From the NCBI GenBank assembly GCA_029834535.1, contig JAQMWT010000095.1, positions 1-64,000 of the forward strand: a stretch of 64,000 bases of DNA. Direction: 5' to 3'. Below, piece after piece: positions 1-64,000 of this stretch (positions within the stretch are counted from its first letter, which is position 1; every line of letters starts with the position of its first letter). This DNA is from Chrysophaeum taylorii (Eukaryota; Sar; Pelagophyceae; Pelagomonadales; Pelagomonadaceae). The notes beneath the pieces are model-generated. The model was given only the letters and a program-made list of their open reading frames with translations. It did not search any database and was not told where the DNA came from. The position numbers and the translations under genes are program-made.

Positions 1-924
1 TTCAGTTACGTATTGCATTCAATCTGATAAGAGAAACGTCAGCAAAATCGAGGTCTGAAGAACAATAGCGACAAAGTGCCTGGGATGACGTGCGTTAGAC
101 GATGGGTGCCACTGAGAATCGCAGCAGGGCAAGGATAGCGGGAACACAGGCTGGTATATGATGGCAGTGTACCAGACGTCTGATGAGAACGTGGTCTTTG
201 GGCAGATAGGTTGCATGGTGCATGGTGACCAGGTTATGACGATGGTCGGTCGACAGAAGCAAAAACAGGCGTAAACAGGTTTGATGCGAACGTTGGGTGT
301 TTGGGTGTTGTGGCGCGAGCAGTTGCCATGGGCACGACCGCGCCCTGTGCGCGAAGATGGAAGACTTCGGACGCGCCAGCGGTGTAAGGAACGAACACGG
401 GTAGACCAGGCTACTATATGCCAGCCTGCTGTGGCAGATAAGAAAGTGGCCCGTTTTCGCATTCGCAAGAACGAAGTTGCCATATGGGCCAACGTTGGAG
501 GAGCAAGCGGCGAGCTTCGCTCGTCATACTCGAATAGACTGCGGTAGAAGTTGGTGACCGTGGCAAAACGTTGTGGCACGTAAGAACGTTGCAGATAGCT
601 TGCAGATAGCGTCGCAGTGGCACGTAAGAACATTGCAGACAGCGTCGCGGGTGCTGAGCACGGAATTCACGTCGATAGCAAAAACGGATTTTAAAGGTCA
701 GAACAACGGCGAAAAGGCGAGAGTGCGCGAAGGAGAACCACAAACCACACAGCAAAGAAGCGTCTGTCCAGGATCCCGAAGATGAGCGATCCAACCACAT
801 AGGAAGCACGAAAGCTGCGAACGCGAAAAATTGACAGGCACAGCTTAGTTGTGGCGGGTGAAATGCGCGATGGAACGTGAGTCGCTGGTTTTACCAAAAC
901 CGACAAGCACAACGAGGAGTGGAT

Positions 925-1135
925 CAATGAATAGGTGAAAATGCACAACGGGGAGTGGATCGACGAATAGCCGAAAATGCACAACGGGGAGTGGAGCAAC
1001 GACGAGGTGAAAATACAGAACGAGGAGGGGAGCAACGACGAGGTGAAAATACAGAACGAGGAGGGGAGCAACGACGAGGTGAACGTACAGAACGAGGGTG
1101 GATCAACGAATAGCTGAAAATACAGAACGAAGGGC
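925..1135. repeat. 33-bp minisatellite in copia-A (left arm)
   Basis: About six tandem units of roughly 33 bp, each with a core like acagaacgaggaggggagca, followed by gacgaggtgaaaat. Central units are nearly identical and outer units drift. The same array lies at 26,615-26,850 in the other arm. The two arrays differ most in their last units, as expected of a tandem repeat. Confidence 0.85.
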
Positions 1136-1176
1136 TCCTGCGCAATGGGAGCTGAAAACGAAAACGAGGGGCTTCC

Positions 1177-1480
1177 TGAGCCTTGCGAGGCATCCGCCCT
1201 CCCGGCGTAGGTTGGCACCTATTCGCCTCCCGGGCGGGCCGGTTGGCAGCCGGAACGTTCGCAGTGGGACGGGGTATGGCCGGGGGCGCAGACGGAAGGT
1301 TATCGACGAGTTTGTTGTCAGTCACATCGCGGTCTCCTCGTCGCATGGCGACAAGCGATGGTCACTCTCCGCCGACCGACCTTTCGGCGCTCCTCGTCTA
1401 CAGGCCCGTGATTCCGGACTGGCTCCTGTCGGTCCGGCCTGGCTCCCATGCTCGGGAGGTCTGAAGTTAGTTAGTTAGTT
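1177..1480 (+). mobile_element. SINE-like TTAG-tailed element, copy a (5'-truncated)
   Basis: A GC-rich insertion of about 304 bp that ends in a short tandem tail (TTAG)n and is flanked by the direct repeat aggggcttcc (1,167-1,176 and 1,481-1,490). Relative to copies at 43,814-44,179 and 55,492-55,858 it lacks about 55 bp at its 5' end. A repeat tail, 5' truncation and variable target duplications together indicate target-primed reverse transcription, as for SINEs and LINEs. No coding capacity is supported, and I could not place convincing RNA polymerase III A and B boxes. Confidence 0.75.
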
Positions 1481-1779
1481 AGGGGCTTCCGTGGGATGGG
1501 GTTGTTGATGTGCGTGCATCAGACACTCGGCGGTACACACGCTGACTTGGAATTATCTTGATTGGCAGAAAGGTGCAGAGATGTGTAATACGTGGTGGTA
1601 TTAAGAAAAGCGGCGGAGTGGAACTAGAATCAGTCAAGGTTGGAGTAGGCATAGGAGCAGAAAAGGTAGTGTTACTGGTGTTGGTGTTGGTGGGTTGGTG
1701 TTGTTGGGTGTTGTTGGAGTCATTGGGATTGTTGCGCTGTTGAGAAGAACGGCGATGGTGGGTAGGGCGTAGTCGTGGA

Positions 1780-2540
1780 ATAGCTAGGAACTTTGAAACG
1801 TGCGGCAGTCCCTCTTAAAGTGGTCCTTGCAGCCGCCAAAATGACATTGGGTAGTGCGTCGGAATCGAGTAGAGCCAGGTTGGTGGGAAAGGGGAGCGTA
1901 GGGTAGGTCAGTTGGAAGAGTCTGAAGTCGGGGTTGTGGCTGACGACGCGGCGGATAGCGTGGCAGAAGTGGTTGTGCATGCCATCGAAATTGATTGTTG
2001 TTGAGCTTCTCAAGGGTACAACCACAGTCGTCGGTACGAAACGCGAGACGATAAAACAAAGCCAGTAAGGCTTGAAGCACGATGCACGTAGTCAAATGCG
2101 AGGACACACTCGAGGGTGCGTCGGATCAGGTACAATGCCGAGCAACTTGAACTCCGGTGATAGGTACAATGCCGAGCAACTTGAACGCCGGTGATAGGTA
2201 CAATGCCGAGCAACTTGTATACTCCGATGATGAACTTGTTGAGGAAGTTCGCTACGCGATCCCCACGGCCCATGTAGACATCGGTAATGCGCTTGTAAAG
2301 TCGCGTGAAGTTCATGTCGCGGTTTTCATTGATATCAACGTTGTTGCTTGACGCGAAAGTCTTCTGCAGAGCAGCGAGATGCTGAGATGCTAGTCCAAGG
2401 ATCGTTGGTCGAGATAATGTGATCGCCGGTATAGATGATCATGTTCGCGAGACGACGTGGCCATGGGTAAAAAAAAAATGTCGCTCACCGCGGAAGGCAT
2501 CAAGTTTGTGCGAAAGCTTGCTAGCTTGAATTTCGATCGA
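1780..2540 (-). pseudogene. copia-A gag-like region, frameshifted (left arm)
   Basis: Minus-strand coding remnant mirrored at 25,194-25,975. It shows a start region with a run of nine A/T bases near 2,468 that breaks the frame. A helical stretch follows (readable as NFTRLYKRITDVYMGRGD in the other arm). Near its end is a degenerate zinc knuckle with Cys, Cys, His and Cys in the order C-x4-C-x2-H-x4-C. A threefold short repeat (gtgataggtacaatgccgag, 2,120-2,215) interrupts the frame. Position directly after the 5' LTR supports a gag identity. It is not intact. Confidence 0.5.
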
Positions 2541-2650
2541 GGACATGATAGACGACAACGAACCGAACACGTAGCAAAGAACTGAAGCCGATGAGGAGTC
2601 GCCGTGAAGTCAAGCACAGGTTCGATCGAAACGAACGAACACTGCTGCCA

Positions 2651-2746
2651 TGTGACAACTGGAATGGGGCGTTACTCTAGCGATAAGGGAATGACGTAGG
2701 GATACTAGATACGTGGTGCAGGGGTAAGTGTCATAGCTTCCTCACA
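2651..2746 (-). repeat. copia-A LTR (left arm), 96 bp
   Basis: Reverse complement of the LTR at 24,998-25,093. It begins TGTGAGGAAGC and ends TTGTCACA on the minus strand, the usual TG...CA form. The adjoining bases agtaa (2,747-2,751) are the complement of the ttact target duplication of the complete copy. Confidence 0.88.
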
Positions 2747-3570
2747 AGTAAGAACGGTCGAATATGTCGTGCGAGCCGTTGACAGCTTCTACCTGCGACA
2801 ACGAAAATCACGCCGTTATGTCGGGGCCGTTGGCTTTTCACTTTTTATTGAGTCTTCAGGAGCGCGCTCTTGAAGCGAAGAACACAACACGTGTGTGGCC
2901 AGAATGCGCAAGTTGCGAGGAGGGTCCTAGAGCTTGTAGAGCTGGTCGAGGCGGTCCGAGATCCAGTTGTTCATCCCGAACTCGGGGTCAAACGATGAGG
3001 AGAACCGCGGCCGAGCAGAGACACGTTAGGGAGAGGTCCTTTGCCTTTGGCTGCGCGCGCGTTCTCCGACCGGGAGGCCGCGCGAAAGTCGGCGAGGTTT
3101 TGGGGAGTGGCCACAATGCGCAAGTTGTGAGGAGGGTCCTTGAGTTTGTAGAGCTGGTCGATATCCAGTTCACCCCGAACTCCTTTCCTCGAGCTTTGTA
3201 GAAAATCTGATTCAGCTTGACGTCATAAGTCTTGGAGAGAGAGAGATTCTGACGTTGTAGAGCATATTTCAAAATCAGGATCAGCACCCTCTGGTCCTAT
3301 TCCCTGCTTCTCCGAAGGACTGCTGCGCCGAGCGCGGTCGTGCGAGGTGGGAACACGTCGCCGACCCTCTCGCCTTGGGCTACGACGCGCGCCGGGGCTC
3401 ATCGAGACCAGCGGCACTCGTCTGAAAGCCGTCGCGAAAATCCGTCCAAACCCTAGCTCGGCACGTTTGAGGCCGCCCTGCCCGAACGCCGAGGGCCTTT
3501 AAGGAATACTCAAAGCCACGTCGCCGGGAGCTTCTCCCGGGTCTGTCGCCGGCGGTGTTCCGTATAGGCT
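2747..3570. other. Linker X between copia-A and Gypsy-1 gag (left arm)
   Basis: About 820 bp without a recognised gene, mirrored at 24,180-24,997. It is not the Gypsy-1 LTR: nothing in it matches 14,972-15,263. On the minus strand it holds two related segments about 240 bp apart that could encode the peptide DQLYKL followed by DPP-NLRI. On that strand a polyadenylation-like AATAAA sits near 2,849-2,854. It may be the decayed 3' part of another element or the 5' leader of Gypsy-1. I cannot decide which. Confidence 0.5.
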
Positions 3571-3655
3571 GCCCATCGTGACCCGCTACACCTGCTCAAG
3601 CACGTGCCACGCCGCGTTCGTTCGCTCTCGACAGAAAGGACCCGCTGGTGAAGGC

Positions 3656-3838
3656 AGTACTGGCCACCGGCACGCGCCGGCAAGTCTGGTCGGATTGGCG
3701 CCTAATGAAGGCCCTTCTCGCACGCGACCGGTCGAAGAACCTCCGACGTACTGGCCACCGGCACGCGCCGGCAAGTCTGGTCGGATTGGCGCCTAATGAA
3801 GGCCCTTATTGCACGCGACCGGTCGAAGAACCTCCGAC
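3656..3838 (+). repeat. 91-bp tandem duplication at the start of Gypsy-1 gag
   Basis: A unit of about 91 bp beginning tactggccaccggcacgcgc occurs twice in tandem, with one or two differences. Because 91 is not a multiple of three, the duplication shifts the frame. The first unit reads ...MKALLARDRSKNL and the second restarts as MKALIARDRSKNL. Mirrored at 23,934-24,085 in the right arm, so it predates the arm duplication. Confidence 0.85.
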
Positions 3839-4963
3839 GCACGAGGATCGACTCCCTGAATTCGGCGCTTGGACCGCGCCTGGAATCTGGCGAATACATC
3901 GACAACACGAATGGCGTCTACCGGCGCCGCTACTTTCTGAGCAAGGAGTGGCGCTGTGCCTGTGTCATCTTGCTGGAGGGAGACGCTGCCTTGGCCGACC
4001 GACCGAATTCCGTTTCCGAAGGCTACGGACGAGACGTTTTGGGCCACCGATAGGCGAGAACGAGCCCGCAGCCCTTCGCGCGAGCCAGCGCTTGCGATTC
4101 TGCCGGCTCAAGCGTCCGCCCCGGCAGTCCCGGTCGTGCAGAGCACCGACACCGGCCGGGCTCGAAGCCCGTCGCCGACGCCGTCGTCCGGGAGCAAGCG
4201 ACGTGTCCAACACGGCCGAAGCCACGCTACGCCACCTCGCCAGAAGGGTCGAACGAGAGGCCAGGAAGATGACGGCGAATACCGCGACAGCGACGAGATG
4301 AACGCGGAGTTGAGTTCGGAGGAGCTGCAAAAACAGCTCCGTGATTATGAAGCTTTGGTGAAGCTGCAACGCCGGACAGTCAACCGCCTGTATTGCGAGC
4401 TGGACGAGAAAGAGGAAAAGATCACTGCCCAGCAAGAAGAAATCCGTCGCGTACAGGCCGAACTTGATGCTGTTCGACTTTCGTACCAAAGCACCGGTGC
4501 CGGAGAAGAAGATGATGACGCGGCGGAGCTGACTCCCCAGCGTCGATTAGAGCTTCTCAGACCACTTATGGCTGCGCGCGAAAAGCTTCCGCGAGCACGA
4601 AATCGGCGACGCGACCTCCTCACCGACTTCGCATCGAGACTCCCGGCGCACGAGCATTCGGCTTTGATGACGATGTTGCCGGGCGAAGCAGCCAAAGAGC
4701 GGTTTGTTGGGCGGTGCAGTCGCGAGTTTCAAGAATTCAACGCAAAAGCCTCTTTCCGCCATGGTGACGCTCTCGAGGTCATTTTGGATGGAGAGGGCTT
4801 GATCAAGGGCGATGTCGGTGTTGCATCCACACTCGAGCATCTGAAAAATCCGGGTGGTGGCGTCGAGGACGGTGAGTCGGCACTGTATCAAGTCATGGCG
4901 GCGTGTCTCTTCTCGAAAAAGCTCCGTCGACGTGCTGCGATATGCTCGAGAGAAACTTGCTAA
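3796..4963 (+). pseudogene. Gypsy-1 first gag-region ORF, frameshifted
   Basis: In the right arm this is one 389-codon frame (22,777-23,946). Here a 2-bp loss near 3,981 splits it into 3,796-4,053 and a frame ending at 4,963. Residues about 90-150 are Ser/Pro/Arg-rich. A predicted coiled coil follows, rich in Glu, Gln and Lys heptads (around 4,320-4,480), then a basic segment. A coiled coil ahead of a nucleocapsid-type protein is compatible with a capsid or assembly role. No family was recognised. It probably continues through a frameshift into the frame at 4,854-5,420. Confidence 0.55.
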
Positions 4964-5420
4964 AGGCGAACAGTTCCGGACCAACCACCGAATTGCTGAG
5001 TCTGAGACTCTCTGGCCAACGAAAAAGGGGGCTTTCTACTTTTATCTTCCCTTGTCTGGATCCGAGCTCCAAGAATGGGTTGAGGACCGAGAGCGTCGAA
5101 TGGAGTTACGAATCCTCGTCTTAGCGAGCAACATGGTTCATTCTTCTACTAGCTCAATACGGATTCTGCCATTAGCGTCGTTGACAACTCTGAGCCTCGG
5201 TTGGATTGGCGGGTTGACGCAGTGCGGCTTGGACTGTGCCAGTCGCATGGGCCTCACCGCGTCGCGTACGAAGAAGGATGCCATGCTTGGCGTAATTGCT
5301 GCCCGCTACGAGGAAGCACGACATGCCAAGTTGAAGTACAGCCCGGACGGGCAATGTGCCTTACAGACGATTGTGCTTCTCACGGACAACTACGTCAATT
5401 GCAATGGCAGGCATTCCTAA
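4854..5420 (+). pseudogene. Gypsy-1 gag-region ORF, middle segment
   Basis: A 188-codon frame that overlaps the preceding ORF by about 110 nt and the following one by about 220 nt. The useful reading probably enters near 4,925 and leaves near 5,405, where the sense continues in the +1-shifted frame of 5,201-8,182. It contains hydrophobic and Cys-bearing stretches (GLTQCGLDCASRMGL) but no motif I can assign. The overlaps look like 1-nt indels in an originally continuous gene. The same breaks occur in the right arm, so they predate the duplication or reflect a shared error. Confidence 0.5.
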
Positions 5421-8182
5421 AGTACATGGTGGAGCTCACAAACCAGTCCATCACCATGAGCAACCTCGCGTTCGCCGTCCAGATGAAGCCAGGCGCGCCA
5501 GTTTTGAGGACCGACCCAGCGCGCCCACCCGCTTACCCGCCGACGTTTTACAAGAACAAGGTCCTCCTCCTTTTCTGGAAGAACCGCGAAGAACTTGCCC
5601 CTAGGAATTCCACCGGTGTGCCGGACTACGACGAGATTGAGTTTGTGACCCGCGAAGAGATTCCAGGCAGCGGCTCGCCTGGCTACGGCTCGGTCACCAA
5701 GGGTGTCGTGCTGACGTCGCTTCCTGGGTGCAAATCGTCCCGACCTGACCACCTTCGCGACAAAAATATCCCGTTCTTCGAGCGTATTATGCGAGTGTCT
5801 GGATTCCCCGAGAACCGCGATTACTTTGTCTTGGTCGACGCCGAGCCCTATCTCAACTTCCAAAAGTTAAACAATGACGACCCGGAGCGCGTCCGCAACA
5901 TCATTCTCGGGCTCGCGGTGTTCCACATTAGCCTCCATGGGCAGAAGCTCAGCTTGACCGACCCCCACAACTTCGTCAACTACATCTACCCCTTCCTCGT
6001 TGAAACCCTGAACTACCGCGCCAACGCCATGAAGAAGACCACCGCAAAATTCCGTGCTTCGGCCAATCACCACCACCAAGCCGGGCACCTAGAAGCAGCA
6101 AACCAGCGCCTCAACGCGGAAGAGGGCGAGGAGGAGGGCCAGGAGGAGGGCGGGGAGAACGGCAAATACGAAGAGGGAGAAGTGCATATTGATGGCAACC
6201 CCTTCGAGGTCGACTGCCGGGGTGGCGGCGCCGGCGCCGGCGCCGGCGCGGAGTTGACCACCGGCGACGTCGAGGACATGTATTTCGAAGCAACGCCGAA
6301 GAAGGAGGGCGAGTCTTGGGTTGATATCCATCGACGTTCCCGTCAACGCTGTATAGCCCGTAGCCTCCTTCTGCAGCGACTTGAGGTAAGTCAGGACCGA
6401 AGACTCGCCCTCCTTCTTCGGCGTGGTGGCCTGCGTGATGTTCCGCACCTGGTGGAAGGCTTCCTCCGGTCGAGGCGCGGGTCGGCAGGCTTGGCGGAGC
6501 TGCTGGAGGAGGCTACGGCCTATACAGCGTTGACGGGAACGTCGATGGATAGCATCGAGATGATTCACCAAATGATCGCCGGACTGGCATCGACGAAGCT
6601 GCAGCAAGAGATTCTTATGGCGCGATGCGATCAGCCGAATCAGTACAACACCTTCGCTGAGGTACAAAGCCTGATCCTCCGACACGAGATCCAGTTCAAC
6701 GCGTGGCAGAAGGCGCACCCTGGTAAGACCACCAATCCGCCGCCACGCGACCCGCGCGACCGCAAGAAACCCGGCGCATACGCAACGCAACAGGAAGAGC
6801 CAGAGGTAGACGATGATCCGAGGCCCAGTATGCGAAACAAGGGCGCATGGATGCAGAAGATGTGCGATTGCGGAAACTACAAGATCGACCATACGCGAAA
6901 TGCGGGTGGTTCCCTTCGATGCCCGCGCCCGAACGCGTATAAGCAAGCAATGAAAGCGCGGCGACGGCAAGGACAAGAACCCATCCCTTACGGACCCTGG
7001 AAGAGAGAACAGAAAGCAGTACGACCCAACGGCGACCGACGACCGCCCGCGAACGCGAAGGCCACCGCCTCGCCGGGTGCTGGAACCGTGCAGGTCAACC
7101 AGGTCGAAGCGATCGTCGAGCGCATGCTCGCAGCGCGAAACTCCTCGAGCTCGAGTACGCAATCCTCGATGGATTACGCGGGGTCTTTCTTTGGGCCTCA
7201 ATCGAGGGACGGAGCCGCCGGGTGCTCCATCACCGACGCCACGCCCCTCGGGTCGGCCAGCAGCACCGACGGCGAGTTTTTTGGAGCACCGCGGCCGGTC
7301 TCCGTGGCCCCAGTGACACCACCGAGCGAACCGCCGCCGAAGCCGAGCGTGATGACCGCACCGGCCGACTCGACGTTCGCCTCCCCGACCGCTCTCGACG
7401 TGGTCCCGGAGGACGAGCTCGACAAAATGCAAGCAGAGATCGCAATAGCACAGGCAAAGCTCACCTCGCTAGGAGCCCCGCTCTTGCACGAGGAAAATGC
7501 CGCCCCCCCCGAAGCGGACGTCGATGCGGAGCGAACGGTCGACCCGCCCTCGCTCACCCCCCAGATGCCCGACGCCGATCAGCCAGATCCCGGGGAGAAC
7601 GCGCTATCGCTTCTGGTCGAGTCGAGCCTCCGTAACGTCGCCGACCTCGAGCGGAGACTGCACGAGTCGGACGCAACATCTTCGGTCGCCAGCGACACCT
7701 CCGAAACTTCGAGTTCGCACGCCCAAGAGGATGTTGCCAGTCGAATCAGCGGCGCCACCGCGCACGTCCCGCCCGAGTCGGACTCGGACGTCTCCGACCT
7801 CATCGAGGACACGTCCGACAGCGACGACGACTCCGACTCGAGCACGGACGCGACCGATGAGCACCCGTGCGAATCCGACAGTGATGGGGACCGCGACGAC
7901 GACTCCGACCCCGACGCGAACCGCACGGGATCACCGGAGGAAAATTCGCACGCCGATGACGAACTCCCCGACCTCATTGACGATGACACCGATTCGGACA
8001 GCGAAAGTTCGGACGAACGCGAAAGTCAACCCGGAGAATTGTTCCAGGCCAATATTCAGTCATCCGCACGGACCCGAAACCGCCACAACAATAAGAGATG
8101 CCCTTCTCCAAGCTTTTGCGAACCCGCGCCGACAAAACCCCGCGGATGCGGTCGGCTACGCGTCCGACCGGAACGACCATGA
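5201..8182 (+). CDS. gag: Gypsy-1 gag-like protein with zinc-knuckle-like motif and acidic C-terminus
   Basis: A 993-codon frame whose N-terminal about 70 residues are probably out-of-frame read-through; sense likely begins near 5,405. Residues about 75-340 form a globular region of unknown family. A Glu-rich stretch and an Ala/Gly repeat made of ggcgcc units (6,224-6,250) follow. Residues about 365-445 are scrambled by an inner inversion. A gag-like segment then precedes a Cys/His cluster (CDCGNYKIDH...C, around 6,866-6,930) that resembles a nucleocapsid finger without the exact CX2CX4HX4C spacing. The last 250 residues are very acidic (Asp/Ser/Glu). Position ahead of protease and RT supports Gag. 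Confidence 0.6.
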   Translation: MDWRVDAVRLGLCQSHGPHRVAYEEGCHAWRNCCPLRGSTTCQVEVQPGRAMCLTDDCASHGQLRQLQWQAFLKYMVELTNQSITMSNLAFAVQMKPGAPVLRTDPARPPAYPPTFYKNKVLLLFWKNREELAPRNSTGVPDYDEIEFVTREEIPGSGSPGYGSVTKGVVLTSLPGCKSSRPDHLRDKNIPFFERIMRVSGFPENRDYFVLVDAEPYLNFQKLNNDDPERVRNIILGLAVFHISLHGQKLSLTDPHNFVNYIYPFLVETLNYRANAMKKTTAKFRASANHHHQAGHLEAANQRLNAEEGEEEGQEEGGENGKYEEGEVHIDGNPFEVDCRGGGAGAGAGAELTTGDVEDMYFEATPKKEGESWVDIHRRSRQRCIARSLLLQRLEVSQDRRLALLLRRGGLRDVPHLVEGFLRSRRGSAGLAELLEEATAYTALTGTSMDSIEMIHQMIAGLASTKLQQEILMARCDQPNQYNTFAEVQSLILRHEIQFNAWQKAHPGKTTNPPPRDPRDRKKPGAYATQQEEPEVDDDPRPSMRNKGAWMQKMCDCGNYKIDHTRNAGGSLRCPRPNAYKQAMKARRRQGQEPIPYGPWKREQKAVRPNGDRRPPANAKATASPGAGTVQVNQVEAIVERMLAARNSSSSSTQSSMDYAGSFFGPQSRDGAAGCSITDATPLGSASSTDGEFFGAPRPVSVAPVTPPSEPPPKPSVMTAPADSTFASPTALDVVPEDELDKMQAEIAIAQAKLTSLGAPLLHEENAAPPEADVDAERTVDPPSLTPQMPDADQPDPGENALSLLVESSLRNVADLERRLHESDATSSVASDTSETSSSHAQEDVASRISGATAHVPPESDSDVSDLIEDTSDSDDDSDSSTDATDEHPCESDSDGDRDDDSDPDANRTGSPEENSHADDELPDLIDDDTDSDSESSDERESQPGELFQANIQSSARTRNRHNNKRCPSPSFCEPAPTKPRGCGRLRVRPERP
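6294..6555. repeat. Small inverted repeat inside Gypsy-1 gag
   Basis: The segment acgccgaagaaggagggcga (6,294 on) returns as reverse complement near 6,397-6,424. Positions about 6,327-6,373 return as reverse complement at about 6,510-6,555. The simplest reading is a local inversion with partial duplication that replaced about 80 codons of gag with their antisense. The same structure is present in the right arm (21,240-21,502), so it arose before the large duplication. Confidence 0.8.
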
Positions 8183-8331
8183 CGCCGCCGGCGGCACAAC
8201 CGACAACGACATCATCCCCGATTCAACGTCGAGGGCGACGCCGCACTCTCCCCAAGGGGGTACCCGCCGCGGACACGGCCACGATATTGGCAGCGGAAAC
8301 AGCGAGTCGCCACCAGTTGAGGAACCCGCCA

Positions 8332-8870
8332 TGGAACCGATTACGCCGGAACCGGAAGGATCGGACGAAGCAGCCGAAACCGACAGGGATCCCTCGCGCG
8401 GAGCTCGAGAAGAGACAAGCCTCGAGGAAGTTCCCGGCTCGATAACACCCCGCATGCGGCTAAGAAGCGCCAGACTGAGACTTCCGCGCCGAGTGTTGGG
8501 GATATGGACGAGAGTCCAGCAACTCTGGAACAAAAAGAGCCCAGAGCGCACCGAATCCCGGACTCGAGAGCGCGAAGAAAGAGGCCGGCAGTTGCAGGGG
8601 AGAATCCATGAGCTTCCCGCCGACCGTGAACGCACCGACAGAACTGGTGGTCGAAAGCCCGCCGTCTCGTCGCGGGACGCGCGCACGTATCGATGCCGAT
8701 GGCAGGGACAGAGGACGAAGCAATGTGTATGCACTCATCGTTCGCCTCCATCAACGCCGAAACGATCGACAGGGACCTGCGCGTCCTATACTGCTTGGAA
8801 GCCGGCAGCCTAACGTTCATGCCCATCCATCCATGTATTCGACAAGACGGGCAAATCATCGTATGCCACG
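8332..8870 (+). pseudogene. Gypsy-1 gag C-terminus and gag-protease junction, frameshifted
   Basis: The right-arm counterpart (18,662-19,429, minus) starts MEPITPEPEG and stays open into INAETIDRDLRVLYCLEAG. Here the same peptide is split between frames, with the last part readable from 8,693 (MPMAGTEDEAM). The segment ending LEAGSLTFMPIH aligns by eye with LDPGTLTFIVGH of Gypsy-2 (39,460-39,918). It should be the start of the protease domain, before its active-site loop. A 1-nt shift near 8,840 separates it from the next ORF. Confidence 0.55.
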
Positions 8871-11027
8871 GTGATTGGGGTGGACGGAATGGCCGACGTC
8901 ACCTATATCTGTCGCGACCTCGCGCGCCTAATGAGGAAGCGAGGCATGTTACTGGACAGCGGCAAGCTGCCTTTCGAGCGCACGCTCTTCGGATCGGGAA
9001 AGAACACGACCTCGATTTCAGAGTGGATCGCCCTGCGAACGTCCGTCTCGGACGAAATGGCCGTGCCGGTAGTCGCCATCGTGGCAGACACCAATAAACA
9101 GTTTCTGCTGGGAGCCCGCGACATTCGAGCCTTGGGCGCTGTGGTGGACTACCCCCGAGACCGAATTTCCTTCTCGCGAACCCAAACAGTCTTCCAGATG
9201 ATGAAGTTACCGTACGCGAAAGAGATTGTTCGGTCACCCGCCATTCTCGATCGGGCAGCTTACGAAGCACACCCCGTCGTAGCGCCAATTTACGGTTTCC
9301 GGGGGCAAGCGCTGGCGCAGAGTCGGAGTCAAGGTGGCGATAGAGCTCTTCTTCCACCCCTAGTCACGGCGGAGGATCTCCTCTCACCGCCTCCTCAGCG
9401 GGCGTCGGCCGCCATCACCTTAGCCGAGGACCCATCTATGCCGAGCAACGACCCAAAAACGTCCGCGCCCGAGATCCGAGCGTTCGCAACCGGCTCCCAG
9501 CGCATCGACCCCGGTCGAACCCACAACATCCCGGTCAAGCTGAGCCAAGCGCTGAAGCCCGGAGAAGCCTTCGTCGCCACCGCGCCGAGCGTAGAGCACC
9601 TCGGCGTCGTCGCCGGAACCTGGTCGACACATGACCGCTCCGACCCAACCGCGGCCACGGTGGCCATGTCGTCGATGGACGACACGCCGATGTCGATCCT
9701 CCCGGGTCAAGAGCTTGCACGGGGGGAAATCGTCAACTGCCAAGAAGAAGTTCAGGTGACAACCCCGTGGCCAAGCGCCGACCCGGGAAACTCGCACGAA
9801 AGAGAGCACGAGGGCACGGCCTCCTTCACGGTCTCGGTCACCAGTTATCCAACTCCAGACCCCGGAGAAACAGACGGCCAAGCACTTCGAACGTCGTCAA
9901 TCAAGCCGCGCCTGCAAGCCCCACAGACGCAAGAACCGCCGAAGTCTCGAACCGCGGAACAAGCGACCATCGACAAGCACCAGGCGCTCTCCTGGATCCC
10001 GGAGAACGTGACGCCCGTCGTAATGTTCTTCGACGGGATTGGAGGGGGCACCCAGGATATCTACCGGAGCAATGAATGGTTTGGAGCCGCGTACAAGGTC
10101 GTGCTCGTCATCGACGCATCCGACACCGCCAAAGAAATCCATGAGAGAAATTTCCCAGGAATACCCGTCGTCCAGCACACCCTCGGCGGTCGGTACGACA
10201 GGGTCCTTTATCTGGTCAAAGGTTACCTGCATGAAAGCCTATGGCCGACGGCCCTTTTCGTTGGCACACCCCCATGCGTCGATTCCGCCTTGTGCACCCT
10301 TACGACCCGCGACGCCGGAAAAGGAGTCTCCGCGACCAATTGGACCATCAAGCTCTTCCAGCTCTCCGGAGTAGGACGCTGGATCATCGAGCAGGAACCT
10401 TCCATCCGCTCGAAAATCACGCTGAGGCAAGGTTTCATTACCGTCGTCGACTTATGGACGACGACGCCAGACTTCATGAGCACCCGTCGGCGCATGATCA
10501 TCACGAGCTGGCCTCTTCAGCTCATCCGACGTCCCAAAACGTGCGGCACTATTCAAGGTACCTTCGCCGCCAAACTCGGATTCGACCCTGCGCAGCCTCT
10601 CATCCAGCGCAACAACTTTGGATGCACACGAGAGGCCACAGCACCGATATACACCATCACGCGGAACGGAGTGCGAACGGGACCCACGCCTTCGGACACC
10701 AAAGCACTCAAACTAGAGATGCTCGCGGAGGCTCTCACAATGCCGAGCGATCTCGCATGGGGTAACCTCACAGTCACGGACCGAATGACGCATCTAGCGG
10801 CCGTGATACCCCCCGCCTTCCATGGCGTACATAGTCCTCGACGCACACAACGCGCTCCCGCCCACGCTCCGCAACATCGGAATCGCGCGCCCGAACGTAG
10901 TCGTACCCACCGACAAACCCTCCGAAACATACATCATCGAGCGCGCCCCCTCCGACCGCGCCCGCGTGGAAGCCACCGCACCCGAGCCCCGAAGCGCCCT
11001 TGTGAACGTTTCGACTCGCGCAGTTGA
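8871..11027 (+). CDS. Gypsy-1 protease plus embedded C5 DNA methyltransferase
   Basis: 718 codons. Residues 1-110 are a retropepsin-like domain with VDGMADVTYIC at the active-site loop and LLGARDIRALGA as the flap-distal ILG-type motif. The usual D-S/T-G is replaced by D-G-M. Residues about 200-300 are a beta-rich domain conserved in Gypsy-2. Residues about 380-650 show the ordered motifs of a cytosine-C5 methyltransferase: I FFDGIGGG (386-393), II IDAS, IV GTPPC with catalytic Cys469, VI EQEP (507-510), VIII TRRRMII (538-544), then PIYTITRN and a C-terminal AVIPP. The family transfers methyl from S-adenosylmethionine to cytosine in DNA. An extra C near 10,811-10,816, compared with the 48-kb copy, shifts the last about 70 codons out of frame. 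Confidence 0.82.
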   Translation: MIGVDGMADVTYICRDLARLMRKRGMLLDSGKLPFERTLFGSGKNTTSISEWIALRTSVSDEMAVPVVAIVADTNKQFLLGARDIRALGAVVDYPRDRISFSRTQTVFQMMKLPYAKEIVRSPAILDRAAYEAHPVVAPIYGFRGQALAQSRSQGGDRALLPPLVTAEDLLSPPPQRASAAITLAEDPSMPSNDPKTSAPEIRAFATGSQRIDPGRTHNIPVKLSQALKPGEAFVATAPSVEHLGVVAGTWSTHDRSDPTAATVAMSSMDDTPMSILPGQELARGEIVNCQEEVQVTTPWPSADPGNSHEREHEGTASFTVSVTSYPTPDPGETDGQALRTSSIKPRLQAPQTQEPPKSRTAEQATIDKHQALSWIPENVTPVVMFFDGIGGGTQDIYRSNEWFGAAYKVVLVIDASDTAKEIHERNFPGIPVVQHTLGGRYDRVLYLVKGYLHESLWPTALFVGTPPCVDSALCTLTTRDAGKGVSATNWTIKLFQLSGVGRWIIEQEPSIRSKITLRQGFITVVDLWTTTPDFMSTRRRMIITSWPLQLIRRPKTCGTIQGTFAAKLGFDPAQPLIQRNNFGCTREATAPIYTITRNGVRTGPTPSDTKALKLEMLAEALTMPSDLAWGNLTVTDRMTHLAAVIPPAFHGVHSPRRTQRAPAHAPQHRNRAPERSRTHRQTLRNIHHRARPLRPRPRGSHRTRAPKRPCERFDSRS

Positions 11028-11350
11028 CTGGGTACCGAACCGTGACCTCCAGGATAAAGCGAAATAGCAACCGCCGGACCTTCCTTAAACCCCTCCGAAG
11101 CCCGCTGCATCAGGGACGATGCACTCATCTTCACAAGGGGGTACCCGCGCGAGCAAAAACGATGGAACCTCGAAAGGCGAACCAAGGGACGGAAAACCAA
11201 CCAAGGAACCAACGAGCGACAAGAACAAAGAGCCCGCCCGGTTCAAATACGAGGAACGGTTTGACGTGCCATGGAAAAACGCACCCCGGGACGAAGACGG
11301 CGCACCGCTACCGCAACAGCCCAACCATCTGAAAGGGAACGAGGCCATGG
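11028..11350 (+). pseudogene. Gypsy-1 linker between methyltransferase and RT
   Basis: The sense frame continues past the preceding ORF through in-frame stops at 11,065-11,067 (TAG, Trp in the 48-kb copy) and about 11,089. It then runs from MHSSSQGG (11,119) through a Lys/Glu-rich linker to RFDVPWKNAPRDEDGAPLP. The motif DVPWK-APRD is conserved in Gypsy-2 and, as DVPWADAPHDE, in Gypsy-3. That marks a conserved junction just before RT. At about 11,353 one base is missing to join it to the RT frame. The same 4-C run is present in the 48-kb copy. Confidence 0.65.
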
Positions 11351-14300
11351 TCACCCCACGAAAGAAGAAGTGGACAAGGCCGTCGATGAGCTAGGCACCC
11401 CGAACAACCCTCACCTGGACGAAGATGCCAAACTCATGTTGGCGCACTGCGTTCGATACTCCTGGGCGTTCTTCGATCCCATCATGAGACCCGTGGATTC
11501 TCGACCGGTATCCCCCCAATTCAAAGACGCGGACCCAAAACCCATCAAGATGTCGCCATACCGCCTGACTCCCGCCAAGATCGAGTGTCTTCGACAGCAG
11601 ATCGCCGAATGGTGCAGAGACGGAGTCATCAGACCTGCCGAATCCCCCTGGGGGTTCCCGGTCCTGATGCTCCCGAAGAAAGGTGCAGAGCTCGGAACAT
11701 CCAACGCCTTCCGCGCGGCCGTTGACTTACGCCAGCTCAACGACCAGTTGGTAGACGACAGTTGGCCGAACGTGCCGCAGGAGGACGCCCTAGCGTTCCT
11801 GGCCGGAAGAAGGTTCCGGACCTCAATCGACATTCGACTGGGATACCACAACCTTCGGCTGGACTCGCAAGCACAGGACGCCGTGACGATGGTCAGCCCG
11901 CTCGGAGCCCACAGCTTTCTCCGACTGCCCTTGGGAGTGAAGACCGCAGGCGCCCTCTTCTGCAGGCAGATGACAGCCGACCTCGCGAAATGGATGTACC
12001 GAGACCTGGTCAGCTTCATCGACGACATCATCATGGGGACGAATAACGTCCACGATCACTTGCAGTGCCTGATCGAAGTCCTCTCCCATTTGGCCTCCAA
12101 AGGATACAGTGGCCGGACAGCCAAATTCCACTTGCTCCAAGACGAAATCGAGTTCCTTGGTCATATCTCAACCCCCGACGGATTGAAGCCTAACCCCAAA
12201 ACGTCGGAAGCACTACGAAAGATGCCGATTCCTGGGACGCTGCCGAAAACCTCCCCGAAGACGCAAATCCGTTCGTTCATCGGGATGAGCAACTACTGCC
12301 GGAGATACATCAAGGACTATTCCAAGATCGCGGAGCCCTTGCGACGCCTGACGTTGGAGGAAGTGCCGTTCAAATGGACGCCAGAGTGCCAAAAGGCGTG
12401 GGACACCATCATCGACGCACTAGCGGATTCCCGCGGAGCGTACCATCCGGATTACGACCTCCCCTTCCACATCAGGACCGATGCCGCCAAAGACGGTCTC
12501 GGAGCTTTTCTCTTCCAAATCGTCGAAGTCCAGGACGAAAAGGGTCACACCTGTCGCGAAGAACGAGTTATCGAGTACTGGAGCCGAGCGGTGCCCAAAG
12601 AGATGCGTAATTACGAGCCGCGCCGTCTGGAGCTCCTGGGAGTGATCCTGTCCCTCGAACACTTCCGCCCGTTCATCGAAGGCCACCGAACCGTCCTCGA
12701 AACCGACCACCGGAATCTGACCTTCCTCCGGAACACGACCCACTCCACCGGGCAGCTCGCCCGATGGGCAATGCGGCTGGCCAATTTCGACCCCGAACTC
12801 GGTTATAAGCCCGGCAAGTCCCCGGGAATGAGCATCCCCGACTGCCTCTCGAGGAATCCGATCGACCATGTCATCGAGACCGACGAATTCGGAGAGCCGC
12901 TCAATCACGCGTACTTGGTCGTGCAAGAGCTGCCTCTCCCCGACGGCGAAGCCGGGTGTCACGTCATCCTCAACTTGATGCAGACCGAGATACCCGAGGA
13001 CCTCGAGGACCCTCCGGATGATCCGATGGGTTACGCCGCATCGCACGCCACGCAACATCGCAAGAAAGTGGCCCTGCGCTCGCGCAAGCCACCGCTGCAA
13101 ACCGACGTCGGGCTACAGAAGGAATTCATCGACAAAATCCCTGACAACATCTCGCTGGAAGAGATTGCTGAAGCCCAGAAGAACGACCCTCTATGCGATA
13201 GTATCCGCGCCGGGATGAACCAAAGCGATTTTCGCCGCCGATTCGGAGCCAACGTCCGCTATGATGTATGGAAGGGAGTTTTGTACCGGTACGACATCGA
13301 CCTCCGCCCTGTGATCGTCGCGCCCGCAACCTTGCGAGAGAGGATCATGCGCATCCACCACAGTTCGCCCCTGGGAGGACATCTCGAACGCGATAGCACC
13401 GTCAACGCGATCGCCGAACGGTTCTGGTGGCCGCGCATGTCCCACCAGGTTGGAGTCTTCGTCAACGAATGCCTAGTCTGCCAGAAATCGCGAACCCCGG
13501 AGCCAAAGCGAAAAGGGATGCTCCAGCAGCCGATATACGACGGAGATGGCGCCGTTCTATGCATGGACCTTTTCGGACCCCTGCCGAGCGCCGGCAAGTC
13601 CACGTACATCCTCGTGATGTTCGACCCGTTCTCGCACTATCTGGTCTTGGACGTCATAAACACCAAGCACGCCGACGCCATCTTAGAATCCTTCGTGCGA
13701 AACATCCTCCTTCAGGGATTTCTCCCGCGTATGATCCTCACCGACAATGGTCGCGAGTTCGTCAACCGGCTGCTACGGGCCTTCCTCGTGGAGTTCGACG
13801 TCCGGTACAGGACGACGATACCGTACCACGCCCAAGCGAACCCCGCGGAGCGAGTCAATCGGTTCCTCAAGGCATTCCTCCGAGCCTGCCTCGAGGGTCG
13901 CAGCATCACCGACTGGCCGGCCTTCGTCCGGTACGTGTCGTTCTGCTACAACCGAAAGTTCATCCCCGGCACGCAAATCTCCCCGTTCATGTTGCGCCTG
14001 AACCGGCAGCCGATGTTGCCCACGGACTACACCTTGTTGGTTCAGCCCGATCCTGTTCTGCCGCGACCCCGATCCGACGCGCTACTGGAGATCAAGCAAA
14101 ACCTCCAGTATTACTCGAAGGTCGTCGCGGAAGCACATGAGCAGGCCAAGAAGACGCAGAAGCTCGCGTACGACGCCGATCACATCGACGTCGAATACAA
14201 CGTAAACTCGCACGTGCTGCTGTACATTCCGCAGTCCCAAAACAAGTTGCGACCGGAGTGGCGCGGCCCCTTTCTCATCACCGAGCGCCTCTCACCCGTC

Positions 14301-14942
14301 TCGTACAAGATCCGATCGGTTTACGGAGCCGCCGAAGAGCGAATCGTATCGGTCCAACAGATCACCCCAGTATCGATGCCTCCCGCACTCGACGCCACGA
14401 TCCGTCGTCCGAGCCCCGGATTCCGCGACGAGTACGAGCGCGGCAAGCTCGTCATTTTCCGCATCCCGTCGGCCCGAGACCCCGATTGGCGCAAGAAGCT
14501 TTACGTCACCGAGGTTTTCGAGAATTATGATGATCTTCAAGACCGAGTCGCTCTCCACTTTTACTCCGACCTGGGCCCGCACGACGACCCATCGTATTTC
14601 GACCCAACCTCACCGCTTGAAGGTCGCACGCTGAGCCCGGAATTCAAGACGGCACTCGGTCGCAGCTTCACTCGCACCGAGAAATTGACACCTCAGTGCA
14701 CCCCTTGCGTAACCGACTTCGCCCCGGACGAGATCGACGTCCTGGTTCCCCGGTTCAAGCTCCAGGGTAAATCAATTCCTCCCCCGATCGTCCAGCGAGT
14801 CAAAGATATCCTCGCGCATCGCGCGCGCCAAGAACAAGAACAACTCCAAGCTCAACAACGCGCTCATCTGACGCGCACTCAAGTCCCGTCCCCCGACGGT
14901 CCGCGCCGAAACTTGCTTCAATCGCACCACCGCCGTCGCTGA
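11271..14942 (+). CDS. pol: Gypsy-1 pol: reverse transcriptase, RNase H, integrase
   Basis: 1,223 codons and uninterrupted; sense starts about residue 27 (HPTKEEVDKAVDELG), before which the frame is read-through. RT covers about residues 90-330, with the polymerase box FIDD (249-252). RNase H covers about 385-510, with acidic residues in FHIRTDAAKDGLGAFLF and TDHRNLTFL. A histidine/cysteine zinc-binding region precedes CLVCQ. The integrase core carries D766, D825 and E860, close to D,D-35-E spacing. A GPF-type module (EWRGPFLITERLSPVSYKI) follows. The last about 190 residues hold a module conserved in Gypsy-2 (RVALHFYSDLGPHDD, TPCVTDFAPDEIDVL). It copies element RNA to DNA and inserts it in the genome. 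This is the best preserved pol in the window. Confidence 0.95.
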   Translation: MEKRTPGRRRRTATATAQPSERERGHGHPTKEEVDKAVDELGTPNNPHLDEDAKLMLAHCVRYSWAFFDPIMRPVDSRPVSPQFKDADPKPIKMSPYRLTPAKIECLRQQIAEWCRDGVIRPAESPWGFPVLMLPKKGAELGTSNAFRAAVDLRQLNDQLVDDSWPNVPQEDALAFLAGRRFRTSIDIRLGYHNLRLDSQAQDAVTMVSPLGAHSFLRLPLGVKTAGALFCRQMTADLAKWMYRDLVSFIDDIIMGTNNVHDHLQCLIEVLSHLASKGYSGRTAKFHLLQDEIEFLGHISTPDGLKPNPKTSEALRKMPIPGTLPKTSPKTQIRSFIGMSNYCRRYIKDYSKIAEPLRRLTLEEVPFKWTPECQKAWDTIIDALADSRGAYHPDYDLPFHIRTDAAKDGLGAFLFQIVEVQDEKGHTCREERVIEYWSRAVPKEMRNYEPRRLELLGVILSLEHFRPFIEGHRTVLETDHRNLTFLRNTTHSTGQLARWAMRLANFDPELGYKPGKSPGMSIPDCLSRNPIDHVIETDEFGEPLNHAYLVVQELPLPDGEAGCHVILNLMQTEIPEDLEDPPDDPMGYAASHATQHRKKVALRSRKPPLQTDVGLQKEFIDKIPDNISLEEIAEAQKNDPLCDSIRAGMNQSDFRRRFGANVRYDVWKGVLYRYDIDLRPVIVAPATLRERIMRIHHSSPLGGHLERDSTVNAIAERFWWPRMSHQVGVFVNECLVCQKSRTPEPKRKGMLQQPIYDGDGAVLCMDLFGPLPSAGKSTYILVMFDPFSHYLVLDVINTKHADAILESFVRNILLQGFLPRMILTDNGREFVNRLLRAFLVEFDVRYRTTIPYHAQANPAERVNRFLKAFLRACLEGRSITDWPAFVRYVSFCYNRKFIPGTQISPFMLRLNRQPMLPTDYTLLVQPDPVLPRPRSDALLEIKQNLQYYSKVVAEAHEQAKKTQKLAYDADHIDVEYNVNSHVLLYIPQSQNKLRPEWRGPFLITERLSPVSYKIRSVYGAAEERIVSVQQITPVSMPPALDATIRRPSPGFRDEYERGKLVIFRIPSARDPDWRKKLYVTEVFENYDDLQDRVALHFYSDLGPHDDPSYFDPTSPLEGRTLSPEFKTALGRSFTRTEKLTPQCTPCVTDFAPDEIDVLVPRFKLQGKSIPPPIVQRVKDILAHRARQEQEQLQAQQRAHLTRTQVPSPDGPRRNLLQSHHRRR

Positions 14943-14971
14943 GGACAGCTCCTATCAAAGCAGGGGAGTCC

Positions 14972-15263
14972 TGTGGCGGTAACCCTCACACCGCCATCCT
15001 TACCCCTTAGTTCTATCGAGTTCTCTACCCCACTTCCCGTTTACTGGACTCTACTTCAACCCCTGACGCACGTATTACAACGCCACCAGGCCCTTTTTCA
15101 AATCGACTAATCTCAAATAAATCATTTCACGTGTCTTCGGATTGAAGCTCGTGGGCAGTTTGAAGGTTGATCGACGGGAAGGAAGCGCGCCTCAACTCGC
15201 TCGGCGTCGGGAGCATCGAGGGCTCGAAGCAGGCAGAATCGCGCGCGATCCTTTCCTGCCGCA
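14972..15263 (+). repeat. Gypsy-1 3' LTR (292 bp)
   Basis: It begins TGTGGCGGTAACCC directly after a purine-rich tract (aaagcaggggag, 14,957-14,968) that should prime plus-strand synthesis. It ends ...CCTGCCGCA, giving TG...CA termini. Similarity to the LTR of the third copy stops exactly at this terminal CA. An AATAAA lies at about 15,115-15,120. No matching 5' LTR was found upstream of gag, so this copy is not complete. Position 15,152 is the uninterrupted form of the site where the third copy carries a TTAG-tailed insertion. Confidence 0.85.
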
Positions 15264-18200
15264 TCGATTACTGAGGTGATCTGACGGACAATGCATTCGC
15301 TCCTCCGCGGCTCCATCGGTCTAGCCTGGGCTGGTGGCACTCGGTGACGAGAGCCCGCACTCCGGTGCAACGATCGGAGATTTGCAGTCAGCACGTGCGA
15401 ACCATTTTGTTATTCGTCGTCGACGTCGGCTGCGAATATCTTAGGCGAAAAATCAGCGATTCATCTGACGCCGGATTCAGAGAACCGCTCTGTTCAGCGA
15501 TCTGCTCCGGTAGATGTTGTCGAGATTGGCGATAATTTACTCTGATGCTGGCGCGGTAGTCAATTGCAACTGGTAACCGCAACCCTGCGGCATATTATCG
15601 GATCGGCTATGACGAACTGGGCATCTCATTGCCCATCAGATTGAATGACGTATTTTCCAGCCTGCGCTCGAGGCAGCTCTTGCGACAACATTGATTGGCG
15701 GCTACCGAATTCGTCGATCTCGATGACATGCTCGATCGACCGAAATTCTCGAGAAGGCGATCGAGTTAACCGACGAGGACTTGCCGAGCACAGCCGGTTC
15801 GAGGTCAGCTGACCGGCCGCATTATCGGCGGCGGGTGTTTGAGGTGTCGGTCGATGAACCATTGACGGTGATGAACGGCAATGGCGGAAGGTTTCGAGGA
15901 CAGGATCACTCCCAGGAGCTCCGAACGGCGCGATCAACCACGTCTCTTGAGCACCGCTCACTCAATACTCGGCTGTCGTTTGGGTGTGTTGATTGAATAC
16001 GAACTCGACTTTGAAGACAAGACTCCGAGACCGTAACAGAGGCATCGATACTTGTGAAGGAGTCATCCGGATATTTCCGCGGGAAGTCCACCCCAGTGCA
16101 TCGACACCAGCGGCAGGCTGGCGCTCGCCAACATCCCGGCGTCGAAACTCCACGTGCTGAGCTGTCGCGATCAGCTCCGCGTATTCATCCCGATGAACGG
16201 CGGATTTGGCTCTTCGGGTTTTCGGCATCAGAATCGGCCATCTTTAAGTGATGCTCCGGCTGAAGACACGAGGCCGAGCTGTCCGTCGGAGACAGTGCGA
16301 CAGAACCGATTTCTCTTGAGCTGAGTGGTCCGGCCACCTGTCTTTGGCGGAGGCAGTGAAGGTCAGGCGCGCAAACTGATCGTGGACGTTATTGTTCCCG
16401 TGATGATTGTGAATGCGACCGAATACGCGGCACATCCATTTCGTGAATCGTCATCTACTTGCGAGGCCCGCGACCTTCACCAGGCGTCGAGCCCGAGCAG
16501 GCTTGACCGTCAAACGGCGTCGCCTGCATTCCGGTCGAGAAGTTTATGGCAATCTGTCGGTGTCGATGCGCGAAACGCAGAACATCTCACGGCACGTTCG
16601 ACCAGCTGGCGTCTACCAACGGTCGTTGGCTATTGTCGTCATTTGGCCGCGAAAATGACCAGCTCACCTCTTTCGGGCACATCGAGACCGGGGCCCGGGG
16701 AATTCGGCGAACTCCGACTGACGTTCAAATGCTGCACCGGCGATCTGCTGTCTTAACCTGATTTTAGTCCCTATCTGTTTGTCGAAAATCACGAACCATG
16801 CGAGATCGACCGAGCGACTCCTGAATAGCCAACATGGTTGTCTTCATCGGAAGGAACGATTCCCCTTCACTAATCTTTCGTGAGGCTCGTTTCCTCGGAT
16901 GGTGGCCTGACCCGTAGCGGTGCGCCATCTTCGTCCCGAGTGCGGCGGCGTCACGCTGAATTCCTCGCATTGTGCGAACTCTTGACGTAAGCCGTTACCA
17001 CCCTTGAGCCTTCGCTCATTTTGCTCGCGCGAGCATACCCCGTGAGATGTACCGATAACGAGCTTCGGGGACTGGGTCCGGCATTACCAGCTGCGCCCTG
17101 GAGTCGGTTCGACGCAGTCAACGCGCAGTCAGGTCGAGCGCGAACTCGGCCCGATGACTTCCACGCACAGCGCGTCGAGCGCTGATATTATGAGCGGAGG
17201 TTCTCGTGGTGACCCGTTCGGGCGCCTCATTCCCGGACGGCGTGAGCGAGCGTTATGCGTCGGCGATTACTGGCACGCCATGGGATGAGAATATCACAGC
17301 CGCTGATGCGTCGTCGATCCGTGACGCTAATTTTATGCGAATCTCGGCATTGTGAAGCCCTTCCGCAATATCTAATTTGAAGTGCTTTGATGTCCGAGGC
17401 GTCAGGTCACCTGCGTTCACGTGATAACGCCTATCGGCTGCTGTGGCTTTCGTGTGCATCAAAGGCATGAATGGCTGCGCGAGGCGGGGCTCAGCTGGCG
17501 CGAATTTGGTAATTGCCGCACGTGGGACATCGGGCGGCGCCTGAAAATGCGCCGTGAAACGCCGTCATTTCCTGTGCGTCGTCCAGCAGAGTCGACGACG
17601 GTAATGAACGCTGCCTCAGCGTGATTTTCGGCGGATGAAGGATTTCCCTGCTTTCGATGATCAACGTCTGCCGAAACTGGAAGACGATGTGTCGCGAGAA
17701 TAAGCGGGTCGCAAGTCTGGAAACGAATCGGCACGTAGTATTGCCAACATCGACCAAAGTTTCATGCGGTAACACCTGACCAGATACAATAAATTTTCGA
17801 CCGCAATCGTGCTGAACGGCGAGCATTCCTGAAACTCTCATGGGCTAACGGCGGTGTCGACGTAAAATCGACTGTTTGACCTGACGCGGCTCCAAACATT
17901 CGACCCGGCAGGCTCCTGGTGCCTCAATCCGTCGAAGAACGGCCGACGGGCGTCATTCTCCGGTTCGGGAAACCTGGTGTCGATGGTCTTGTTCGCGTTC
18001 AGGCTGCTTTCGGCGTTCCCGTCGTGAACCGAGCGCGGTACGACGTTCAGCCTGCCGCCATCTCCGGTCTGGGATTGGACAACTGGTGACCGAACCGTAG
18101 AGAGCCTCTGCTCTGTGCGAGACCGGGTGGCAGCGGCCCGCGGGGTTGTCACCTGAACTTACTTGGCGATTATTTCCCCGTCGCTCTGACCAGGAGGAGA

Positions 18201-18515
18201 CATCGGCGTGTCATCCCATCGTGGCTATGGCATCAGTGTCGACCAGGCTGCACGACGGGTGCTACCGGCGGCTGGCGACGAACTCTCCGGGCGCGCTTTG
18301 TCAGCTTGACAACAGGTTCGACCGAGGTCGCTGCGCTGAGCACGAGCCTTTCAGGCATTTTAGTCGTTGGTGATCACGGCGATGACGGCCGACCCGCGAG
18401 AGACGACGAGAGAGATCCTCGACAGGGGTGAGCTCGCACCTTGACTCCGACTCTGCGCCAGCGCTGCCGAAAGCAAAGCAAATTAACGACGGGGTGTGCT
18501 TCGTGCCCGATCGAG
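15264..18515 (-). pseudogene. Heavily deleted antisense Gypsy-1 pol/methyltransferase copy
   Basis: Short blocks throughout align by eye, in order, with the minus-strand third copy. Examples are 15,264-15,440 with about 45,187-45,400; 15,630-15,910 with 46,600-46,925; 16,920 with 48,259; 17,590 with 49,105; and 18,300 with 50,020. About 5.0 kb is compressed into 3.25 kb by very many small deletions plus substitutions, including most of the integrase. The methyltransferase part (about 17,230-17,900) is present only as fragments. No frame is usable. It starts exactly after the LTR terminus at 15,263 and passes abruptly into near-perfect sequence at about 18,515. Confidence 0.8.
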
Positions 18516-18661
18516 AATGGCGGGTGACCGAACAATCTCTTTCGCGTACGGTAACTTCATCATCTGGAAGACTGTTTGGGTTCGCGAGAAGGAAATTCGG
18601 TCTCGGGTAGTCCACCACAGCGCCCAAGGCTCGAATGTCGCGGGCTCCCAGCAGAAACTGT

Positions 18662-19429
18662 TTATTGGTGTCTGCCACGATGGCGACTACCGGCACGGCC
18701 ATTTCGTCCGAGACGGACGTTCGCAGGGCGATCCACTCTGAAATCGAGGTCGTGTTCTTTCCCGATCCGAAGAGCGTGCGCTCGAAAGGCAGCTTGCCGC
18801 TGTCCAGTAACATGCCTCGCTTCCTCATTAGGCGCGCGAGGTCGCGACAGATATAGGTGACGTCGGCCATTCCGTCCACCCCAATCACCGTGGCATACGA
18901 TGATTTGCCCGTCTTGTCGAATACATGGATGGATGGGCATGAACGTTAGGCTGCCGGCTTCCAAGCAGTATAGGACGCGCAGGTCCCTGTCGATCGTTTC
19001 GGCGTTGATGGAGGCGAACGATGAGTGCATACACATTGCTTCGTCCTCTGTCCCTGCCATCGGCATCGATACGTGCGCGCGTCCCGCGACGAGACGGCGG
19101 GCTTTCGACCACCAGTTCTGTCGGTGCGTTCGCGGGTCGGCGGGAAGCTCATGGATTCTCCGCTGCAAATGCCGGCCTCTTTCTTCGCGCTCTCGAGTTC
19201 GGGATTCGGTGCGCTCTGGGCTCTTTTTGTTCCAGAGTTGCTGGACTCTCGTCCATATCCGCAACACTCGGCGCGGAAGCCTCAATCTGGCGCTTCTTAG
19301 CTGCATGCGGGGTGTTTTCGAGCCGGGAACTTCCTCGAGGCTTGTCTCTTCTCGAGCTCCGCGCGAGGGATCCCTGTCGGTTTCGGCTGCTTCGTCCGAT
19401 CCTTCCGGTTCCGGCGTAATCGGTTCCAT
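18662..19429 (-). pseudogene. Gypsy-1 gag C-terminus (right arm)
   Basis: A 255-codon frame beginning MEPITPEPEGSDEAAE. It is more open than the left-arm counterpart and shows that gag continues in this frame to LEAGSLTFMPIHPC before a 1-nt shift into the protease frame. An Arg-rich central part follows an acidic start. The remaining minus-strand frame 18,301-18,888 holds the protease start (VDGMADVTYIC), which then runs into the deleted copy. Confidence 0.6.
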
Positions 19430-22400
19430 GGCGGGTTCCTCAACTGGTGGCGACTCGCTGTTTCCGCTGCCAATATCGTGGCCGTGTCCGCGGCGGGTAC
19501 CCCTGGGAGAGTGCGGCGTCGCCCTCGACGTTGAATCGGGGATGATGTCGTTGTCGGTTGTGCCGCCGGCGGCGTCATGGTCGTTCCGGTCGGACGCGTA
19601 GCCGACCGCATCCGCGGGTTTTGTCGGCGCGGGTTCGCTTGGAGAAGGGCATCTCTTATTGTTGTGGCGGTTTCGGGTCCGTGCGGATGACTGAATAGGG
19701 CCGGGAACAATTCTCCGGGTTGACTTTCGCGTTCGTCCGAACTTTCGCTGTCCGAAGCGGTGTCATCGTCAATGAGGTCGGGGAGTTCGTCATCGGCGTG
19801 CGAATTTGCCTCCGGTGATCCCGTGCGGTTCGCGTCGGGGTCGGAGTCGTCGTCGCGGTCCCTATCACTGTCGGATTCGCACGGGTGCTCATCGGTCGCG
19901 TCCGTGCTCGAGTCGGAGTCGTCGTCGCTGTCGGACGTGTCCTCGATGAGGTCGGAGACGTCCGAGTCCGACTCGGGCGGGACGTGCGCGGTGGCGCCGC
20001 TGATTCGACTGGCAACATCCTCTTGGGCGTGCGAACTCGAAGTTTCGGGTGTCGCTGGCGACCGAAGATGTTGCGTCCGACTCGTGCAGTCTCCGCTCGA
20101 GGTCGGCGACGTTACGGAGGCTCGACTCGACCAGAAGCGATAGCGCGTTCTCCCCGGGATCTGGCTGATCGGCGTCGGGCATCTGGGGGGTGAGCGAGGG
20201 CGGGTCGACCGTTCGCTCCGCATCGACGTCCGCTTCGGGGGCGGCATTTTCCTCGTGCAAGAGCGGGCTCCTAGCGAGGTGAGCTTTGCCTGTGCTATTG
20301 CGATCTCTGCTTGCATTTTGTCGAGCTCGTCCTCCGGGACCACGTCGAGAGCGGTCGGGAGGCGAACGTCGAGTCGGCCGGTGCGGTCATCACGCTCGGC
20401 TTCGGCGGCGGTTCGCTCGGTGGTGTCACTGGGGCCACGGAGACCGGCCGCGGTGCTCCAAAAAACTCGCCGTCGGTGCTGCTGGCCGACCCGAGGGGCG
20501 TGGCGTCGGTGATGGAGCACCCGGCGGCTCCGTCCCTCGATTGAGGCCCAAAGAAAGACCCCGCGTAATCCATCGAGGATTGCGTACTCGAGCTCGAGGA
20601 GTTTCGCGCTGCGAGCATGCGCTCGACGATCGCTTCGACCTGGTTGACCTGCACGGTTCCAGCACCCGGCGGCGGTGGCCTTCGCGTTCGCGGGCGGTCG
20701 TCGGTCGCCGTTGGGTCGTACTGCTTTCTGTTCTCTCTTCCAGGGTCCGTAAGGGGATGGTTCTTGTCCTTGCCGTCGCCGCGCTTTCATTGCTTGCTTA
20801 TACGCGTTCGGGCGCGGGCATCGAAGGGAACCACCCGCATTTCGCGTATGGTCGATCTTGTAGTTTCCGCAATCGCACATCTTCTGCATCCATGCGCCCT
20901 TGTTTCGCATACTGGGCCTCGGATCATCGTCTACCTCTGGCTCTTCCTGTTGCGTTGCGTATGCGCCGGGTTTCTTGCGGTCGCGCGGGTCGCGTGGCGG
21001 CGGATTGGTGGTCTTACCAGGGTGCGCCTTCTGCCACGCGTTGAACTGGATCTCGTGTCGGAGGATCAGGCTTTGTACCTCAGCGAAGGTGTTGTACTGA
21101 TTCGGCTGATCGCATCGCGCCATAAGAATCTCTTGCTGCAGCTTCGTCGATGCCAGTCCGGCGATCATTTGGTGAATCATCTCGATGCTATCCATCGACG
21201 TTCCCGTCAACGCTGTATAGGCCGTAGCCTCCTCCAGCAGCTCCGCCAAGCCTGCCGACCCGCGCCTCGACCGGAGGAAGCCTTCCACCAGGTGCGGAAC
21301 ATCACGCAGGCCACCACGCCGAAGAAGGAGGGCGAGTCTTCGGTCCTGACTTACCTCAAGTCGCTGCAGAAGGAGGCTACGGGCTATACAGCGTTGACGG
21401 GAACGTCGATGGATATCAACCCAAGACTCGCCCTCCTTCTTCGGCGTTGCTTCGAAATACATGTCCTCGACGTCGCCGGTGGTCAACTCCGCGCCGGCGC
21501 CGGCGCCGGCGCCGCCACCCCGGCAGTCGACCTCGAAGGGGTTGCCATCAATATGCACTTCTCCCTCTTCGTATTTGCCGTTCTCCCCGCCCTCCTCCTG
21601 GCCCTCCTCCTCGCCCTCTTCCGCGTTGAGGCGCTGGTTTGCTGCTTCTAGGTGCCCGGCTTGGTGGTGGTGATTGGCCGAAGCACGGAATTTTGCGGTG
21701 GTCTTCTTCATGGCGTTGGCGCGGTAGTTCAGGGTTTCAACGAGGAAGGGGTAGATGTAGTTGACGAAGTTGTGGGGGTCGGTCAAGCTGAGCTTCTGCC
21801 CATGGAGGCTAATGTGGAACACCGCGAGCCCGAGAATGATGTTGCGGACGCGCTCCGGGTCGTCATTGTTTAACTTTTGGAAGTTGAGATAGGGCTCGGC
21901 GTCGACCAAGACAAAGTAATCGCGGTTCTCGGGGAATCCAGACACTCGCATAATACGCTCGAAGAACGGGATATTTTTGTCGCGAAGGTGGTCAGGTCGG
22001 GACGATTTGCACCCAGGAAGCGACGTCAGCACGACACCCTTGGTGACCGAGCCGTAGCCAGGCGAGCCGCTGCCTGGAATCTCTTCGCGGGTCACAAACT
22101 CAATCTCGTCGTAGTCCGGCACACCGGTGGAATTCCTAGGGGCAAGTTCTTCGCGGTTCTTCCAGAAAAGGAGGAGGACCTTGTTCTTGTAAAACGTCGG
22201 CGGGTAAGCGGGTGGGCGCGCTGGGTCGGTCCTCAAAACTGGCGCGCCTGGCTTCATCTGGACGGCGAACGCGAGGTTGCTCATGGTGATGGACTGGTTT
22301 GTGAGCTCCACCATGTACTTTAGGAATGCCTGCCATTGCAATTGACGTAGTTGTCCGTGAGAAGCACAATCGTCTGTAAGGCACATTGCCCGTCCGGGCT

Positions 22401-22539
22401 GTACTTCAACTTGGCATGTCGTGCTTCCTCGTAGCGGGCAGCAATTACGCCAAGCATGGCATCCTTCTTCGTACGCGACGCGGTGAGGCCCATGCGACTG
22501 GCACAGTCCAAGCCGCACTGCGTCAACCCGCCAATCCAA
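19297..22539 (-). CDS. gag: Gypsy-1 gag-like protein (right arm)
   Basis: A 1,080-codon counterpart of 5,201-8,182. The first about 610 codons match the left arm, including the scrambled segment (inner inversion) and the Cys/His cluster. After that, 1-nt indels relative to the left arm switch frames several times through the Pro/Ser-rich and acidic C-terminal region. The left arm is therefore the better guide to the C-terminus, and this arm the better guide to the N-terminal ORF. Confidence 0.55.
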   Translation of the reverse strand: MDWRVDAVRLGLCQSHGPHRVAYEEGCHAWRNCCPLRGSTTCQVEVQPGRAMCLTDDCASHGQLRQLQWQAFLKYMVELTNQSITMSNLAFAVQMKPGAPVLRTDPARPPAYPPTFYKNKVLLLFWKNREELAPRNSTGVPDYDEIEFVTREEIPGSGSPGYGSVTKGVVLTSLPGCKSSRPDHLRDKNIPFFERIMRVSGFPENRDYFVLVDAEPYLNFQKLNNDDPERVRNIILGLAVFHISLHGQKLSLTDPHNFVNYIYPFLVETLNYRANAMKKTTAKFRASANHHHQAGHLEAANQRLNAEEGEEEGQEEGGENGKYEEGEVHIDGNPFEVDCRGGGAGAGAGAELTTGDVEDMYFEATPKKEGESWVDIHRRSRQRCIARSLLLQRLEVSQDRRLALLLRRGGLRDVPHLVEGFLRSRRGSAGLAELLEEATAYTALTGTSMDSIEMIHQMIAGLASTKLQQEILMARCDQPNQYNTFAEVQSLILRHEIQFNAWQKAHPGKTTNPPPRDPRDRKKPGAYATQQEEPEVDDDPRPSMRNKGAWMQKMCDCGNYKIDHTRNAGGSLRCPRPNAYKQAMKARRRQGQEPSPYGPWKREQKAVRPNGDRRPPANAKATAAGCWNRAGQPGRSDRRAHARSAKLLELEYAILDGLRGVFLWASIEGRSRRVLHHRRHAPRVGQQHRRRVFWSTAAGLRGPSDTTERTAAEAERDDRTGRLDVRLPTALDVVPEDELDKMQAEIAIAQAKLTSLGARSCTRKMPPPKRTSMRSERSTRPRSPPRCPTPISQIPGRTRYRFWSSRASVTSPTSSGDCTSRTQHLRSPATPETSSSHAQEDVASRISGATAHVPPESDSDVSDLIEDTSDSDDDSDSSTDATDEHPCESDSDRDRDDDSDPDANRTGSPEANSHADDELPDLIDDDTASDSESSDERESQPGELFPALFSHPHGPETATTIRDALLQANPRRQNPRMRSATRPTGTTMTPPAAQPTTTSSPIQRRGRRRTLPGVPAADTATILAAETASRHQLRNPPWNRLRRNRKDRTKQPKPTGIPRAELEKRQASRKFPARKHPACS

Positions 22540-22886
22540 CCGAGGCTCAGAGTTGTCAACGACGCTAATGGCAGAATCCGTATTGAGCTAGTAGAAGAAT
22601 GAACCATGTTGCTCGCTAAGACGAGGATTCGTAACTCCATTCGACGCTCTCGGTCCTCAACCCATTCTTGGAGCTCGGATCCAGACAAGGGAAGATAAAA
22701 GTAGAAAGCCCCCTTTTTCGTTGGCCAGAGAGTCTCAGACTCAGCAATTCGGTGGTTGGTCCGGAACTGTTCGCCTTTAGCAAGTTTCTCTCGAGCATAT
22801 CGCAGCACGTCGACGGAGCTTTTTCGAGAAGAGACACGCCGCCATGACTTGATACAGTGCCGACTCACCGTCCTCGACGCCACCAC
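22320..22886 (-). pseudogene. Gypsy-1 gag-region ORF, middle segment (right arm)
   Basis: Exact counterpart of 4,854-5,420, with the same overlapping-frame breaks at both ends. Because both arms share these breaks, the lesions are older than the inverted duplication, or both arms derive from one sequenced molecule. Confidence 0.5.
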
Positions 22887-23946
22887 CCGGATTTTTCAGA
22901 TGCTCGAGTGTGGATGCAACACCGACATCGCCCTTGATCAAGCCCTCTCCATCCAAAATGACCTCGAGAGCGTCACCATGGCGGAAAGAGGCTTTTGCGT
23001 TGAATTCTTGAAACTCGCGACTGCACCGCCCAACAAACCGCTCTTTGGCTGCTTCGCCCGGCAACATCGTCATCAAAGCCGAATGCTCGTGCGCCGGGAG
23101 TCTCGATGCGAAGTCGGTGAGGAGGTCGCGTCGCCGATTTCGTGCTCGCGGAAGCTTTTCGCGCGCAGCCATAAGTGGTCTGAGAAGCTCTAATCGACGC
23201 TGGGGAGTCAGCTCCGCCGCGTCATCATCTTCTTCTCCGGCACCGGTGCTTTGGTACGAAAGTCGAACAGCATCAAGTTCGGCCTGTACGCGACGGATTT
23301 CTTCTTGCTGGGCAGTGATCTTTTCCTCTTTCTCGTCCAGCTCGCAATACAGGCGGTTGACTGTCCGGCGTTGCAGCTTCACCAAAGCTTCATAATCACG
23401 GAGCTGTTTTTGCAGCTCCTCCGAACTCAACTCCGCGTTCATCTCGTCGCTGTCGCGGTATTCGCCGTCATCTTCCTGGCCTCTCGTTCGACCCTTCTGG
23501 CGAGGTGGCGTAGCGTGGCTTCGGCCGTGTTGGACACGTCGCTTGCTCCCGGACGACGGCGTCGGCGACGGGCTTCGAGCCCGGCCGGTGTCGGTGCTCT
23601 GCACGACCGGGACTGCCGGGGCGGACGCTTGAGCCGGCAGAATCGCAAGCGCTGGCTCGCGCGAAGGGCTGCGGGCTCGTTCTCGCCTATCGGTGGCCCA
23701 AAACGTCTCGTCCGTAGCCTTCGGAAACGGAATTCGGTCGGTCGGCCAAGGCAGCGTCTCTCCCTCCAGCAAGATGACACAGGCACAGCGCCACTCCTTG
23801 CTCAGAAAGTAGCGGCGCCGGTAGACGCCATTCGTGTTGTCGATGTATTCGCCAGATTCCAGGCGCGGTCCAAGCGCCGAATTCAGGGAGTCGATCCTCG
23901 TGCGTCGGAGGTTCTTCGACCGGTCGCGTGCAATAAGGGCCTTCAT
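22777..23946 (-). CDS. Gypsy-1 first gag-region ORF, intact frame (right arm)
   Basis: 389 codons starting MKALIARDRSKNL. The first about 85 residues are of mixed composition, with YRRRYFLSKEWRCACVILL. A low-complexity Ser/Pro/Arg segment follows, then a long Glu/Lys/Gln-rich region with heptad spacing (a likely coiled coil, about residues 160-235), and a C-terminal part (DLLTDFASRLPAHEHSALM). No known domain was recognised. Its place upstream of the zinc-knuckle-like gag suggests it belongs to the same structural polyprotein, broken by a frameshift at its end. Confidence 0.6.
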   Translation of the reverse strand: MKALIARDRSKNLRRTRIDSLNSALGPRLESGEYIDNTNGVYRRRYFLSKEWRCACVILLEGETLPWPTDRIPFPKATDETFWATDRRERARSPSREPALAILPAQASAPAVPVVQSTDTGRARSPSPTPSSGSKRRVQHGRSHATPPRQKGRTRGQEDDGEYRDSDEMNAELSSEELQKQLRDYEALVKLQRRTVNRLYCELDEKEEKITAQQEEIRRVQAELDAVRLSYQSTGAGEEDDDAAELTPQRRLELLRPLMAAREKLPRARNRRRDLLTDFASRLPAHEHSALMTMLPGEAAKERFVGRCSREFQEFNAKASFRHGDALEVILDGEGLIKGDVGVASTLEHLKNPGGGVEDGESALYQVMAACLFSKKLRRRAAICSRETC

Positions 23947-24179
23947 TAGGCGCCAATCCGACCAGACTTGCCGGCGCGTGCCGGTGGCCAGTACGTCGGA
24001 GGTTCTTCGACCGGTCGCGTGCGAGAAGGGCCTTCATTAGGCGCCAATCCGACCAGACTTGCCGGCGCGTGCCGGTGGCCAGTACTGCCTTCACCAGCGG
24101 GTCCTTTCTGTCGAGAGCGAACGAACGCGGCGTGGCACGTGCTTGAGCAGGTGTAGCGGGTCACGATGGGCAGCCTATA

Positions 24180-24997
24180 CGGAACACCGCCGGCGACAGA
24201 CCCGGGAGAAGCTCCCGGCGACGTGGCTTTGAGTATTCCTTAAAGGCCCTCGGCGTTCGGGCAGGGCGGCCTCAAACGTGCCGAGCTAGGGTTTGGACGG
24301 ATTTTCGCGACGGCTTTCAGACGAGTGCCGCTGGTCTCGATGAGCCCCGGCGCGCGTCGTAGCCCAAGGCGAGAGGGTCGGCGACGTGTTCCCACCTCGC
24401 ACGACCGCGCTCGGCGCAGCAGTCCTTCGGAGAAGCAGGGAATAGGACCAGAGGGTGCTGATCCTGATTTTGAAATATGCTCTACAACGTCAGAATCTCT
24501 CTCTCTCCAAGACTTATGACGTCAAGCTGAATCAGATTTTCTACAAAGCTCGAGGAAAGGAGTTCGGGGTGAACTGGATATCGACCAGCTCTACAAACTC
24601 AAGGACCCTCCTCACAACTTGCGCATTGTGGCCACTCCCCAAAACCTCGCCGACTTTCGCGCGGCCTCCCGGTCGGAGAACGCGCGCGCAGCCAAAAGGC
24701 AAAGGACCTCTCCCTAACGTGTCTCTGCTCGGCCGCGGTTCTCCCTCATCGTTTGACCCCGAGTTCGGGATGAACAACTGGATCTCGGACCGCCTCGACC
24801 AGCTCTACAAGCTCTAGGACCCTCCTCGCAACTTGCGCATTCTGGCCACACACGTGTTGTGTTCTTCGCTTCAAGAGCGCGCTCCTGAAGACTCAATAAA
24901 AAGTGAAAAGCCAACGGCCCCGACATAACGGCGTGATTTTCGTTGTCGCAGGTAGAAGCTGTCAACGGCTCGCACGACATATTCGACCGTTCTTACT
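24180..24997. other. Linker X (right arm)
   Basis: Counterpart of 2,747-3,570. On the plus strand an open segment (24,455-24,817) reads through two related peptide stretches containing DQLYKL and ends at 24,817. AATAAA follows at 24,895-24,900. Two copies of ctcctc-caacttgcgcatt about 235 bp apart show an internal duplication. The arm has lost or gained small segments relative to the left arm near 24,720. Function unknown. Confidence 0.5.
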
Positions 24998-25093
24998 TGT
25001 GAGGAAGCTATGACACTTACCCCTGCACCACGTATCTAGTATCCCTACGTCATTCCCTTATCGCTAGAGTAACGCCCCATTCCAGTTGTCACA
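24998..25093 (+). repeat. copia-A 5' LTR and adjacent primer-binding site
   Basis: 96 bp, TGTGAGGAAGC...TTGTCACA. The downstream bases tggcagcagtgttc (25,094-25,107) occupy the place of the tRNA primer-binding site and begin with the expected TGG. I have not matched them to a particular tRNA. An LTR of under 100 bp is very short for this class. Confidence 0.85.
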
Positions 25094-25193
25094 TGGCAGC
25101 AGTGTTCGTTCGTTTCGATCGAACCTGTGCTTGACTTCACGGCGACTCCTCATCGGCTTCAGTTCTTTGCTACGTGTTCGGTTCGTTGTCGTC

Positions 25194-25975
25194 TATCATG
25201 TCCTCGATCGAAATTCAAGCTAGCAAGCTTTCGCACAAACTTGATGCCTTCCGCGGTGAGCGACATTTTTTTTTTACCCATGGCCACGTCGTCTCGCGAA
25301 CATGATCATCTATACCGGCGATCACATTATCTCGACCAACGATCCTTGGACTAGCATCTCAGCATCTCGCTGCTCTGCAGAAGACTTTCGCGTCAAGCAA
25401 CAACGTTGATATCAATGAAAACCGCGACATGAACTTCACGCGACTTTACAAGCGCATTACCGATGTCTACATGGGCCGTGGGGATCGCGTAGCGAACTTC
25501 CTCAACAAGTTCATCATCGGAGTATACAAGTTGCTCGGCATTGTACCTATCACCGGCGTTCAAGTTGCTCGGCATTGTACCTATCACCGGAGTTCAAGTT
25601 GCTCGGCATTGTACCTGATCCGACGCACCCTCGAGTGTGTCCTCGCATTTGACTACGTGCATCGTGCTTCAAGCCTTACTGGCTTTGTTTTATCGTCTCG
25701 CGTTTCGTACCGACGACTGTGGTTGTACCCTTGAGAAGCTCAACAACAATCAATTTCGATGGCATGCACAACCACTTCTGCCACGCTATCCGCCGCGTCG
25801 TCAGCCACAACCCCGACTTCAGACTCTTCTAACTGACCTACCCTATACGCTCCCCTTTCCCACCAACCTGGCTCTACTCGATTCCGACGCACTACCCAAT
25901 GTCATTTTGGCGGCTGCAAGGACCACTTTAAGAGGGACTGCCGCACGTTTCAAAGTTCCTAGCTATTCCACGACT
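25194..25975 (+). pseudogene. copia-A gag-like region, frameshifted
   Basis: It opens at ATG 25,197 (MSSIEIQASKLSHKLDAF). It breaks at the poly-T run 25,266-25,274, then continues in other frames as NFTRLYKRITDVYMGRGDRV and, near 25,895, a degenerate Cys/His knuckle (CHFGGCKDHFKRDC). The threefold repeat of about 33 bp at 25,535-25,620 interrupts the frame. The location right after the LTR and the knuckle support Gag. Not functional as given. Confidence 0.5.
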
Positions 25976-26265
25976 ACGCCCTACCCACCATCGCCGTTCT
26001 TCTCAACAGCGCAACAATCCCAATGACTCCAACAACACCCAACAACACCAACCCACCAACACCAACACCAGTAACACTACCTTTTCTGCTCCTATGCCTA
26101 CTCCAACCTTGACTGATTCTAGTTCCACTCCGCCGCTTTTCTTAATACCACCACGTATTACACATCTCTGCACCTTTCTGCCAATCAAGATAATTCCAAG
26201 TCAGCGTGTGTACCGCCGAGTGTCTGATGCACGCACATCAACAACCCCATCCCACGGAAGCCCCT

Positions 26266-26575
26266 AACTAACTAACTAACTTCAGACCTCTCCCGAGCAT
26301 GGGAGCCAGGCCGGACCGACAGGAGCCAGTCCGGAATCACGGGCCTGTAGACGAGGATCGCCGAAAGGTCGGTCGGCGGAGAGTGACCATCAAGCTTGTC
26401 GCCATGCGACGAGGAGACCGCGATGTGACTGACAACCAACTCGTCGATAACCTTCCGTCTGCGCCCCCCGGCCATACCCCGTCCCACTGCGAACGTTCCG
26501 GCTGCCAACCGGCCCGCCCGGGAGGCGAATAGGTGCCAACCTACGCCGGGAGGGCGGATGCCCTCGCAAGGCTCA
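26266..26575 (-). mobile_element. SINE-like TTAG-tailed element, copy b
   Basis: Mirror counterpart of copy a, inside copia-A. The tail reads ctaactaactaac at its plus-strand left end, and the flanking direct repeat is ggaagcccct (26,256-26,265 and 26,576-26,585). Its 5' truncation point is the same as in copy a. That fits one insertion followed by duplication of the arm rather than two insertions. Confidence 0.75.
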
Positions 26576-26589
26576 GGAAGCCCCTCGTT

Positions 26590-27955
26590 TTCGTTTTTAG
26601 CTCTCATTGCACAGGCGCCCTTCGTTCTGTACTTTCCGCTATTCGTTGCTCAACCCCTCGTTCTGTATTTTCACCTCGTCGTTGCTCCCCTCCTCGTTCT
26701 GTATTTTCACCTCGTCGTTGCTCCCCTCCTCGTTCTGTATTTTCACCTCGTCGTTGCTCCACTCCCCGTTGTGCATTTTCGGCTATTCGTCGATCCACTC
26801 CCCGTTGTGCATTTTCACCTATTCATTGATCCACTCCTCGTTGTGCTTGTCGGTTTTGGTAAAACCAGCGACTCACGTTCCATCGCGCATTTCACCCGCC
26901 ACAACTAAGCTGTGCCTGTCAATTTTTCGCGTTCGCAGCTTTCGTGCTTCCTATGTGGTTGGATCGCTCATCTTCGGGATCCTGGACAGACGCTTCTTTG
27001 CTGTGTGGTTTGTGGTTCTCCTTCGCGCACTCTCGCCTTTTCGCCGTTGTTCTGACCTTTAAAATCCGTTTTTGCTATCGACGTGAATTCCGTGCTCAGC
27101 ACCCGCGACGCTGTCTGCAATGTTCTTACGTGCCACTGCGACGCTATCTGCAAGCTATCTGCAACGTTCTTACGTGCCACAACAGTTTTGCCACGGTCAC
27201 CAACTTCTACCGCAGTCTATTCGAGTATGACGAGCGAAGCTCGCCGCTTGCTCCTCCAACGTTGGCCCATATGGCAACTTCGTTCTTGCGAATGCGAAAA
27301 CGGGCCACTTTCTTATCTGCCACAGCAGGCTGGCATATAGTAGCCTGGTCTACCCGTGTTCGTTCCTTACACCGCTGGCGCGTCCGAAGTCTTCCATCTT
27401 CGCGCACAGGGCGCGGTCGTGCCCATGGCAACTTGCTCGCGCCACAACACCCAAACACCCAACGTTCGCATCAACCCTGTTTACGCCTGTTTTTGCTTCT
27501 GTCGACTCCGACCATCGTCATAACCTGGTCACCATGCACCATGCAACCTATCTGCCCAAAGACCACGTTCTCATCAGACGTCTGGTACACTGCCATCATA
27601 TATACCAGCCTGTGTTCCCGCTATCCTTGCCCTGCTGCGATTCTCAGTGGCACCAGTCGTCTAACGCACGTCATCCCAGGCACTTTTGTCGCTATTGTTC
27701 TTCAGACCTCGATTTTGCTGACAGTTTCTCTTATCAGATTTCCTGCAATGTCAACCACCGAAGGCACTTCAACGTTGTTCTGACTTTCTCGAATCACGCT
27801 TCCAAGCTCTCGTCTACTGTTGCCCCATTGTCACCTGTTCCTGCTGTTGCCCGATTGTCACCTGTTCTTCCGCTGTTGCCCCCTTGTCCGCTGTTGCCCC
27901 CTTGTCCCCTGTGTTTGATGAGAATGCGCCGGGTTCACTGGGACTGATCACCCCA
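26590..27955 (+). other. copia-A middle region, unrecognised
   Basis: About 1.37 kb between gag and RT where copia elements encode protease and integrase. It opens with the 33-bp minisatellite (26,615-26,850). Several overlapping open frames exist (for example 26,944-27,783, 279 codons), but none shows DSGA, HHCC or D,D-35-E signatures. From 27,820 a short degenerate repeat (gttgcccccttgtcc-like) leads into the linker before RT. Protease and integrase appear deleted or beyond recognition. Confidence 0.55.
26615..26850. repeat. 33-bp minisatellite in copia-A (right arm)
   Basis: Tandem units of 33 bp, cctcgttctgtattttcacc plus tcgtcgttgctcc, about seven in all. The three central units are almost identical. 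Counterpart of 925-1,135. Confidence 0.87.
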
Positions 27956-27959
27956 TCAC

Positions 27960-28724
27960 GTGAACCGACCATTCTACGAGCTCATGAACTCCGACGAACC
28001 AAAGAGAGAAAACAACAAAACGTGCACAACAAAGTCGAGCCAACCAGAGCCGACAAAACAACAAGCATGCAAAACAAAAAGCATGCAAAACAAAGTCGAG
28101 CCAAACGGAGCCGACCGCGCAAAGTCGACAAAAAGCGCACATTATTCAGAAACAAATGGAGAGCCAACTCAAACCCAGAATACTGGCGTTTTACCACGCA
28201 CTGTCGATTCTGTGTCATCTTGTCATTCCCTGTACGCTAATTATTTTAGCTTTCGTTTGTTAGTTCATTATGTCTTCCTTCCCCTTTGTTTAGCTAACAC
28301 CCTTGTTGATCCCCATGCACATGGTTATTACTCTGCTTCCGAAGAAACCTCTCAGTATTCATACGTTGACAAGTCAACCGTCACTTCCACCCATTTACGT
28401 GAAGCTTTAGCTCAGACCAATCCTGAGCGTCCTGGCTGGTTGCAAGCCACCACCAAAGAGTATCGCTCCCTTGGTCAGCTTGGTTGCTGGGATGTTGTTC
28501 GCCTTCCTTCGACTTTTTCTGACAACATTTGTACCCTCAAGTGGATCCTCCGCAAGAAGTATGACTCTGGCCGCTTCAAATCGTACAAGGCTCGCCTCTT
28601 TGTCCGCGGTTACACGCAGGTTCGCGGCATTGCTTACCACGACACGTGCCGTCCCGTAGATGTCATCTCTGCTTTCATACAAGCCCCTGTCTGGCGTTGC
28701 TGTTCACGACTGGGATTTGCATAA
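27960..28724 (+). pseudogene. copia-A linker and N-terminal reverse transcriptase
   Basis: 254 codons. The first half is a Lys/Gln-rich linker of low complexity. From about 28,370 it matches the start of the copia-type RT domain: HLREALAQTNPERPGWLQAT, then LKWILRKKYDSGRFKSYKAR and LFVRGYTQVRGIAYHDT. The frame then shifts near 28,665, and the RT continues in 28,660-29,964. Confidence 0.7.
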
Positions 28725-29964
28725 GTTGGATGTCAACTCCGCTTTTATCCTAGCTCCCATTGACGAAGACATCTATGTCTGGCCACCCGAAGGTTATGCT
28801 CCTCGCCAACCCACTGATGGTTTCAAAATCATTTACACGCTCCGTCGCTCTTGGTATGGTTGCAAACAAGCTTGTCGTAATTGGTGGCTTTATTTGGCAC
28901 GCTTTCTCGGCAATGACTGTGGCTTCGTCCGCGGATCTGGTGACACTTGCAGTTACAAGCTCGTGCTTAATTCTACCGTTGTCCTACGTCTCGTTCTTGT
29001 CGTTGATGACCTTCTTGTGGCGCACCCTCGTCCTTGCCCTGGTCATTACCAAGCCTTCTTCCTCCGTTTCCGAACCTTCACTGATGTTAACGAGCCTGAT
29101 CTGACCACCTACGTTGGTCTCCGCATTACGCGTGATCGCGCACAACCAGACTCGACTCCCGCTCCCAAAGTTCTTCCTCTTTCTGCGGCTGATTGTCCTG
29201 CTCCTGGTTCTCCAGATCACATCTTCATGGCGCGCATCCCTTTTCGTCGTATTGTTGGCTGTGTCCTATTTATCTCCATCATGACTCGCCCTGATATCAC
29301 TTGGTCCATCACGACTCGCCCTGATATCACTTGGTCCGTCAATCAGTGTGCGCGTTTTCCCCACAATCCTGGTAAACCTCACTGGCACGCTTTATCTCAC
29401 ACTCTGCGTTATCTCAACGGTTCTCATGATCTTGCCCTTATTCTTGGTCGCGATTCTACCCTTCGTCTCTGTGGTTATTCCGACTCCAGCTGGGCCGACG
29501 ACCCTGATGACCGCCACTCCACAACTGGTTTTTGTTTTCTCCTTGCTGGCTCCATGATCGCCTACTGCTCCCGCTCGCAGTACTTACTTGCTCGCTCTTC
29601 ATTTGAAGCTGAATTGCTCGCTCTTTACGCCGCTACTGCTGAGCTCTCTTGGCTTCTCAAACTTTTTGATGACTTTGATCTCCCTCGTCACACGGTACCA
29701 ATGTCTGTCGATCATAGCACCACCGTCACCCAAGTCCGTCTCCAATGTCTCACACGGCGCACCCGCCATATTGACATTCGCTTTCACAGCACCGCCGAAT
29801 ATCATCGCAACCACATCATTGATCTCCAAGACATTACTCGTCATGACAACCTTAGCTATACTTTCACCCGCAGTACGGAAGCTCCTTCCTTCCTCCGGCT
29901 TCGTGCTCGTTACCTCACCTCGCGACTTCGCCCTGATCTCTCCTGTTTCTTTCTGCCACAATGA
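28660..29964 (+). CDS. pol: copia-A reverse transcriptase (C-terminal part) and RNase H
   Basis: 434 codons; sense begins about residue 15. It shows LHKLDVNSAFILAPIDEDIY, the polymerase box LVVDDLLV, and then RNase H with YSDSSWADDPDDRHSTTGF and the typical SSFEAELLALYAATAE and HIDIRFHSTAEY. It ends close to the 3' LTR, as usual for copia, where RT and RNase H lie after integrase. A 30-bp in-frame tandem duplication (ITTRPDITWS repeated, about 29,283-29,342) is an oddity. Confidence 0.85.
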   Translation: MSSLLSYKPLSGVAVHDWDLHKLDVNSAFILAPIDEDIYVWPPEGYAPRQPTDGFKIIYTLRRSWYGCKQACRNWWLYLARFLGNDCGFVRGSGDTCSYKLVLNSTVVLRLVLVVDDLLVAHPRPCPGHYQAFFLRFRTFTDVNEPDLTTYVGLRITRDRAQPDSTPAPKVLPLSAADCPAPGSPDHIFMARIPFRRIVGCVLFISIMTRPDITWSITTRPDITWSVNQCARFPHNPGKPHWHALSHTLRYLNGSHDLALILGRDSTLRLCGYSDSSWADDPDDRHSTTGFCFLLAGSMIAYCSRSQYLLARSSFEAELLALYAATAELSWLLKLFDDFDLPRHTVPMSVDHSTTVTQVRLQCLTRRTRHIDIRFHSTAEYHRNHIIDLQDITRHDNLSYTFTRSTEAPSFLRLRARYLTSRLRPDLSCFFLPQ

Positions 29965-30047
29965 CTCTATTGACGTCTTCCTCAAAGCTTCTCCTCTGTG
30001 AGGACCTCACTTACCCCTCTTTCCTTTTCTTTCTTTTCCAGCACCTG

Positions 30048-30181
30048 TGTGAGGAAGCTACGACACTTACCCCTGCACCACGTATCTAGTATCCCTACGT
30101 CACTCCCTTATCGCTAGAGTAACGCCCCATTCCAGTTGTCTTTGAATGTCGACTGCTAAGAGGGGGGTTCCAGTTGTCACA
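30048..30181 (+). repeat. copia-A 3' LTR carrying a 27-nt insertion
   Basis: 96-bp LTR interrupted at ttccagttgtc. Bases 30,141-30,167 (tttgaatgtcgactgctaag plus aggggggg-like end) are inserted, and ttccagttgtc is repeated on both sides (30,130-30,140 and 30,168-30,178). The inserted bases match a segment found inside the Helitron-like units (41,612-41,640, 42,857-42,885, 56,420-56,445). Confidence 0.85.
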
Positions 30182-30186
30182 TTACT

Positions 30187-31685
30187 ACTAAGTTTTCAGA
30201 TAATCGAGAAATATAGTCGTTGAAACGGAATGTAGCCCCATAAAACGGCCTTGAAACGGCCGTAAAACGCCAAAGCAAGTGTTCGACGCCGAACACCAAC
30301 TTCGCGGGGTGCAGGAGCGCGCTGCAGTGGTGCTCCATTACTGGACTTCGTCTCTATCGTTCTTAGGACGCCTCATCCGAAAGTCGAGCCAATCTCCAGT
30401 AAAGGAAAATGAAAAGCGGACCCCCCACGTGACGCGTCGTCACACGGCTTGTCAGGATGGCTGCGAAGCGCCGAAACGACCGAATCCGCGAGGCCGCGTC
30501 GCAAGTTTGCACGGCGGGGCACTGGGTTATTGATTAGGACTTCGCGGCCCCTGTCTCCGAGCACCTGAAAGAGTCCATCTCTCGCAGCGAGCTCAACATT
30601 GCATTGTACAACGCACCCTGTGCTTGATGTCAAGCCGTCGGTCGATCAGCCCGCGGCCGGTCCCGACATCGAGATGGCCTAGGCTCGGAGGCTCGCGACG
30701 ATGCGTAAGCTTGCTCCGATCCCAGGGCGCACAGGCCGTGCGGGCGCTGCCACAGAGATGCCCCGGCTGCACGCGAGGCTAGCATCAGATTCTCTGGCCT
30801 GTCCGTTGTGACGTCCTCAAACGTGCAGTCCACGTCCGTGATTGTTCCAATCCTAAACCCGAAGAATGTGGGTAAGTGTCTTTGCTCTACGCCACGTCAA
30901 AATTCTTGCATTCCACATCACCATTGACCATAATCATAAACCCTCTGGGAGAGAGAGGTTTATCTGAAATCAGAGTAGAAGTTCTCGGGATCTTGTTCAG
31001 TCGTTATTGGCAACGGCTAGCAGTTGCATAATTCAGAATTGTCAACGGCTAGCTTCTTACGGACAAAAAAATAAAATCGCGAAAGCGATTGGAGCGCCAA
31101 ACACACCGAAATTTTGTATTCGGACTAACAATACATACCGAAATTTTGTATTCGTACTAACATTTACGTCCGTTTCGGCGTCCGTCTTGAGTACTTTTCC
31201 GTATATGAGGACACTGGACACTAATCAATGGCCTCTTTGCCTCCTATTATTTATGTATGGGTATCAAACATATGCCTATTAGTAGTAAGGATTGAGCCGT
31301 TTTTTTTGCGATCACGCAAGCCTGAGAAAACACCCAAGAGGTCGACCCCGGGCGCCGCCGAGCCGGCGACACAGCCTCGACATCTGCACCCACACGTGGG
31401 AACAAGCCCGAGACCCGTAGGACTCTCTGCCGCCACAAGGTATCGCGTCAAAGTCGGGTCTTTCTGAGGCTAGTTTTAATTTTGAGCCACTTTGCACGAA
31501 AGTGGCCTTTTTTCGGGACGAGGCGGCCAAGCAGACGATGGAGACGGGTTGGGCGATATTCGAGGAATGTTAGGGCCACGAGAAGCCCCACCATCGAGCC
31601 CGGGTGGCCTTTGGGGCGTGTCTAGGGTGGTGACTAGGTGCTGGCGTGGGTCGGGGTAGAGAACAGTAACTTCTACTGTGTTACC
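30187..31685. other. No recognised gene; repeat debris
   Basis: About 1.5 kb beyond the copia-A insertion. Short ORFs here have no recognisable motifs. A direct repeat ccgaaattttgtattcg occurs at about 31,108 and 31,137. A Helitron-type 5' terminus ends at 31,291. Near 31,424-31,434 the minus strand reads tgtggcggcag, like the first bases of the Gypsy-2 LTR, so part of this stretch may be LTR-derived. Otherwise I see nothing. Confidence 0.5.
31240..31291 (-). mobile_element. Isolated Helitron-like 5' terminus
   Basis: On the minus strand the sequence TCCTTACTACTAATAGGCAT starts at 31,291 and is preceded by A. It differs by a few bases from the termini at 37,849, 41,570 and 42,830. The body to its left is AT-rich and does not match the other units. 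The matching 3' terminus was not found. Confidence 0.5.
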
Positions 31686-32243
31686 TATGGCGGCACAGAA
31701 AAACACTCCCGACCTCCAGGTGACAAAGGGGGTACTCACCGACTTGCCCTAGACCTCACTGAACGAGGCCAACACGGACTCGGGGTCGGTTATGCTCGCC
31801 ACACACCTTGCTCACGCTCGCCAAGCCTCTCAACTTGAGGATGGAGAGTCGATTTATGATAGCAAGACACGCCTCTCTCTCGAGAGAGGTATGGCGTCAC
31901 TAGGAAAGTAAGAAAAGGCGTTCCGTTGAACGGGTACGTATGGCAGCACAGAAAAACACGCCCGACCCCCAGGTGACAAAGGGGGTACTCACCGACTTGC
32001 CCTAGACCTCACTGAACGAGGCCAACACGGACTCGGGGTCGGTTATGCTCGCCACACACCTTGCTCACGCTCGCCAAGCCTCTCAACTTGAGGATAGAGA
32101 GTCGATTTATGATAGCAAGATACGCCTCTCTCTCGAGAGAGAGGTATGACGTCACTAGGAAAGCAAGAAAAGGCGTTCCGTTGAACGGGTATCAAGCCTT
32201 GAGAAGGGGAGGTAAGCCTTAGCGGTCAGGAGTTGCCGCCACA
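31686..32243 (-). repeat. Gypsy-2 LTR region with 253-bp tandem duplication
   Basis: On the minus strand the LTR starts TGTGGCGGCAACTCC at 32,243, just after tggggagtcc. That matches the purine tract and LTR start of Gypsy-1. Inside, a unit of about 253 bp is present twice (from 31,686 and from 31,939, both beginning tatggcNgcacagaaaaaca). Each unit contains a CT/GA palindrome; that at 32,125-32,144 is a perfect 20-bp palindrome. The outer LTR end was not located. Confidence 0.65.
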
Positions 32244-32278
32244 GGACTCCCCAGGACTGGTGAGAATACGAGCTGCCC

Positions 32279-33376
32279 TCAGCGAGTCTGGCGAGAAGCA
32301 CGAGCCTTGGCTGAGTGAGCGTCTCGGGAACGAATCTTCTTGTAGACACGTTCAACGACAGGTTCGGGGACGCGTCCACTACGCAAAGTGAACTTAGGAA
32401 TCAACACGTCGATCTCATGCGGAGCGAAGTCGGTGACACAAGGAGTGGTACTGTTGTTGACCTTGGACTTGTCGGTGAAACTGCGACCGTCCACGTCCTT
32501 GTATTCCGGCTTGAGCTTGCGAGTAGAGAGATGTGAGGTAGGCTTGTAATAAGAAACCTTGTCATGGGGACCGAGATCGGCATAAAAATGCAGAGCGACT
32601 CGATCATTCACAAAATCATAGGGCTCATAAACTTCAGCCACGTAAATCTTCTTTCGCCAATCGGACCGTTTGCTATCGGGGATCCGAAAGACACCGAACT
32701 TACCGTGCTTGAAATCATCCCGGAAGGTCTCCTTGGGTTTGGGCACGGCTCGATCGACCACTGGGGAAACCATCACAGGAGTGATCTGACTGACATGAAC
32801 ACAACGGCGTTCAGGAGGAGAATCAAGAGACTCAATCCTGTATGTGACCGGAGACAAGCTTTCCACAATAACGAATGGACCGCGCCATTCCGGTCGAAGC
32901 TTATTCTGAAGAAAATGGGTGTAGAGCAGAACATGTGATCCTTCTTCATACTCCACATCGACATGGTAAACATTGTAAGCGAGACGTTGTTTACGAAGAG
33001 CCTTTTTGCGAGCTTCATTCACCGTAGCGGTGTAGAATTTCAACCTCTCGCGAGTCTCTGCCACAACATCGGAGCGAGTTTTCGGCAGGCAGCGGACATC
33101 AATATCCATGATCGTGTAATCGGTTGGCAATAAAGGCTGCCGGTTGAGACGAAGCATGAAGGGTGAGATCGGAGTCCCCGGAATGAACTTACGATTGTAG
33201 CAAAAAGCAATGTACTCCGCGAACTCGGGCCAGTCCGTGATCTTGCGGTCTTGAAGACATGCACGGAGGAAAGCCTTGATAAAGCGGTTGACCCCTTCCG
33301 CAGAATTAGCCCGAGCATGATGCGGAATCGTGGTACTATACCGAACATTGAAGAGATGACAAAACTCTTCCATCAA
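32279..33376 (-). pseudogene. Gypsy-2 integrase C-terminal half and tail module
   Basis: 365 codons from MMEEFCHLFNVRYSTTIPHH, which is inside the integrase core, with the catalytic Glu in ANSAEGVNRF. EWRGPFVIVESLSPVTYRI is the GPF-type module. The tail RVALHFYADLGPHDKVSY and TPCVTDFAPHEIDVLIPKF match the Gypsy-1 tail closely. An in-frame stop right after TDNGI separates it from the preceding segment. Confidence 0.85.
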
Positions 33377-33494
33377 TTTGTTGACGAACTATATTCCGTT
33401 GTCGGTGCGAATCGTCTGAGATAGATAGCCTTTGAGTAATATATTCGCGACAAAAGACTCGAGGATTGACTCAGCAGTCTTATGGTGCAGTACG

Positions 33495-34835
33495 TCAAGA
33501 ATCCAGAAATGAGAAAAATGGATAAAAAATGATGATCGGATACGTCTCGGGACCGGCACTAGGCAAAGGTCCGAACAAATCCATACAAAGAACGGCGCAA
33601 TCACCATCATACACAGGTTGCTGAAGAAGACCTGCTCTCTTTGGTTCCGGCGTGCAAGCTTTCTTGCTCACTATGCAACCAGCAATATAAGCACCCACCT
33701 CATTAGACATGTGGGGCCACCAAAAACGTTCAAGTATCGACTGCACTGTACTTTGACGACCCATGTGACCACCATTGAGAGGTGTGTCATGGTACAATCG
33801 GATGATGCGCGTCCGTAAAGTCCGGGGTGCAACTATCATCGGGTGCAAGTCAGGTGCGGCACGGTAGAGGACTCCTTTCACCACTTGATAGCGATAATTG
33901 GCTCCGTACCGACGAAGAGAATGGCCTTGAGCCATGCGATAACGAATGTCCTCGCAAGTAGCATCAGTGATCTGCTCTTTGGCTATCTCTTCCAAAGTCA
34001 AATTATCCGGAATCTTGTCGATGTACTCTTGGTAATCATCGGCATCACGGAAAATACTAGGTTGGGTCTGCAGACGTTGCTTCTGACGTTGTCTCGTAGC
34101 GTGAGACGTGACCAATTGCATCGGATCGTCGCGACCATCTTCTTCTTCCTCCGCAGGCAACTCAGACGTAACAAACGACAGAGTGACATGGCACCCAGGT
34201 GAAGGTACTCCTTCATCATCGACTGGGCGAAGAAGTTCTTGGCACACTAGATACGCGTGGTTCAAGGGTTCACCAAACTCATCCGTCTCGATGACATGAT
34301 CTATAGGATTGCGAGAGAGACAGTCAGGGATACTCATTCCCGGCGACTTTCCTGGTTTGTAACCCAATTCAGGATCGAAATTGGCGAGCCGCATCGCCCA
34401 TCGAGCCAACTGCCCAGACGAGTGCTTCGCCTTTCGTAAAAACGCCAAGTTGCGATGATCCGTCTCAAGGATCGACTTGTGACCTTCGATATAAGAGCGG
34501 AAATGCTTAAGAGAAAGAATAACTGCCAGTAGCTCTAGCCGGCGAGGCTCATAGTTCCGCATCTCTTTCGGCACGGCTCGGCCCCAATACTCAACTACTC
34601 GTTCCTCTCGTGTCACCTTGCCGGTTTCGTCCGTGACTTCCACGAGCTGAAAAAGATACGCGCCCAGACCATCCTTGGAAGCATCCAAGCGGATCTGAAA
34701 AGGAAGATCGTAGTCAGGATGATAAACTCCGCGAGAGTCCACAAAAGCTTCGATGATCGTGTCCCATGCCTTTTGGCACTCAGGCGTCCACTCAAACTTA
34801 ACGTCTTCAAGACACAGTCGCCTCAGCGGCTCCAC
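33495..34835 (-). pseudogene. Gypsy-2 RNase H, zinc region and start of integrase
   Basis: 446 codons. RNase H: FQIRLDASKDGLGAYLFQ, RRLELLAVILSLKHF, ETDHRNLAFL. The zinc region has HDTPLNGGHMGR but ends GCIVSKKAC, where Gypsy-1 has CLVCQ, so the second Cys of the pair is lost. The integrase first Asp (MDLFGPLPSAG) is present. The frame then breaks near 33,530. A stop (TAG) in place of the Lys of Gypsy-1 RYIKDYSKI lies just upstream at about 34,850. Confidence 0.85.
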
Positions 34836-34850
34836 AATCTTCGAATAATC

Positions 34851-35903
34851 CTACACATATCGGCCGTAATAGTTGCTCATGCCGATGAAAGATCGAATCT
34901 GGGTCTTCGGGGACGTGTTCGGCAACGTACCGGGAATCGGCATCTGCTGCAACGCTTCTAACGTCTTGGGATTCGGCTTCAAGCCTTCCGGAGTCGAAAT
35001 GTGTCCCAGAAACTCGATTTCATCTTCGAGGAGGTGGAACTTCGAAGTTCGTCCACTATATTCTCGCTGCGCTAAATGGCACAGGACTTCAATCAAGACT
35101 TGTAAATGACGGTGGAGTTCATCCGATCCCATCATAATATCGTCGACAAACGCGACCAAGTCCCTATACATCCATGTGGACAAATCGCTAGCCATCTGCT
35201 TACAGAAGAGAGCTCCTGCTGTTTTCACTCCCAGAGGCAAGCGTAAGAAACTATGGGCTCCAAGTGGACTAACCATCGTAACGGCGTCCTGAGCGGCGGC
35301 GTCCAAACGTAGGTTATGATAACCCCATCGAACATCAATGCACGTCCGCCAACGGCGCATGGCAAGAAAAGCCAAAGCATCATCTTGACGAATATTCGGC
35401 CAACTGTCATTGACCAGTTGATCATTGAGCTGACGCAAGTCAACTGCAGCACGAAAAGCATTCGACGTCCCGGCCTCTGCTCCCTTCTTAGGCAGCATCA
35501 GTACAGGGAATCCCCACGGAGAGTTCGCCGGTCGGATGACTCCATCGCGACACCACTCAGTGATCTGCTTTCTGAGACACTCGAGCTTTGCTGGCGTCAA
35601 CCTATAAGGCGCCATCTTGATCGGCCGTGGGTTTGCGTCTTTAAATCGTAGAGAAGCCGGTGGCGAGTCCACGGGTCTCATAATCGGATCAAAAAAAGCC
35701 CACGCGTATTGCACGCAGTGGCTCAACATTATCTTCGCATCCTCATCCAGATGCGGGTTGTCGGGAATTCCCAGTTCTCGAACAACCTTCTCGACTTCTT
35801 CCTTCGTCGGAGTTGCGACTTTCATCGCCTCATTGTCATTGACGTGCTCTCCGGAGTCTGCGGTAACGGTGCACCGTCCGCGTCGCGCGGCGCATCCTTC
35901 CAT
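34851..35903 (-). CDS. pol: Gypsy-2 reverse transcriptase domain
   Basis: 350 codons. It begins before PTKEEVEKVVRELGIPDNPH, in one frame, unlike Gypsy-1 where a base is missing here. RT signatures include VIRPANSPWGFPVLMLPKKG, AAVDLRQLNDQL and LPLGVKTAGALF, and the polymerase box is FVDD (YRDLVAFVDDIMMG). It ends at the nonsense codon after YYGRYV. Similarity to Gypsy-1 is clear but not close, so it is a separate family of the same lineage. Confidence 0.9.
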   Translation of the reverse strand: MEGCAARRGRCTVTADSGEHVNDNEAMKVATPTKEEVEKVVRELGIPDNPHLDEDAKIMLSHCVQYAWAFFDPIMRPVDSPPASLRFKDANPRPIKMAPYRLTPAKLECLRKQITEWCRDGVIRPANSPWGFPVLMLPKKGAEAGTSNAFRAAVDLRQLNDQLVNDSWPNIRQDDALAFLAMRRWRTCIDVRWGYHNLRLDAAAQDAVTMVSPLGAHSFLRLPLGVKTAGALFCKQMASDLSTWMYRDLVAFVDDIMMGSDELHRHLQVLIEVLCHLAQREYSGRTSKFHLLEDEIEFLGHISTPEGLKPNPKTLEALQQMPIPGTLPNTSPKTQIRSFIGMSNYYGRYV

Positions 35904-36196
35904 GGCACATCGAACTTTTCTTCATATTTGAACCTCGTCTCGGGGTGGCTCTTATTGGTCTTTTCACCTTTGACGCGCACATTCGGTTCGCTCCTTACTT
36001 TCGGCTCCTGTTCAGGTTCAGGATCCGGCGGAACGTCCACTTTTGATTGTCGGGGGGGGGCAGCAGAAGAAGCATGAGCCGTCCCCGGCGCATCTGTTGG
36101 AAGCGGAAGCACAGGTACTTCTGGCGGTGTCCATTTAGTGTGATCCTGGAGATCATCTTCTGACACCCGCTTAACGACACGAGTACGCGCATTCAA
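35822..36196 (-). pseudogene. Gypsy-2 linker between methyltransferase and RT
   Basis: 124 codons. It starts in the region after the methyltransferase (SEDDLQDHTKWTPPEVP, matching RDLQDKAKWQPPDLP of Gypsy-1) and goes through a Pro/Lys-rich spacer. It ends FKYEEKFDVPWKDAPRDADG, the conserved pre-RT motif. It shows that the methyltransferase and RT were encoded as one chain in this family. A poly-G run (36,052-36,060) lies inside it. Confidence 0.75.
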
Positions 36197-36764
36197 CAGC
36201 GGAACCTGTACGTGACGAAGGGCGGTGTCGGCAATTCACAAATACTGCTCAGAGGATCGATCTGTCGGGCTCAACGCGGTCGGCAGGACGTCGCCACTTT
36301 GGCGGAAACCTCTGGTCACGGAGTTGTGCAGATCGACTGATAAAATCGCAAGAGTGCCCGGAGGGACGACTGACGCTAAGTGCTTGAACGAATCTGTCTT
36401 AGACAGGCCAGCCCAATCATGCTCCAGCGGCATCGTGAGCAACTCTGCCGTCATCTTGAGAGTCAAAGGCCGAGTGTCCGAGCGGTGCGGTCCCAAGCGA
36501 AGAGGAACTCGCGTAACGGTGTAAGCCGCATCTGTTGCGTCTCGGGACGAGCCTATATTATTCAGCTGGAGCAGGTGGCATTCATCTGCGTAATCTAATG
36601 CTGCAGCGAATTTCTGTTGCATGTTCGCACATGTCTTCGGAGCCTCTTGCAGGTGCAGTGGGTGACTGGAGACCAACAACCGCACGCGAGAGCTCATCAA
36701 AGTGGGCGTGATATCATGAAATTGACGACGTATACACAAGGGTGTAAGTGCGCTATATAAGAGA
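36196..36764 (-). pseudogene. Gypsy-2 methyltransferase, C-terminal part
   Basis: The frame 36,236-36,787 contains LMSSRVRLLVSSHPL (motif VIII type), DAAYTVTRVPLRLGPHRSDT (matching PIYTITRNGVRTGPTPSDT of Gypsy-1), TRPLTLKMTAELLTMP, and HLASVVPPGTLAILSVDLH at the C-terminus. This is the target-recognition and motif IX/X end of a C5 methyltransferase-like domain. The first codons of the open frame (36,765-36,787) are Helitron sequence. A 1-nt shift lies near 36,713. Confidence 0.8.
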
Positions 36765-37109
36765 CAAGTGCAGGCCAGTAAGTCCACCTAGTCCCAATCT
36801 CTAACCCCAGTAAGTTCACCTGGTCCCAGTAAGTTCACCTAGTCCCAATCTCTAACCCCCGTAAGTTCGGCGTAAGCCCACTCGTGCTCACATCCACTCA
36901 CCCCTCTCCTTTGAACTCGTCCCTCTCACCCTCGCCAATCTAAGCTGCTTTGATCCGCACACGCCGCTAACCTTTGAGTTTACTCTAAAATACCCGCTAA
37001 GTTCACTTGGTCTCAGTAAGTTCGCCTGGTCACTAATTTCATCTAGTCCCAATCTCTAACCTCCGTAAGTTCACCTGGTTCCAGTAAGTTCACGTGGTCC
37101 CAGTAAGCT

Positions 37110-37705
37110 CACCTACAGAGCGCGTGTAGACGCCGGGAGGGGGCTTATCGGTATTGCGCAGCACGTGTGGGGTAGGGTGGAGTCGTCGACTCAGAAGAGC
37201 ATATTCTCGGGGTTGCCGATCGACAGAGAGCCACGTAGAGCTGGACGTGACAGAAGACGGGCTTGTGGGCAAGAGGACGCGGACCTCGCGGGGTGTCTGG
37301 TCCTAGCTCTTGTTGATCGTTTGGCGTCGGCGGGCCTTAAGGGATCCAGGTTGGAGGAGCCTCGGTGACACGACACGATCGATCATGTACCTGGTGCCGT
37401 TGCAGTGGCCGTGCGACGGGTCGAGGTTGCGAAGACTTTAAGCTCGCGATCAAAGTCAGCATGCCGTTGGTTGTCAGGGAGTTCAAAACTAGACTGTAAA
37501 GAGCGAGGCGTCGTCTTCCGACCCAACCTAGTCGGCCGAAAAGAACTCCGACGCCTCGTCTCCGGGAAAAAAAGGCCGCGGTCATGCGCGCGTTGTCAGC
37601 ATCGACAACATCGTTTCGACGGGGCGTGAGAATGGCGCGCTGAAAGAGCCGCCGCGGGTCGTGGAAATAGTCTGCGAGGTCGCCGTAGACGGGTTGGAGG
37701 ATCAA
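37110..37705 (-). pseudogene. Pif1-type Helitron helicase remnant in H1
   Basis: ORF 37,337-37,705 reads MILQPVYGDLADYFHDPRRLFQRAILTPRRNDVVDADN in fragments; AILTPRRNDVVDADN matches the Helitron helicase segment before its C-terminal motifs. Further on, broken frames encode CNGTR and, near 37,190-37,330, the antisense of the INKSQGQT...QLYVAL region. Frames are broken by indels. Only the C-terminal third of the helicase is present; no Rep (HUH) domain was found. Confidence 0.75.
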
Positions 37706-37748
37706 TGTGTGGCTCGCGGGCCTACATGATCCTTACCCTAAATCGGGG

Positions 37749-37826
<78 letters not shown>
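37749..37826. repeat. (GACA)n microsatellite inside H1
   Basis: About 19 perfect tetranucleotide units. The other units have tgtttgtttgtttgtctg at the same place near the 5' terminus. The array is therefore a local expansion of that TGTC/TGTT-rich segment. Confidence 0.95.
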
Positions 37827-37828
<2 letters not shown>

Positions 37829-37849
37829 TCTGTCGATTAGTAGTTAGGA

Positions 37850-38237
37850 TAATGGGCGCCTCCTGTTCAATCAGCCACATCATGAAGCCAGCCATTTTGC
37901 ACAGCTTCATCGTCCGATTAGTGGCCGTAACTCCCCTGCCAACATCTCTGGACGTCAAGTTGCAGAGTGCTGAATGGACGCAGGGTGGAGACGCGATACA
38001 CACTGACGATGACCATTCCGCTTCAGGCAAATAAGCCTTGATCAATCGGAGGGTCGTGTCATATCGTCCGCATAGCGTGTGCTGGACCACAGGTATCTTC
38101 GGAAAATTCTTCTGATGAATCTTGTGGGCAGCTGTTGAAGAGTCAAGAGCAAGGGCGACTCGAAACGACGTCCCGCACAACTCATTCGCTCGTTGCAGCC
38201 CTAAAGTACTGCCCCCGGCGCCGCTAAATAGCATCAC
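37850..38237 (-). pseudogene. Gypsy-2 methyltransferase, N-terminal part
   Basis: ORF 37,722-38,237 starts MMLFSGAGGSTLGLQ, a textbook motif I for C5 methyltransferases (F-S-G-A-G-G). VALALDSSTAAHKIHQKNFP matches motif II. CIASPPCVHSALCNLTSRD is motif IV, with the catalytic Cys codon at 37,980-37,982. The sense ends at MMWLIEQEAPI (motif VI region), where H1 is inserted; the rest of the frame is Helitron. It aligns with residues 385-512 of the Gypsy-1 ORF. Confidence 0.88.
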
Positions 38238-38458
38238 AACCTTGCGATACGTGATCGGCAGCCATTGGACCTTTTCGAATCTTCGGCGAATCTCGCCTTC
38301 TGTAACCTCTCGGCGCTTCCTTTCCTCCTCGTCGGTTCGTCGGTCGACAGCATCGTTACCGAGCGATTCTTGACGATAGTTCCTATCCTTATCAGCAGAA
38401 GGAGACGCCTTCTGTACCGAGCTCTAAAGCATCGGTTCGGGAGCCGCATCGCCTTGAG

Positions 38459-39091
38459 TTAGATGGCTTGCGGCCGAAACAGTAAACGATAGTTGGCCTT
38501 GTCATATTCGGCTTCACCGTCCTTCGTTAAATCGTCGACCGTCTCAACATTTAGCTCGTCATCAAAACAAACAATATCTCCCAAAGCGAGAACTTCACCT
38601 TGAGTAATCACGGTCGGCACATCCTGGGTAGAGGAGATCGCCACTCGAGCGGCGAACTTGTCGTGATCCTCGGGAGAAGAACACATTCCACCGACTACCC
38701 CAAATTGCTCGTATCCAGGAGACGTAGCAACGAAAACTTGCCCGTTTTCCATGAGCTCTGAAAGAGTGACTGGCACGCAGTAAGTGCGCCCAGGCTCGAC
38801 CTTCATCGTGCGCGCAGCATAGGCTACCACTTCATGGGCATCGCTGTTCGAGCTTCGAGAAGGCGTAACAGTCGGGACTCCCCAAGTCGTCGAAGCTGCC
38901 GCCCGTTTCGGCGGTGGACGCTGGAGGTCTTCAATCTTACACAAGCGAGCGTAAACGCGGCCCTCAACCGTGCTCAGGCTCTTTTGCATCGCATGGTGCT
39001 GTTTTCCATAGACCTGAACTACCACGGGGTTGCGCTCATCGTAAGTTGATCTCAACGTCAAAATCGGAGAATCGACTCGTCGATCCTGCAC
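38459..39091 (-). CDS. Gypsy-2 beta-rich domain between protease and methyltransferase
   Basis: 210 codons. The central part VEPGRTYCVPVTLSELMENG, then QVFVATSPGYEQFGVVGG, and ITQGEVLALGDIVCF match Gypsy-1 residues about 205-295 (IDPGRTHNIPVKLSQALKPG, VATAPSVEHLGVV, ILPGQELARGEIV). Similar beta-rich segments follow the protease in many Ty3 and Pao elements. Its role is unknown, and the frame is open. About 220 bp (38,238-38,458) between this ORF and motif I is a poorly conserved linker. Confidence 0.65.
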   Translation of the reverse strand: MQDRRVDSPILTLRSTYDERNPVVVQVYGKQHHAMQKSLSTVEGRVYARLCKIEDLQRPPPKRAAASTTWGVPTVTPSRSSNSDAHEVVAYAARTMKVEPGRTYCVPVTLSELMENGQVFVATSPGYEQFGVVGGMCSSPEDHDKFAARVAISSTQDVPTVITQGEVLALGDIVCFDDELNVETVDDLTKDGEAEYDKANYRLLFRPQAI

Positions 39092-39093
39092 CT

Positions 39094-39417
39094 TTACCTT
39101 CTTGCGTCCATAGGCGACTTGTGTGTGCGGAGAAACGCAATGCGATTTCGCGGGTAGTCCACTATGGCTCCCAACACCCGAATATCGCGCGCTCCCAGCA
39201 GAAATAAATGATTAGTATCGGCCACGATGGCAACCACCGGGACTGCCACGTCGTCCGCGAACGCAATTCTTAATGGGACCCATTTGTGGATAGTCGCCTT
39301 GTTCAACCCCGACCCGTACAGGGTGCCCTCGACTGGGAGATCGCCTCGGTTGAGGATGATATTATCCTTCGCCAGTTTGTCGACCATCCCACGACAGATA
39401 TAGGAGACATCAGCCAT
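39094..39417 (-). CDS. Gypsy-2 retropepsin-like protease domain
   Basis: 107 codons starting MADVSYICRGMVDKLAKDN; the active-site loop VDGMADVSYIC begins upstream of this Met. The domain ends LLGARDIRVLGAIVDYPRNR. It matches the Gypsy-1 protease along its length. As there, D-G-M stands where D-S/T-G is expected. A stop (TGA, about 39,461) separates it from the gag side. Confidence 0.8.
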   Translation of the reverse strand: MADVSYICRGMVDKLAKDNIILNRGDLPVEGTLYGSGLNKATIHKWVPLRIAFADDVAVPVVAIVADTNHLFLLGARDIRVLGAIVDYPRNRIAFLRTHKSPMDARR

Positions 39418-39459
39418 TCCATCAACGCCTAAAGTCGCTGCGAACTTCGGCCCGTCTCG

Positions 39460-40300
39460 TCATCTGTAAATATGTCCAACTATGAACGTAAGAGTGCCAG
39501 GGTCCAGACAACCAATGGTGATGAGGTCTTGCTCGATCTTTTCCCCATCGCGCGGCGAAAGTGCAGTATGATGGCATCGTCCCTCCGGGTTCGCATCGCC
39601 CGGTATCTGCATCGTCACCGCTGCCATCTCTGGCGTCCCGCGTCTCGCCTCTGAATCTATATTGCCGTTCGCCGCGGTCTCTTTGTCTGGTGGCTCTCTC
39701 TCTTTTCCCATCGCAACCTCGGGTGGGCTCGGCGCCTCGGCTGCTTCCTCATTCCCAAGTTTCGCTGGCAACAAATTCTGACACTTCTCAATCGGAGGCA
39801 CATGTACTTCCTCCTTTGTTTCCTCGGACAATTCTCGCAATTTCTCGTCCATCAAATCGGGCATTCCCGTCCACTTCTCCTCCATCGGCGCCGCTGTGGT
39901 CTGCTCTGCTGCGACCAAAACTGTGTCGGCTAAAACCGTTTCGGGGGGGGGGCGTAGGAAAAGAAGACGTCGTCCCCGACGTCAACTCAAAGGGTCTGAC
40001 GTCGTCGTCGTGAACTTCCCTGCAAGACGTGCACATTGACGAATGGGGGGACACTGGAACCTGCAGCGCGGGTTCGTCGGTCTCCGAGTCTGAGTCTCCC
40101 CAGTAGCGCGGAGAATCCAAAGCTTCATCTGATATTGCTTCCACATACGATGTAGAAGGCCACCGAACGATCCGAGCGTCGGTGGTAGTTTGCTCCTGTT
40201 GCAAGCGATGGCTGCCCGTCGCGGCGGCATCGGCAACATCATCGGAGACTCGGGCGTGCCGCGCCGTCGGGTAAAAGACAACTCCCGACGATGGCTGCGC
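39460..40300 (-). pseudogene. Gypsy-2 gag C-terminal remnant
   Basis: Frames 39,460-39,918 and 39,788-40,204 hold Glu/Pro-rich low-complexity protein ending DGEKIEQDLITIGCLDPG, then TLTFIVGHIY. That end matches the Gypsy-1 gag/protease junction. A run of nine G bases at 39,943-39,951 probably causes the frame switch. The element is cut near 40,377-40,397, where a 22-bp fragment like the TTAG-tailed element 5' region and then Helitron sequence begin. Confidence 0.55.
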
Positions 40301-40396
40301 TTCGCATAGAGATTGGAACGCGAAGGTTGAGCTCGAATGTCCCGAACTGTCCCTAACCCTGCGATCGCTAGCCGTTGGTTGCGATGGAGGACGGCG

Positions 40397-41569
40397 CCTG
40401 ACGGGCGGAGATAAGTACGCTATCCCCCGATTCAGGGTAAGGATCAGGTAGGCGCGCGAGCCAGACAGTGATCCTCCAAGCCGTCTACGGCGACCTCGCA
40501 GACTGTTTCCACGACCCGCGGCGGCCCTTTCAGCGCGCCATTCTCACGCCCCGTCGAAACGATGTTGTCGATGCTGACAACGCGCGCATGACCGCGGCCT
40601 TTTTTTCCCGGAGACGAGGCGTCGGAGTTCTTTTCGGCCGACTAGGTTGGGTCGGAAGACCGCAAACTATTTCCACGACCCGCGGCGGCTCTTTCAGCGC
40701 GCCATTCTCACGCCCCGTCAAAACGATGTTGTCGATGCTGACAACGCGCGCATGACCGCCGCCTTTCCCGGAGACGAGGCGTCGGAGTTCTTTTCGGCAG
40801 ACTAGGTTGGGTCGGAAGACGACGCCTCGCTCTTTACAGTATAGTTTTCAACTCCCTGACAACCAACGGCATGCTGACTTTGAGCGCGAGCTCAAGGTCT
40901 TCGCAACATCGACCCGTCGCACGGCCACTGCAACGGTACCAGATACATGATCGATCGTGTCGTTGTCACCAAGGCTCCTCCAACCTGTATCCCTCAAGGC
41001 CCGCCTACGCCAAACGATTAACAAGAGCCAGGGCCAGACGCCCCGCGAGGTCGGCGTCCTCTTGCCCAAGCCCGTATTCTGCCACGTCCAGCTCTACGTG
41101 GCTCTCTGTCGATCGGCAACCCCGATGATATCCTCTTCTGGGTCGACGACTCCACCCTATCCCACACTTGCTGCGCAATACCGATAATCCCCCTCCCGGC
41201 GTCTACACGCGCACTGTAGGTGAGCTTACTGGGACCAGGTGAACTTACTGGAACCAGGTGGATTTACTGAGGTTAGAGATTGGGACTAGGTGAACTTAGT
41301 GACCAGGCGAACTTACTGGGACCAAGTGAACTTACTGGAGTTTTTAGAGTAAACTCGAAGGTTAGCGGCGTGTGCGGATCAAAGCAGCTTAGATTGGCGG
41401 GGGTGAGAGCGACGAGTTCAAAGGAGAGTGGGGTGAGTGGATGTGAGCACGAGTGGGTTTACGCCGAATTTACTGGGGTTAGATATTGGGACTAGGTGAA
41501 CTTAACGCGTCCAGGTGAACTTATTGGGGTTAGAGATTGGGGCTAGGTGAACTTACTGGCCTGCACTTG
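40397..41569 (+). mobile_element. Helitron-like unit H2a (5'-truncated)
   Basis: It begins inside the unit at cctgacgggcggagataagt and ends GGCCTGCACTTG at 41,569. The helicase remnant is the clearest in the window. 40,468-40,660 encodes QAVYGDLADCFHDPRRPFQR, then AILTPRRNDVVDADNARM. 40,905-40,970 encodes RNIDPSHGHCNGTRYMIDR. 41,010-41,130 encodes QTINKSQGQTPREVGVLLPK and QLYVAL. About 164 bp is tandemly repeated (40,506 and 40,670 on). The 3' region (41,210-41,569) is built of gtgaacttactgg-like repeats. Confidence 0.78.
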
Positions 41570-42829
41570 TCCTTACTACTAATCGGCAGATGTTTGTTTG
41601 TTTGTCTGTTTGTCTTTAAATGTCGACTGCTAAGAGGGGCGTGTGTGTGAGGAGCATGAAGGATGTGGGTGGGTTTGTGGGGTAGGAGGGATGTGCCTGA
41701 CGGGCGGAGATAAGTACGCGGGACCTAGTCGGGGTCATCGCCGAGTCGTGGGGCAGGCGAAGAGAGGACGGGTCTGTTTGTCTTTAAATGTCGACTGCTG
41801 TTTGTCTTTAAATGTCGACTGCTAAGAGGGGTGTGTGTGTGGGGAGCTGTTGTTTGTCCCCCGATTCAGGGTAAGGATCAGGTAGGCCCGCGAGCCAGGC
41901 ATTGATCCTCCATGCCCTCTACGGCGACCTCGCAGACTATTTCCACGACCCGCGGCGGCTCTTTCAGCGCGCAATTCTCACGCCCCGTCGAAACGATGTT
42001 GTCGATGCTGACAACGCGCGCATGACCGCGGCCTTTTTCTCCCGGAGACGAGGCGTCGGAGTTCTTTTCGGCTGACTAGGCTGGGTCGGAAGACGACGCC
42101 TCGCTCTTTACAGTATAGTTTTCAACTCCCTGACAACCAACGGCATGCTGACTTTGAGCGCGAGCTTAAGGTCTTCGCAACCTCGACCCCGTCGCACGGC
42201 CACTGCAACGGTACCAGATACATGATCGATCGTGGCGTTGTCACCGAGGCTCCTCCTACCTGTATCCGTTAAGGCCCGCCCACGCCAAACGATCAACAAG
42301 AGCCAGGGCCAGACGCCCCGCGAGGTCGGCGTCCTCTTGCCCAAGCCCGTCTTCCGCCACGTCCAGCTCTACGTGGCTTCCTGTCGATCGGCAACCCCGA
42401 GGATATCCTCTTCTGGGTCGACGACTCCACCCTACCCCACACGTGCTACGCAATACCGATATGCCCCCTCCCGGCGTCTACACGCGCACTGTAGGTGGAC
42501 TTACTGGGACCAGGTGAATTTACTGGGGTTAGAGATTGAGATTAGGTAAATATAGTGACCAGGTGAACTTACTGGGAAGGTGACCTTACTGGGGGTTTTA
42601 GAGTAAACTCGAAGGTTAGCGGCGTGTGCGGATCAAAGCAGCTTAGATTGGCGGAGGCGAGAGCGACGAGCTCGAAGGTGTGGGTGTGAGCACGAGTGGG
42701 TTTACGCCGAACTTACTGGGGTTAGAGATTTGGACTAGGTGAACTTACTGACCAGGTGAACTTACTGGGACCAGGTGAACCTACTGGGGTTAGAGATTGG
42801 GACTAGGTGAACTTACTGGCCTGCACTTG
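41570..42829 (+). mobile_element. Helitron-like unit H2b (both termini present)
   Basis: 1,260 bp from TCCTTACTACTAATCGGCAG (41,570) to GGCCTGCACTTG (42,829). It directly abuts H2a on the left and H2c on the right, so the three form a head-to-tail array. The 5' part holds tgtctttaaatgtcgactgc twice (41,780-41,822). The helicase remnant runs 41,905-42,470 with the same motifs as H2a and more indels. The 3' repeat region is 42,490-42,829. No Rep domain, so non-autonomous. Confidence 0.78.
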
Positions 42830-43020
42830 TCCTTACTACTAATCGGCAGATGTCTGTTTGTCTTTAAAGGTCGACTGCGAAGAGGGGTGTGTGTGTGTGG
42901 TGCATGAAGGATGTGGGTGGGTTTGTGGGGTAGGAGGGATGTGCCTGACGGGCGGAGATAGGTATGCGGGACCTAGTCGGGGTCATCGCCGAGTCGTGGG
43001 GCAGGCGAAGAGAGGACGGG
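42830..43020 (+). mobile_element. Helitron-like unit H2c, 5' part
   Basis: It begins TCCTTACTACTAATCGGCAG and follows the H2b sequence through gaagagaggacggg (43,020), where H2b and H2c diverge. Beyond this point the unit continues into a protein-coding remnant that H2b lacks. No 3' terminus is seen before the Gypsy-1 LTR at 43,691. Confidence 0.7.
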
Positions 43021-43690
43021 CCCCGCCCGGAGGTCGTACGCATGCTGCCGCCGGACGTATGTGCGACGAAGGGTGACGTCCTGCTGGGGATCGGGCGGCC
43101 TGGGTGGGGCTGCCCGAGGCGGCGACATATGGCTGAGGGCGGTGAGGGCACAGCGTGTCCGGCCCAATGCGCGTTGGCGATCCCCTCTCGCGGTAGATGC
43201 GGCGAGTGTGGGCTGCCTTTGCCTCTGTGAAGTTCGCGCAGCCGCTTTCCACCCAGGTTCGCGCAGCGATGCGCTCTGCGCATGTTTTGGCTAGGGCGTG
43301 GCACGCCGCGCTGGCCTCACCGAAGGCACCAAAGACGAGGCCGGCGACGGAGCCGTAGCTACGTAGCCGCTGTTCGACAGGGCCCAAGAAGCCAGGCGGT
43401 GGTGCTGTACCCGGCTGGGGGATGATGGCGTCGATGCCGCGGGCGTGAGCGAGGTCTTCGGAGTGGATTTGCGCTGCGCGCCGATCGACAGGCGACGGGT
43501 GGGAGGGATGGAGGGCGTGGGCGGCGTATAACGAACCCCAATCGAGGGATAACGAACCCCAATCGAGGGTTTTGAGGTCGTAGAGTTGCTCCTTGTTGTC
43601 GAGCGTGGTGAGGATGTCTGGGACGACTTGGCGTCGGGCGAGATTGCCTCGGTACCGGCCGTAGAGGCGCGTGCGAATGGTAGGGGCGAC
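43021..43690 (-). pseudogene. Unrecognised coding remnant within or beside H2c
   Basis: The minus strand is open from about 43,678 to below 43,160. It encodes a natural-looking protein segment: RTRLYGRYRGNLARRQVV, DNKEQLYDLKTLDWGSL, VDRRAAQIHSEDLAHARG, GPVEQRLRSYGSVAGLVFGA, FGEASAACHALAKTCAERIA. A 20-bp unit aacgaaccccaatcgaggg is duplicated in it (43,527-43,565). I do not recognise the family with certainty. Its style resembles the C-terminal part of ORFs of algal LINE-like elements. It may be a fragment captured by the Helitron. Confidence 0.5.
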
Positions 43691-44371
43691 TGCGGCAGGA
43701 AAGGATTATGCGCGCTTACTTCTTACCCTGCTTCGACTGTGCTCTCGACGTCTCGAGGGTGCCGAGCGGGTTGAGGAGCGCTTCCTTCCTGTCGATCAAC
43801 CTTCAAACTGCCCTAACTAACTAACTTCAGACCTCTCCCGAGCATGGGAGCCAGGCCGGACCGACAGGAGCCAGTCCGGAATCACGGGCCTGTAGACGAG
43901 GAGCGCCGAAAGGTCGGTCGGCGGAGAGTGACCATCAAGCTTGTCGCCATGCGACGAGGAGACCGCGATGTGACTGACAACCAACTCGTCGATAACCTTC
44001 CGTCTTCGCCCCCCGGCCATACCCCGTCCCACTGCGAACGTTCCGGCTGCCAACCGGCCCGCCCGGGAGGCGAATAGGTGCCAACCTATGCCGGGAGGGC
44101 GGATGCCCTCGCAAGGCTCAGGATTCATGAGGCACCGTCCTCCATCGCAACTGCAGTCGGTGATCAGGGTAAGGGTATATGCCCACGAGCGTCAATCCGA
44201 AGACTCGTGAAATGATTTATGGTTGAGGTTAGTCGATTTGAAAGAGGGAAACGCCTGGCGGCGTTGCGATACGTGCGTCAGGGGTTGAAGTGGAGTCCAG
44301 TAAACGGGAAGTGGGGTAGAGAACTCGATAGAACTAGGGGTAAGGGTGGCGGTGTAAGGGTTACCGCCACA
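43691..44371 (-). repeat. Gypsy-1 third copy, 3' LTR (interrupted)
   Basis: It starts TGTGGCGGTAACCC on the minus strand at 44,371, after the purine tract ending ggggggtcc. It ends ...CCTGCCGCA at 43,691. Without the insertion at 43,814-44,179 it is about 310 bp, against 292 bp for the plus-strand copy, from which it also differs by small indels. Confidence 0.85.
43814..44179 (-). mobile_element. SINE-like TTAG-tailed element, copy c (full length)
   Basis: 366 bp inserted in the Gypsy-1 LTR. The tail reads taactaactaac at 43,814. The far end is gggtaagggtata. The target tgccc is duplicated (43,809-43,813 and 44,180-44,184). The empty site aaactgcccacgagc exists on the opposite strand in the other Gypsy-1 LTR near 15,145-15,160, which proves the insertion boundaries. 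Confidence 0.85.
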
Positions 44372-44400
44372 GGACCCCCCTGCTTTGATAGGAGCTGTCC

Positions 44401-45024
44401 TCAGAGACGGCGGTGGTGCGACTGAGGAGAGTTTCGGCGCGGACCGTCGGTGGACGGGACTTGAGTCTGCGTCTGGTGAGCGCGTTGTTGAGCTTGGAGT
44501 TGTTCGTGTTCTTGGCACGCGCGATGCGAGAGAATATCTTCGACCCGCTGGACGATCGGAGGATGAACTGATTTACCCTGGAGCTTGAACCGGGGAACCA
44601 GGACGTCGATCTCGTCCGGGGCGAAGTCGGTTACGCAAGGGGTGCACCGAGGTGTTAATTTCTCGGTGCGAGTGAAGCTGCGACCGAGTGCCGTCTTGAA
44701 TTCCGGGCTCAGCGTGCGACCTTCAAGCGGTGAGGTCGGGTCGAAATACGATGGGTCGTCGCGCGGGCCCAGGTCGGAGTAAAAGTGGAGGGCGACTCGG
44801 TCTTGAAGATCATCATAGTCCTCGAAAACCCCAGCGACGTAGAGCTTCTTGCGCCACTCGGGGTCTCGGGTCGACGGGATTCGGAAAATGACGAACTTGC
44901 CGCGCTCGGACTCGTCGCGGAATCCGGGGCTCGGACGACGGATCGTGGCGTCGAGTGCGGGAGGCATCGATACTGGGGTGATCTGTTGGACCGATACGAT
45001 TCGCTCTTCGGCGGCTCCGTACAC
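44401..45024 (-). pseudogene. Gypsy-1 third copy, pol C-terminal module
   Basis: 207 codons from VYGAAEERIVSVQQITPVS to the end of pol. They include RVALHFYSDLGPRDDPSYF and TPCVTDFAPDEIDVLVPRF. It is cut from the rest of pol by the 219-bp tandem duplication. Confidence 0.85.
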
Positions 45025-45246
45025 CGAAGATCATCATAGTCCTCGAAAACCCCAGCGACGTAGAGCTTCTTGCCACTCGGGGTCTCGGGTCGACGGGATT
45101 CGGAAAATGACGAACTTGCCGCGCTCGGACTCGTCGCGGAATCCGGGGCTCGGACGACGGATCTTGGCGTCGAGTGCGGGAGGCATCGATACTGGGGTGA
45201 TCTGTTGGACCGATACGATTCGCTCTTCGGCGGCTCCGTACACCGA
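44807..45246. repeat. 219-bp tandem duplication in third-copy pol
   Basis: Two units beginning agatcatcatagtcctcgaa, the first from 44,807 and the second from 45,027, both ending ctccgtacaccg. The second unit lacks gc in cttgcgccactcgg. Absent from the plus-strand copy (14,330-14,545). It disrupts the pol frame just after the integrase GPF module. Confidence 0.92.
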
Positions 45247-48200
45247 TCGGATATTGTACGAGACGGGTGAGAGGCGCTCGGTGATGAGAAAGGGCCCGCG
45301 CCACACCGGTCGCAACTTGTTTTGGGACTGCGGAATGTACAGCAGCACGTGCGAGTTGACGTTGTATTCGACATCGACGTGATCGGCGTCGTACGCGAGC
45401 TTCTGCGTCTTCTTGGCCTGCTCATGAGCTTCCGCGACGACTTTCGAGTAATACTGGAAGTTTTGCTTGATCTCCAGTAGCGCGTCGGATCGAGGTCGCG
45501 GCAGAACAGGATCGGGCTGAACCAACATGGTGTAGTCCGTGGGCAACATCGGCTGCCGGTTCAGGCGCAACATGAACGGGGAGATTTGCGTGCCGGGGAT
45601 GAACTTTCGGTTGTAGCAGAACGACACGTACCGGACGAAGGCCGGCCAGTCGGTGATGCGGCGACCCTCGAGGCAGGCTCGGAGGAATGCCTTGAGGAAC
45701 CGATTGACTCGCTCCGCGGGGTTCGCTTGTGCGTGGTACGGTATCGTCGTTCTGTACCGGACGTCGAACTCCACGAGGAAGGCCCGTAGCAGCCGGTTGA
45801 CGAACTCGCGACCATTGTCGGTGAGGATCATACGCGGGAGATATCCCTGAAGGAGGATGTTTCGCACGAAGGATTCCAAGATGGCGTCGGCATGCTTGGT
45901 GTTAATGACGTCCAATACCAGATAGTGCGAGAACGGGTCGAACATCACGAGGGTGTACGTGGACTTGCCGGCGCTCCGCAGGGGTCCGAAAAGGTCCATG
46001 CATAGAACGGCGCCATCTCCGTCGTATATCGGCTGCTGGAGCATCCCTTTTCGCTTTGGCTCCGGGGTTCGCGATTTTTGGCAAACCAAGCATTCGTTAA
46101 CGAAGACTCCAACCTGGTGGGACATGCGCGGCCACCAGAACCGTTCGGCGATCGCGTTGACGGTGCTATCGCGTCCGATATGTCCTCCCAGGGGCGAACT
46201 GTGGTGGATGCGCATGATCCTCTCTCGCAAGGTTGCGGGCGCGACGATCACAGGGCGGAGGTCGATGTCGTACCGGTACAAAACTCCCTTCCATACGTCA
46301 TAGCGGACGTTGGCTCCGAATCGGCGGCGAGAATCGCTATGGTTCATCCCCGCGCGGATACTATCGCATAGAGGGTCGTTCTTCTGGGCTTCGGCCATCT
46401 CTTCCAGGGAGATGTTGTCAGGGATCTTGTCGATGAATTCCTTCTGTAGCCCGACGTCGGTTTGCAACGGTGGCTTGCGTGAGCGCAGGGCCACTTTCTT
46501 GCGATGTTGCGTGGCGTGCGATGCGGCGTATCCCATCGGATCGTCTGGAGGGTCTTCGAGGTCCTCGGGTATCTCGGTCTGCATCAAGTTGAGGATGACG
46601 TGACACCCGGCTTCGCCGTCGGGGAGAGGCAGCTCTTGCACGACCAAGTACGCGTGATTGAGCGGCTCTCCGAATTCGTCGGTCTCGATGACATGGTCGA
46701 TCGGATTCCTCGAGAGGCAGTCGGGGATGCTCATTCCCGGGAACTTGCCGGGCTTATAACCGAGTTCGGGGTCGAACTTGGCCAGCCGCATTGCCCATCG
46801 GGCGAGCTGCCCGGTGGAGTGGGTCGTGTTCCGGAGGAATGTCAGATTCCGGTGGTCGGTTTCGAGGACGGTTCGGTGGCCTTCGATGAACGGGCGGAAG
46901 TGTTCGAGGGACAGGATCACTCCCAGGAGCTCCAGACGGCGCGGCTCGTAATTACGCGTCTCTTTGGGCACCGCTCGGCTCCAGTGCTCGATAACTCGTT
47001 CTTCGCGACATGTGTGACCCTTGTCGTCCTGGACTTCGACGATTTGGAAGAGATAAGCTCCGAGACCGTCTTTGGAGGCATCGGCCCTGATGTGGAAGGG
47101 GAGGTCGCAATCCGGGTGGTACACTCCGCGGGAATCCGCTGGTGCGTGGATGATGGTGTCCCACGCCTTTTGGCACTCTGGCGTCCATTTGAACGGCACT
47201 TCCTCCAACGTCAGGCGTCGCAAGGGTTCCGCGATATTTGAATAGTCCTTGATGTATCTCCGGCAGTAGTCGCTCATCCCGATGAACGAGCGGATTTGTG
47301 TCTTCGGGGAGGTTTTCGGCAGCGTCCCAGGAACCGGCATCTTTCGTAGTGCTTCCGACGTTTTGGGATTAGGCTTCAATCCGTCGGGGGTTGAGATATG
47401 ACCAAGGAACTCGATTTCGTCTTGGAGCAAGTGGAATTTGGTTGTCCGGCCACAGTATACTTTGGAGGCCAGGTGGGAGAGGACTTCGATCAGGCACTGC
47501 AAATGATCGTGGACGTTGTTCGTTCCCATGATGATGTCGTCGATGAAGCTGACCAGGTCGCGGTACATCCACTTCGCGAAGTCGGCTGTCATCTGCCTGC
47601 AGAAGAGGGCGCCCGCGGTCTTCACTCCCAAGGGCGGTCGGAGAAAGCTGTGGGCTCCGAGCGGGCTGACCATCGTCACGGCGTCCTGTGCCTGCGAGTC
47701 CAGTCGAAGGTTGTGGTATCCCAATCGAATGTCGATCGAGGTCCGGAACCTTCGTCCGGCCAGGAACGCTAGGGCGTCCTCCTGCGGCACGTTCGGCCAA
47801 CTGTCGCCTACCAACTGGTCGGTGAGCTGACGTAGGTCGACGGCCGCGCGGAAGGCGTTGGATGTTCCGAGCTCTGCACCTTTCTTCGGGAGCATCAGGA
47901 CCGGGAACCCCCAGGGGGATTCGGCAGGTCTGATGACTCCGTCTCTGCACCATTCGGCGATCTGCTGTCGAGGACATTCGATCTTGGCGGGAGTCAGGCG
48001 GTACGGCAACATCTTGATGGGTTTTGGGTCCCCGTCTTTGAATCGGAGGGATACCGGTCGATAATCAACGGGTCTCATGATGGGATCGAAGAACGCCCAG
48101 GAGTATCGAACGCAGTGCGCCAACATGAGTTTGGCATCTTCGTCCAGGTGAGGGTTGTTCGGGATGCCTAGCTCATCGACGGCCTTGTCCACTTCTTCTT

Positions 48201-48291
48201 TCGTGGGGTGACCATGGCCTCGTTCCCTTTCAGATGGTTGGCCTGTTGCAGTAGCGGTGCGCCGTCTTCGTCCCGGGGTGCGTTTTTCCAT
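45034..48291 (-). CDS. pol: Gypsy-1 third copy pol (RT, RNase H, integrase)
   Basis: 1,085 codons, collinear with 11,271-14,942. RT box FIDD; RNase H HIRADASKDGLGAYLF; zinc region ending CLVCQ; integrase Asp, Asp and Glu all present (MDLFGPLRSAG, LTDNGREF, NPAERVNRF). The C-terminus is truncated by the tandem duplication, so the tail module is in a separate frame. Scattered substitutions against the plus-strand copy show they are distinct insertions of one family. Confidence 0.92.
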   Translation of the reverse strand: MEKRTPGRRRRTATATGQPSERERGHGHPTKEEVDKAVDELGIPNNPHLDEDAKLMLAHCVRYSWAFFDPIMRPVDYRPVSLRFKDGDPKPIKMLPYRLTPAKIECPRQQIAEWCRDGVIRPAESPWGFPVLMLPKKGAELGTSNAFRAAVDLRQLTDQLVGDSWPNVPQEDALAFLAGRRFRTSIDIRLGYHNLRLDSQAQDAVTMVSPLGAHSFLRPPLGVKTAGALFCRQMTADFAKWMYRDLVSFIDDIIMGTNNVHDHLQCLIEVLSHLASKVYCGRTTKFHLLQDEIEFLGHISTPDGLKPNPKTSEALRKMPVPGTLPKTSPKTQIRSFIGMSDYCRRYIKDYSNIAEPLRRLTLEEVPFKWTPECQKAWDTIIHAPADSRGVYHPDCDLPFHIRADASKDGLGAYLFQIVEVQDDKGHTCREERVIEHWSRAVPKETRNYEPRRLELLGVILSLEHFRPFIEGHRTVLETDHRNLTFLRNTTHSTGQLARWAMRLAKFDPELGYKPGKFPGMSIPDCLSRNPIDHVIETDEFGEPLNHAYLVVQELPLPDGEAGCHVILNLMQTEIPEDLEDPPDDPMGYAASHATQHRKKVALRSRKPPLQTDVGLQKEFIDKIPDNISLEEMAEAQKNDPLCDSIRAGMNHSDSRRRFGANVRYDVWKGVLYRYDIDLRPVIVAPATLRERIMRIHHSSPLGGHIGRDSTVNAIAERFWWPRMSHQVGVFVNECLVCQKSRTPEPKRKGMLQQPIYDGDGAVLCMDLFGPLRSAGKSTYTLVMFDPFSHYLVLDVINTKHADAILESFVRNILLQGYLPRMILTDNGREFVNRLLRAFLVEFDVRYRTTIPYHAQANPAERVNRFLKAFLRACLEGRRITDWPAFVRYVSFCYNRKFIPGTQISPFMLRLNRQPMLPTDYTMLVQPDPVLPRPRSDALLEIKQNFQYYSKVVAEAHEQAKKTQKLAYDADHVDVEYNVNSHVLLYIPQSQNKLRPVWRGPFLITERLSPVSYNIRSVYGAAEERIVSVQQITPVSMPPALDAKIRRPSPGFRDESERGKFVIFRIPSTRDPEWQEALRRWGFRGL

Positions 48292-48473
48292 GGCACGTCA
48301 AACCGTTCCTCGTATTTGAACCGGGCGGGCTCTTTGTTCTTGTCGCTCGTTGGTTCCTTGGTTGGTTTTCCGTCCCTTGGTTCGCCTTTCGAGGTTGCAT
48401 CGTTTTTGCTCGCGCGGGTACCCCCTTGGGAAGATGAGTGCATCGTCCCTGATGCAGCGGACTTCGGAGGGGT

Positions 48474-49805
48474 TTAAGGAAGGTCCGGCGGTTGCCATTT
48501 CGCTTTATCCTGGAGGTCGCGGTTCGGCACCCAGTGAATTGCGCGAGTCGAAACGTTCACAAGGGCGCTTCGGGGCTCGGGTGCGGTGGCTTCCACGCGG
48601 GCGCGGTCGGAGGGGGCGCGCTCGATGATGTATGTTTCGGAGGGTTTGTCGGTGGGTACGACTACGTTCGGGCGCGCGATTCCGATGTTGCGGAGCGTGG
48701 GCGGGAGCGCGTTCTGTGCGTCGAGGACTATGTACGCCATGGAAGACGGGGGTATCACGGCCGCTAGATGCGTCATTCGGTCCGTGACTGTGAGGTTACC
48801 CCATGCGAGATCGCTCGGCATTGTGAGAGCCTCCGCGAGCATCTCTAGTTTGAGTGCTTTGGTGTCCGAAGGCGTGGGTCCCGTTCGCACTCCGTTCCGC
48901 GTGATGGTGTATATCGGTGCTGTGGCCTCTCGTGTGCATCCAAAGTTGTTGCGCTGGATGAGAGGCTGCGACGGGTCGAATCCGAGTTTGGCGGCGAAGG
49001 TACCTTGAATAGTGCCGCACGTTTTGGGACGTCGGATGAGCTGAAGAGGCCAGCTCGTGATGATCATGCGCCGACGGGTGCTCATGAAGTCTGGCGTCGT
49101 CGTCCATAAGTCGACGACGGTAATGAAACCTTGCCTCAGCGTGATTTTCGAGCGGATGGAAGGTTCCTGCTCGATGATCCAGCGTCCTACTCCGGAGAGC
49201 TGGAAGAGCTTGATGGTCCAATTGGTCGCGGAGACTCCTTTTCCGGCGTCGCGGGTCGTAAGGTTGCACAAGGCGGAATCGACGCATGGGGGTGTGCCAA
49301 CGAAAAGGGCCGTCGGCCATAGGCTTTCATGCAGGTAACCTTTGACCAGAGAAAGGACCCTGTCGTACCGACCGCCGAGGGTGTGCTGGACGACAGGTAT
49401 TCCTGGAAATTTTCTCTCATGGATTTCTTTGGCGGTGTCGGATGCGTCGATGACGAGCACGACCTTGTACGCGGCTCCGAACCATTCATTGCTCCGGTAG
49501 ATACCCTGGGTGCCCCCTCCAATCCCGCCGAAGAACATCACAACGGGCGTCACGTTCTCCGGGATCCAGGAGAGCGCCTGGTGCTTGTCGATGATCGCTT
49601 GTTCCGTTGTTCGGGACTTCGGCGGTTCTTGCGTCTGTGGGGCTTGCAGGCGCGGCTTGATTGACGACGTTCGAAATGCTTGGCCGTCTGTTTCTCCGGG
49701 GTCTGGAGTTGGATAACTGGTGACCGAGACCGTGAAGGAGGCCATGCCCTCGTGCTCGCTTTCGTGTGAGTTTCCAGGGTCGGCGCATGGCCACGGGGTT
49801 GTCAC
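48474..49805 (-). CDS. Gypsy-1 third copy methyltransferase domain, open to its C-terminus
   Basis: 443 codons. The methyltransferase domain is uninterrupted here, unlike at 10,811 in the plus-strand copy. Motif I reads MFFGGIGGGTQ (Asp of the other copy is Gly). Motif IV is GTPPC, with the Cys codon at 49,284-49,286. It also has EQEP, TRRRMIITSWPL, PIYTITRN and HLAAVIPPSSMAYIVLD. It continues about 90 residues to RDLQDKAKWQPPDLP and stops. The glycine-rich SAM-binding loop and the catalytic Cys are kept. This is the best copy for testing activity by comparison. A 1-nt loss separates it from the protease frame upstream. Confidence 0.87.
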   Translation of the reverse strand: MTTPWPCADPGNSHESEHEGMASFTVSVTSYPTPDPGETDGQAFRTSSIKPRLQAPQTQEPPKSRTTEQAIIDKHQALSWIPENVTPVVMFFGGIGGGTQGIYRSNEWFGAAYKVVLVIDASDTAKEIHERKFPGIPVVQHTLGGRYDRVLSLVKGYLHESLWPTALFVGTPPCVDSALCNLTTRDAGKGVSATNWTIKLFQLSGVGRWIIEQEPSIRSKITLRQGFITVVDLWTTTPDFMSTRRRMIITSWPLQLIRRPKTCGTIQGTFAAKLGFDPSQPLIQRNNFGCTREATAPIYTITRNGVRTGPTPSDTKALKLEMLAEALTMPSDLAWGNLTVTDRMTHLAAVIPPSSMAYIVLDAQNALPPTLRNIGIARPNVVVPTDKPSETYIIERAPSDRARVEATAPEPRSALVNVSTRAIHWVPNRDLQDKAKWQPPDLP

Positions 49806-49814
49806 CTGAACTTC

Positions 49815-50677
49815 TTATTGGCAGTTGACGATTTCCCCCTGTGCAGGCTCTTGACCTGAGAGGATCGACATCGGCGTGTTGTCCATCGACGACATGGCCA
49901 CCGCGGCCGCGGTTGGGTCAGAGCGGTCATGTGTCGAGCAGGTTCCGGCGACGACGCCGAGGTGCTCTACGCTCGGCGCGGTGGCGACGAAGCCTTCTCC
50001 GGGCTTCAGCGCTTGGCTCAGCTTAACCGGGATGTTGTGGGTTCGACCGGGGTCGATGCGCTGGGAGCCGGTTGCGAACGCTCGGATCTCGGGCGCGGAC
50101 GTTTTCGGGTCGTTGCTCGGCATAGACGGGTCCTCGGCTAAGGTGATGGCGGCCGACGCCCGCTGAGGAGGCGGCGAGAGGAGATCCTCTGCCGTGACTA
50201 GGGGTGGAAGAGCTCTCTCGCCACCTTGACTCCGACTCTGCGCCGGCGATTGCCCCCGGAAACCGTAAATTGGCGCTACGACGGGGTGTGCTTCGTAAGC
50301 CGCCCGATAGAGAATGGCGGGTGACCGAACAATCTCCCCCGCGTACGGTAGCTTCATCATCTGGAAGACTGTTTGGGTTCGCGAGAAGGAAATTCGGTCT
50401 CGGGGGTAATCTACCACAGCGCCGAAGGCTCGAATGTCGCGGGCTCCCAGCAGAAACTGTTTATTGGTGTCTGCCACGACGGCACGGCCATTTCGTCCGA
50501 GATGGATGTTCGCAGGGCGATCCACTCTGAAATCGATGTCGTGTTCTTTCCCGATCCGAAGAGCGTGCGCTCGAAAGGCAACTTGCCGCTGTCCAGTAAC
50601 ATGCCTCGCTTCCTCATTAGGCGCGCGAGGTCGCGACAGATGTAGGTGACGTCGGCCATTCCGTCCACCCCAATCAC
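49815..50677 (-). pseudogene. Gypsy-1 third copy protease and beta-rich domain, frameshifted
   Basis: Frame 50,411-50,677 begins MIGVDGMADVTYICRDLA and loses phase near 50,480, where 12 bp or so present in the other copies (gtagtcgccatcgtg region) are missing. Frame 49,815-50,525 carries LLGARDIRAFGAVVDYPRDR and the beta-rich domain IDPGRTHNIPVKLSQ. At 50,678 the Gypsy-1 sequence ends abruptly and copia-B begins. Confidence 0.8.
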
Positions 50678-51325
50678 CCCCTGCTCCTGCTTCTTCTCCC
50701 TCTTCTGACGCTCTCGCCGACGATTCTGGCTCTATGTCACCGCCGCCCTTGCTTCTTTCTTACAAAGACCTTTTTGCACAAGATGACCTCATTCTTGTCC
50801 CAGGTTCCAAACAACCTAACATCCGCAAGACAACTTCTATGAAAAATATCCAAGCCCGGCTGCAAGCAAGCGTCTACTATTGGTGCTTACAATGCCGCTG
50901 GTGGCAAACTCGCCGATTTCCGCTGGGATCTTCGCCACCACTTTATCACGTTCAAGTCTCCCGCCCTCTCCACCCTTCATCTCAATGGTGGTATCCTCTG
51001 GTCTGCTATCTGCTCAGAGGGGGAACATGCGTTGTTAGCTCGTCTTCTTCTCCCGTTGCGCACTGACTGACTTGCCCGCTACCCGCACGTCGATGGTTAC
51101 TTCGCCCACGCCAAGTGCGCATCCAGCATCCCAGCTGCAACCTTTTTAACTGCTGATGGTTCACCTACGTGCCCCATTCCTCAGCCCCTTTTATCTGCGT
51201 TCACTGAACACGCTGCTGCCGTTAGCACTTCTTCCTTACAATATGCACTTACGTACCTGGCGCCGACCAGCTTCATTGATCACAACTCCTCCGAGTTCGG
51301 CGCTACTTCGGCATCTCTGGCTGAC

Positions 51326-52567
51326 TTGGAGGAATACCTTCTGGTCTCTACAGAGTTTATCACCCAGGTCTTACACACCGACCATACTATCCATATTCAA
51401 CCGGGGTCTGCTTCTCCTACTCCTACTGCCGCCGTTTCCGCTTATTCCGAAGTTGCGCACACTGCCTCGACCGCAACGTCGTTAAACTATAATTCACCAG
51501 CCACTGTTGGTCCTGACGAATATAAGGTCCAAGAAGCGGACGTTTCCATTGACGAATATAAACTCAAGTGCCTCCACGGTTTGTCGCCTGAAAACAGGCA
51601 CGCCTACCTCAAGGCCATCGCCAAGGAACTCCACGACATTATCCGCTTTGGCTGCTTCAAACTTTCCTTACCCGACGGTGTCTCTCGTCCGATCGACAGC
51701 AGGATGGTGCTGAAGATTAAAACAGACTCTGCAGGCAAATACGTCAAGCACAAGGCTCGCCTCGTGCTACGTGGCTTCCTAGCATCTCTTGGCGCCGATT
51801 TCTTTGGCACCTTCAGCCCCATGGCCACAATGACCGCAATCCGGGTACTACTGGCTACTGCAGCATACAAGCAATTGCCTGTCTATCATGCAGACGTCCC
51901 GAACGCCTTCGTTCAGTCTGACATTGATGCCAACGTCTATGTTCAGTTACCTGACGGCATCATGCTTATCGACCCCGATGACGCTAAGTACAAGGGCCGA
52001 CGCCTACCGAAACTGCTGAAGTCACTTTATGGACTTCGGCAATCACCATCTCGTTGGAACAAAGAGATAGACGGCTTCTTCCGTAGCCTTGGCTACAAGC
52101 GCCTGCATTCGGACTCTTGCCTATATGCCCGAGTATCCGCACATGCCAAGTTCGTCGTATGCAGTCTGTCTGTAGACGACATTGTGTCCAATGATGACAC
52201 TCTTCGTACTGAGTTACAGAATGCCCTCCACAAACGGTATACTGTAGAGCAGTTTGAACCTGTCCATACCCTCCTAGGCATGCGTGTGTGTCGCACATCT
52301 GACGGTTCCATTTCTCTGGATGTGCAAGCCAAGCTGGATGAACTCTTAGCTGATCACCCTGTCTTGCAGCAACTGACCCCGCTTAAACATCCTATGTCAT
52401 CGTCCTTCAAGTATAAAGATGGCACTCCCAGCTCTGAAACAGAGTTGTACATCAATTCGCACTTTGCCACCCTCCTTGGCAAGCTGGTGTTCATGCAAGT
52501 TGCCTGCAGACCTGACTTCTCGCAGGCCTCGGGCAGATGTTCGCGTGGTATGCATGCACCCACGTAG
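51326..52567 (+). CDS. pol: copia-B reverse transcriptase
   Basis: 413 codons. It has a linker with YKVQEADVSIDEYKLKCLHG, then the copia-type RT: MVLKIKTDSAGKYVKHKARL, HADVPNAFVQSDIDANVYVQ, LPKLLKSLYGLRQSPSRWNK. The polymerase box is LSVDDI, with Ser before VDD; copia-C has the same SVDD. Two residues (IV) of the copia-C reading VDDIVIVSNDD are missing here. It ends at a TAG after GMHAPT, beyond which similarity to RT connection sequence continues. Confidence 0.88.
   Translation: MEEYLLVSTEFITQVLHTDHTIHIQPGSASPTPTAAVSAYSEVAHTASTATSLNYNSPATVGPDEYKVQEADVSIDEYKLKCLHGLSPENRHAYLKAIAKELHDIIRFGCFKLSLPDGVSRPIDSRMVLKIKTDSAGKYVKHKARLVLRGFLASLGADFFGTFSPMATMTAIRVLLATAAYKQLPVYHADVPNAFVQSDIDANVYVQLPDGIMLIDPDDAKYKGRRLPKLLKSLYGLRQSPSRWNKEIDGFFRSLGYKRLHSDSCLYARVSAHAKFVVCSLSVDDIVSNDDTLRTELQNALHKRYTVEQFEPVHTLLGMRVCRTSDGSISLDVQAKLDELLADHPVLQQLTPLKHPMSSSFKYKDGTPSSETELYINSHFATLLGKLVFMQVACRPDFSQASGRCSRGMHAPT
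51469..51489 (+). repeat. Recurring 21-bp motif GACCG-AA-GTCGTTAAACTA, first of six
   Basis: The same motif with one or two changes is at 53,375-53,395, 54,388-54,408, 57,642-57,662, 58,878-58,899 and 59,526-59,546, always on the plus strand. Here and at 57,642 it lies in coding sequence (ATSLNY). At 53,375 and 59,526 it lies just after the RNase H stop. At 54,388 it is in the 3' region, and at 58,878 at the edge of an inserted segment. Confidence 0.85.
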
Positions 52568-52579
52568 GTTCACGTCCAA

Positions 52580-53357
52580 ATGCTAGAGCATTTGCTTCGC
52601 TACCTCAAGAAGCCGGAAAACCGCTCACTTCGCCTCTGGTTCCATCCTAAAGGTAATGCCATTGAAGCTCGCCTTCGCACTGTCGCCGCTAATCGAATTG
52701 ATCTATCCACGGTGGTCGACTACCAACCGCAGGATGTATCTACTGGACAGTTTGATCCCTTAGTTAGTTGCCATGGTTGACGCTGACAACGCCCCTTCCT
52801 TAGCACAGGAAGATAGGAAACCTAACACCGGATTTGTCTTCTATCTTTTCAACTGCCTTATTGGTTGGAAAAGCAAACTTCAACCGATTGTCTCCTGCTC
52901 AACTCACGAAGCTGAGTTGATTGCCCTCAGTATTTGTGCTGATGAAGCACTTCGGCTACGCAAGCTGCTGTTGGAACTCTCCTTTGTCGTCAACCCCACC
53001 TTCTACGTCAACAATGCTAATGGTGAGAACACCGTTGATCCCGTTGACTTCGATGACAATGACAACCCAATTGCTAAAGATATGCGCTTCATCAGAAGCC
53101 TACCTCTCTTGTCTGACAATGCTGCCGCTGTTCGCGCCTCTAATAACCCAGATGGGTCTTCTCGATCCAAGGCACTGTCGACCAGATGGTTTAAGATCCG
53201 TGAGTACATCTCGCTACAGAAAATACGAGTCCATCATGTTCCCGGCAAGCTGAACGTGGCGGATGGTTTTACAAAGCCACTTGCTGCTGAGTTCTCCACC
53301 TTTCGCTCTCTACTCGGTATGCATCATGCCTCGGATGACTATCCTTTACAGGATTGA
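52580..53357 (+). pseudogene. copia-B RNase H, frameshifted
   Basis: Frame 52,580-52,780 (LEHLLRYLKKPENRSLRLWF) passes by a 1-nt shift into 52,773-53,357. RNase H signatures are DADNAPSLAQEDRKPNTGFV, CSTHEAELIALSICADEA, LLSDNAAAVRASNNPDGSSR and VHHVPGKLNVADGFTKPL. This is the usual end of the copia polyprotein. Confidence 0.85.
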
Positions 53358-55242
53358 AGATGCCTAACTCTAGTGACCGCAACGTCGTTAAACTACCCCC
53401 TAGCCCTGGCCTACTTTCTTTTGCCACATTTTTTGTTTGTACGCGTGTGAGTGTCGCTCATGTCTTTTTCTTGGCACTCCCGTGGCCGTGGCATCTCTCC
53501 AGTCGTTCGAAGGACAATTCCACGCTCGCTCTCCACGACCGAACCTTCTCCCAAGTTGTCGCAAAAGCAACAACCCATGCTCGCTGTTACTACTGCTACC
53601 TCCCAGGCTGCTGCTGTCGCACCGATACCAGCCAAACATACTTTACCTCAATCGCTAACACTCCAGGATGGCCTCAACATGGATTTTGTTCCTGTTTGAA
53701 CGGGGAATCTCTTCCTTTGAGAGCTTCCGTGTCCCTGCCACCCCGTCTCTCTCTTCTTTTATGCGAGCGGAAATCGCAACGGCACTCAACTCGATCTATG
53801 AGTCTACTGACCTTTCACTGTTTGTGGAACTAACAACATTCATATCCATGCGCCTACCCATGACTATGCCTTGGGTAGCTGCCCCTGCTATTGCTTCTAT
53901 TGGCGGCTACAGAGGCCCCAAACGCGAACGTTTCATTTTGTCATCCTTCTGTGCGCAATGCCTCAACAATTTGGGACAACCAACGTTCCTTGTCTCGACC
54001 ACGTACAGTTCGAAGTCACAAACACCTCGTGAACTCCCCACTGAAGTGCTGAGTCACCTCAACACGGACGACCATAAGAAGAATGGTCACATCCCCATTT
54101 CTGCTATTACCATGAACATTTGCTGTGCTTGTCACAATACTGATCAGGTGCCTATACAACCTACTGTGTGTGCTCGCAACGCTACTTCCTTCCAATCCCC
54201 CTGTGATGCGCGCTCAGCTGGTCACATACGCGCGACCATCATACGCACCTATCATTTGCCTGTGATGCGCGCTCAGCTGGTCACATACGCGCGACCATCA
54301 TACGCACCTATCATTTGCCAATGGAGTTATATACTCTTTTGACTAGCAATCTAACGCGAAATACCCCCTACTTGCACAGCATGTGTTGACCGAGACGTCG
54401 TTAAACTACTCACTCCCCACATCATGACCTACCCTGGAAAGGACTTCACCATCGACACACCCTGCTTTTTCTGCCTCGGCTGATGTCGATGCCTTACATC
54501 AGCAAGTCGAGCAACCCCTGAAAACTCTTCGCCTATATATCCGCAAAGTCAACATCTTCAGCGCTGAAAAATATATCTCTGCGCACTGATCTACAGGCTG
54601 CCATTGCTTCAATCACCTCCCTGGAGAATCGGCTCTTTCCTCCTACTGCCAATGCACACGTGTTACTCATAACACTGTACAAGATCCCAGAGCTGCTGCC
54701 TCGCTTAACTCTTACAGCTTATGACCAATATGCTGCCAACCACTCCTCCCAGGACGATCACCTCCTTCATATACGTGACAAGTTGCTCTCATGCTTCAGA
54801 GCATTCCGCCCGCTCTCATGTGAATCTGAAGACTCTTCTATCTTCGTTCGCCAAGTCGAACTTTTTGGAAAACCAACTGGACACCGTTCAACTAGATTCT
54901 CTGTCGCCATCCATACTGAATGCTCTACTTGCACTCACCCTTCTCTTGGCACCACATCATTCAGCTATTGGTGTTCACCACCTTACAGCATAAGCTGACG
55001 ATGATTAATAATCCTAACTCACTGTCTGTTGTATATGTGTTTCTGAATGTTCTGTTCAAAGGGGTCAAATCGACTCTCAGCTCCACCAAGTCCAAGTCCT
55101 AAGACCCTTCTATACTCTTTATGCTTCGTATGTGACCTCTGCGACCATCAAGACTGTATTATCCCTTTTTTCTTCCTTCATCATCATCTTTTTCAAGAGA
55201 TGTTCTATAGACGCACCTTGCGCTTAAGACATCTCGAGGGGG
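53358..55242 (+). other. copia-B 3' region, unusually long; open frames of unknown meaning
   Basis: About 1.9 kb between RNase H stop and the LTR. Two consecutive open frames (53,451-53,699, starting MSLMSFSWHSRGRGISP, and 53,668-54,342, 224 codons) have no motif I recognise. Neither a signal peptide with a clear transmembrane anchor nor a zinc knuckle was seen. A 59-bp tandem duplication lies at 54,201-54,318. From 54,360 to 55,240 no supportable gene is seen. The tract cgaggggg (55,235-55,242) directly precedes the LTR and is a likely polypurine tract. Confidence 0.5.
54201..54318. repeat. 59-bp tandem duplication
   Basis: Unit ctgtgatgcgcgctcagctg and following bases occurs at 54,201-54,259 and again at 54,260-54,318 without visible mismatch. 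It shifts the frame of the overlapping open region. Confidence 0.93.
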
Positions 55243-55910
55243 TGCAGAGAAATCTGCTGCCTCTTACCCTTATCCATCCGTTGAGAACGTGGTCTCTTCC
55301 TTACCCTTCTTCTTCCTTTCTACACAATCAAATAGTCCTCTGATTTGTGCTTAAGCTCATCATCATGGTCGAGCGCGCCCCGAGGTATGTAGCACTATAC
55401 ACTTTACCTTTCTCGTGTAGTTCTAGATGCCGCCTGTCGTGTTCTGAGGAGGATATAGGGCACATACCTTTTCATTCCCCGAATTAAATACCCCTTACCC
55501 TGATCGCCGACTGCGGTTGCGATGGAGGACGGTGCCTCATGAATCCTGAGCCTTGCAAGGGCATCCGCCCTCCCGGCGTAGGTTGGCACCTATTCGCCTC
55601 CCGGGCGGGCCGGTTGGCAGCCGGAACGTTCGCAGTGGGACGGGGTATGGCCGGGGGGCGAAGACGGAAGGTTATCGACGAGCTGGTTGTCAGTCACATC
55701 GCGGTCTCCTCGTCGCATGGCGACAAGCTTGATGGTCACTCTCCGCCGACCGACCTTTCGGCGCTCCTCGTCTACAGGCCCGTGATTCCGGACTGGCTCC
55801 TGTCGGTCCGGCCTGGCTCCCATGCTCGGGAGAGGTCTGAAGTTAGTTACTTAGTTAGTCCCCGAATTAAATACTTCCAGACGTTCATGATGAGACGGGA
55901 TGGTTTCCCA
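55243..55910 (+). repeat. copia-B 3' LTR, split by a TTAG-tailed element
   Basis: It starts TGCAGAGAAATCTGCTG after the purine tract. Similarity with the copia-C LTR (61,513-61,791) holds on both sides of the inserted element. Without the insertion and the duplicated target it is about 285 bp and ends near GATGGTTTCCCA. Weak similarity continues about 35 bp further in both copies, so the outer boundary is uncertain. Confidence 0.78.
55492..55858 (+). mobile_element. SINE-like TTAG-tailed element, copy d (full length)
   Basis: 367 bp beginning cccttaccctgatcgccgac and ending gttagttacttagttag. The flanking direct repeat is tccccgaattaaatac (55,476-55,491 and 55,859-55,874), 16 bp. The copia-C LTR provides the uninterrupted relative. 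The target duplication is far too long for an LTR integrase and fits target-primed insertion. Confidence 0.85.
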
Positions 55911-55948
55911 GGTGATTTACCACTGCTTGCTAAATGCTCTGCAGAGAG

Positions 55949-56090
55949 TAGTCGATTTGAAAGAGGGAAACGCCTGGCGGCGTTGCAATACGTGCGTCAG
56001 GGGTTGAAGTAGAGTCCAGTAAACGGGAAGTGGGGTAGAGAGCTCGATAGAACTAGGGGTAAGGGTGGCGGTGTAAGGGTTACCGCCACA
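55949..56090 (-). repeat. Gypsy-1 LTR fragment
   Basis: 142 bp equal to the first part of the Gypsy-1 LTR: minus strand TGTGGCGGTAACCC from 56,090 to ...ttcaaatcgacta at 55,949. The outer edge falls exactly on the LTR TG terminus. The inner edge abuts copia-B LTR sequence. It could be the remains of the 5' LTR of the minus-strand third copy, displaced by copia-B. Confidence 0.75.
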
Positions 56091-56415
56091 GCGACGACGT
56101 CAGCAAAGATGCCGAAAACCTCTGACAGGGCTGGGATGCCGGCCTCTTTGACGCTAAAGAGGACGCACTCGAGCAGGCCGTCATGCCAGGTGGTCCGCGC
56201 TCCTCCGCTGTTGACAAGGTTGGCCTGCGTGAGAAGCACCTTGCCGTGAGCGTCGAGAACGACGTCAGTGCCCAGAATGCGAGTGCCCACGAGGCCCGAA
56301 CAAGCTGGAGAGGGGTAGCCAAAGTACTGGGCACACATCTCAGCCCAGCAGCGGTTGGGGATTTGAAGGGAGGAGCTGAGCCACGAGCTGATGAACGCGG
56401 TCGAGAAGCGATCCC
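56091..56415 (-). pseudogene. Unrecognised coding remnant next to a Helitron
   Basis: The minus strand is open through 56,415-56,091 with natural composition: STAFISSWLSSSLQIPNRCW, AEMCAQYFGYPSPACSGLVG, TRILGTDVVLDAHGKVLL, ECVLFSVKEAGIPALSEVFG. The frame runs on into the LTR fragment. It resembles in style the remnant at 43,021-43,690 and could be an upstream part of the same kind of protein; I cannot name the family. It may be a captured or flanking gene fragment. Confidence 0.45.
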
Positions 56416-57369
56416 TGTTTGTCTTTGAAGGTCGACTGCTAAGAGGGGTGTGTGTGTGTTGTGCATGAAGGTCCCTGTTTGTCTTTAAATGTCGGCCCCA
56501 GTTTGTCCCCCGATTCAGGGTAAGGATCAGGTAGGCGCGCGAGCCAGAGACATTGATCCTCCAAGCCGTCTACGGCGACCTCGCAGACTATTTCCACGAC
56601 CCGCGGCGGCTCTTTCAGCGCGCCATTCTCACGCCCCGTCGAAACGATGTCGTCGATGCTGACAACGCGCGCATGACCGCGGCCTTTCCCGGAGACGAGG
56701 CGTCGGGGTTCTTGTTGGTACGGCCACTGCAACGGCACCGGATACATCATCGATCGTGTCGTGTCACCGAGGCTCCCCCAACCAGTATCCCTTAAGCCCC
56801 ACCGACGCCAAACGATCAACAAGAGCCAGAGGCAGACGCCCCGCAAAGTTGGCGTCCTCTTGCCCAAGCCCGTCTTCTGCCACGTCCAGCTCTACGTGGC
56901 TCTCTGTCGATCGGCAACCCCGAGGATATCCTCTTCTGGGTCGACGACTCCACCCTACCCCACACGTGCTGCGCAATGCCGATAAGCCCCCGCCCGGCGT
57001 CTACACGCGCACTGTAGGTGAACTTACTGGGCCAGGTGAACTTACTGGGCCAGGTGAACTTGCTGGGTGTAGATATTGGGACAATGTGAACTTAGTGACC
57101 AGGTGAACTTACTGGGACCAAGTGAGCTTAATGGGGTTTTTAGAGTAAACTCAAAGGCTAATCAAAGTAGCGTAGATTGGCGGGGGTGAGAGCGACGAGC
57201 TCAAAGGAGAGTGGGGTGAGGGGATGTGAGCACGAGTGGGTTTACTCCGAACTTACTGGGGTTGGAGATTGGGACTAGGTGAACTTACTGACCAGGTGAA
57301 CTTACTGGGACCAGGTGAACTTACTGGGGTTAGAGATTGGGACTAGGTGAACTTGCTGGCCTGCACTTG
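56416..57369 (+). mobile_element. Helitron-like unit H3 (5' end rearranged)
   Basis: The TC terminus is not seen; the unit starts within tgtttgtctttgaaggtcga and then tttaaatgtcgg. The helicase remnant spans 56,550-57,020 (AVYGDLADYFHDPRRLFQRA, AILTPRRNDVVDADN; later INKSQ and QLYVAL). The 3' repeat region is 57,015-57,369, ending GGCCTGCACTTG followed by T. Compared with H2a, about 100 bp around the CNGTR segment is deleted. Confidence 0.72.
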
Positions 57370-57484
57370 TGTTTACTATTCCCAAGTAGTTGTATTCTCA
57401 GCATTCTAGCATCCCCCTTGGTGCTTCAAGTAAATGAACTACATAAGCTCAGAAACATATTACCCTGGACTAATTCTTTCGCTG

Positions 57485-58560
57485 AACTATCTGACATGGA
57501 GGTATACCTCCTATGCTCTACCGAGTACATCACCCAGGTACTTCATGAGGAACCCCTCCTTGTGGTTGCCTTGGAACATGGCAGCTCTACCCCTTCCACC
57601 TATGCCACTCACGCCCATCTTGAAGTTCTTTACTCTGCTTCGACCGAAAAGTCGTTAAACTATGGCTATCCAGCCACCGTAGGCCCGGCTGAATACAAAG
57701 TCCAAGAAGCCGACGTATCTATCGACGAGTATAAGCTCAAGTGTCTACAAGGTCTTTCTCCCGAAGACAGTCAAGCTCATATCAAAGCGATCGCAATGGG
57801 GTTGCACGATATAGTGCGCTTCGGTTGCTTCAAGCTAGCTCTACCTGATGCTTCGACTCGTCCAATTCACAGTCGCCTGGTACTCAAGATCAAGAAAAAC
57901 ACCTCCGGGGAGTATATCAAGCACATGGCTCTGTTAGTCCTGCGTGGCTTCCTAGCTTCACTTGGCGATGATTTCTTTGGGACGTTTAGTCCTGTCCTAT
58001 GGCAACGATGACCGCTACACGTGTCACTTTAGCTATTGCTGCATACAAGAACTAGCCCGTGTACCACAGTGACGTGCCCAACGCGTCCGTCCAATCTGAT
58101 ATCGATGCGCACGTCTACGTACAGCTCCCTGACGGCATCAAGCTACTCGATCCTCAAGACGCCAAATACCGTGGCCGCCGTTTAACCAAGCTGCTGAAGT
58201 CAATGGACTCAAACAATCTCCTTCTCTCTGGAACAAAGAGATCGACAGCTTCTTTCGGAGTCTTGGATACAAGCGACTCCATGCGGGTACTTGTTAATAC
58301 GTTCGTACTTCTCCGCGCGCTCCATTCGTTATTTGCAGTCTATCTGTGGACGACATTGTTATAGTGTCGAACGACGACACACTACGCACTGAGCTCCAAG
58401 AAGCACGGCATAAGCGCTTCTCTGTGGAACAGTTCGAGCCAGTTCACACTCTTCTGGAAATGCGTGTCTTCGGAACGCCGAATGGATCCATATCGTTAGA
58501 CGTTCAAGCCAAGCTAGAAGGACTATTCGACGACCATCCTATATTGAAACACACTTAGTC
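57485..58560 (+). pseudogene. copia-C reverse transcriptase, frameshifted
   Basis: It opens in 57,337-58,011 (KVQEADVSIDEYKLKCLQGL, RLVLKIKKNTSGEYIKHMAL, GTFSPV) and is lost by a 1-nt change near 57,998. It resumes at 58,059 (HSDVPNASVQSDIDAHVYVQ) and again at 58,346 (MDDIVIVSNDDTLRTEL). The polymerase box is LSVDDIVIVS across a frame break, with the same Ser as copia-B. Confidence 0.8.
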
Positions 58561-59511
58561 TGCTGAAGCATCTTACGTCATCAACTTTCACCTACAAGGA
58601 AGGTTCCCCATCCACTGATGTGGAAATTTATATCCACGACCACTTCTCCACTGTACTTGGCAAGTTAGTGTTCATGCAAATTACCAGTCGCCCAGGTTTC
58701 TCCTAAGCTCTAGGACACTGTTCCCGAGTATAAAGATATTGCTACTGACAAGTTCGAACCCCTGGTCGCTTCGGCGGATGCTGACAATGCTCCTTCACTG
58801 GCACAGGAAGATAAGAAGTCCACTGCTGGCTTAGTGCCTTCTACCTGTTCAACTGCTTATGCTGAATTTACCGCAGCGACCGAAAATGTCGTTAAACTAC
58901 CTGCCAGTAGCATCCACTGCCCCGGCACCAGCGACTGCTTCTCCCTCAGACCTTGAAATCTTATCACCCCATGTGACTCGGCTTGCACAGCAGGTTTAAA
59001 CGCTCCATATGTCCCGTGACCTTCTCACCCGACACTTTTGTTCCTGGGCTACCATCGCCTCGTGCTCTACCCTCAAGCTGAGTTCAGTACACTACGTATT
59101 TGTGTTGACGAAGCAGTCTGGCTCCGCAAACTACTCTTCGAGCTCTCCTTTGTGGTTAATCCAACATTCTACATTATCACGCAAGCTGATCCTCCCTCCG
59201 ATTTTTATGCAGACAACAATCCTATTGCCGAGGACATGCGCTTCATCAGAAGCCTATCTCTCTTGTCTGACAACGCTGCTGCCGTGCACACTCCCAATAA
59301 TCCTGACGGCTCTTCTCGCAGTAAAGCCCTTTCTACACGATGGTTCAAAATTCGCGTGTATGTCGCATTACAGAAGATTCGCGTCCATCATGTCCCTGGC
59401 AAGTTAAATGTAGCTTATGGTTTTACAACGCCACTTTCAGCCGACTTTGCTACGTTTCGCTCTCTTCTAGGTATGCCGCATGTTACTGACTCAGACCAAT
59501 ACGAGACCTAA
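58561..59511 (+). pseudogene. copia-C RNase H, deleted and frameshifted
   Basis: The connection region is shortened near 58,700-58,770 (DADNAPSLAQEDKKS). STAYAEFTAATE at about 58,850 is followed by roughly 200 bp of foreign or duplicated sequence, including the 22-bp motif at 58,878. Similarity resumes at 59,067 and runs in 59,038-59,511 (LSDNAAAVHTPNNPDGSSRS, VHHVPGKLNVAYGFTTPL). Confidence 0.75.
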
Positions 59512-59519
59512 CCGCTAAC

Positions 59520-61512
59520 TCTGGTGACCGCAATGTCGTTAAACTAGTCCTTCTGTTTATCACTAATACCTCTTTCTTTCCCTGATAAGATCACTGATAC
59601 TCCTTCAGTCAGCATGGTGAACAATACTACTCTTGCAGACACTCCACGTACTCTGCAACACTGGATCTGCTATCTAACTTTCCAATCTAACTTTCCGATC
59701 TCATGCTCGCAGTTTGACATTTGGACTTTACCAACCCAGCAACATACGATCCATATCTCTGTACACTCTCCTTTTGCATGTCTTCATCATCATCGGATAA
59801 AGATTACAGTATCATGGAAGTATTTCATCTTGATCCTAACACCATGACCAATAGCCTACTACCGTGGCTACATTACCAACACCCTGTTGTCATGGTCACA
59901 TGCAGTTTAATCTCCATTTGCACCCGTGCATCGCGTGCATGTAGGCTCCTCTGATCACTACACTTCACGGTCTCACTGAACTCTCGTTGCTCATTGAGTC
60001 TGACAAAATACTTATCCCACGCTTTGACTTAGCTACCTTCACGCTCTCATTTCAATATTTGACATCATGAACGAGTATTGCGGGTGACCTACCTACCTCC
60101 ACCTGCGTGAGTCAGCATCTTGCAAAGCTACGGTTCGTCTTGTTCAGTGCACACTACTTATGTATTATGTACACCATTGTCGATCATGATCTACCTAACA
60201 TACGACCACCCGAATAATACCACTGTTCGCCCTGTATGACTATATGCATTGGCTGCTTCTATCATTGGTACTTCTGATGCTTTGACCTCTGATGACGCTA
60301 TTACCAAACATCACAACAACAATGTATTCACTTGGCGCCCACTGTACACTAACAATCTTAAAAGGTCCACTTCTCCTTGGGCAACCTTACCGCCCAACAT
60401 TACTTCCTAATGGCTAAATGCTCAGTGCTGGATAACGTATGGCTTACGGACACCACCCCAGTGGTACCGTATCGCCCACACTCATGGTCTACTATGGGCA
60501 GGAGACCTGCATTCCTTACTGTTTCACGATACCACCCGAACTCGCTATACACTGCCGACAATATCCGACTATGTGTCAGATCACGCTTCTTTGTTTCCTT
60601 CATGATCTCATATAGGATTCTTACAACACCCTCCTTGAGTCCATGGTACATTGACATACTCATACTGGTCTTCAGTCTTCATTCTCTTTATCATCACGCC
60701 TTATGTCTTCCTGGACTTATCCTCTACCCATATAACGTCCAGGTTAGCAAGGTGCTGATGATTCTACCACTGAACATGATCTGCAAGAAACTGTGTTTCT
60801 TCATGTGACCTCTGTAGTTTCACTTCTTCTTGGCTGTTCACTAACAGTTCACAAGTTTTTTTTTATTTATTTGACCGCTCTCACTACGAGGACTACAACC
60901 TCTACCTTACTTACAAGTTTCATCTCTTTGACGTTGCATTCTAATAAAACAACGACGCTTCCTGGAACATGATGCTCAGGTTGAAGTCTTTCATCCTTGT
61001 CCTTAAACATCATCGACTTATGTCACAACACAACTCTGCCAGGAGCGTCAACCGCTACCCAACTCACACGCTTAACGTGTTGATGTCTCTGCTCTCTGCT
61101 ATATGTGAGATATAAAGGACAGGCAGTCTCGCTACCTGTGTCTTTGCTTGCGCATCCTCTACCTTTTTTTTTTTTCTCTAGGTTCCGCAAAGAGCATCAA
61201 TCATCCTTCTGAACCTGAAGATGATGACGTTCCCGCCATATGTGAGGTCCAAGAGCAATAAGCTATCTCCTCACCGTTATCATTAACTTCTGCCTCACAC
61301 TCACATTCACGTCCCTCTTTCAAAGTCCCCCTTGCGAAAAGCATTCAGAGTGTTATCACCAAGTCCAAGCCGTGACACCTGTCTGCTGATGAACCTGTTG
61401 TGCCACTTTATGTGACCTCTGAAGTGCACTTCTTGTTTATCCTGATCTCGTCCTCCATCACATTTCTCAAGAGATGTCATGTTGCTCTTCCACAAGACAT
61501 CTCGAGGGGGTG
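59520..61512. other. copia-C 3' region; no supportable gene
   Basis: About 2 kb of more AT-rich sequence between RNase H and the LTR. Only short ORFs are seen (the longest 143 codons at 60,377), none with a motif. Poly-T runs occur at 60,858 and 61,165. The segment before the LTR (61,400-61,512) matches 55,130-55,242 of copia-B, including the tract cgaggggg before TG. A 21-bp motif shared with copia-B lies at 59,526. Confidence 0.6.
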
Positions 61513-61791
61513 CATAGAAATCTGCTAACTTCTACCCTTATTCCGTCCGTTGAAGAACGCGATCTCTTCCTTACCCTTCTTCTCCCTTTTTACACAATCA
61601 AATAGTCCTCTGATTTGTGCTCAAGCTCACCATCATGGTCTAGCGCGTCCCGCAGGTACGTAGTACTTACATGTTACACTGATGTGTTGCCATGTGTCGT
61701 CTGTCGTGTGCCGAGGCTAGGGGGACCCCTACCTTTAGTTCCCTGAAACCTACCTTGCCAGACTCACGCGGTGAGACGGGATGGTTTCTCA
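61513..61791 (+). repeat. copia-C 3' LTR
   Basis: 279 bp starting TGCATAGAAATCTGCTAAC and ending GATGGTTTCTCA. It matches the copia-B LTR with the insertion removed. The next bases join Gypsy-3 pol within its RNase H start (EWTKECKEAA). Similarity to copia-B continues weakly for about 35 bp, so the true end may be nearer 61,827. Confidence 0.75.
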
Positions 61792-62841
61792 GTGATCTAA
61801 CCACGGCCTAGCGGAATTCTCAGCAGCTTCTTTACACTCTTTCGTCCACTCGAATTTTATGTCCGGCAACGTCAATTGTCTTAATGGCCCTGCAACCTTC
61901 GCAAAATTCCTTACATAACGCCTGCAAAAACTCCCCATTCCAAGGAAAGACCGCACTTGCTTCTTAGGGTCAGCATCCGACAAAGTGCCTGGGATTGGCA
62001 TGTGTCTGATGGCTTCTAAAGACCTCGGCGGTGGGAGAAGTCCGTTCGGGGTAGACAAATGACCCAAAAACTCAATGACCTCTTGCATGAAGTGGATCTT
62101 CTTGATCTTGGAGCTGTACCCTTTCAAGGCGATATGGGGAATAACTTGCACAGGGCACTGCAAGTGAGTCCGTGTATCTGCGTGACCGGCGAGGATATCG
62201 TCAACATATGCCACGAGATCACGATATAGCCACTTCGACAAGTCGGTGTTCAACTGCTTACAGAATAAACTTCCGGCTGGTTTGACTCCCAAAGGCAGAC
62301 GCATGTAGCTGTACGCTCCCAACGGGCTAGTGAAGGTCACCACATCCTGCGCATCTAGCGACAATCGTAAATTGTGGTAACCCCAACGGATATCCAAACT
62401 AGAACGACAGAACTTGTCGATGAGAAACATCAACGCGTCAGCCATGCTCACGCTCGGCCAGCTATCATCCTTGAGCAATGCGTTGAGGCGCCGCAGGTCG
62501 ACAGCTGCCCTGTAAGCATTGGAAGTGCCAGGCTCAGCACCTTTCTTAGGCAACATCAAAATAGGGAAACCCCACGGAGAATTCGCGGGACGAATAACTC
62601 CGTCTCGGGTCCATTCTTCAATCTGCATCCGCAAGCACTCAATCTTTTCCTTCGATAACCGATATTGCGAGAGTTTGACGGGAGTTGGGTTCTCTTCTTC
62701 GAACCGGAGCGTCACTTCAGGTGAATCAACAGGTCTCATCACATCATCGAAAAATGCCCACGAATACGAGACTAGATGCTTCATCATAAGCTTCTCGCCA
62801 CCACCTAAAGCAGGATGCTCTGTAATACCCAACTCAACCAT
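61789..62841 (-). CDS. pol: Gypsy-3 reverse transcriptase domain (truncated)
   Basis: 350 codons. MVELGITEHPALGGGEKLMM matches the pre-RT segment of Gypsy-1 and -2. RT signatures: VIRPANSPWGFPILMLPKKG, AAVDLRRLNALLKDDSWP, LPLGVKPAGSLFCKQL. The polymerase box is the classical YVDD (YRDLVAYVDDILAG). The sense ends at FEWTKECKEAAE; the last about 12 residues are copia-C sequence. A third family of the same lineage. Confidence 0.9.
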   Translation of the reverse strand: MVELGITEHPALGGGEKLMMKHLVSYSWAFFDDVMRPVDSPEVTLRFEEENPTPVKLSQYRLSKEKIECLRMQIEEWTRDGVIRPANSPWGFPILMLPKKGAEPGTSNAYRAAVDLRRLNALLKDDSWPSVSMADALMFLIDKFCRSSLDIRWGYHNLRLSLDAQDVVTFTSPLGAYSYMRLPLGVKPAGSLFCKQLNTDLSKWLYRDLVAYVDDILAGHADTRTHLQCPVQVIPHIALKGYSSKIKKIHFMQEVIEFLGHLSTPNGLLPPPRSLEAIRHMPIPGTLSDADPKKQVRSFLGMGSFCRRYVRNFAKVAGPLRQLTLPDIKFEWTKECKEAAENSARPWLDH

Positions 62842-63030
62842 CTCCTATTCGACCTGCGCGACGGTCGGAGGGATGACCTGCATGCTCTCCTAATCCGCTA
62901 AATGAGGAGGCATCACCGGCAAAGGCTGACTATTTTCGTCGTGAGGCGCGTCCGCCCACGGGACATCGTACTTATTGAAATACGCCGGTCGCTTCTTCGC
63001 GGTGCCTTCTTCTTCGGCGGTTGCGGAGGG
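62842..63030 (-). pseudogene. Gypsy-3 pre-RT linker with stop codons
   Basis: The minus strand encodes FNKYDVPWADAPHDENSQPL, the counterpart of FDVPWKNAPRDEDGAPLP in Gypsy-1. In-frame stops (TAG) at about 62,888-62,890 and 62,848-62,850 interrupt the run to RT. The conserved DVPW-APxDE motif ties this copy to the methyltransferase-bearing lineage. Confidence 0.75.
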
Positions 63031-63983
63031 TTAGTTGTTCGTTGGGTTGCTCTGCGTAGTAGCAGTGGCGACGGTGCCCCCTGCAAAAGATTGAGCCGTC
63101 CCAGGCGATGGAACCGAAGGTGGGGTGGTGGTGGCAGCAGCTGATGGTGCAGGACTCGCAGGAGAGTAGAGTTCATCGGGCGAGATCCAGGACACACTGC
63201 GAGTGTCAGGGTCGAGCGTCGGAATGCGCGACTCGACAGCAAAGGGTGAAAACCGTAGAATGTGGTCATCGAGTTTTGCTATCGTAGTCCTCGCAGTATT
63301 CCGCAACTTACCCAAATTTCGAAGTGAAGGATCGAAAGAATTATGCACCGCTAGTGCGATCCGCGTCATAGTCGCGGGTGGCACCAAACCGCCAAGCATC
63401 TTCATAGCTGCTGTCTCTGATACTTTCGCACCCCATTGCCACGTAGCAGGGACGGTCATAATTTCCTGGTGCATCTGCAACGTGAGTGGACGGGTGTTCG
63501 AGAAGTGAGGTCCCATCTGCAATCTGTTGCGCGTCACTGTGATGGCAGGGCCGATAGCCGGGCGCGTAGATGCGAAACTGTTCACTATAGTGAGCGGGTG
63601 ACCACCCGTAAACCCCAACGCTGGCCCAAAACGGCCCCTTATATTCGGTGGTACGGCGTTAATAACTGCAGTTCCAAGCGAACATTGCAAGCAAGTAGGC
63701 GCGTGCGCGAGCACAGCAGTTCCGGTGCAATACTATAAAAATCGACAATGCGCTGCACATAAAATTTGCGATGCACAAAAGGGATCACGGATGGTTCCTG
63801 CTCGAGCGTCCATCGTCCAATCACGTAAGGTACGTTGCGGAAATGACGCAGGACCCGAGAAGTAATAGTAGCGCCCTTGCGCGCGTCCCTGTAGTGCAAA
63901 TTCGTCGACCCATAGATATACGGCGGACTTGCGTGAAAATAAGAATGCCTCCAAAAGTTCGAGTGTAAATACGACAACACCAA
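63031..63983 (-). pseudogene. Gypsy-3 methyltransferase-like domain, catalytic Cys replaced
   Basis: Frame 63,639-63,983 reads HASPPYIYGSTNLHYRDARK, matching ASPPCVHSALCNLTSRDVGR of Gypsy-2, so the catalytic Cys is Tyr (codon 63,918-63,920). Then GRWTLEQEPSV (motif VI) and ELLCSRTRLLACNV (motif VIII). Frame 63,031-63,714 gives AITVTRNRLQMGPHFSNTRP, LTLQMHQEIMTVPATW and GGLVPPATMTRIALAVHNSF, the C-terminal motifs. Motif I lies beyond the window edge. A frame shift near 63,690 separates the parts. Confidence 0.83.
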
Positions 63984-64000
63984 GTCGTATGTACGACGAT

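Follow-up and report, generated by a model that had tools for sequence, protein, structure and literature searches.

Methyltransferase domains related to C5-cytosine enzymes in Ty3/gypsy and Ty1/copia-type retrotransposons of the alga Chrysophaeum taylorii, and their possible action on newly made element copies

The stretch of Chrysophaeum taylorii DNA analysed here (64,000 nucleotides, hereafter the window) contains two copies of a Ty3/gypsy element that carries a C5-cytosine-methyltransferase (MT) domain upstream of reverse transcriptase (RT) (Table 1). The MT domain of copy 1 is about 275 residues long and shows, from the N- to the C-terminus, motif I (FFDGIGGG), motif II (VIDAS), motif IV (GTPPC), motif VI (IIEQE), motif VIII (TRRRM), and a motif IX/X region that extends up to AVIPP. 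All of the motifs quoted in the original prediction are present, in order, in the translation of this open frame, and the second copy that it had reported on the opposite strand was recovered as well. The predicted position upstream of RT in a Ty3/gypsy element was likewise borne out, as the next open frame (11271–14942) matches the Pfam models RVT_1 (residues 136–299), RNase H (394–506, matched by two models), Integrase_H2C2 (685–742), and rve (760–853). The claim that the MT lies between protease and RT holds on the RT side by Pfam, whereas the protease side lacks profile support and is a by-eye reading of motifs in the translation (FLLGARDIRALGAVVDYP in the window). Similarly, an MT in one open frame directly upstream of RT describes some relatives of the element, but in the window the Pol frame breaks just 3' of the MT, and copy 1 is degraded, with its upstream part, MT, and RT spread over separate ORFs. 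The upstream ORF 5201–8182 gave no match in a Pfam search.

Table 1. Features of the two element copies in the window.
Feature	Position	Strand	Basis
ORFs 5' of the MT, presumed Gag side, broken frames	5201–8813 (ORFs 5201–8182 and 7497–8813)	+	Position only
Open frame with protease-like region and MT	8871–11027	+	ORF of 718 aa
Protease-like region (FLLGARDIRALGAVVDYPRDRI)	8871–9170	+	Motif only, by-eye reading
MT domain, copy 1	9993–10817	+	Translation; profile and fold matches of relatives
Pol part, copy 1	ORF 11271–14942	+	Pfam
Copy 2 of the element, MT and Pol side; in opposite orientation to copy 1; carries inserts	44180–50678	-	Self-comparison of the window
MT domain, copy 2; motif I FFGGIGGG	48744–49568 (ORF 48474–49805)	-	97% identical to MT of copy 1

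Long terminal repeats (LTRs) were looked for around both window copies and none were found; a repeat at 1174–1482 and 43813–44178 was considered as an LTR and rejected, being an extra insert in copy 2 relative to copy 1. This repeat (300–360 bp, with terminal TTAG units) also occurs at 26264–26578 and 55488–55858, is absent from copy 1, and resembles a short non-autonomous element. On both sides of the MT-RT-integrase part of copy 1 (21–9340 and 18434–27740) lies an inverted duplication of 9.3 kb with 99.0% identity, which is either a real arrangement of elements or an assembly artefact. The 3' (integrase) end of copy 2 contains a 219-bp tandem duplication (44805–45246).

The gypsy-borne MT belongs to a large family within its own genome, where at least 139 matches were found (139 of 870 candidates were scored, and all 139 matched). 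Among these, 23 close matches with 82–100% identity to the window MT constitute family A, and 116 matches with 46–50% identity constitute family B and its branch B2. Near-identical matches at nearly equal positions were observed on contigs C25 and C521 (L026 and L027) and likewise on C10 and C297, which suggests duplicated haplotypes in the assembly, and the copy counts may therefore be somewhat inflated. An RT was located downstream on the same strand as the MT in 42 of 44 records (the exceptions being L019 and L030); the 44 records correspond to 41 distinct places, with L043, L044, and L050 duplicating L018, L014, and L012. The family B element L041 holds MT, RT, RNase H, and integrase in a single open frame of 3057 codons and is flanked by direct repeats (LTRs) of 341 bp that are 98.2% identical, start with TGTGGCG, and end with CGCCACA, with no clear target-site duplication at the LTR flanks. 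Another element, L042, has a frame of 2393 codons with PF00145 at residues 1431–1486 (25.3 bits) and RVT_1 at 1986–2147; it enters an LTR-like stretch soon 3' of the RT, and Pfam found no RNase H or integrase in it. Its protease-like motifs, LDTGS and FLLGGRDIRVLGAIVDFP, were read by eye, and a Pfam search for the aspartic protease region gave no match, leaving the motif reading. The order RT, RNase H, integrase, which is that of Ty3/gypsy elements, was confirmed by Pfam in the window copy and in relatives, and the MT is shown to sit within the Pol of a Ty3/gypsy LTR retrotransposon, between a protease-like region and the RT. The size of this family, together with the unrelated copia-type MT of the same genome described below, goes beyond the original prediction.

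The window MT alone has no Pfam, PHROG, or relevant PDB match, and its identity is established because relatives in the same genome match C5-methyltransferase profiles. In an alignment of 19 rows (14 from family B or B2 and five from family A), 14 rows matched PF00145 at a counting threshold of E ≤ 10, the best of them with 3.1e-6 and 27.3 bits against a cut-off of 22; phrog_116, annotated as 'DNA methyltransferase', was matched by 18 rows at E ≤ 1 (best 5.6e-8). The displayed matches span motifs I–III. The PF00145 search proposed with the original prediction thus fails for the window copy but succeeds for family B, which is about 50% identical to the window MT and exceeds the cut-off both as a domain (27.3 bits) and in the whole L042 protein, while the whole L041 protein stays below it (18.4 bits). 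Comparison of the 19-row profile with 22 DNMT2-type proteins in hhalign gave a probability of 97.3%, a score of 83.1, and an E-value of 2e-11 over motifs I to IV, whereas 100 column shuffles reached maxima of 4.2% and a score of 25.7; the reference set for this class consisted of DNMT2-type proteins only, and it might overlook a DNA enzyme that is closer. Against the PDB, the same profile matched human DNMT2 weakly (E 0.12–0.14). The C-terminal part (columns 101–275) alone scored 0.3% in hhalign, without significance. Homology to C5 methyltransferases is therefore firm, and significant, in motifs I–IV only, and this part of the proposed motif assignment stands; motifs VI, VIII, IX, and X fit in order by eye and have conserved residues, and they rest on that reading and conservation because the C-terminal columns scored so low.

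Several sequence details bear on the class of the enzyme. The F-x-G-x-G of motif I and the Pro-Cys nucleophile of motif IV are present, the surroundings of motif IV read PPCV as against PPCQP in DNMT2, motif VI has Gln instead of Asn after the Glu in the alignment, and no CFT segment of the DNMT2 type was seen there. The segment from motif VIII to the motif IX region is short, as had been predicted, at about 50 residues by eye on the alignment (previously put at about 40). Two AlphaFold2 models built from alignments of the algal copies only were poor (pLDDT 42.6 and 39.9; pTM 0.39 and 0.46), yet all 10 and all 20 of their PDB fold matches at E ≤ 0.001 were C5-methyltransferase entries, namely DNMT2 and DNMT3A/B for the first model and DNMT1, MET1, DNMT2, and a prophage enzyme for the second. 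The TM-scores were about 0.3, so only the core is matched, and since the two model alignments overlap, the two fold searches are not independent tests. The structural check that had been suggested thus yields C5-methyltransferase entries only at this threshold, from models of low confidence. Searches further afield returned no homologue of the window MT at E ≤ 1e-3 among 2546 candidates (about 395–1256 aa in length) drawn from 5.8 billion proteins, and none of 42 pattern matches in viral contigs or of 74 in prokaryote genomes was confirmed with the gypsy-MT profile. Judged by these comparisons, the C5 METHYLTRANSFERASE identity of the gypsy-borne MT domain is very probable. Chance motifs in a polyprotein linker, an idea that draws on the lack of any match for the window copy alone and of any homologue in the protein search within its candidate length limits, are contradicted by the profile, shuffle, and fold evidence and are scarcely credible.

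Conservation within the genome indicates that the domain has been maintained by selection. All ten residues tested are covered by 37 of 41 copies, and 30 of these 37 retain the full set. The Cys of motif IV is conserved in 38 of 39 copies, the Glu of motif VI in 40 of 41, and both Arg residues of motif VIII (Arg-x-Arg) in 41 of 41. For the MT, dN/dS amounts to 0.19 among 11 copies of B, most of which were picked because their open frames are long, to 0.087 among seven copies of B2, and to 0.22–0.23 in A, whether taken over 11 open copies or over all 14 that headed the list; in the comparison of B with B2 it is about 0.05, with dS saturated. Three copies have an open frame across both domains, and their pN/pS is 0.182 for the MT, 0.305 for the linker, and 0.123 for RT with RNase H. 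Purifying selection on the gypsy MT is shown by the catalytic residues and by dN/dS values of 0.05–0.23.

A second MT family in the same genome is carried by a Ty1/copia-type element. Genome-wide, at least 57 PF00145 matches were found (123 of 474 candidates scored), two of which are cellular by reading (C634 and C621), and nine of the other 55 that were examined (L003–L008 and L045–L047) all belong to one repeat family with LPCQ and EN[VA] motifs. In L045, a single ORF of 1952 codons contains PF00145 (residues 349–475, 32.1 bits), a weak rve (1016–1110; 17.2 bits, below the cut-off of 32.6), and RVT_2 (1686–1933, 1.6e-38), and this order, with integrase before an RVT_2-type RT, is that of Ty1/copia. 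The element is bounded by LTR-like repeats of about 200 bp that are 89% identical, and CTCAC on both outer flanks represents a target-site duplication (one copy). The copia-type MT matches PF00145 at 5.1e-9 and phrog_116 in five of five rows, and in profile-profile comparison it matches DNMT2-type proteins at 74% (E 2.8e-5) and the gypsy MT at 0.2%. These comparisons show a C5 methyltransferase upstream of integrase and RT that is not recognisably related to the gypsy MT. At least 138 copia-type MT matches were found (129 of 638 candidates scored), some of them being pieces of one element, and because there are 1670 candidates for a copia-type RT (150 scored), many copia elements may lack an MT. 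None of 1120 candidates (about 168–535 aa) from 5.8 billion proteins was a homologue of the copia-type MT at E ≤ 1e-3.

The published genome of C. taylorii, a marine pelagophyte, comprises 71 Mbp with a chloroplast of 104 kbp; its sequencing included native Nanopore runs and one whole-genome-amplified library, and neither 'repeat' nor 'transpos' occurs in the main text of the genome paper (PMC10366177). Of the two cellular genes, the one on C621 is of DNMT5 type, with DNA_methylase and SNF2 domains, and the one on C634 is of DNMT2 type; the host DNMT2-type gene (L049) is 100% identical to CTAYLR_008533 of C. taylorii. Contig C697 carries two Photo_RC genes, read as psbA and psbD. The DNMT5-type gene is the sole recognised DNA-methylation gene of the host among the candidates scored, an exon-by-exon search that may have missed others, and its product matches the gypsy MT at 0.3% in profile-profile comparison. 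A BAH search gave no match, nor any in its controls, and so carries no information on DNMT1.

The CpG content of the elements was examined for a methylation footprint. The observed/expected CpG ratio is 1.18–1.22 in gypsy-MT copies, 1.04 in copia-MT copies, and 1.43 and 1.32 at two host loci. The reading of CpG decay relies on four-fold sites rather than on whole-sequence rates, and CpG transitions at these sites show no consistent rise in families A, B, and B2. For example, C/T rates in family A are 0.041 before G, 0.038 before A, 0.055 before C, and 0.142 before T, and G/A rates are 0.206 after C, 0.229 after G, and 0.214 after T, while the rates in B and B2 are mixed. Whole-sequence rates are also mixed, with CG above CA and CC but below CT in the MT families, an excess at CT that may come from codon effects, and with CG lowest in a small non-MT repeat. 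Because CpG observed/expected is about 1.2 and four-fold CpG transitions are not consistently raised, the MT elements bear no clear trace of a lasting CG mark, and the minimal specificity, such as CG, proposed in the original prediction is conjectural. The elements may go unmethylated, may carry the mark only briefly, or may not be mutated by it, and the enzyme may act on sites other than CG or on a substrate other than DNA.

Cytosine methylation is the chemistry that hosts use to silence retrotransposons. Taken as a whole, our reading is that gypsy Pol-borne and copia-type C5 methyltransferases methylate cytosines of new cDNA (or of nuclear DNA) and play a seed-mark role together with the host DNMT5-type gene, and we give it about even odds (a probability of roughly 0.5). 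The MT would be produced within Gag-Pol, would be packaged in the particle, and would methylate cytosines of newly copied cDNA, or of nuclear DNA, no later than integration. Its place beside the RT in Pol suggests both the packaging and the action on cDNA, and de Mendoza et al. argue in a similar way for their elements (PMC5890265). DNMT5 is the maintenance enzyme of Cryptococcus, where de novo activity is lacking (PMC10538959), and an element-borne MT could for that reason provide the seed, which could then persist through the maintenance-class host enzyme. A persisting mark could make a new copy resemble host DNA or could set its chromatin state. As for the parts, the gypsy MT is probably active on DNA, and methylation of cDNA as its main function is tentative, falling a little short of an even chance. 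The far-reaching version, in which two unrelated C5 methyltransferases captured by two LTR superfamilies supply the de novo step and each insertion brings a heritable methyl mark, appears quite unlikely.

DNMT2 is a tRNA enzyme, and the gypsy MT could by analogy be an RNA C5 methyltransferase that acts on packaged genomic RNA or on the tRNA primer. The best profile match in motifs I–IV is to DNMT2-type proteins, human DNMT2 accounts for the weak PDB sequence matches, the target-recognition segment is short, and a clear CpG-decay footprint is missing, all of which would suit an RNA target; however, the reference profile contained DNMT2-type proteins only and could pass over a closer DNA enzyme, the fold matches also include DNMT3 and DNMT1, and the neighbourhood of motif IV departs from that of DNMT2, so we hold this reading to be unlikely. 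A non-catalytic domain with a helper role in assembly or reverse transcription, binding SAM, nucleic acid, or a partner, would accommodate the divergent C-terminal half and the Gln after the motif VI Glu, but the retention of Cys, Glu, and Arg-x-Arg in nearly all of 41 copies under purifying selection makes it improbable. Defence of the cell against DNA viruses has been proposed in print for transposon-borne methylases (PMC6338049), and the host is an alga; nothing in the sequences favours it, however, and the conservation is accounted for by selection acting on the element itself, which leaves it very improbable that the enzyme is kept for that purpose.

The reading of the MT as an element-borne C5 methyltransferase with a probable DNA target has precedents, and the link drawn in the original prediction to the retrotransposon-borne DNMTs of de Mendoza et al. 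(2018) is correct (PMC5890265). MT-bearing retrotransposons have been shown for dinoflagellates and one charophyte (PMC5890265). In KnitGypsy-Dnmt3 of the charophyte Klebsormidium nitens, as in C. taylorii, an intronless C5 methyltransferase under purifying selection lies in a gypsy Pol ORF; its enzyme is DNMT3-related, its repeats are arranged in a DIRS-like manner, and its copies are few (PMC5890265), whereas the C. taylorii MT matches DNMT2-type proteins in motifs I–IV (the class that the reference set covered), has at least 139 matches, and resides in a stramenopile, and L041 (one complete copy examined) has plain direct LTRs. The Ka/Ks of KnitGypsy-Dnmt3 is below 0.2 (PMC5890265), and the values of B (0.19) and B2 (0.087) are too, with A slightly above (0.22–0.23). 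The Klebsormidium gypsy enzyme showed no activity in yeast, and neither did the LINE enzyme, results considered inconclusive by the authors, and the DIRS-borne enzymes methylate CG in yeast (PMC5890265). Similarly, SymbioDIRS-Dnmt3 and SymbioLINE-Dnmt of Symbiodinium are numerous intronless MT-bearing retrotransposons in an algal host with DNMT5 genes (PMC5890265), but they are DIRS and LINE elements, and those of C. taylorii are LTR elements of the gypsy and copia types. Compared with DNMT2 (TRDMT1) and other cellular C5 methyltransferases, the gypsy MT shares motifs I–IV by profile and the fold core by search, and differs in its much shorter target-recognition segment, its place in a polyprotein, and the CFT segment, which was not seen in it. 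Among stramenopiles, the transposon Sola1-1_Ec32 of Ectocarpus also has a methyltransferase, but this is a predicted N4-cytosine or N6-adenine enzyme encoded by a separate gene of a DNA transposon (PMC12477816). Stramenopiles are listed as one of the groups whose Ty3/gypsy and DIRS elements encode DAM or DCM, the relevant passages giving no example (PMC6338049), and some DNMT3s have been placed in 'LTR Copia and DIRS' elements with citation of de Mendoza et al., who wrote Gypsy (PMC12344493). The literature searched, most subscription journals and Repbase being outside its scope, yielded no description of pelagophyte LTR elements that carry an MT. Gypsy elements with a DNMT are thus already known from Klebsormidium; new are the lineage, the different MT, and the presence in two LTR superfamilies at once.

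With a further lineage, two enzymes in two LTR superfamilies, and a high copy number, the capture of methyltransferases by retrotransposons looks recurrent and selected rather than accidental. The presence of a different MT in each of two unrelated kinds of element suggests that the elements mark DNA or RNA chemically during their own copying. The 71 Mb host genome with long-read data makes a tractable system in which to ask whether such a mark hides, silences, or targets new copies, and C. taylorii is also a place to ask how a host with a maintenance-type enzyme gains new methylation.

Other repeats were noted in the window. Related repeats of about 1 kb are clustered at 36758–43020 and 56500–57378, partly in tandem with a spacing of about 1.27 kb. 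Two tandem units of 253 bp occur at 31682–32243, with 43 bp at 32202–32243 that share 86% identity with the beginning of the family B LTR.
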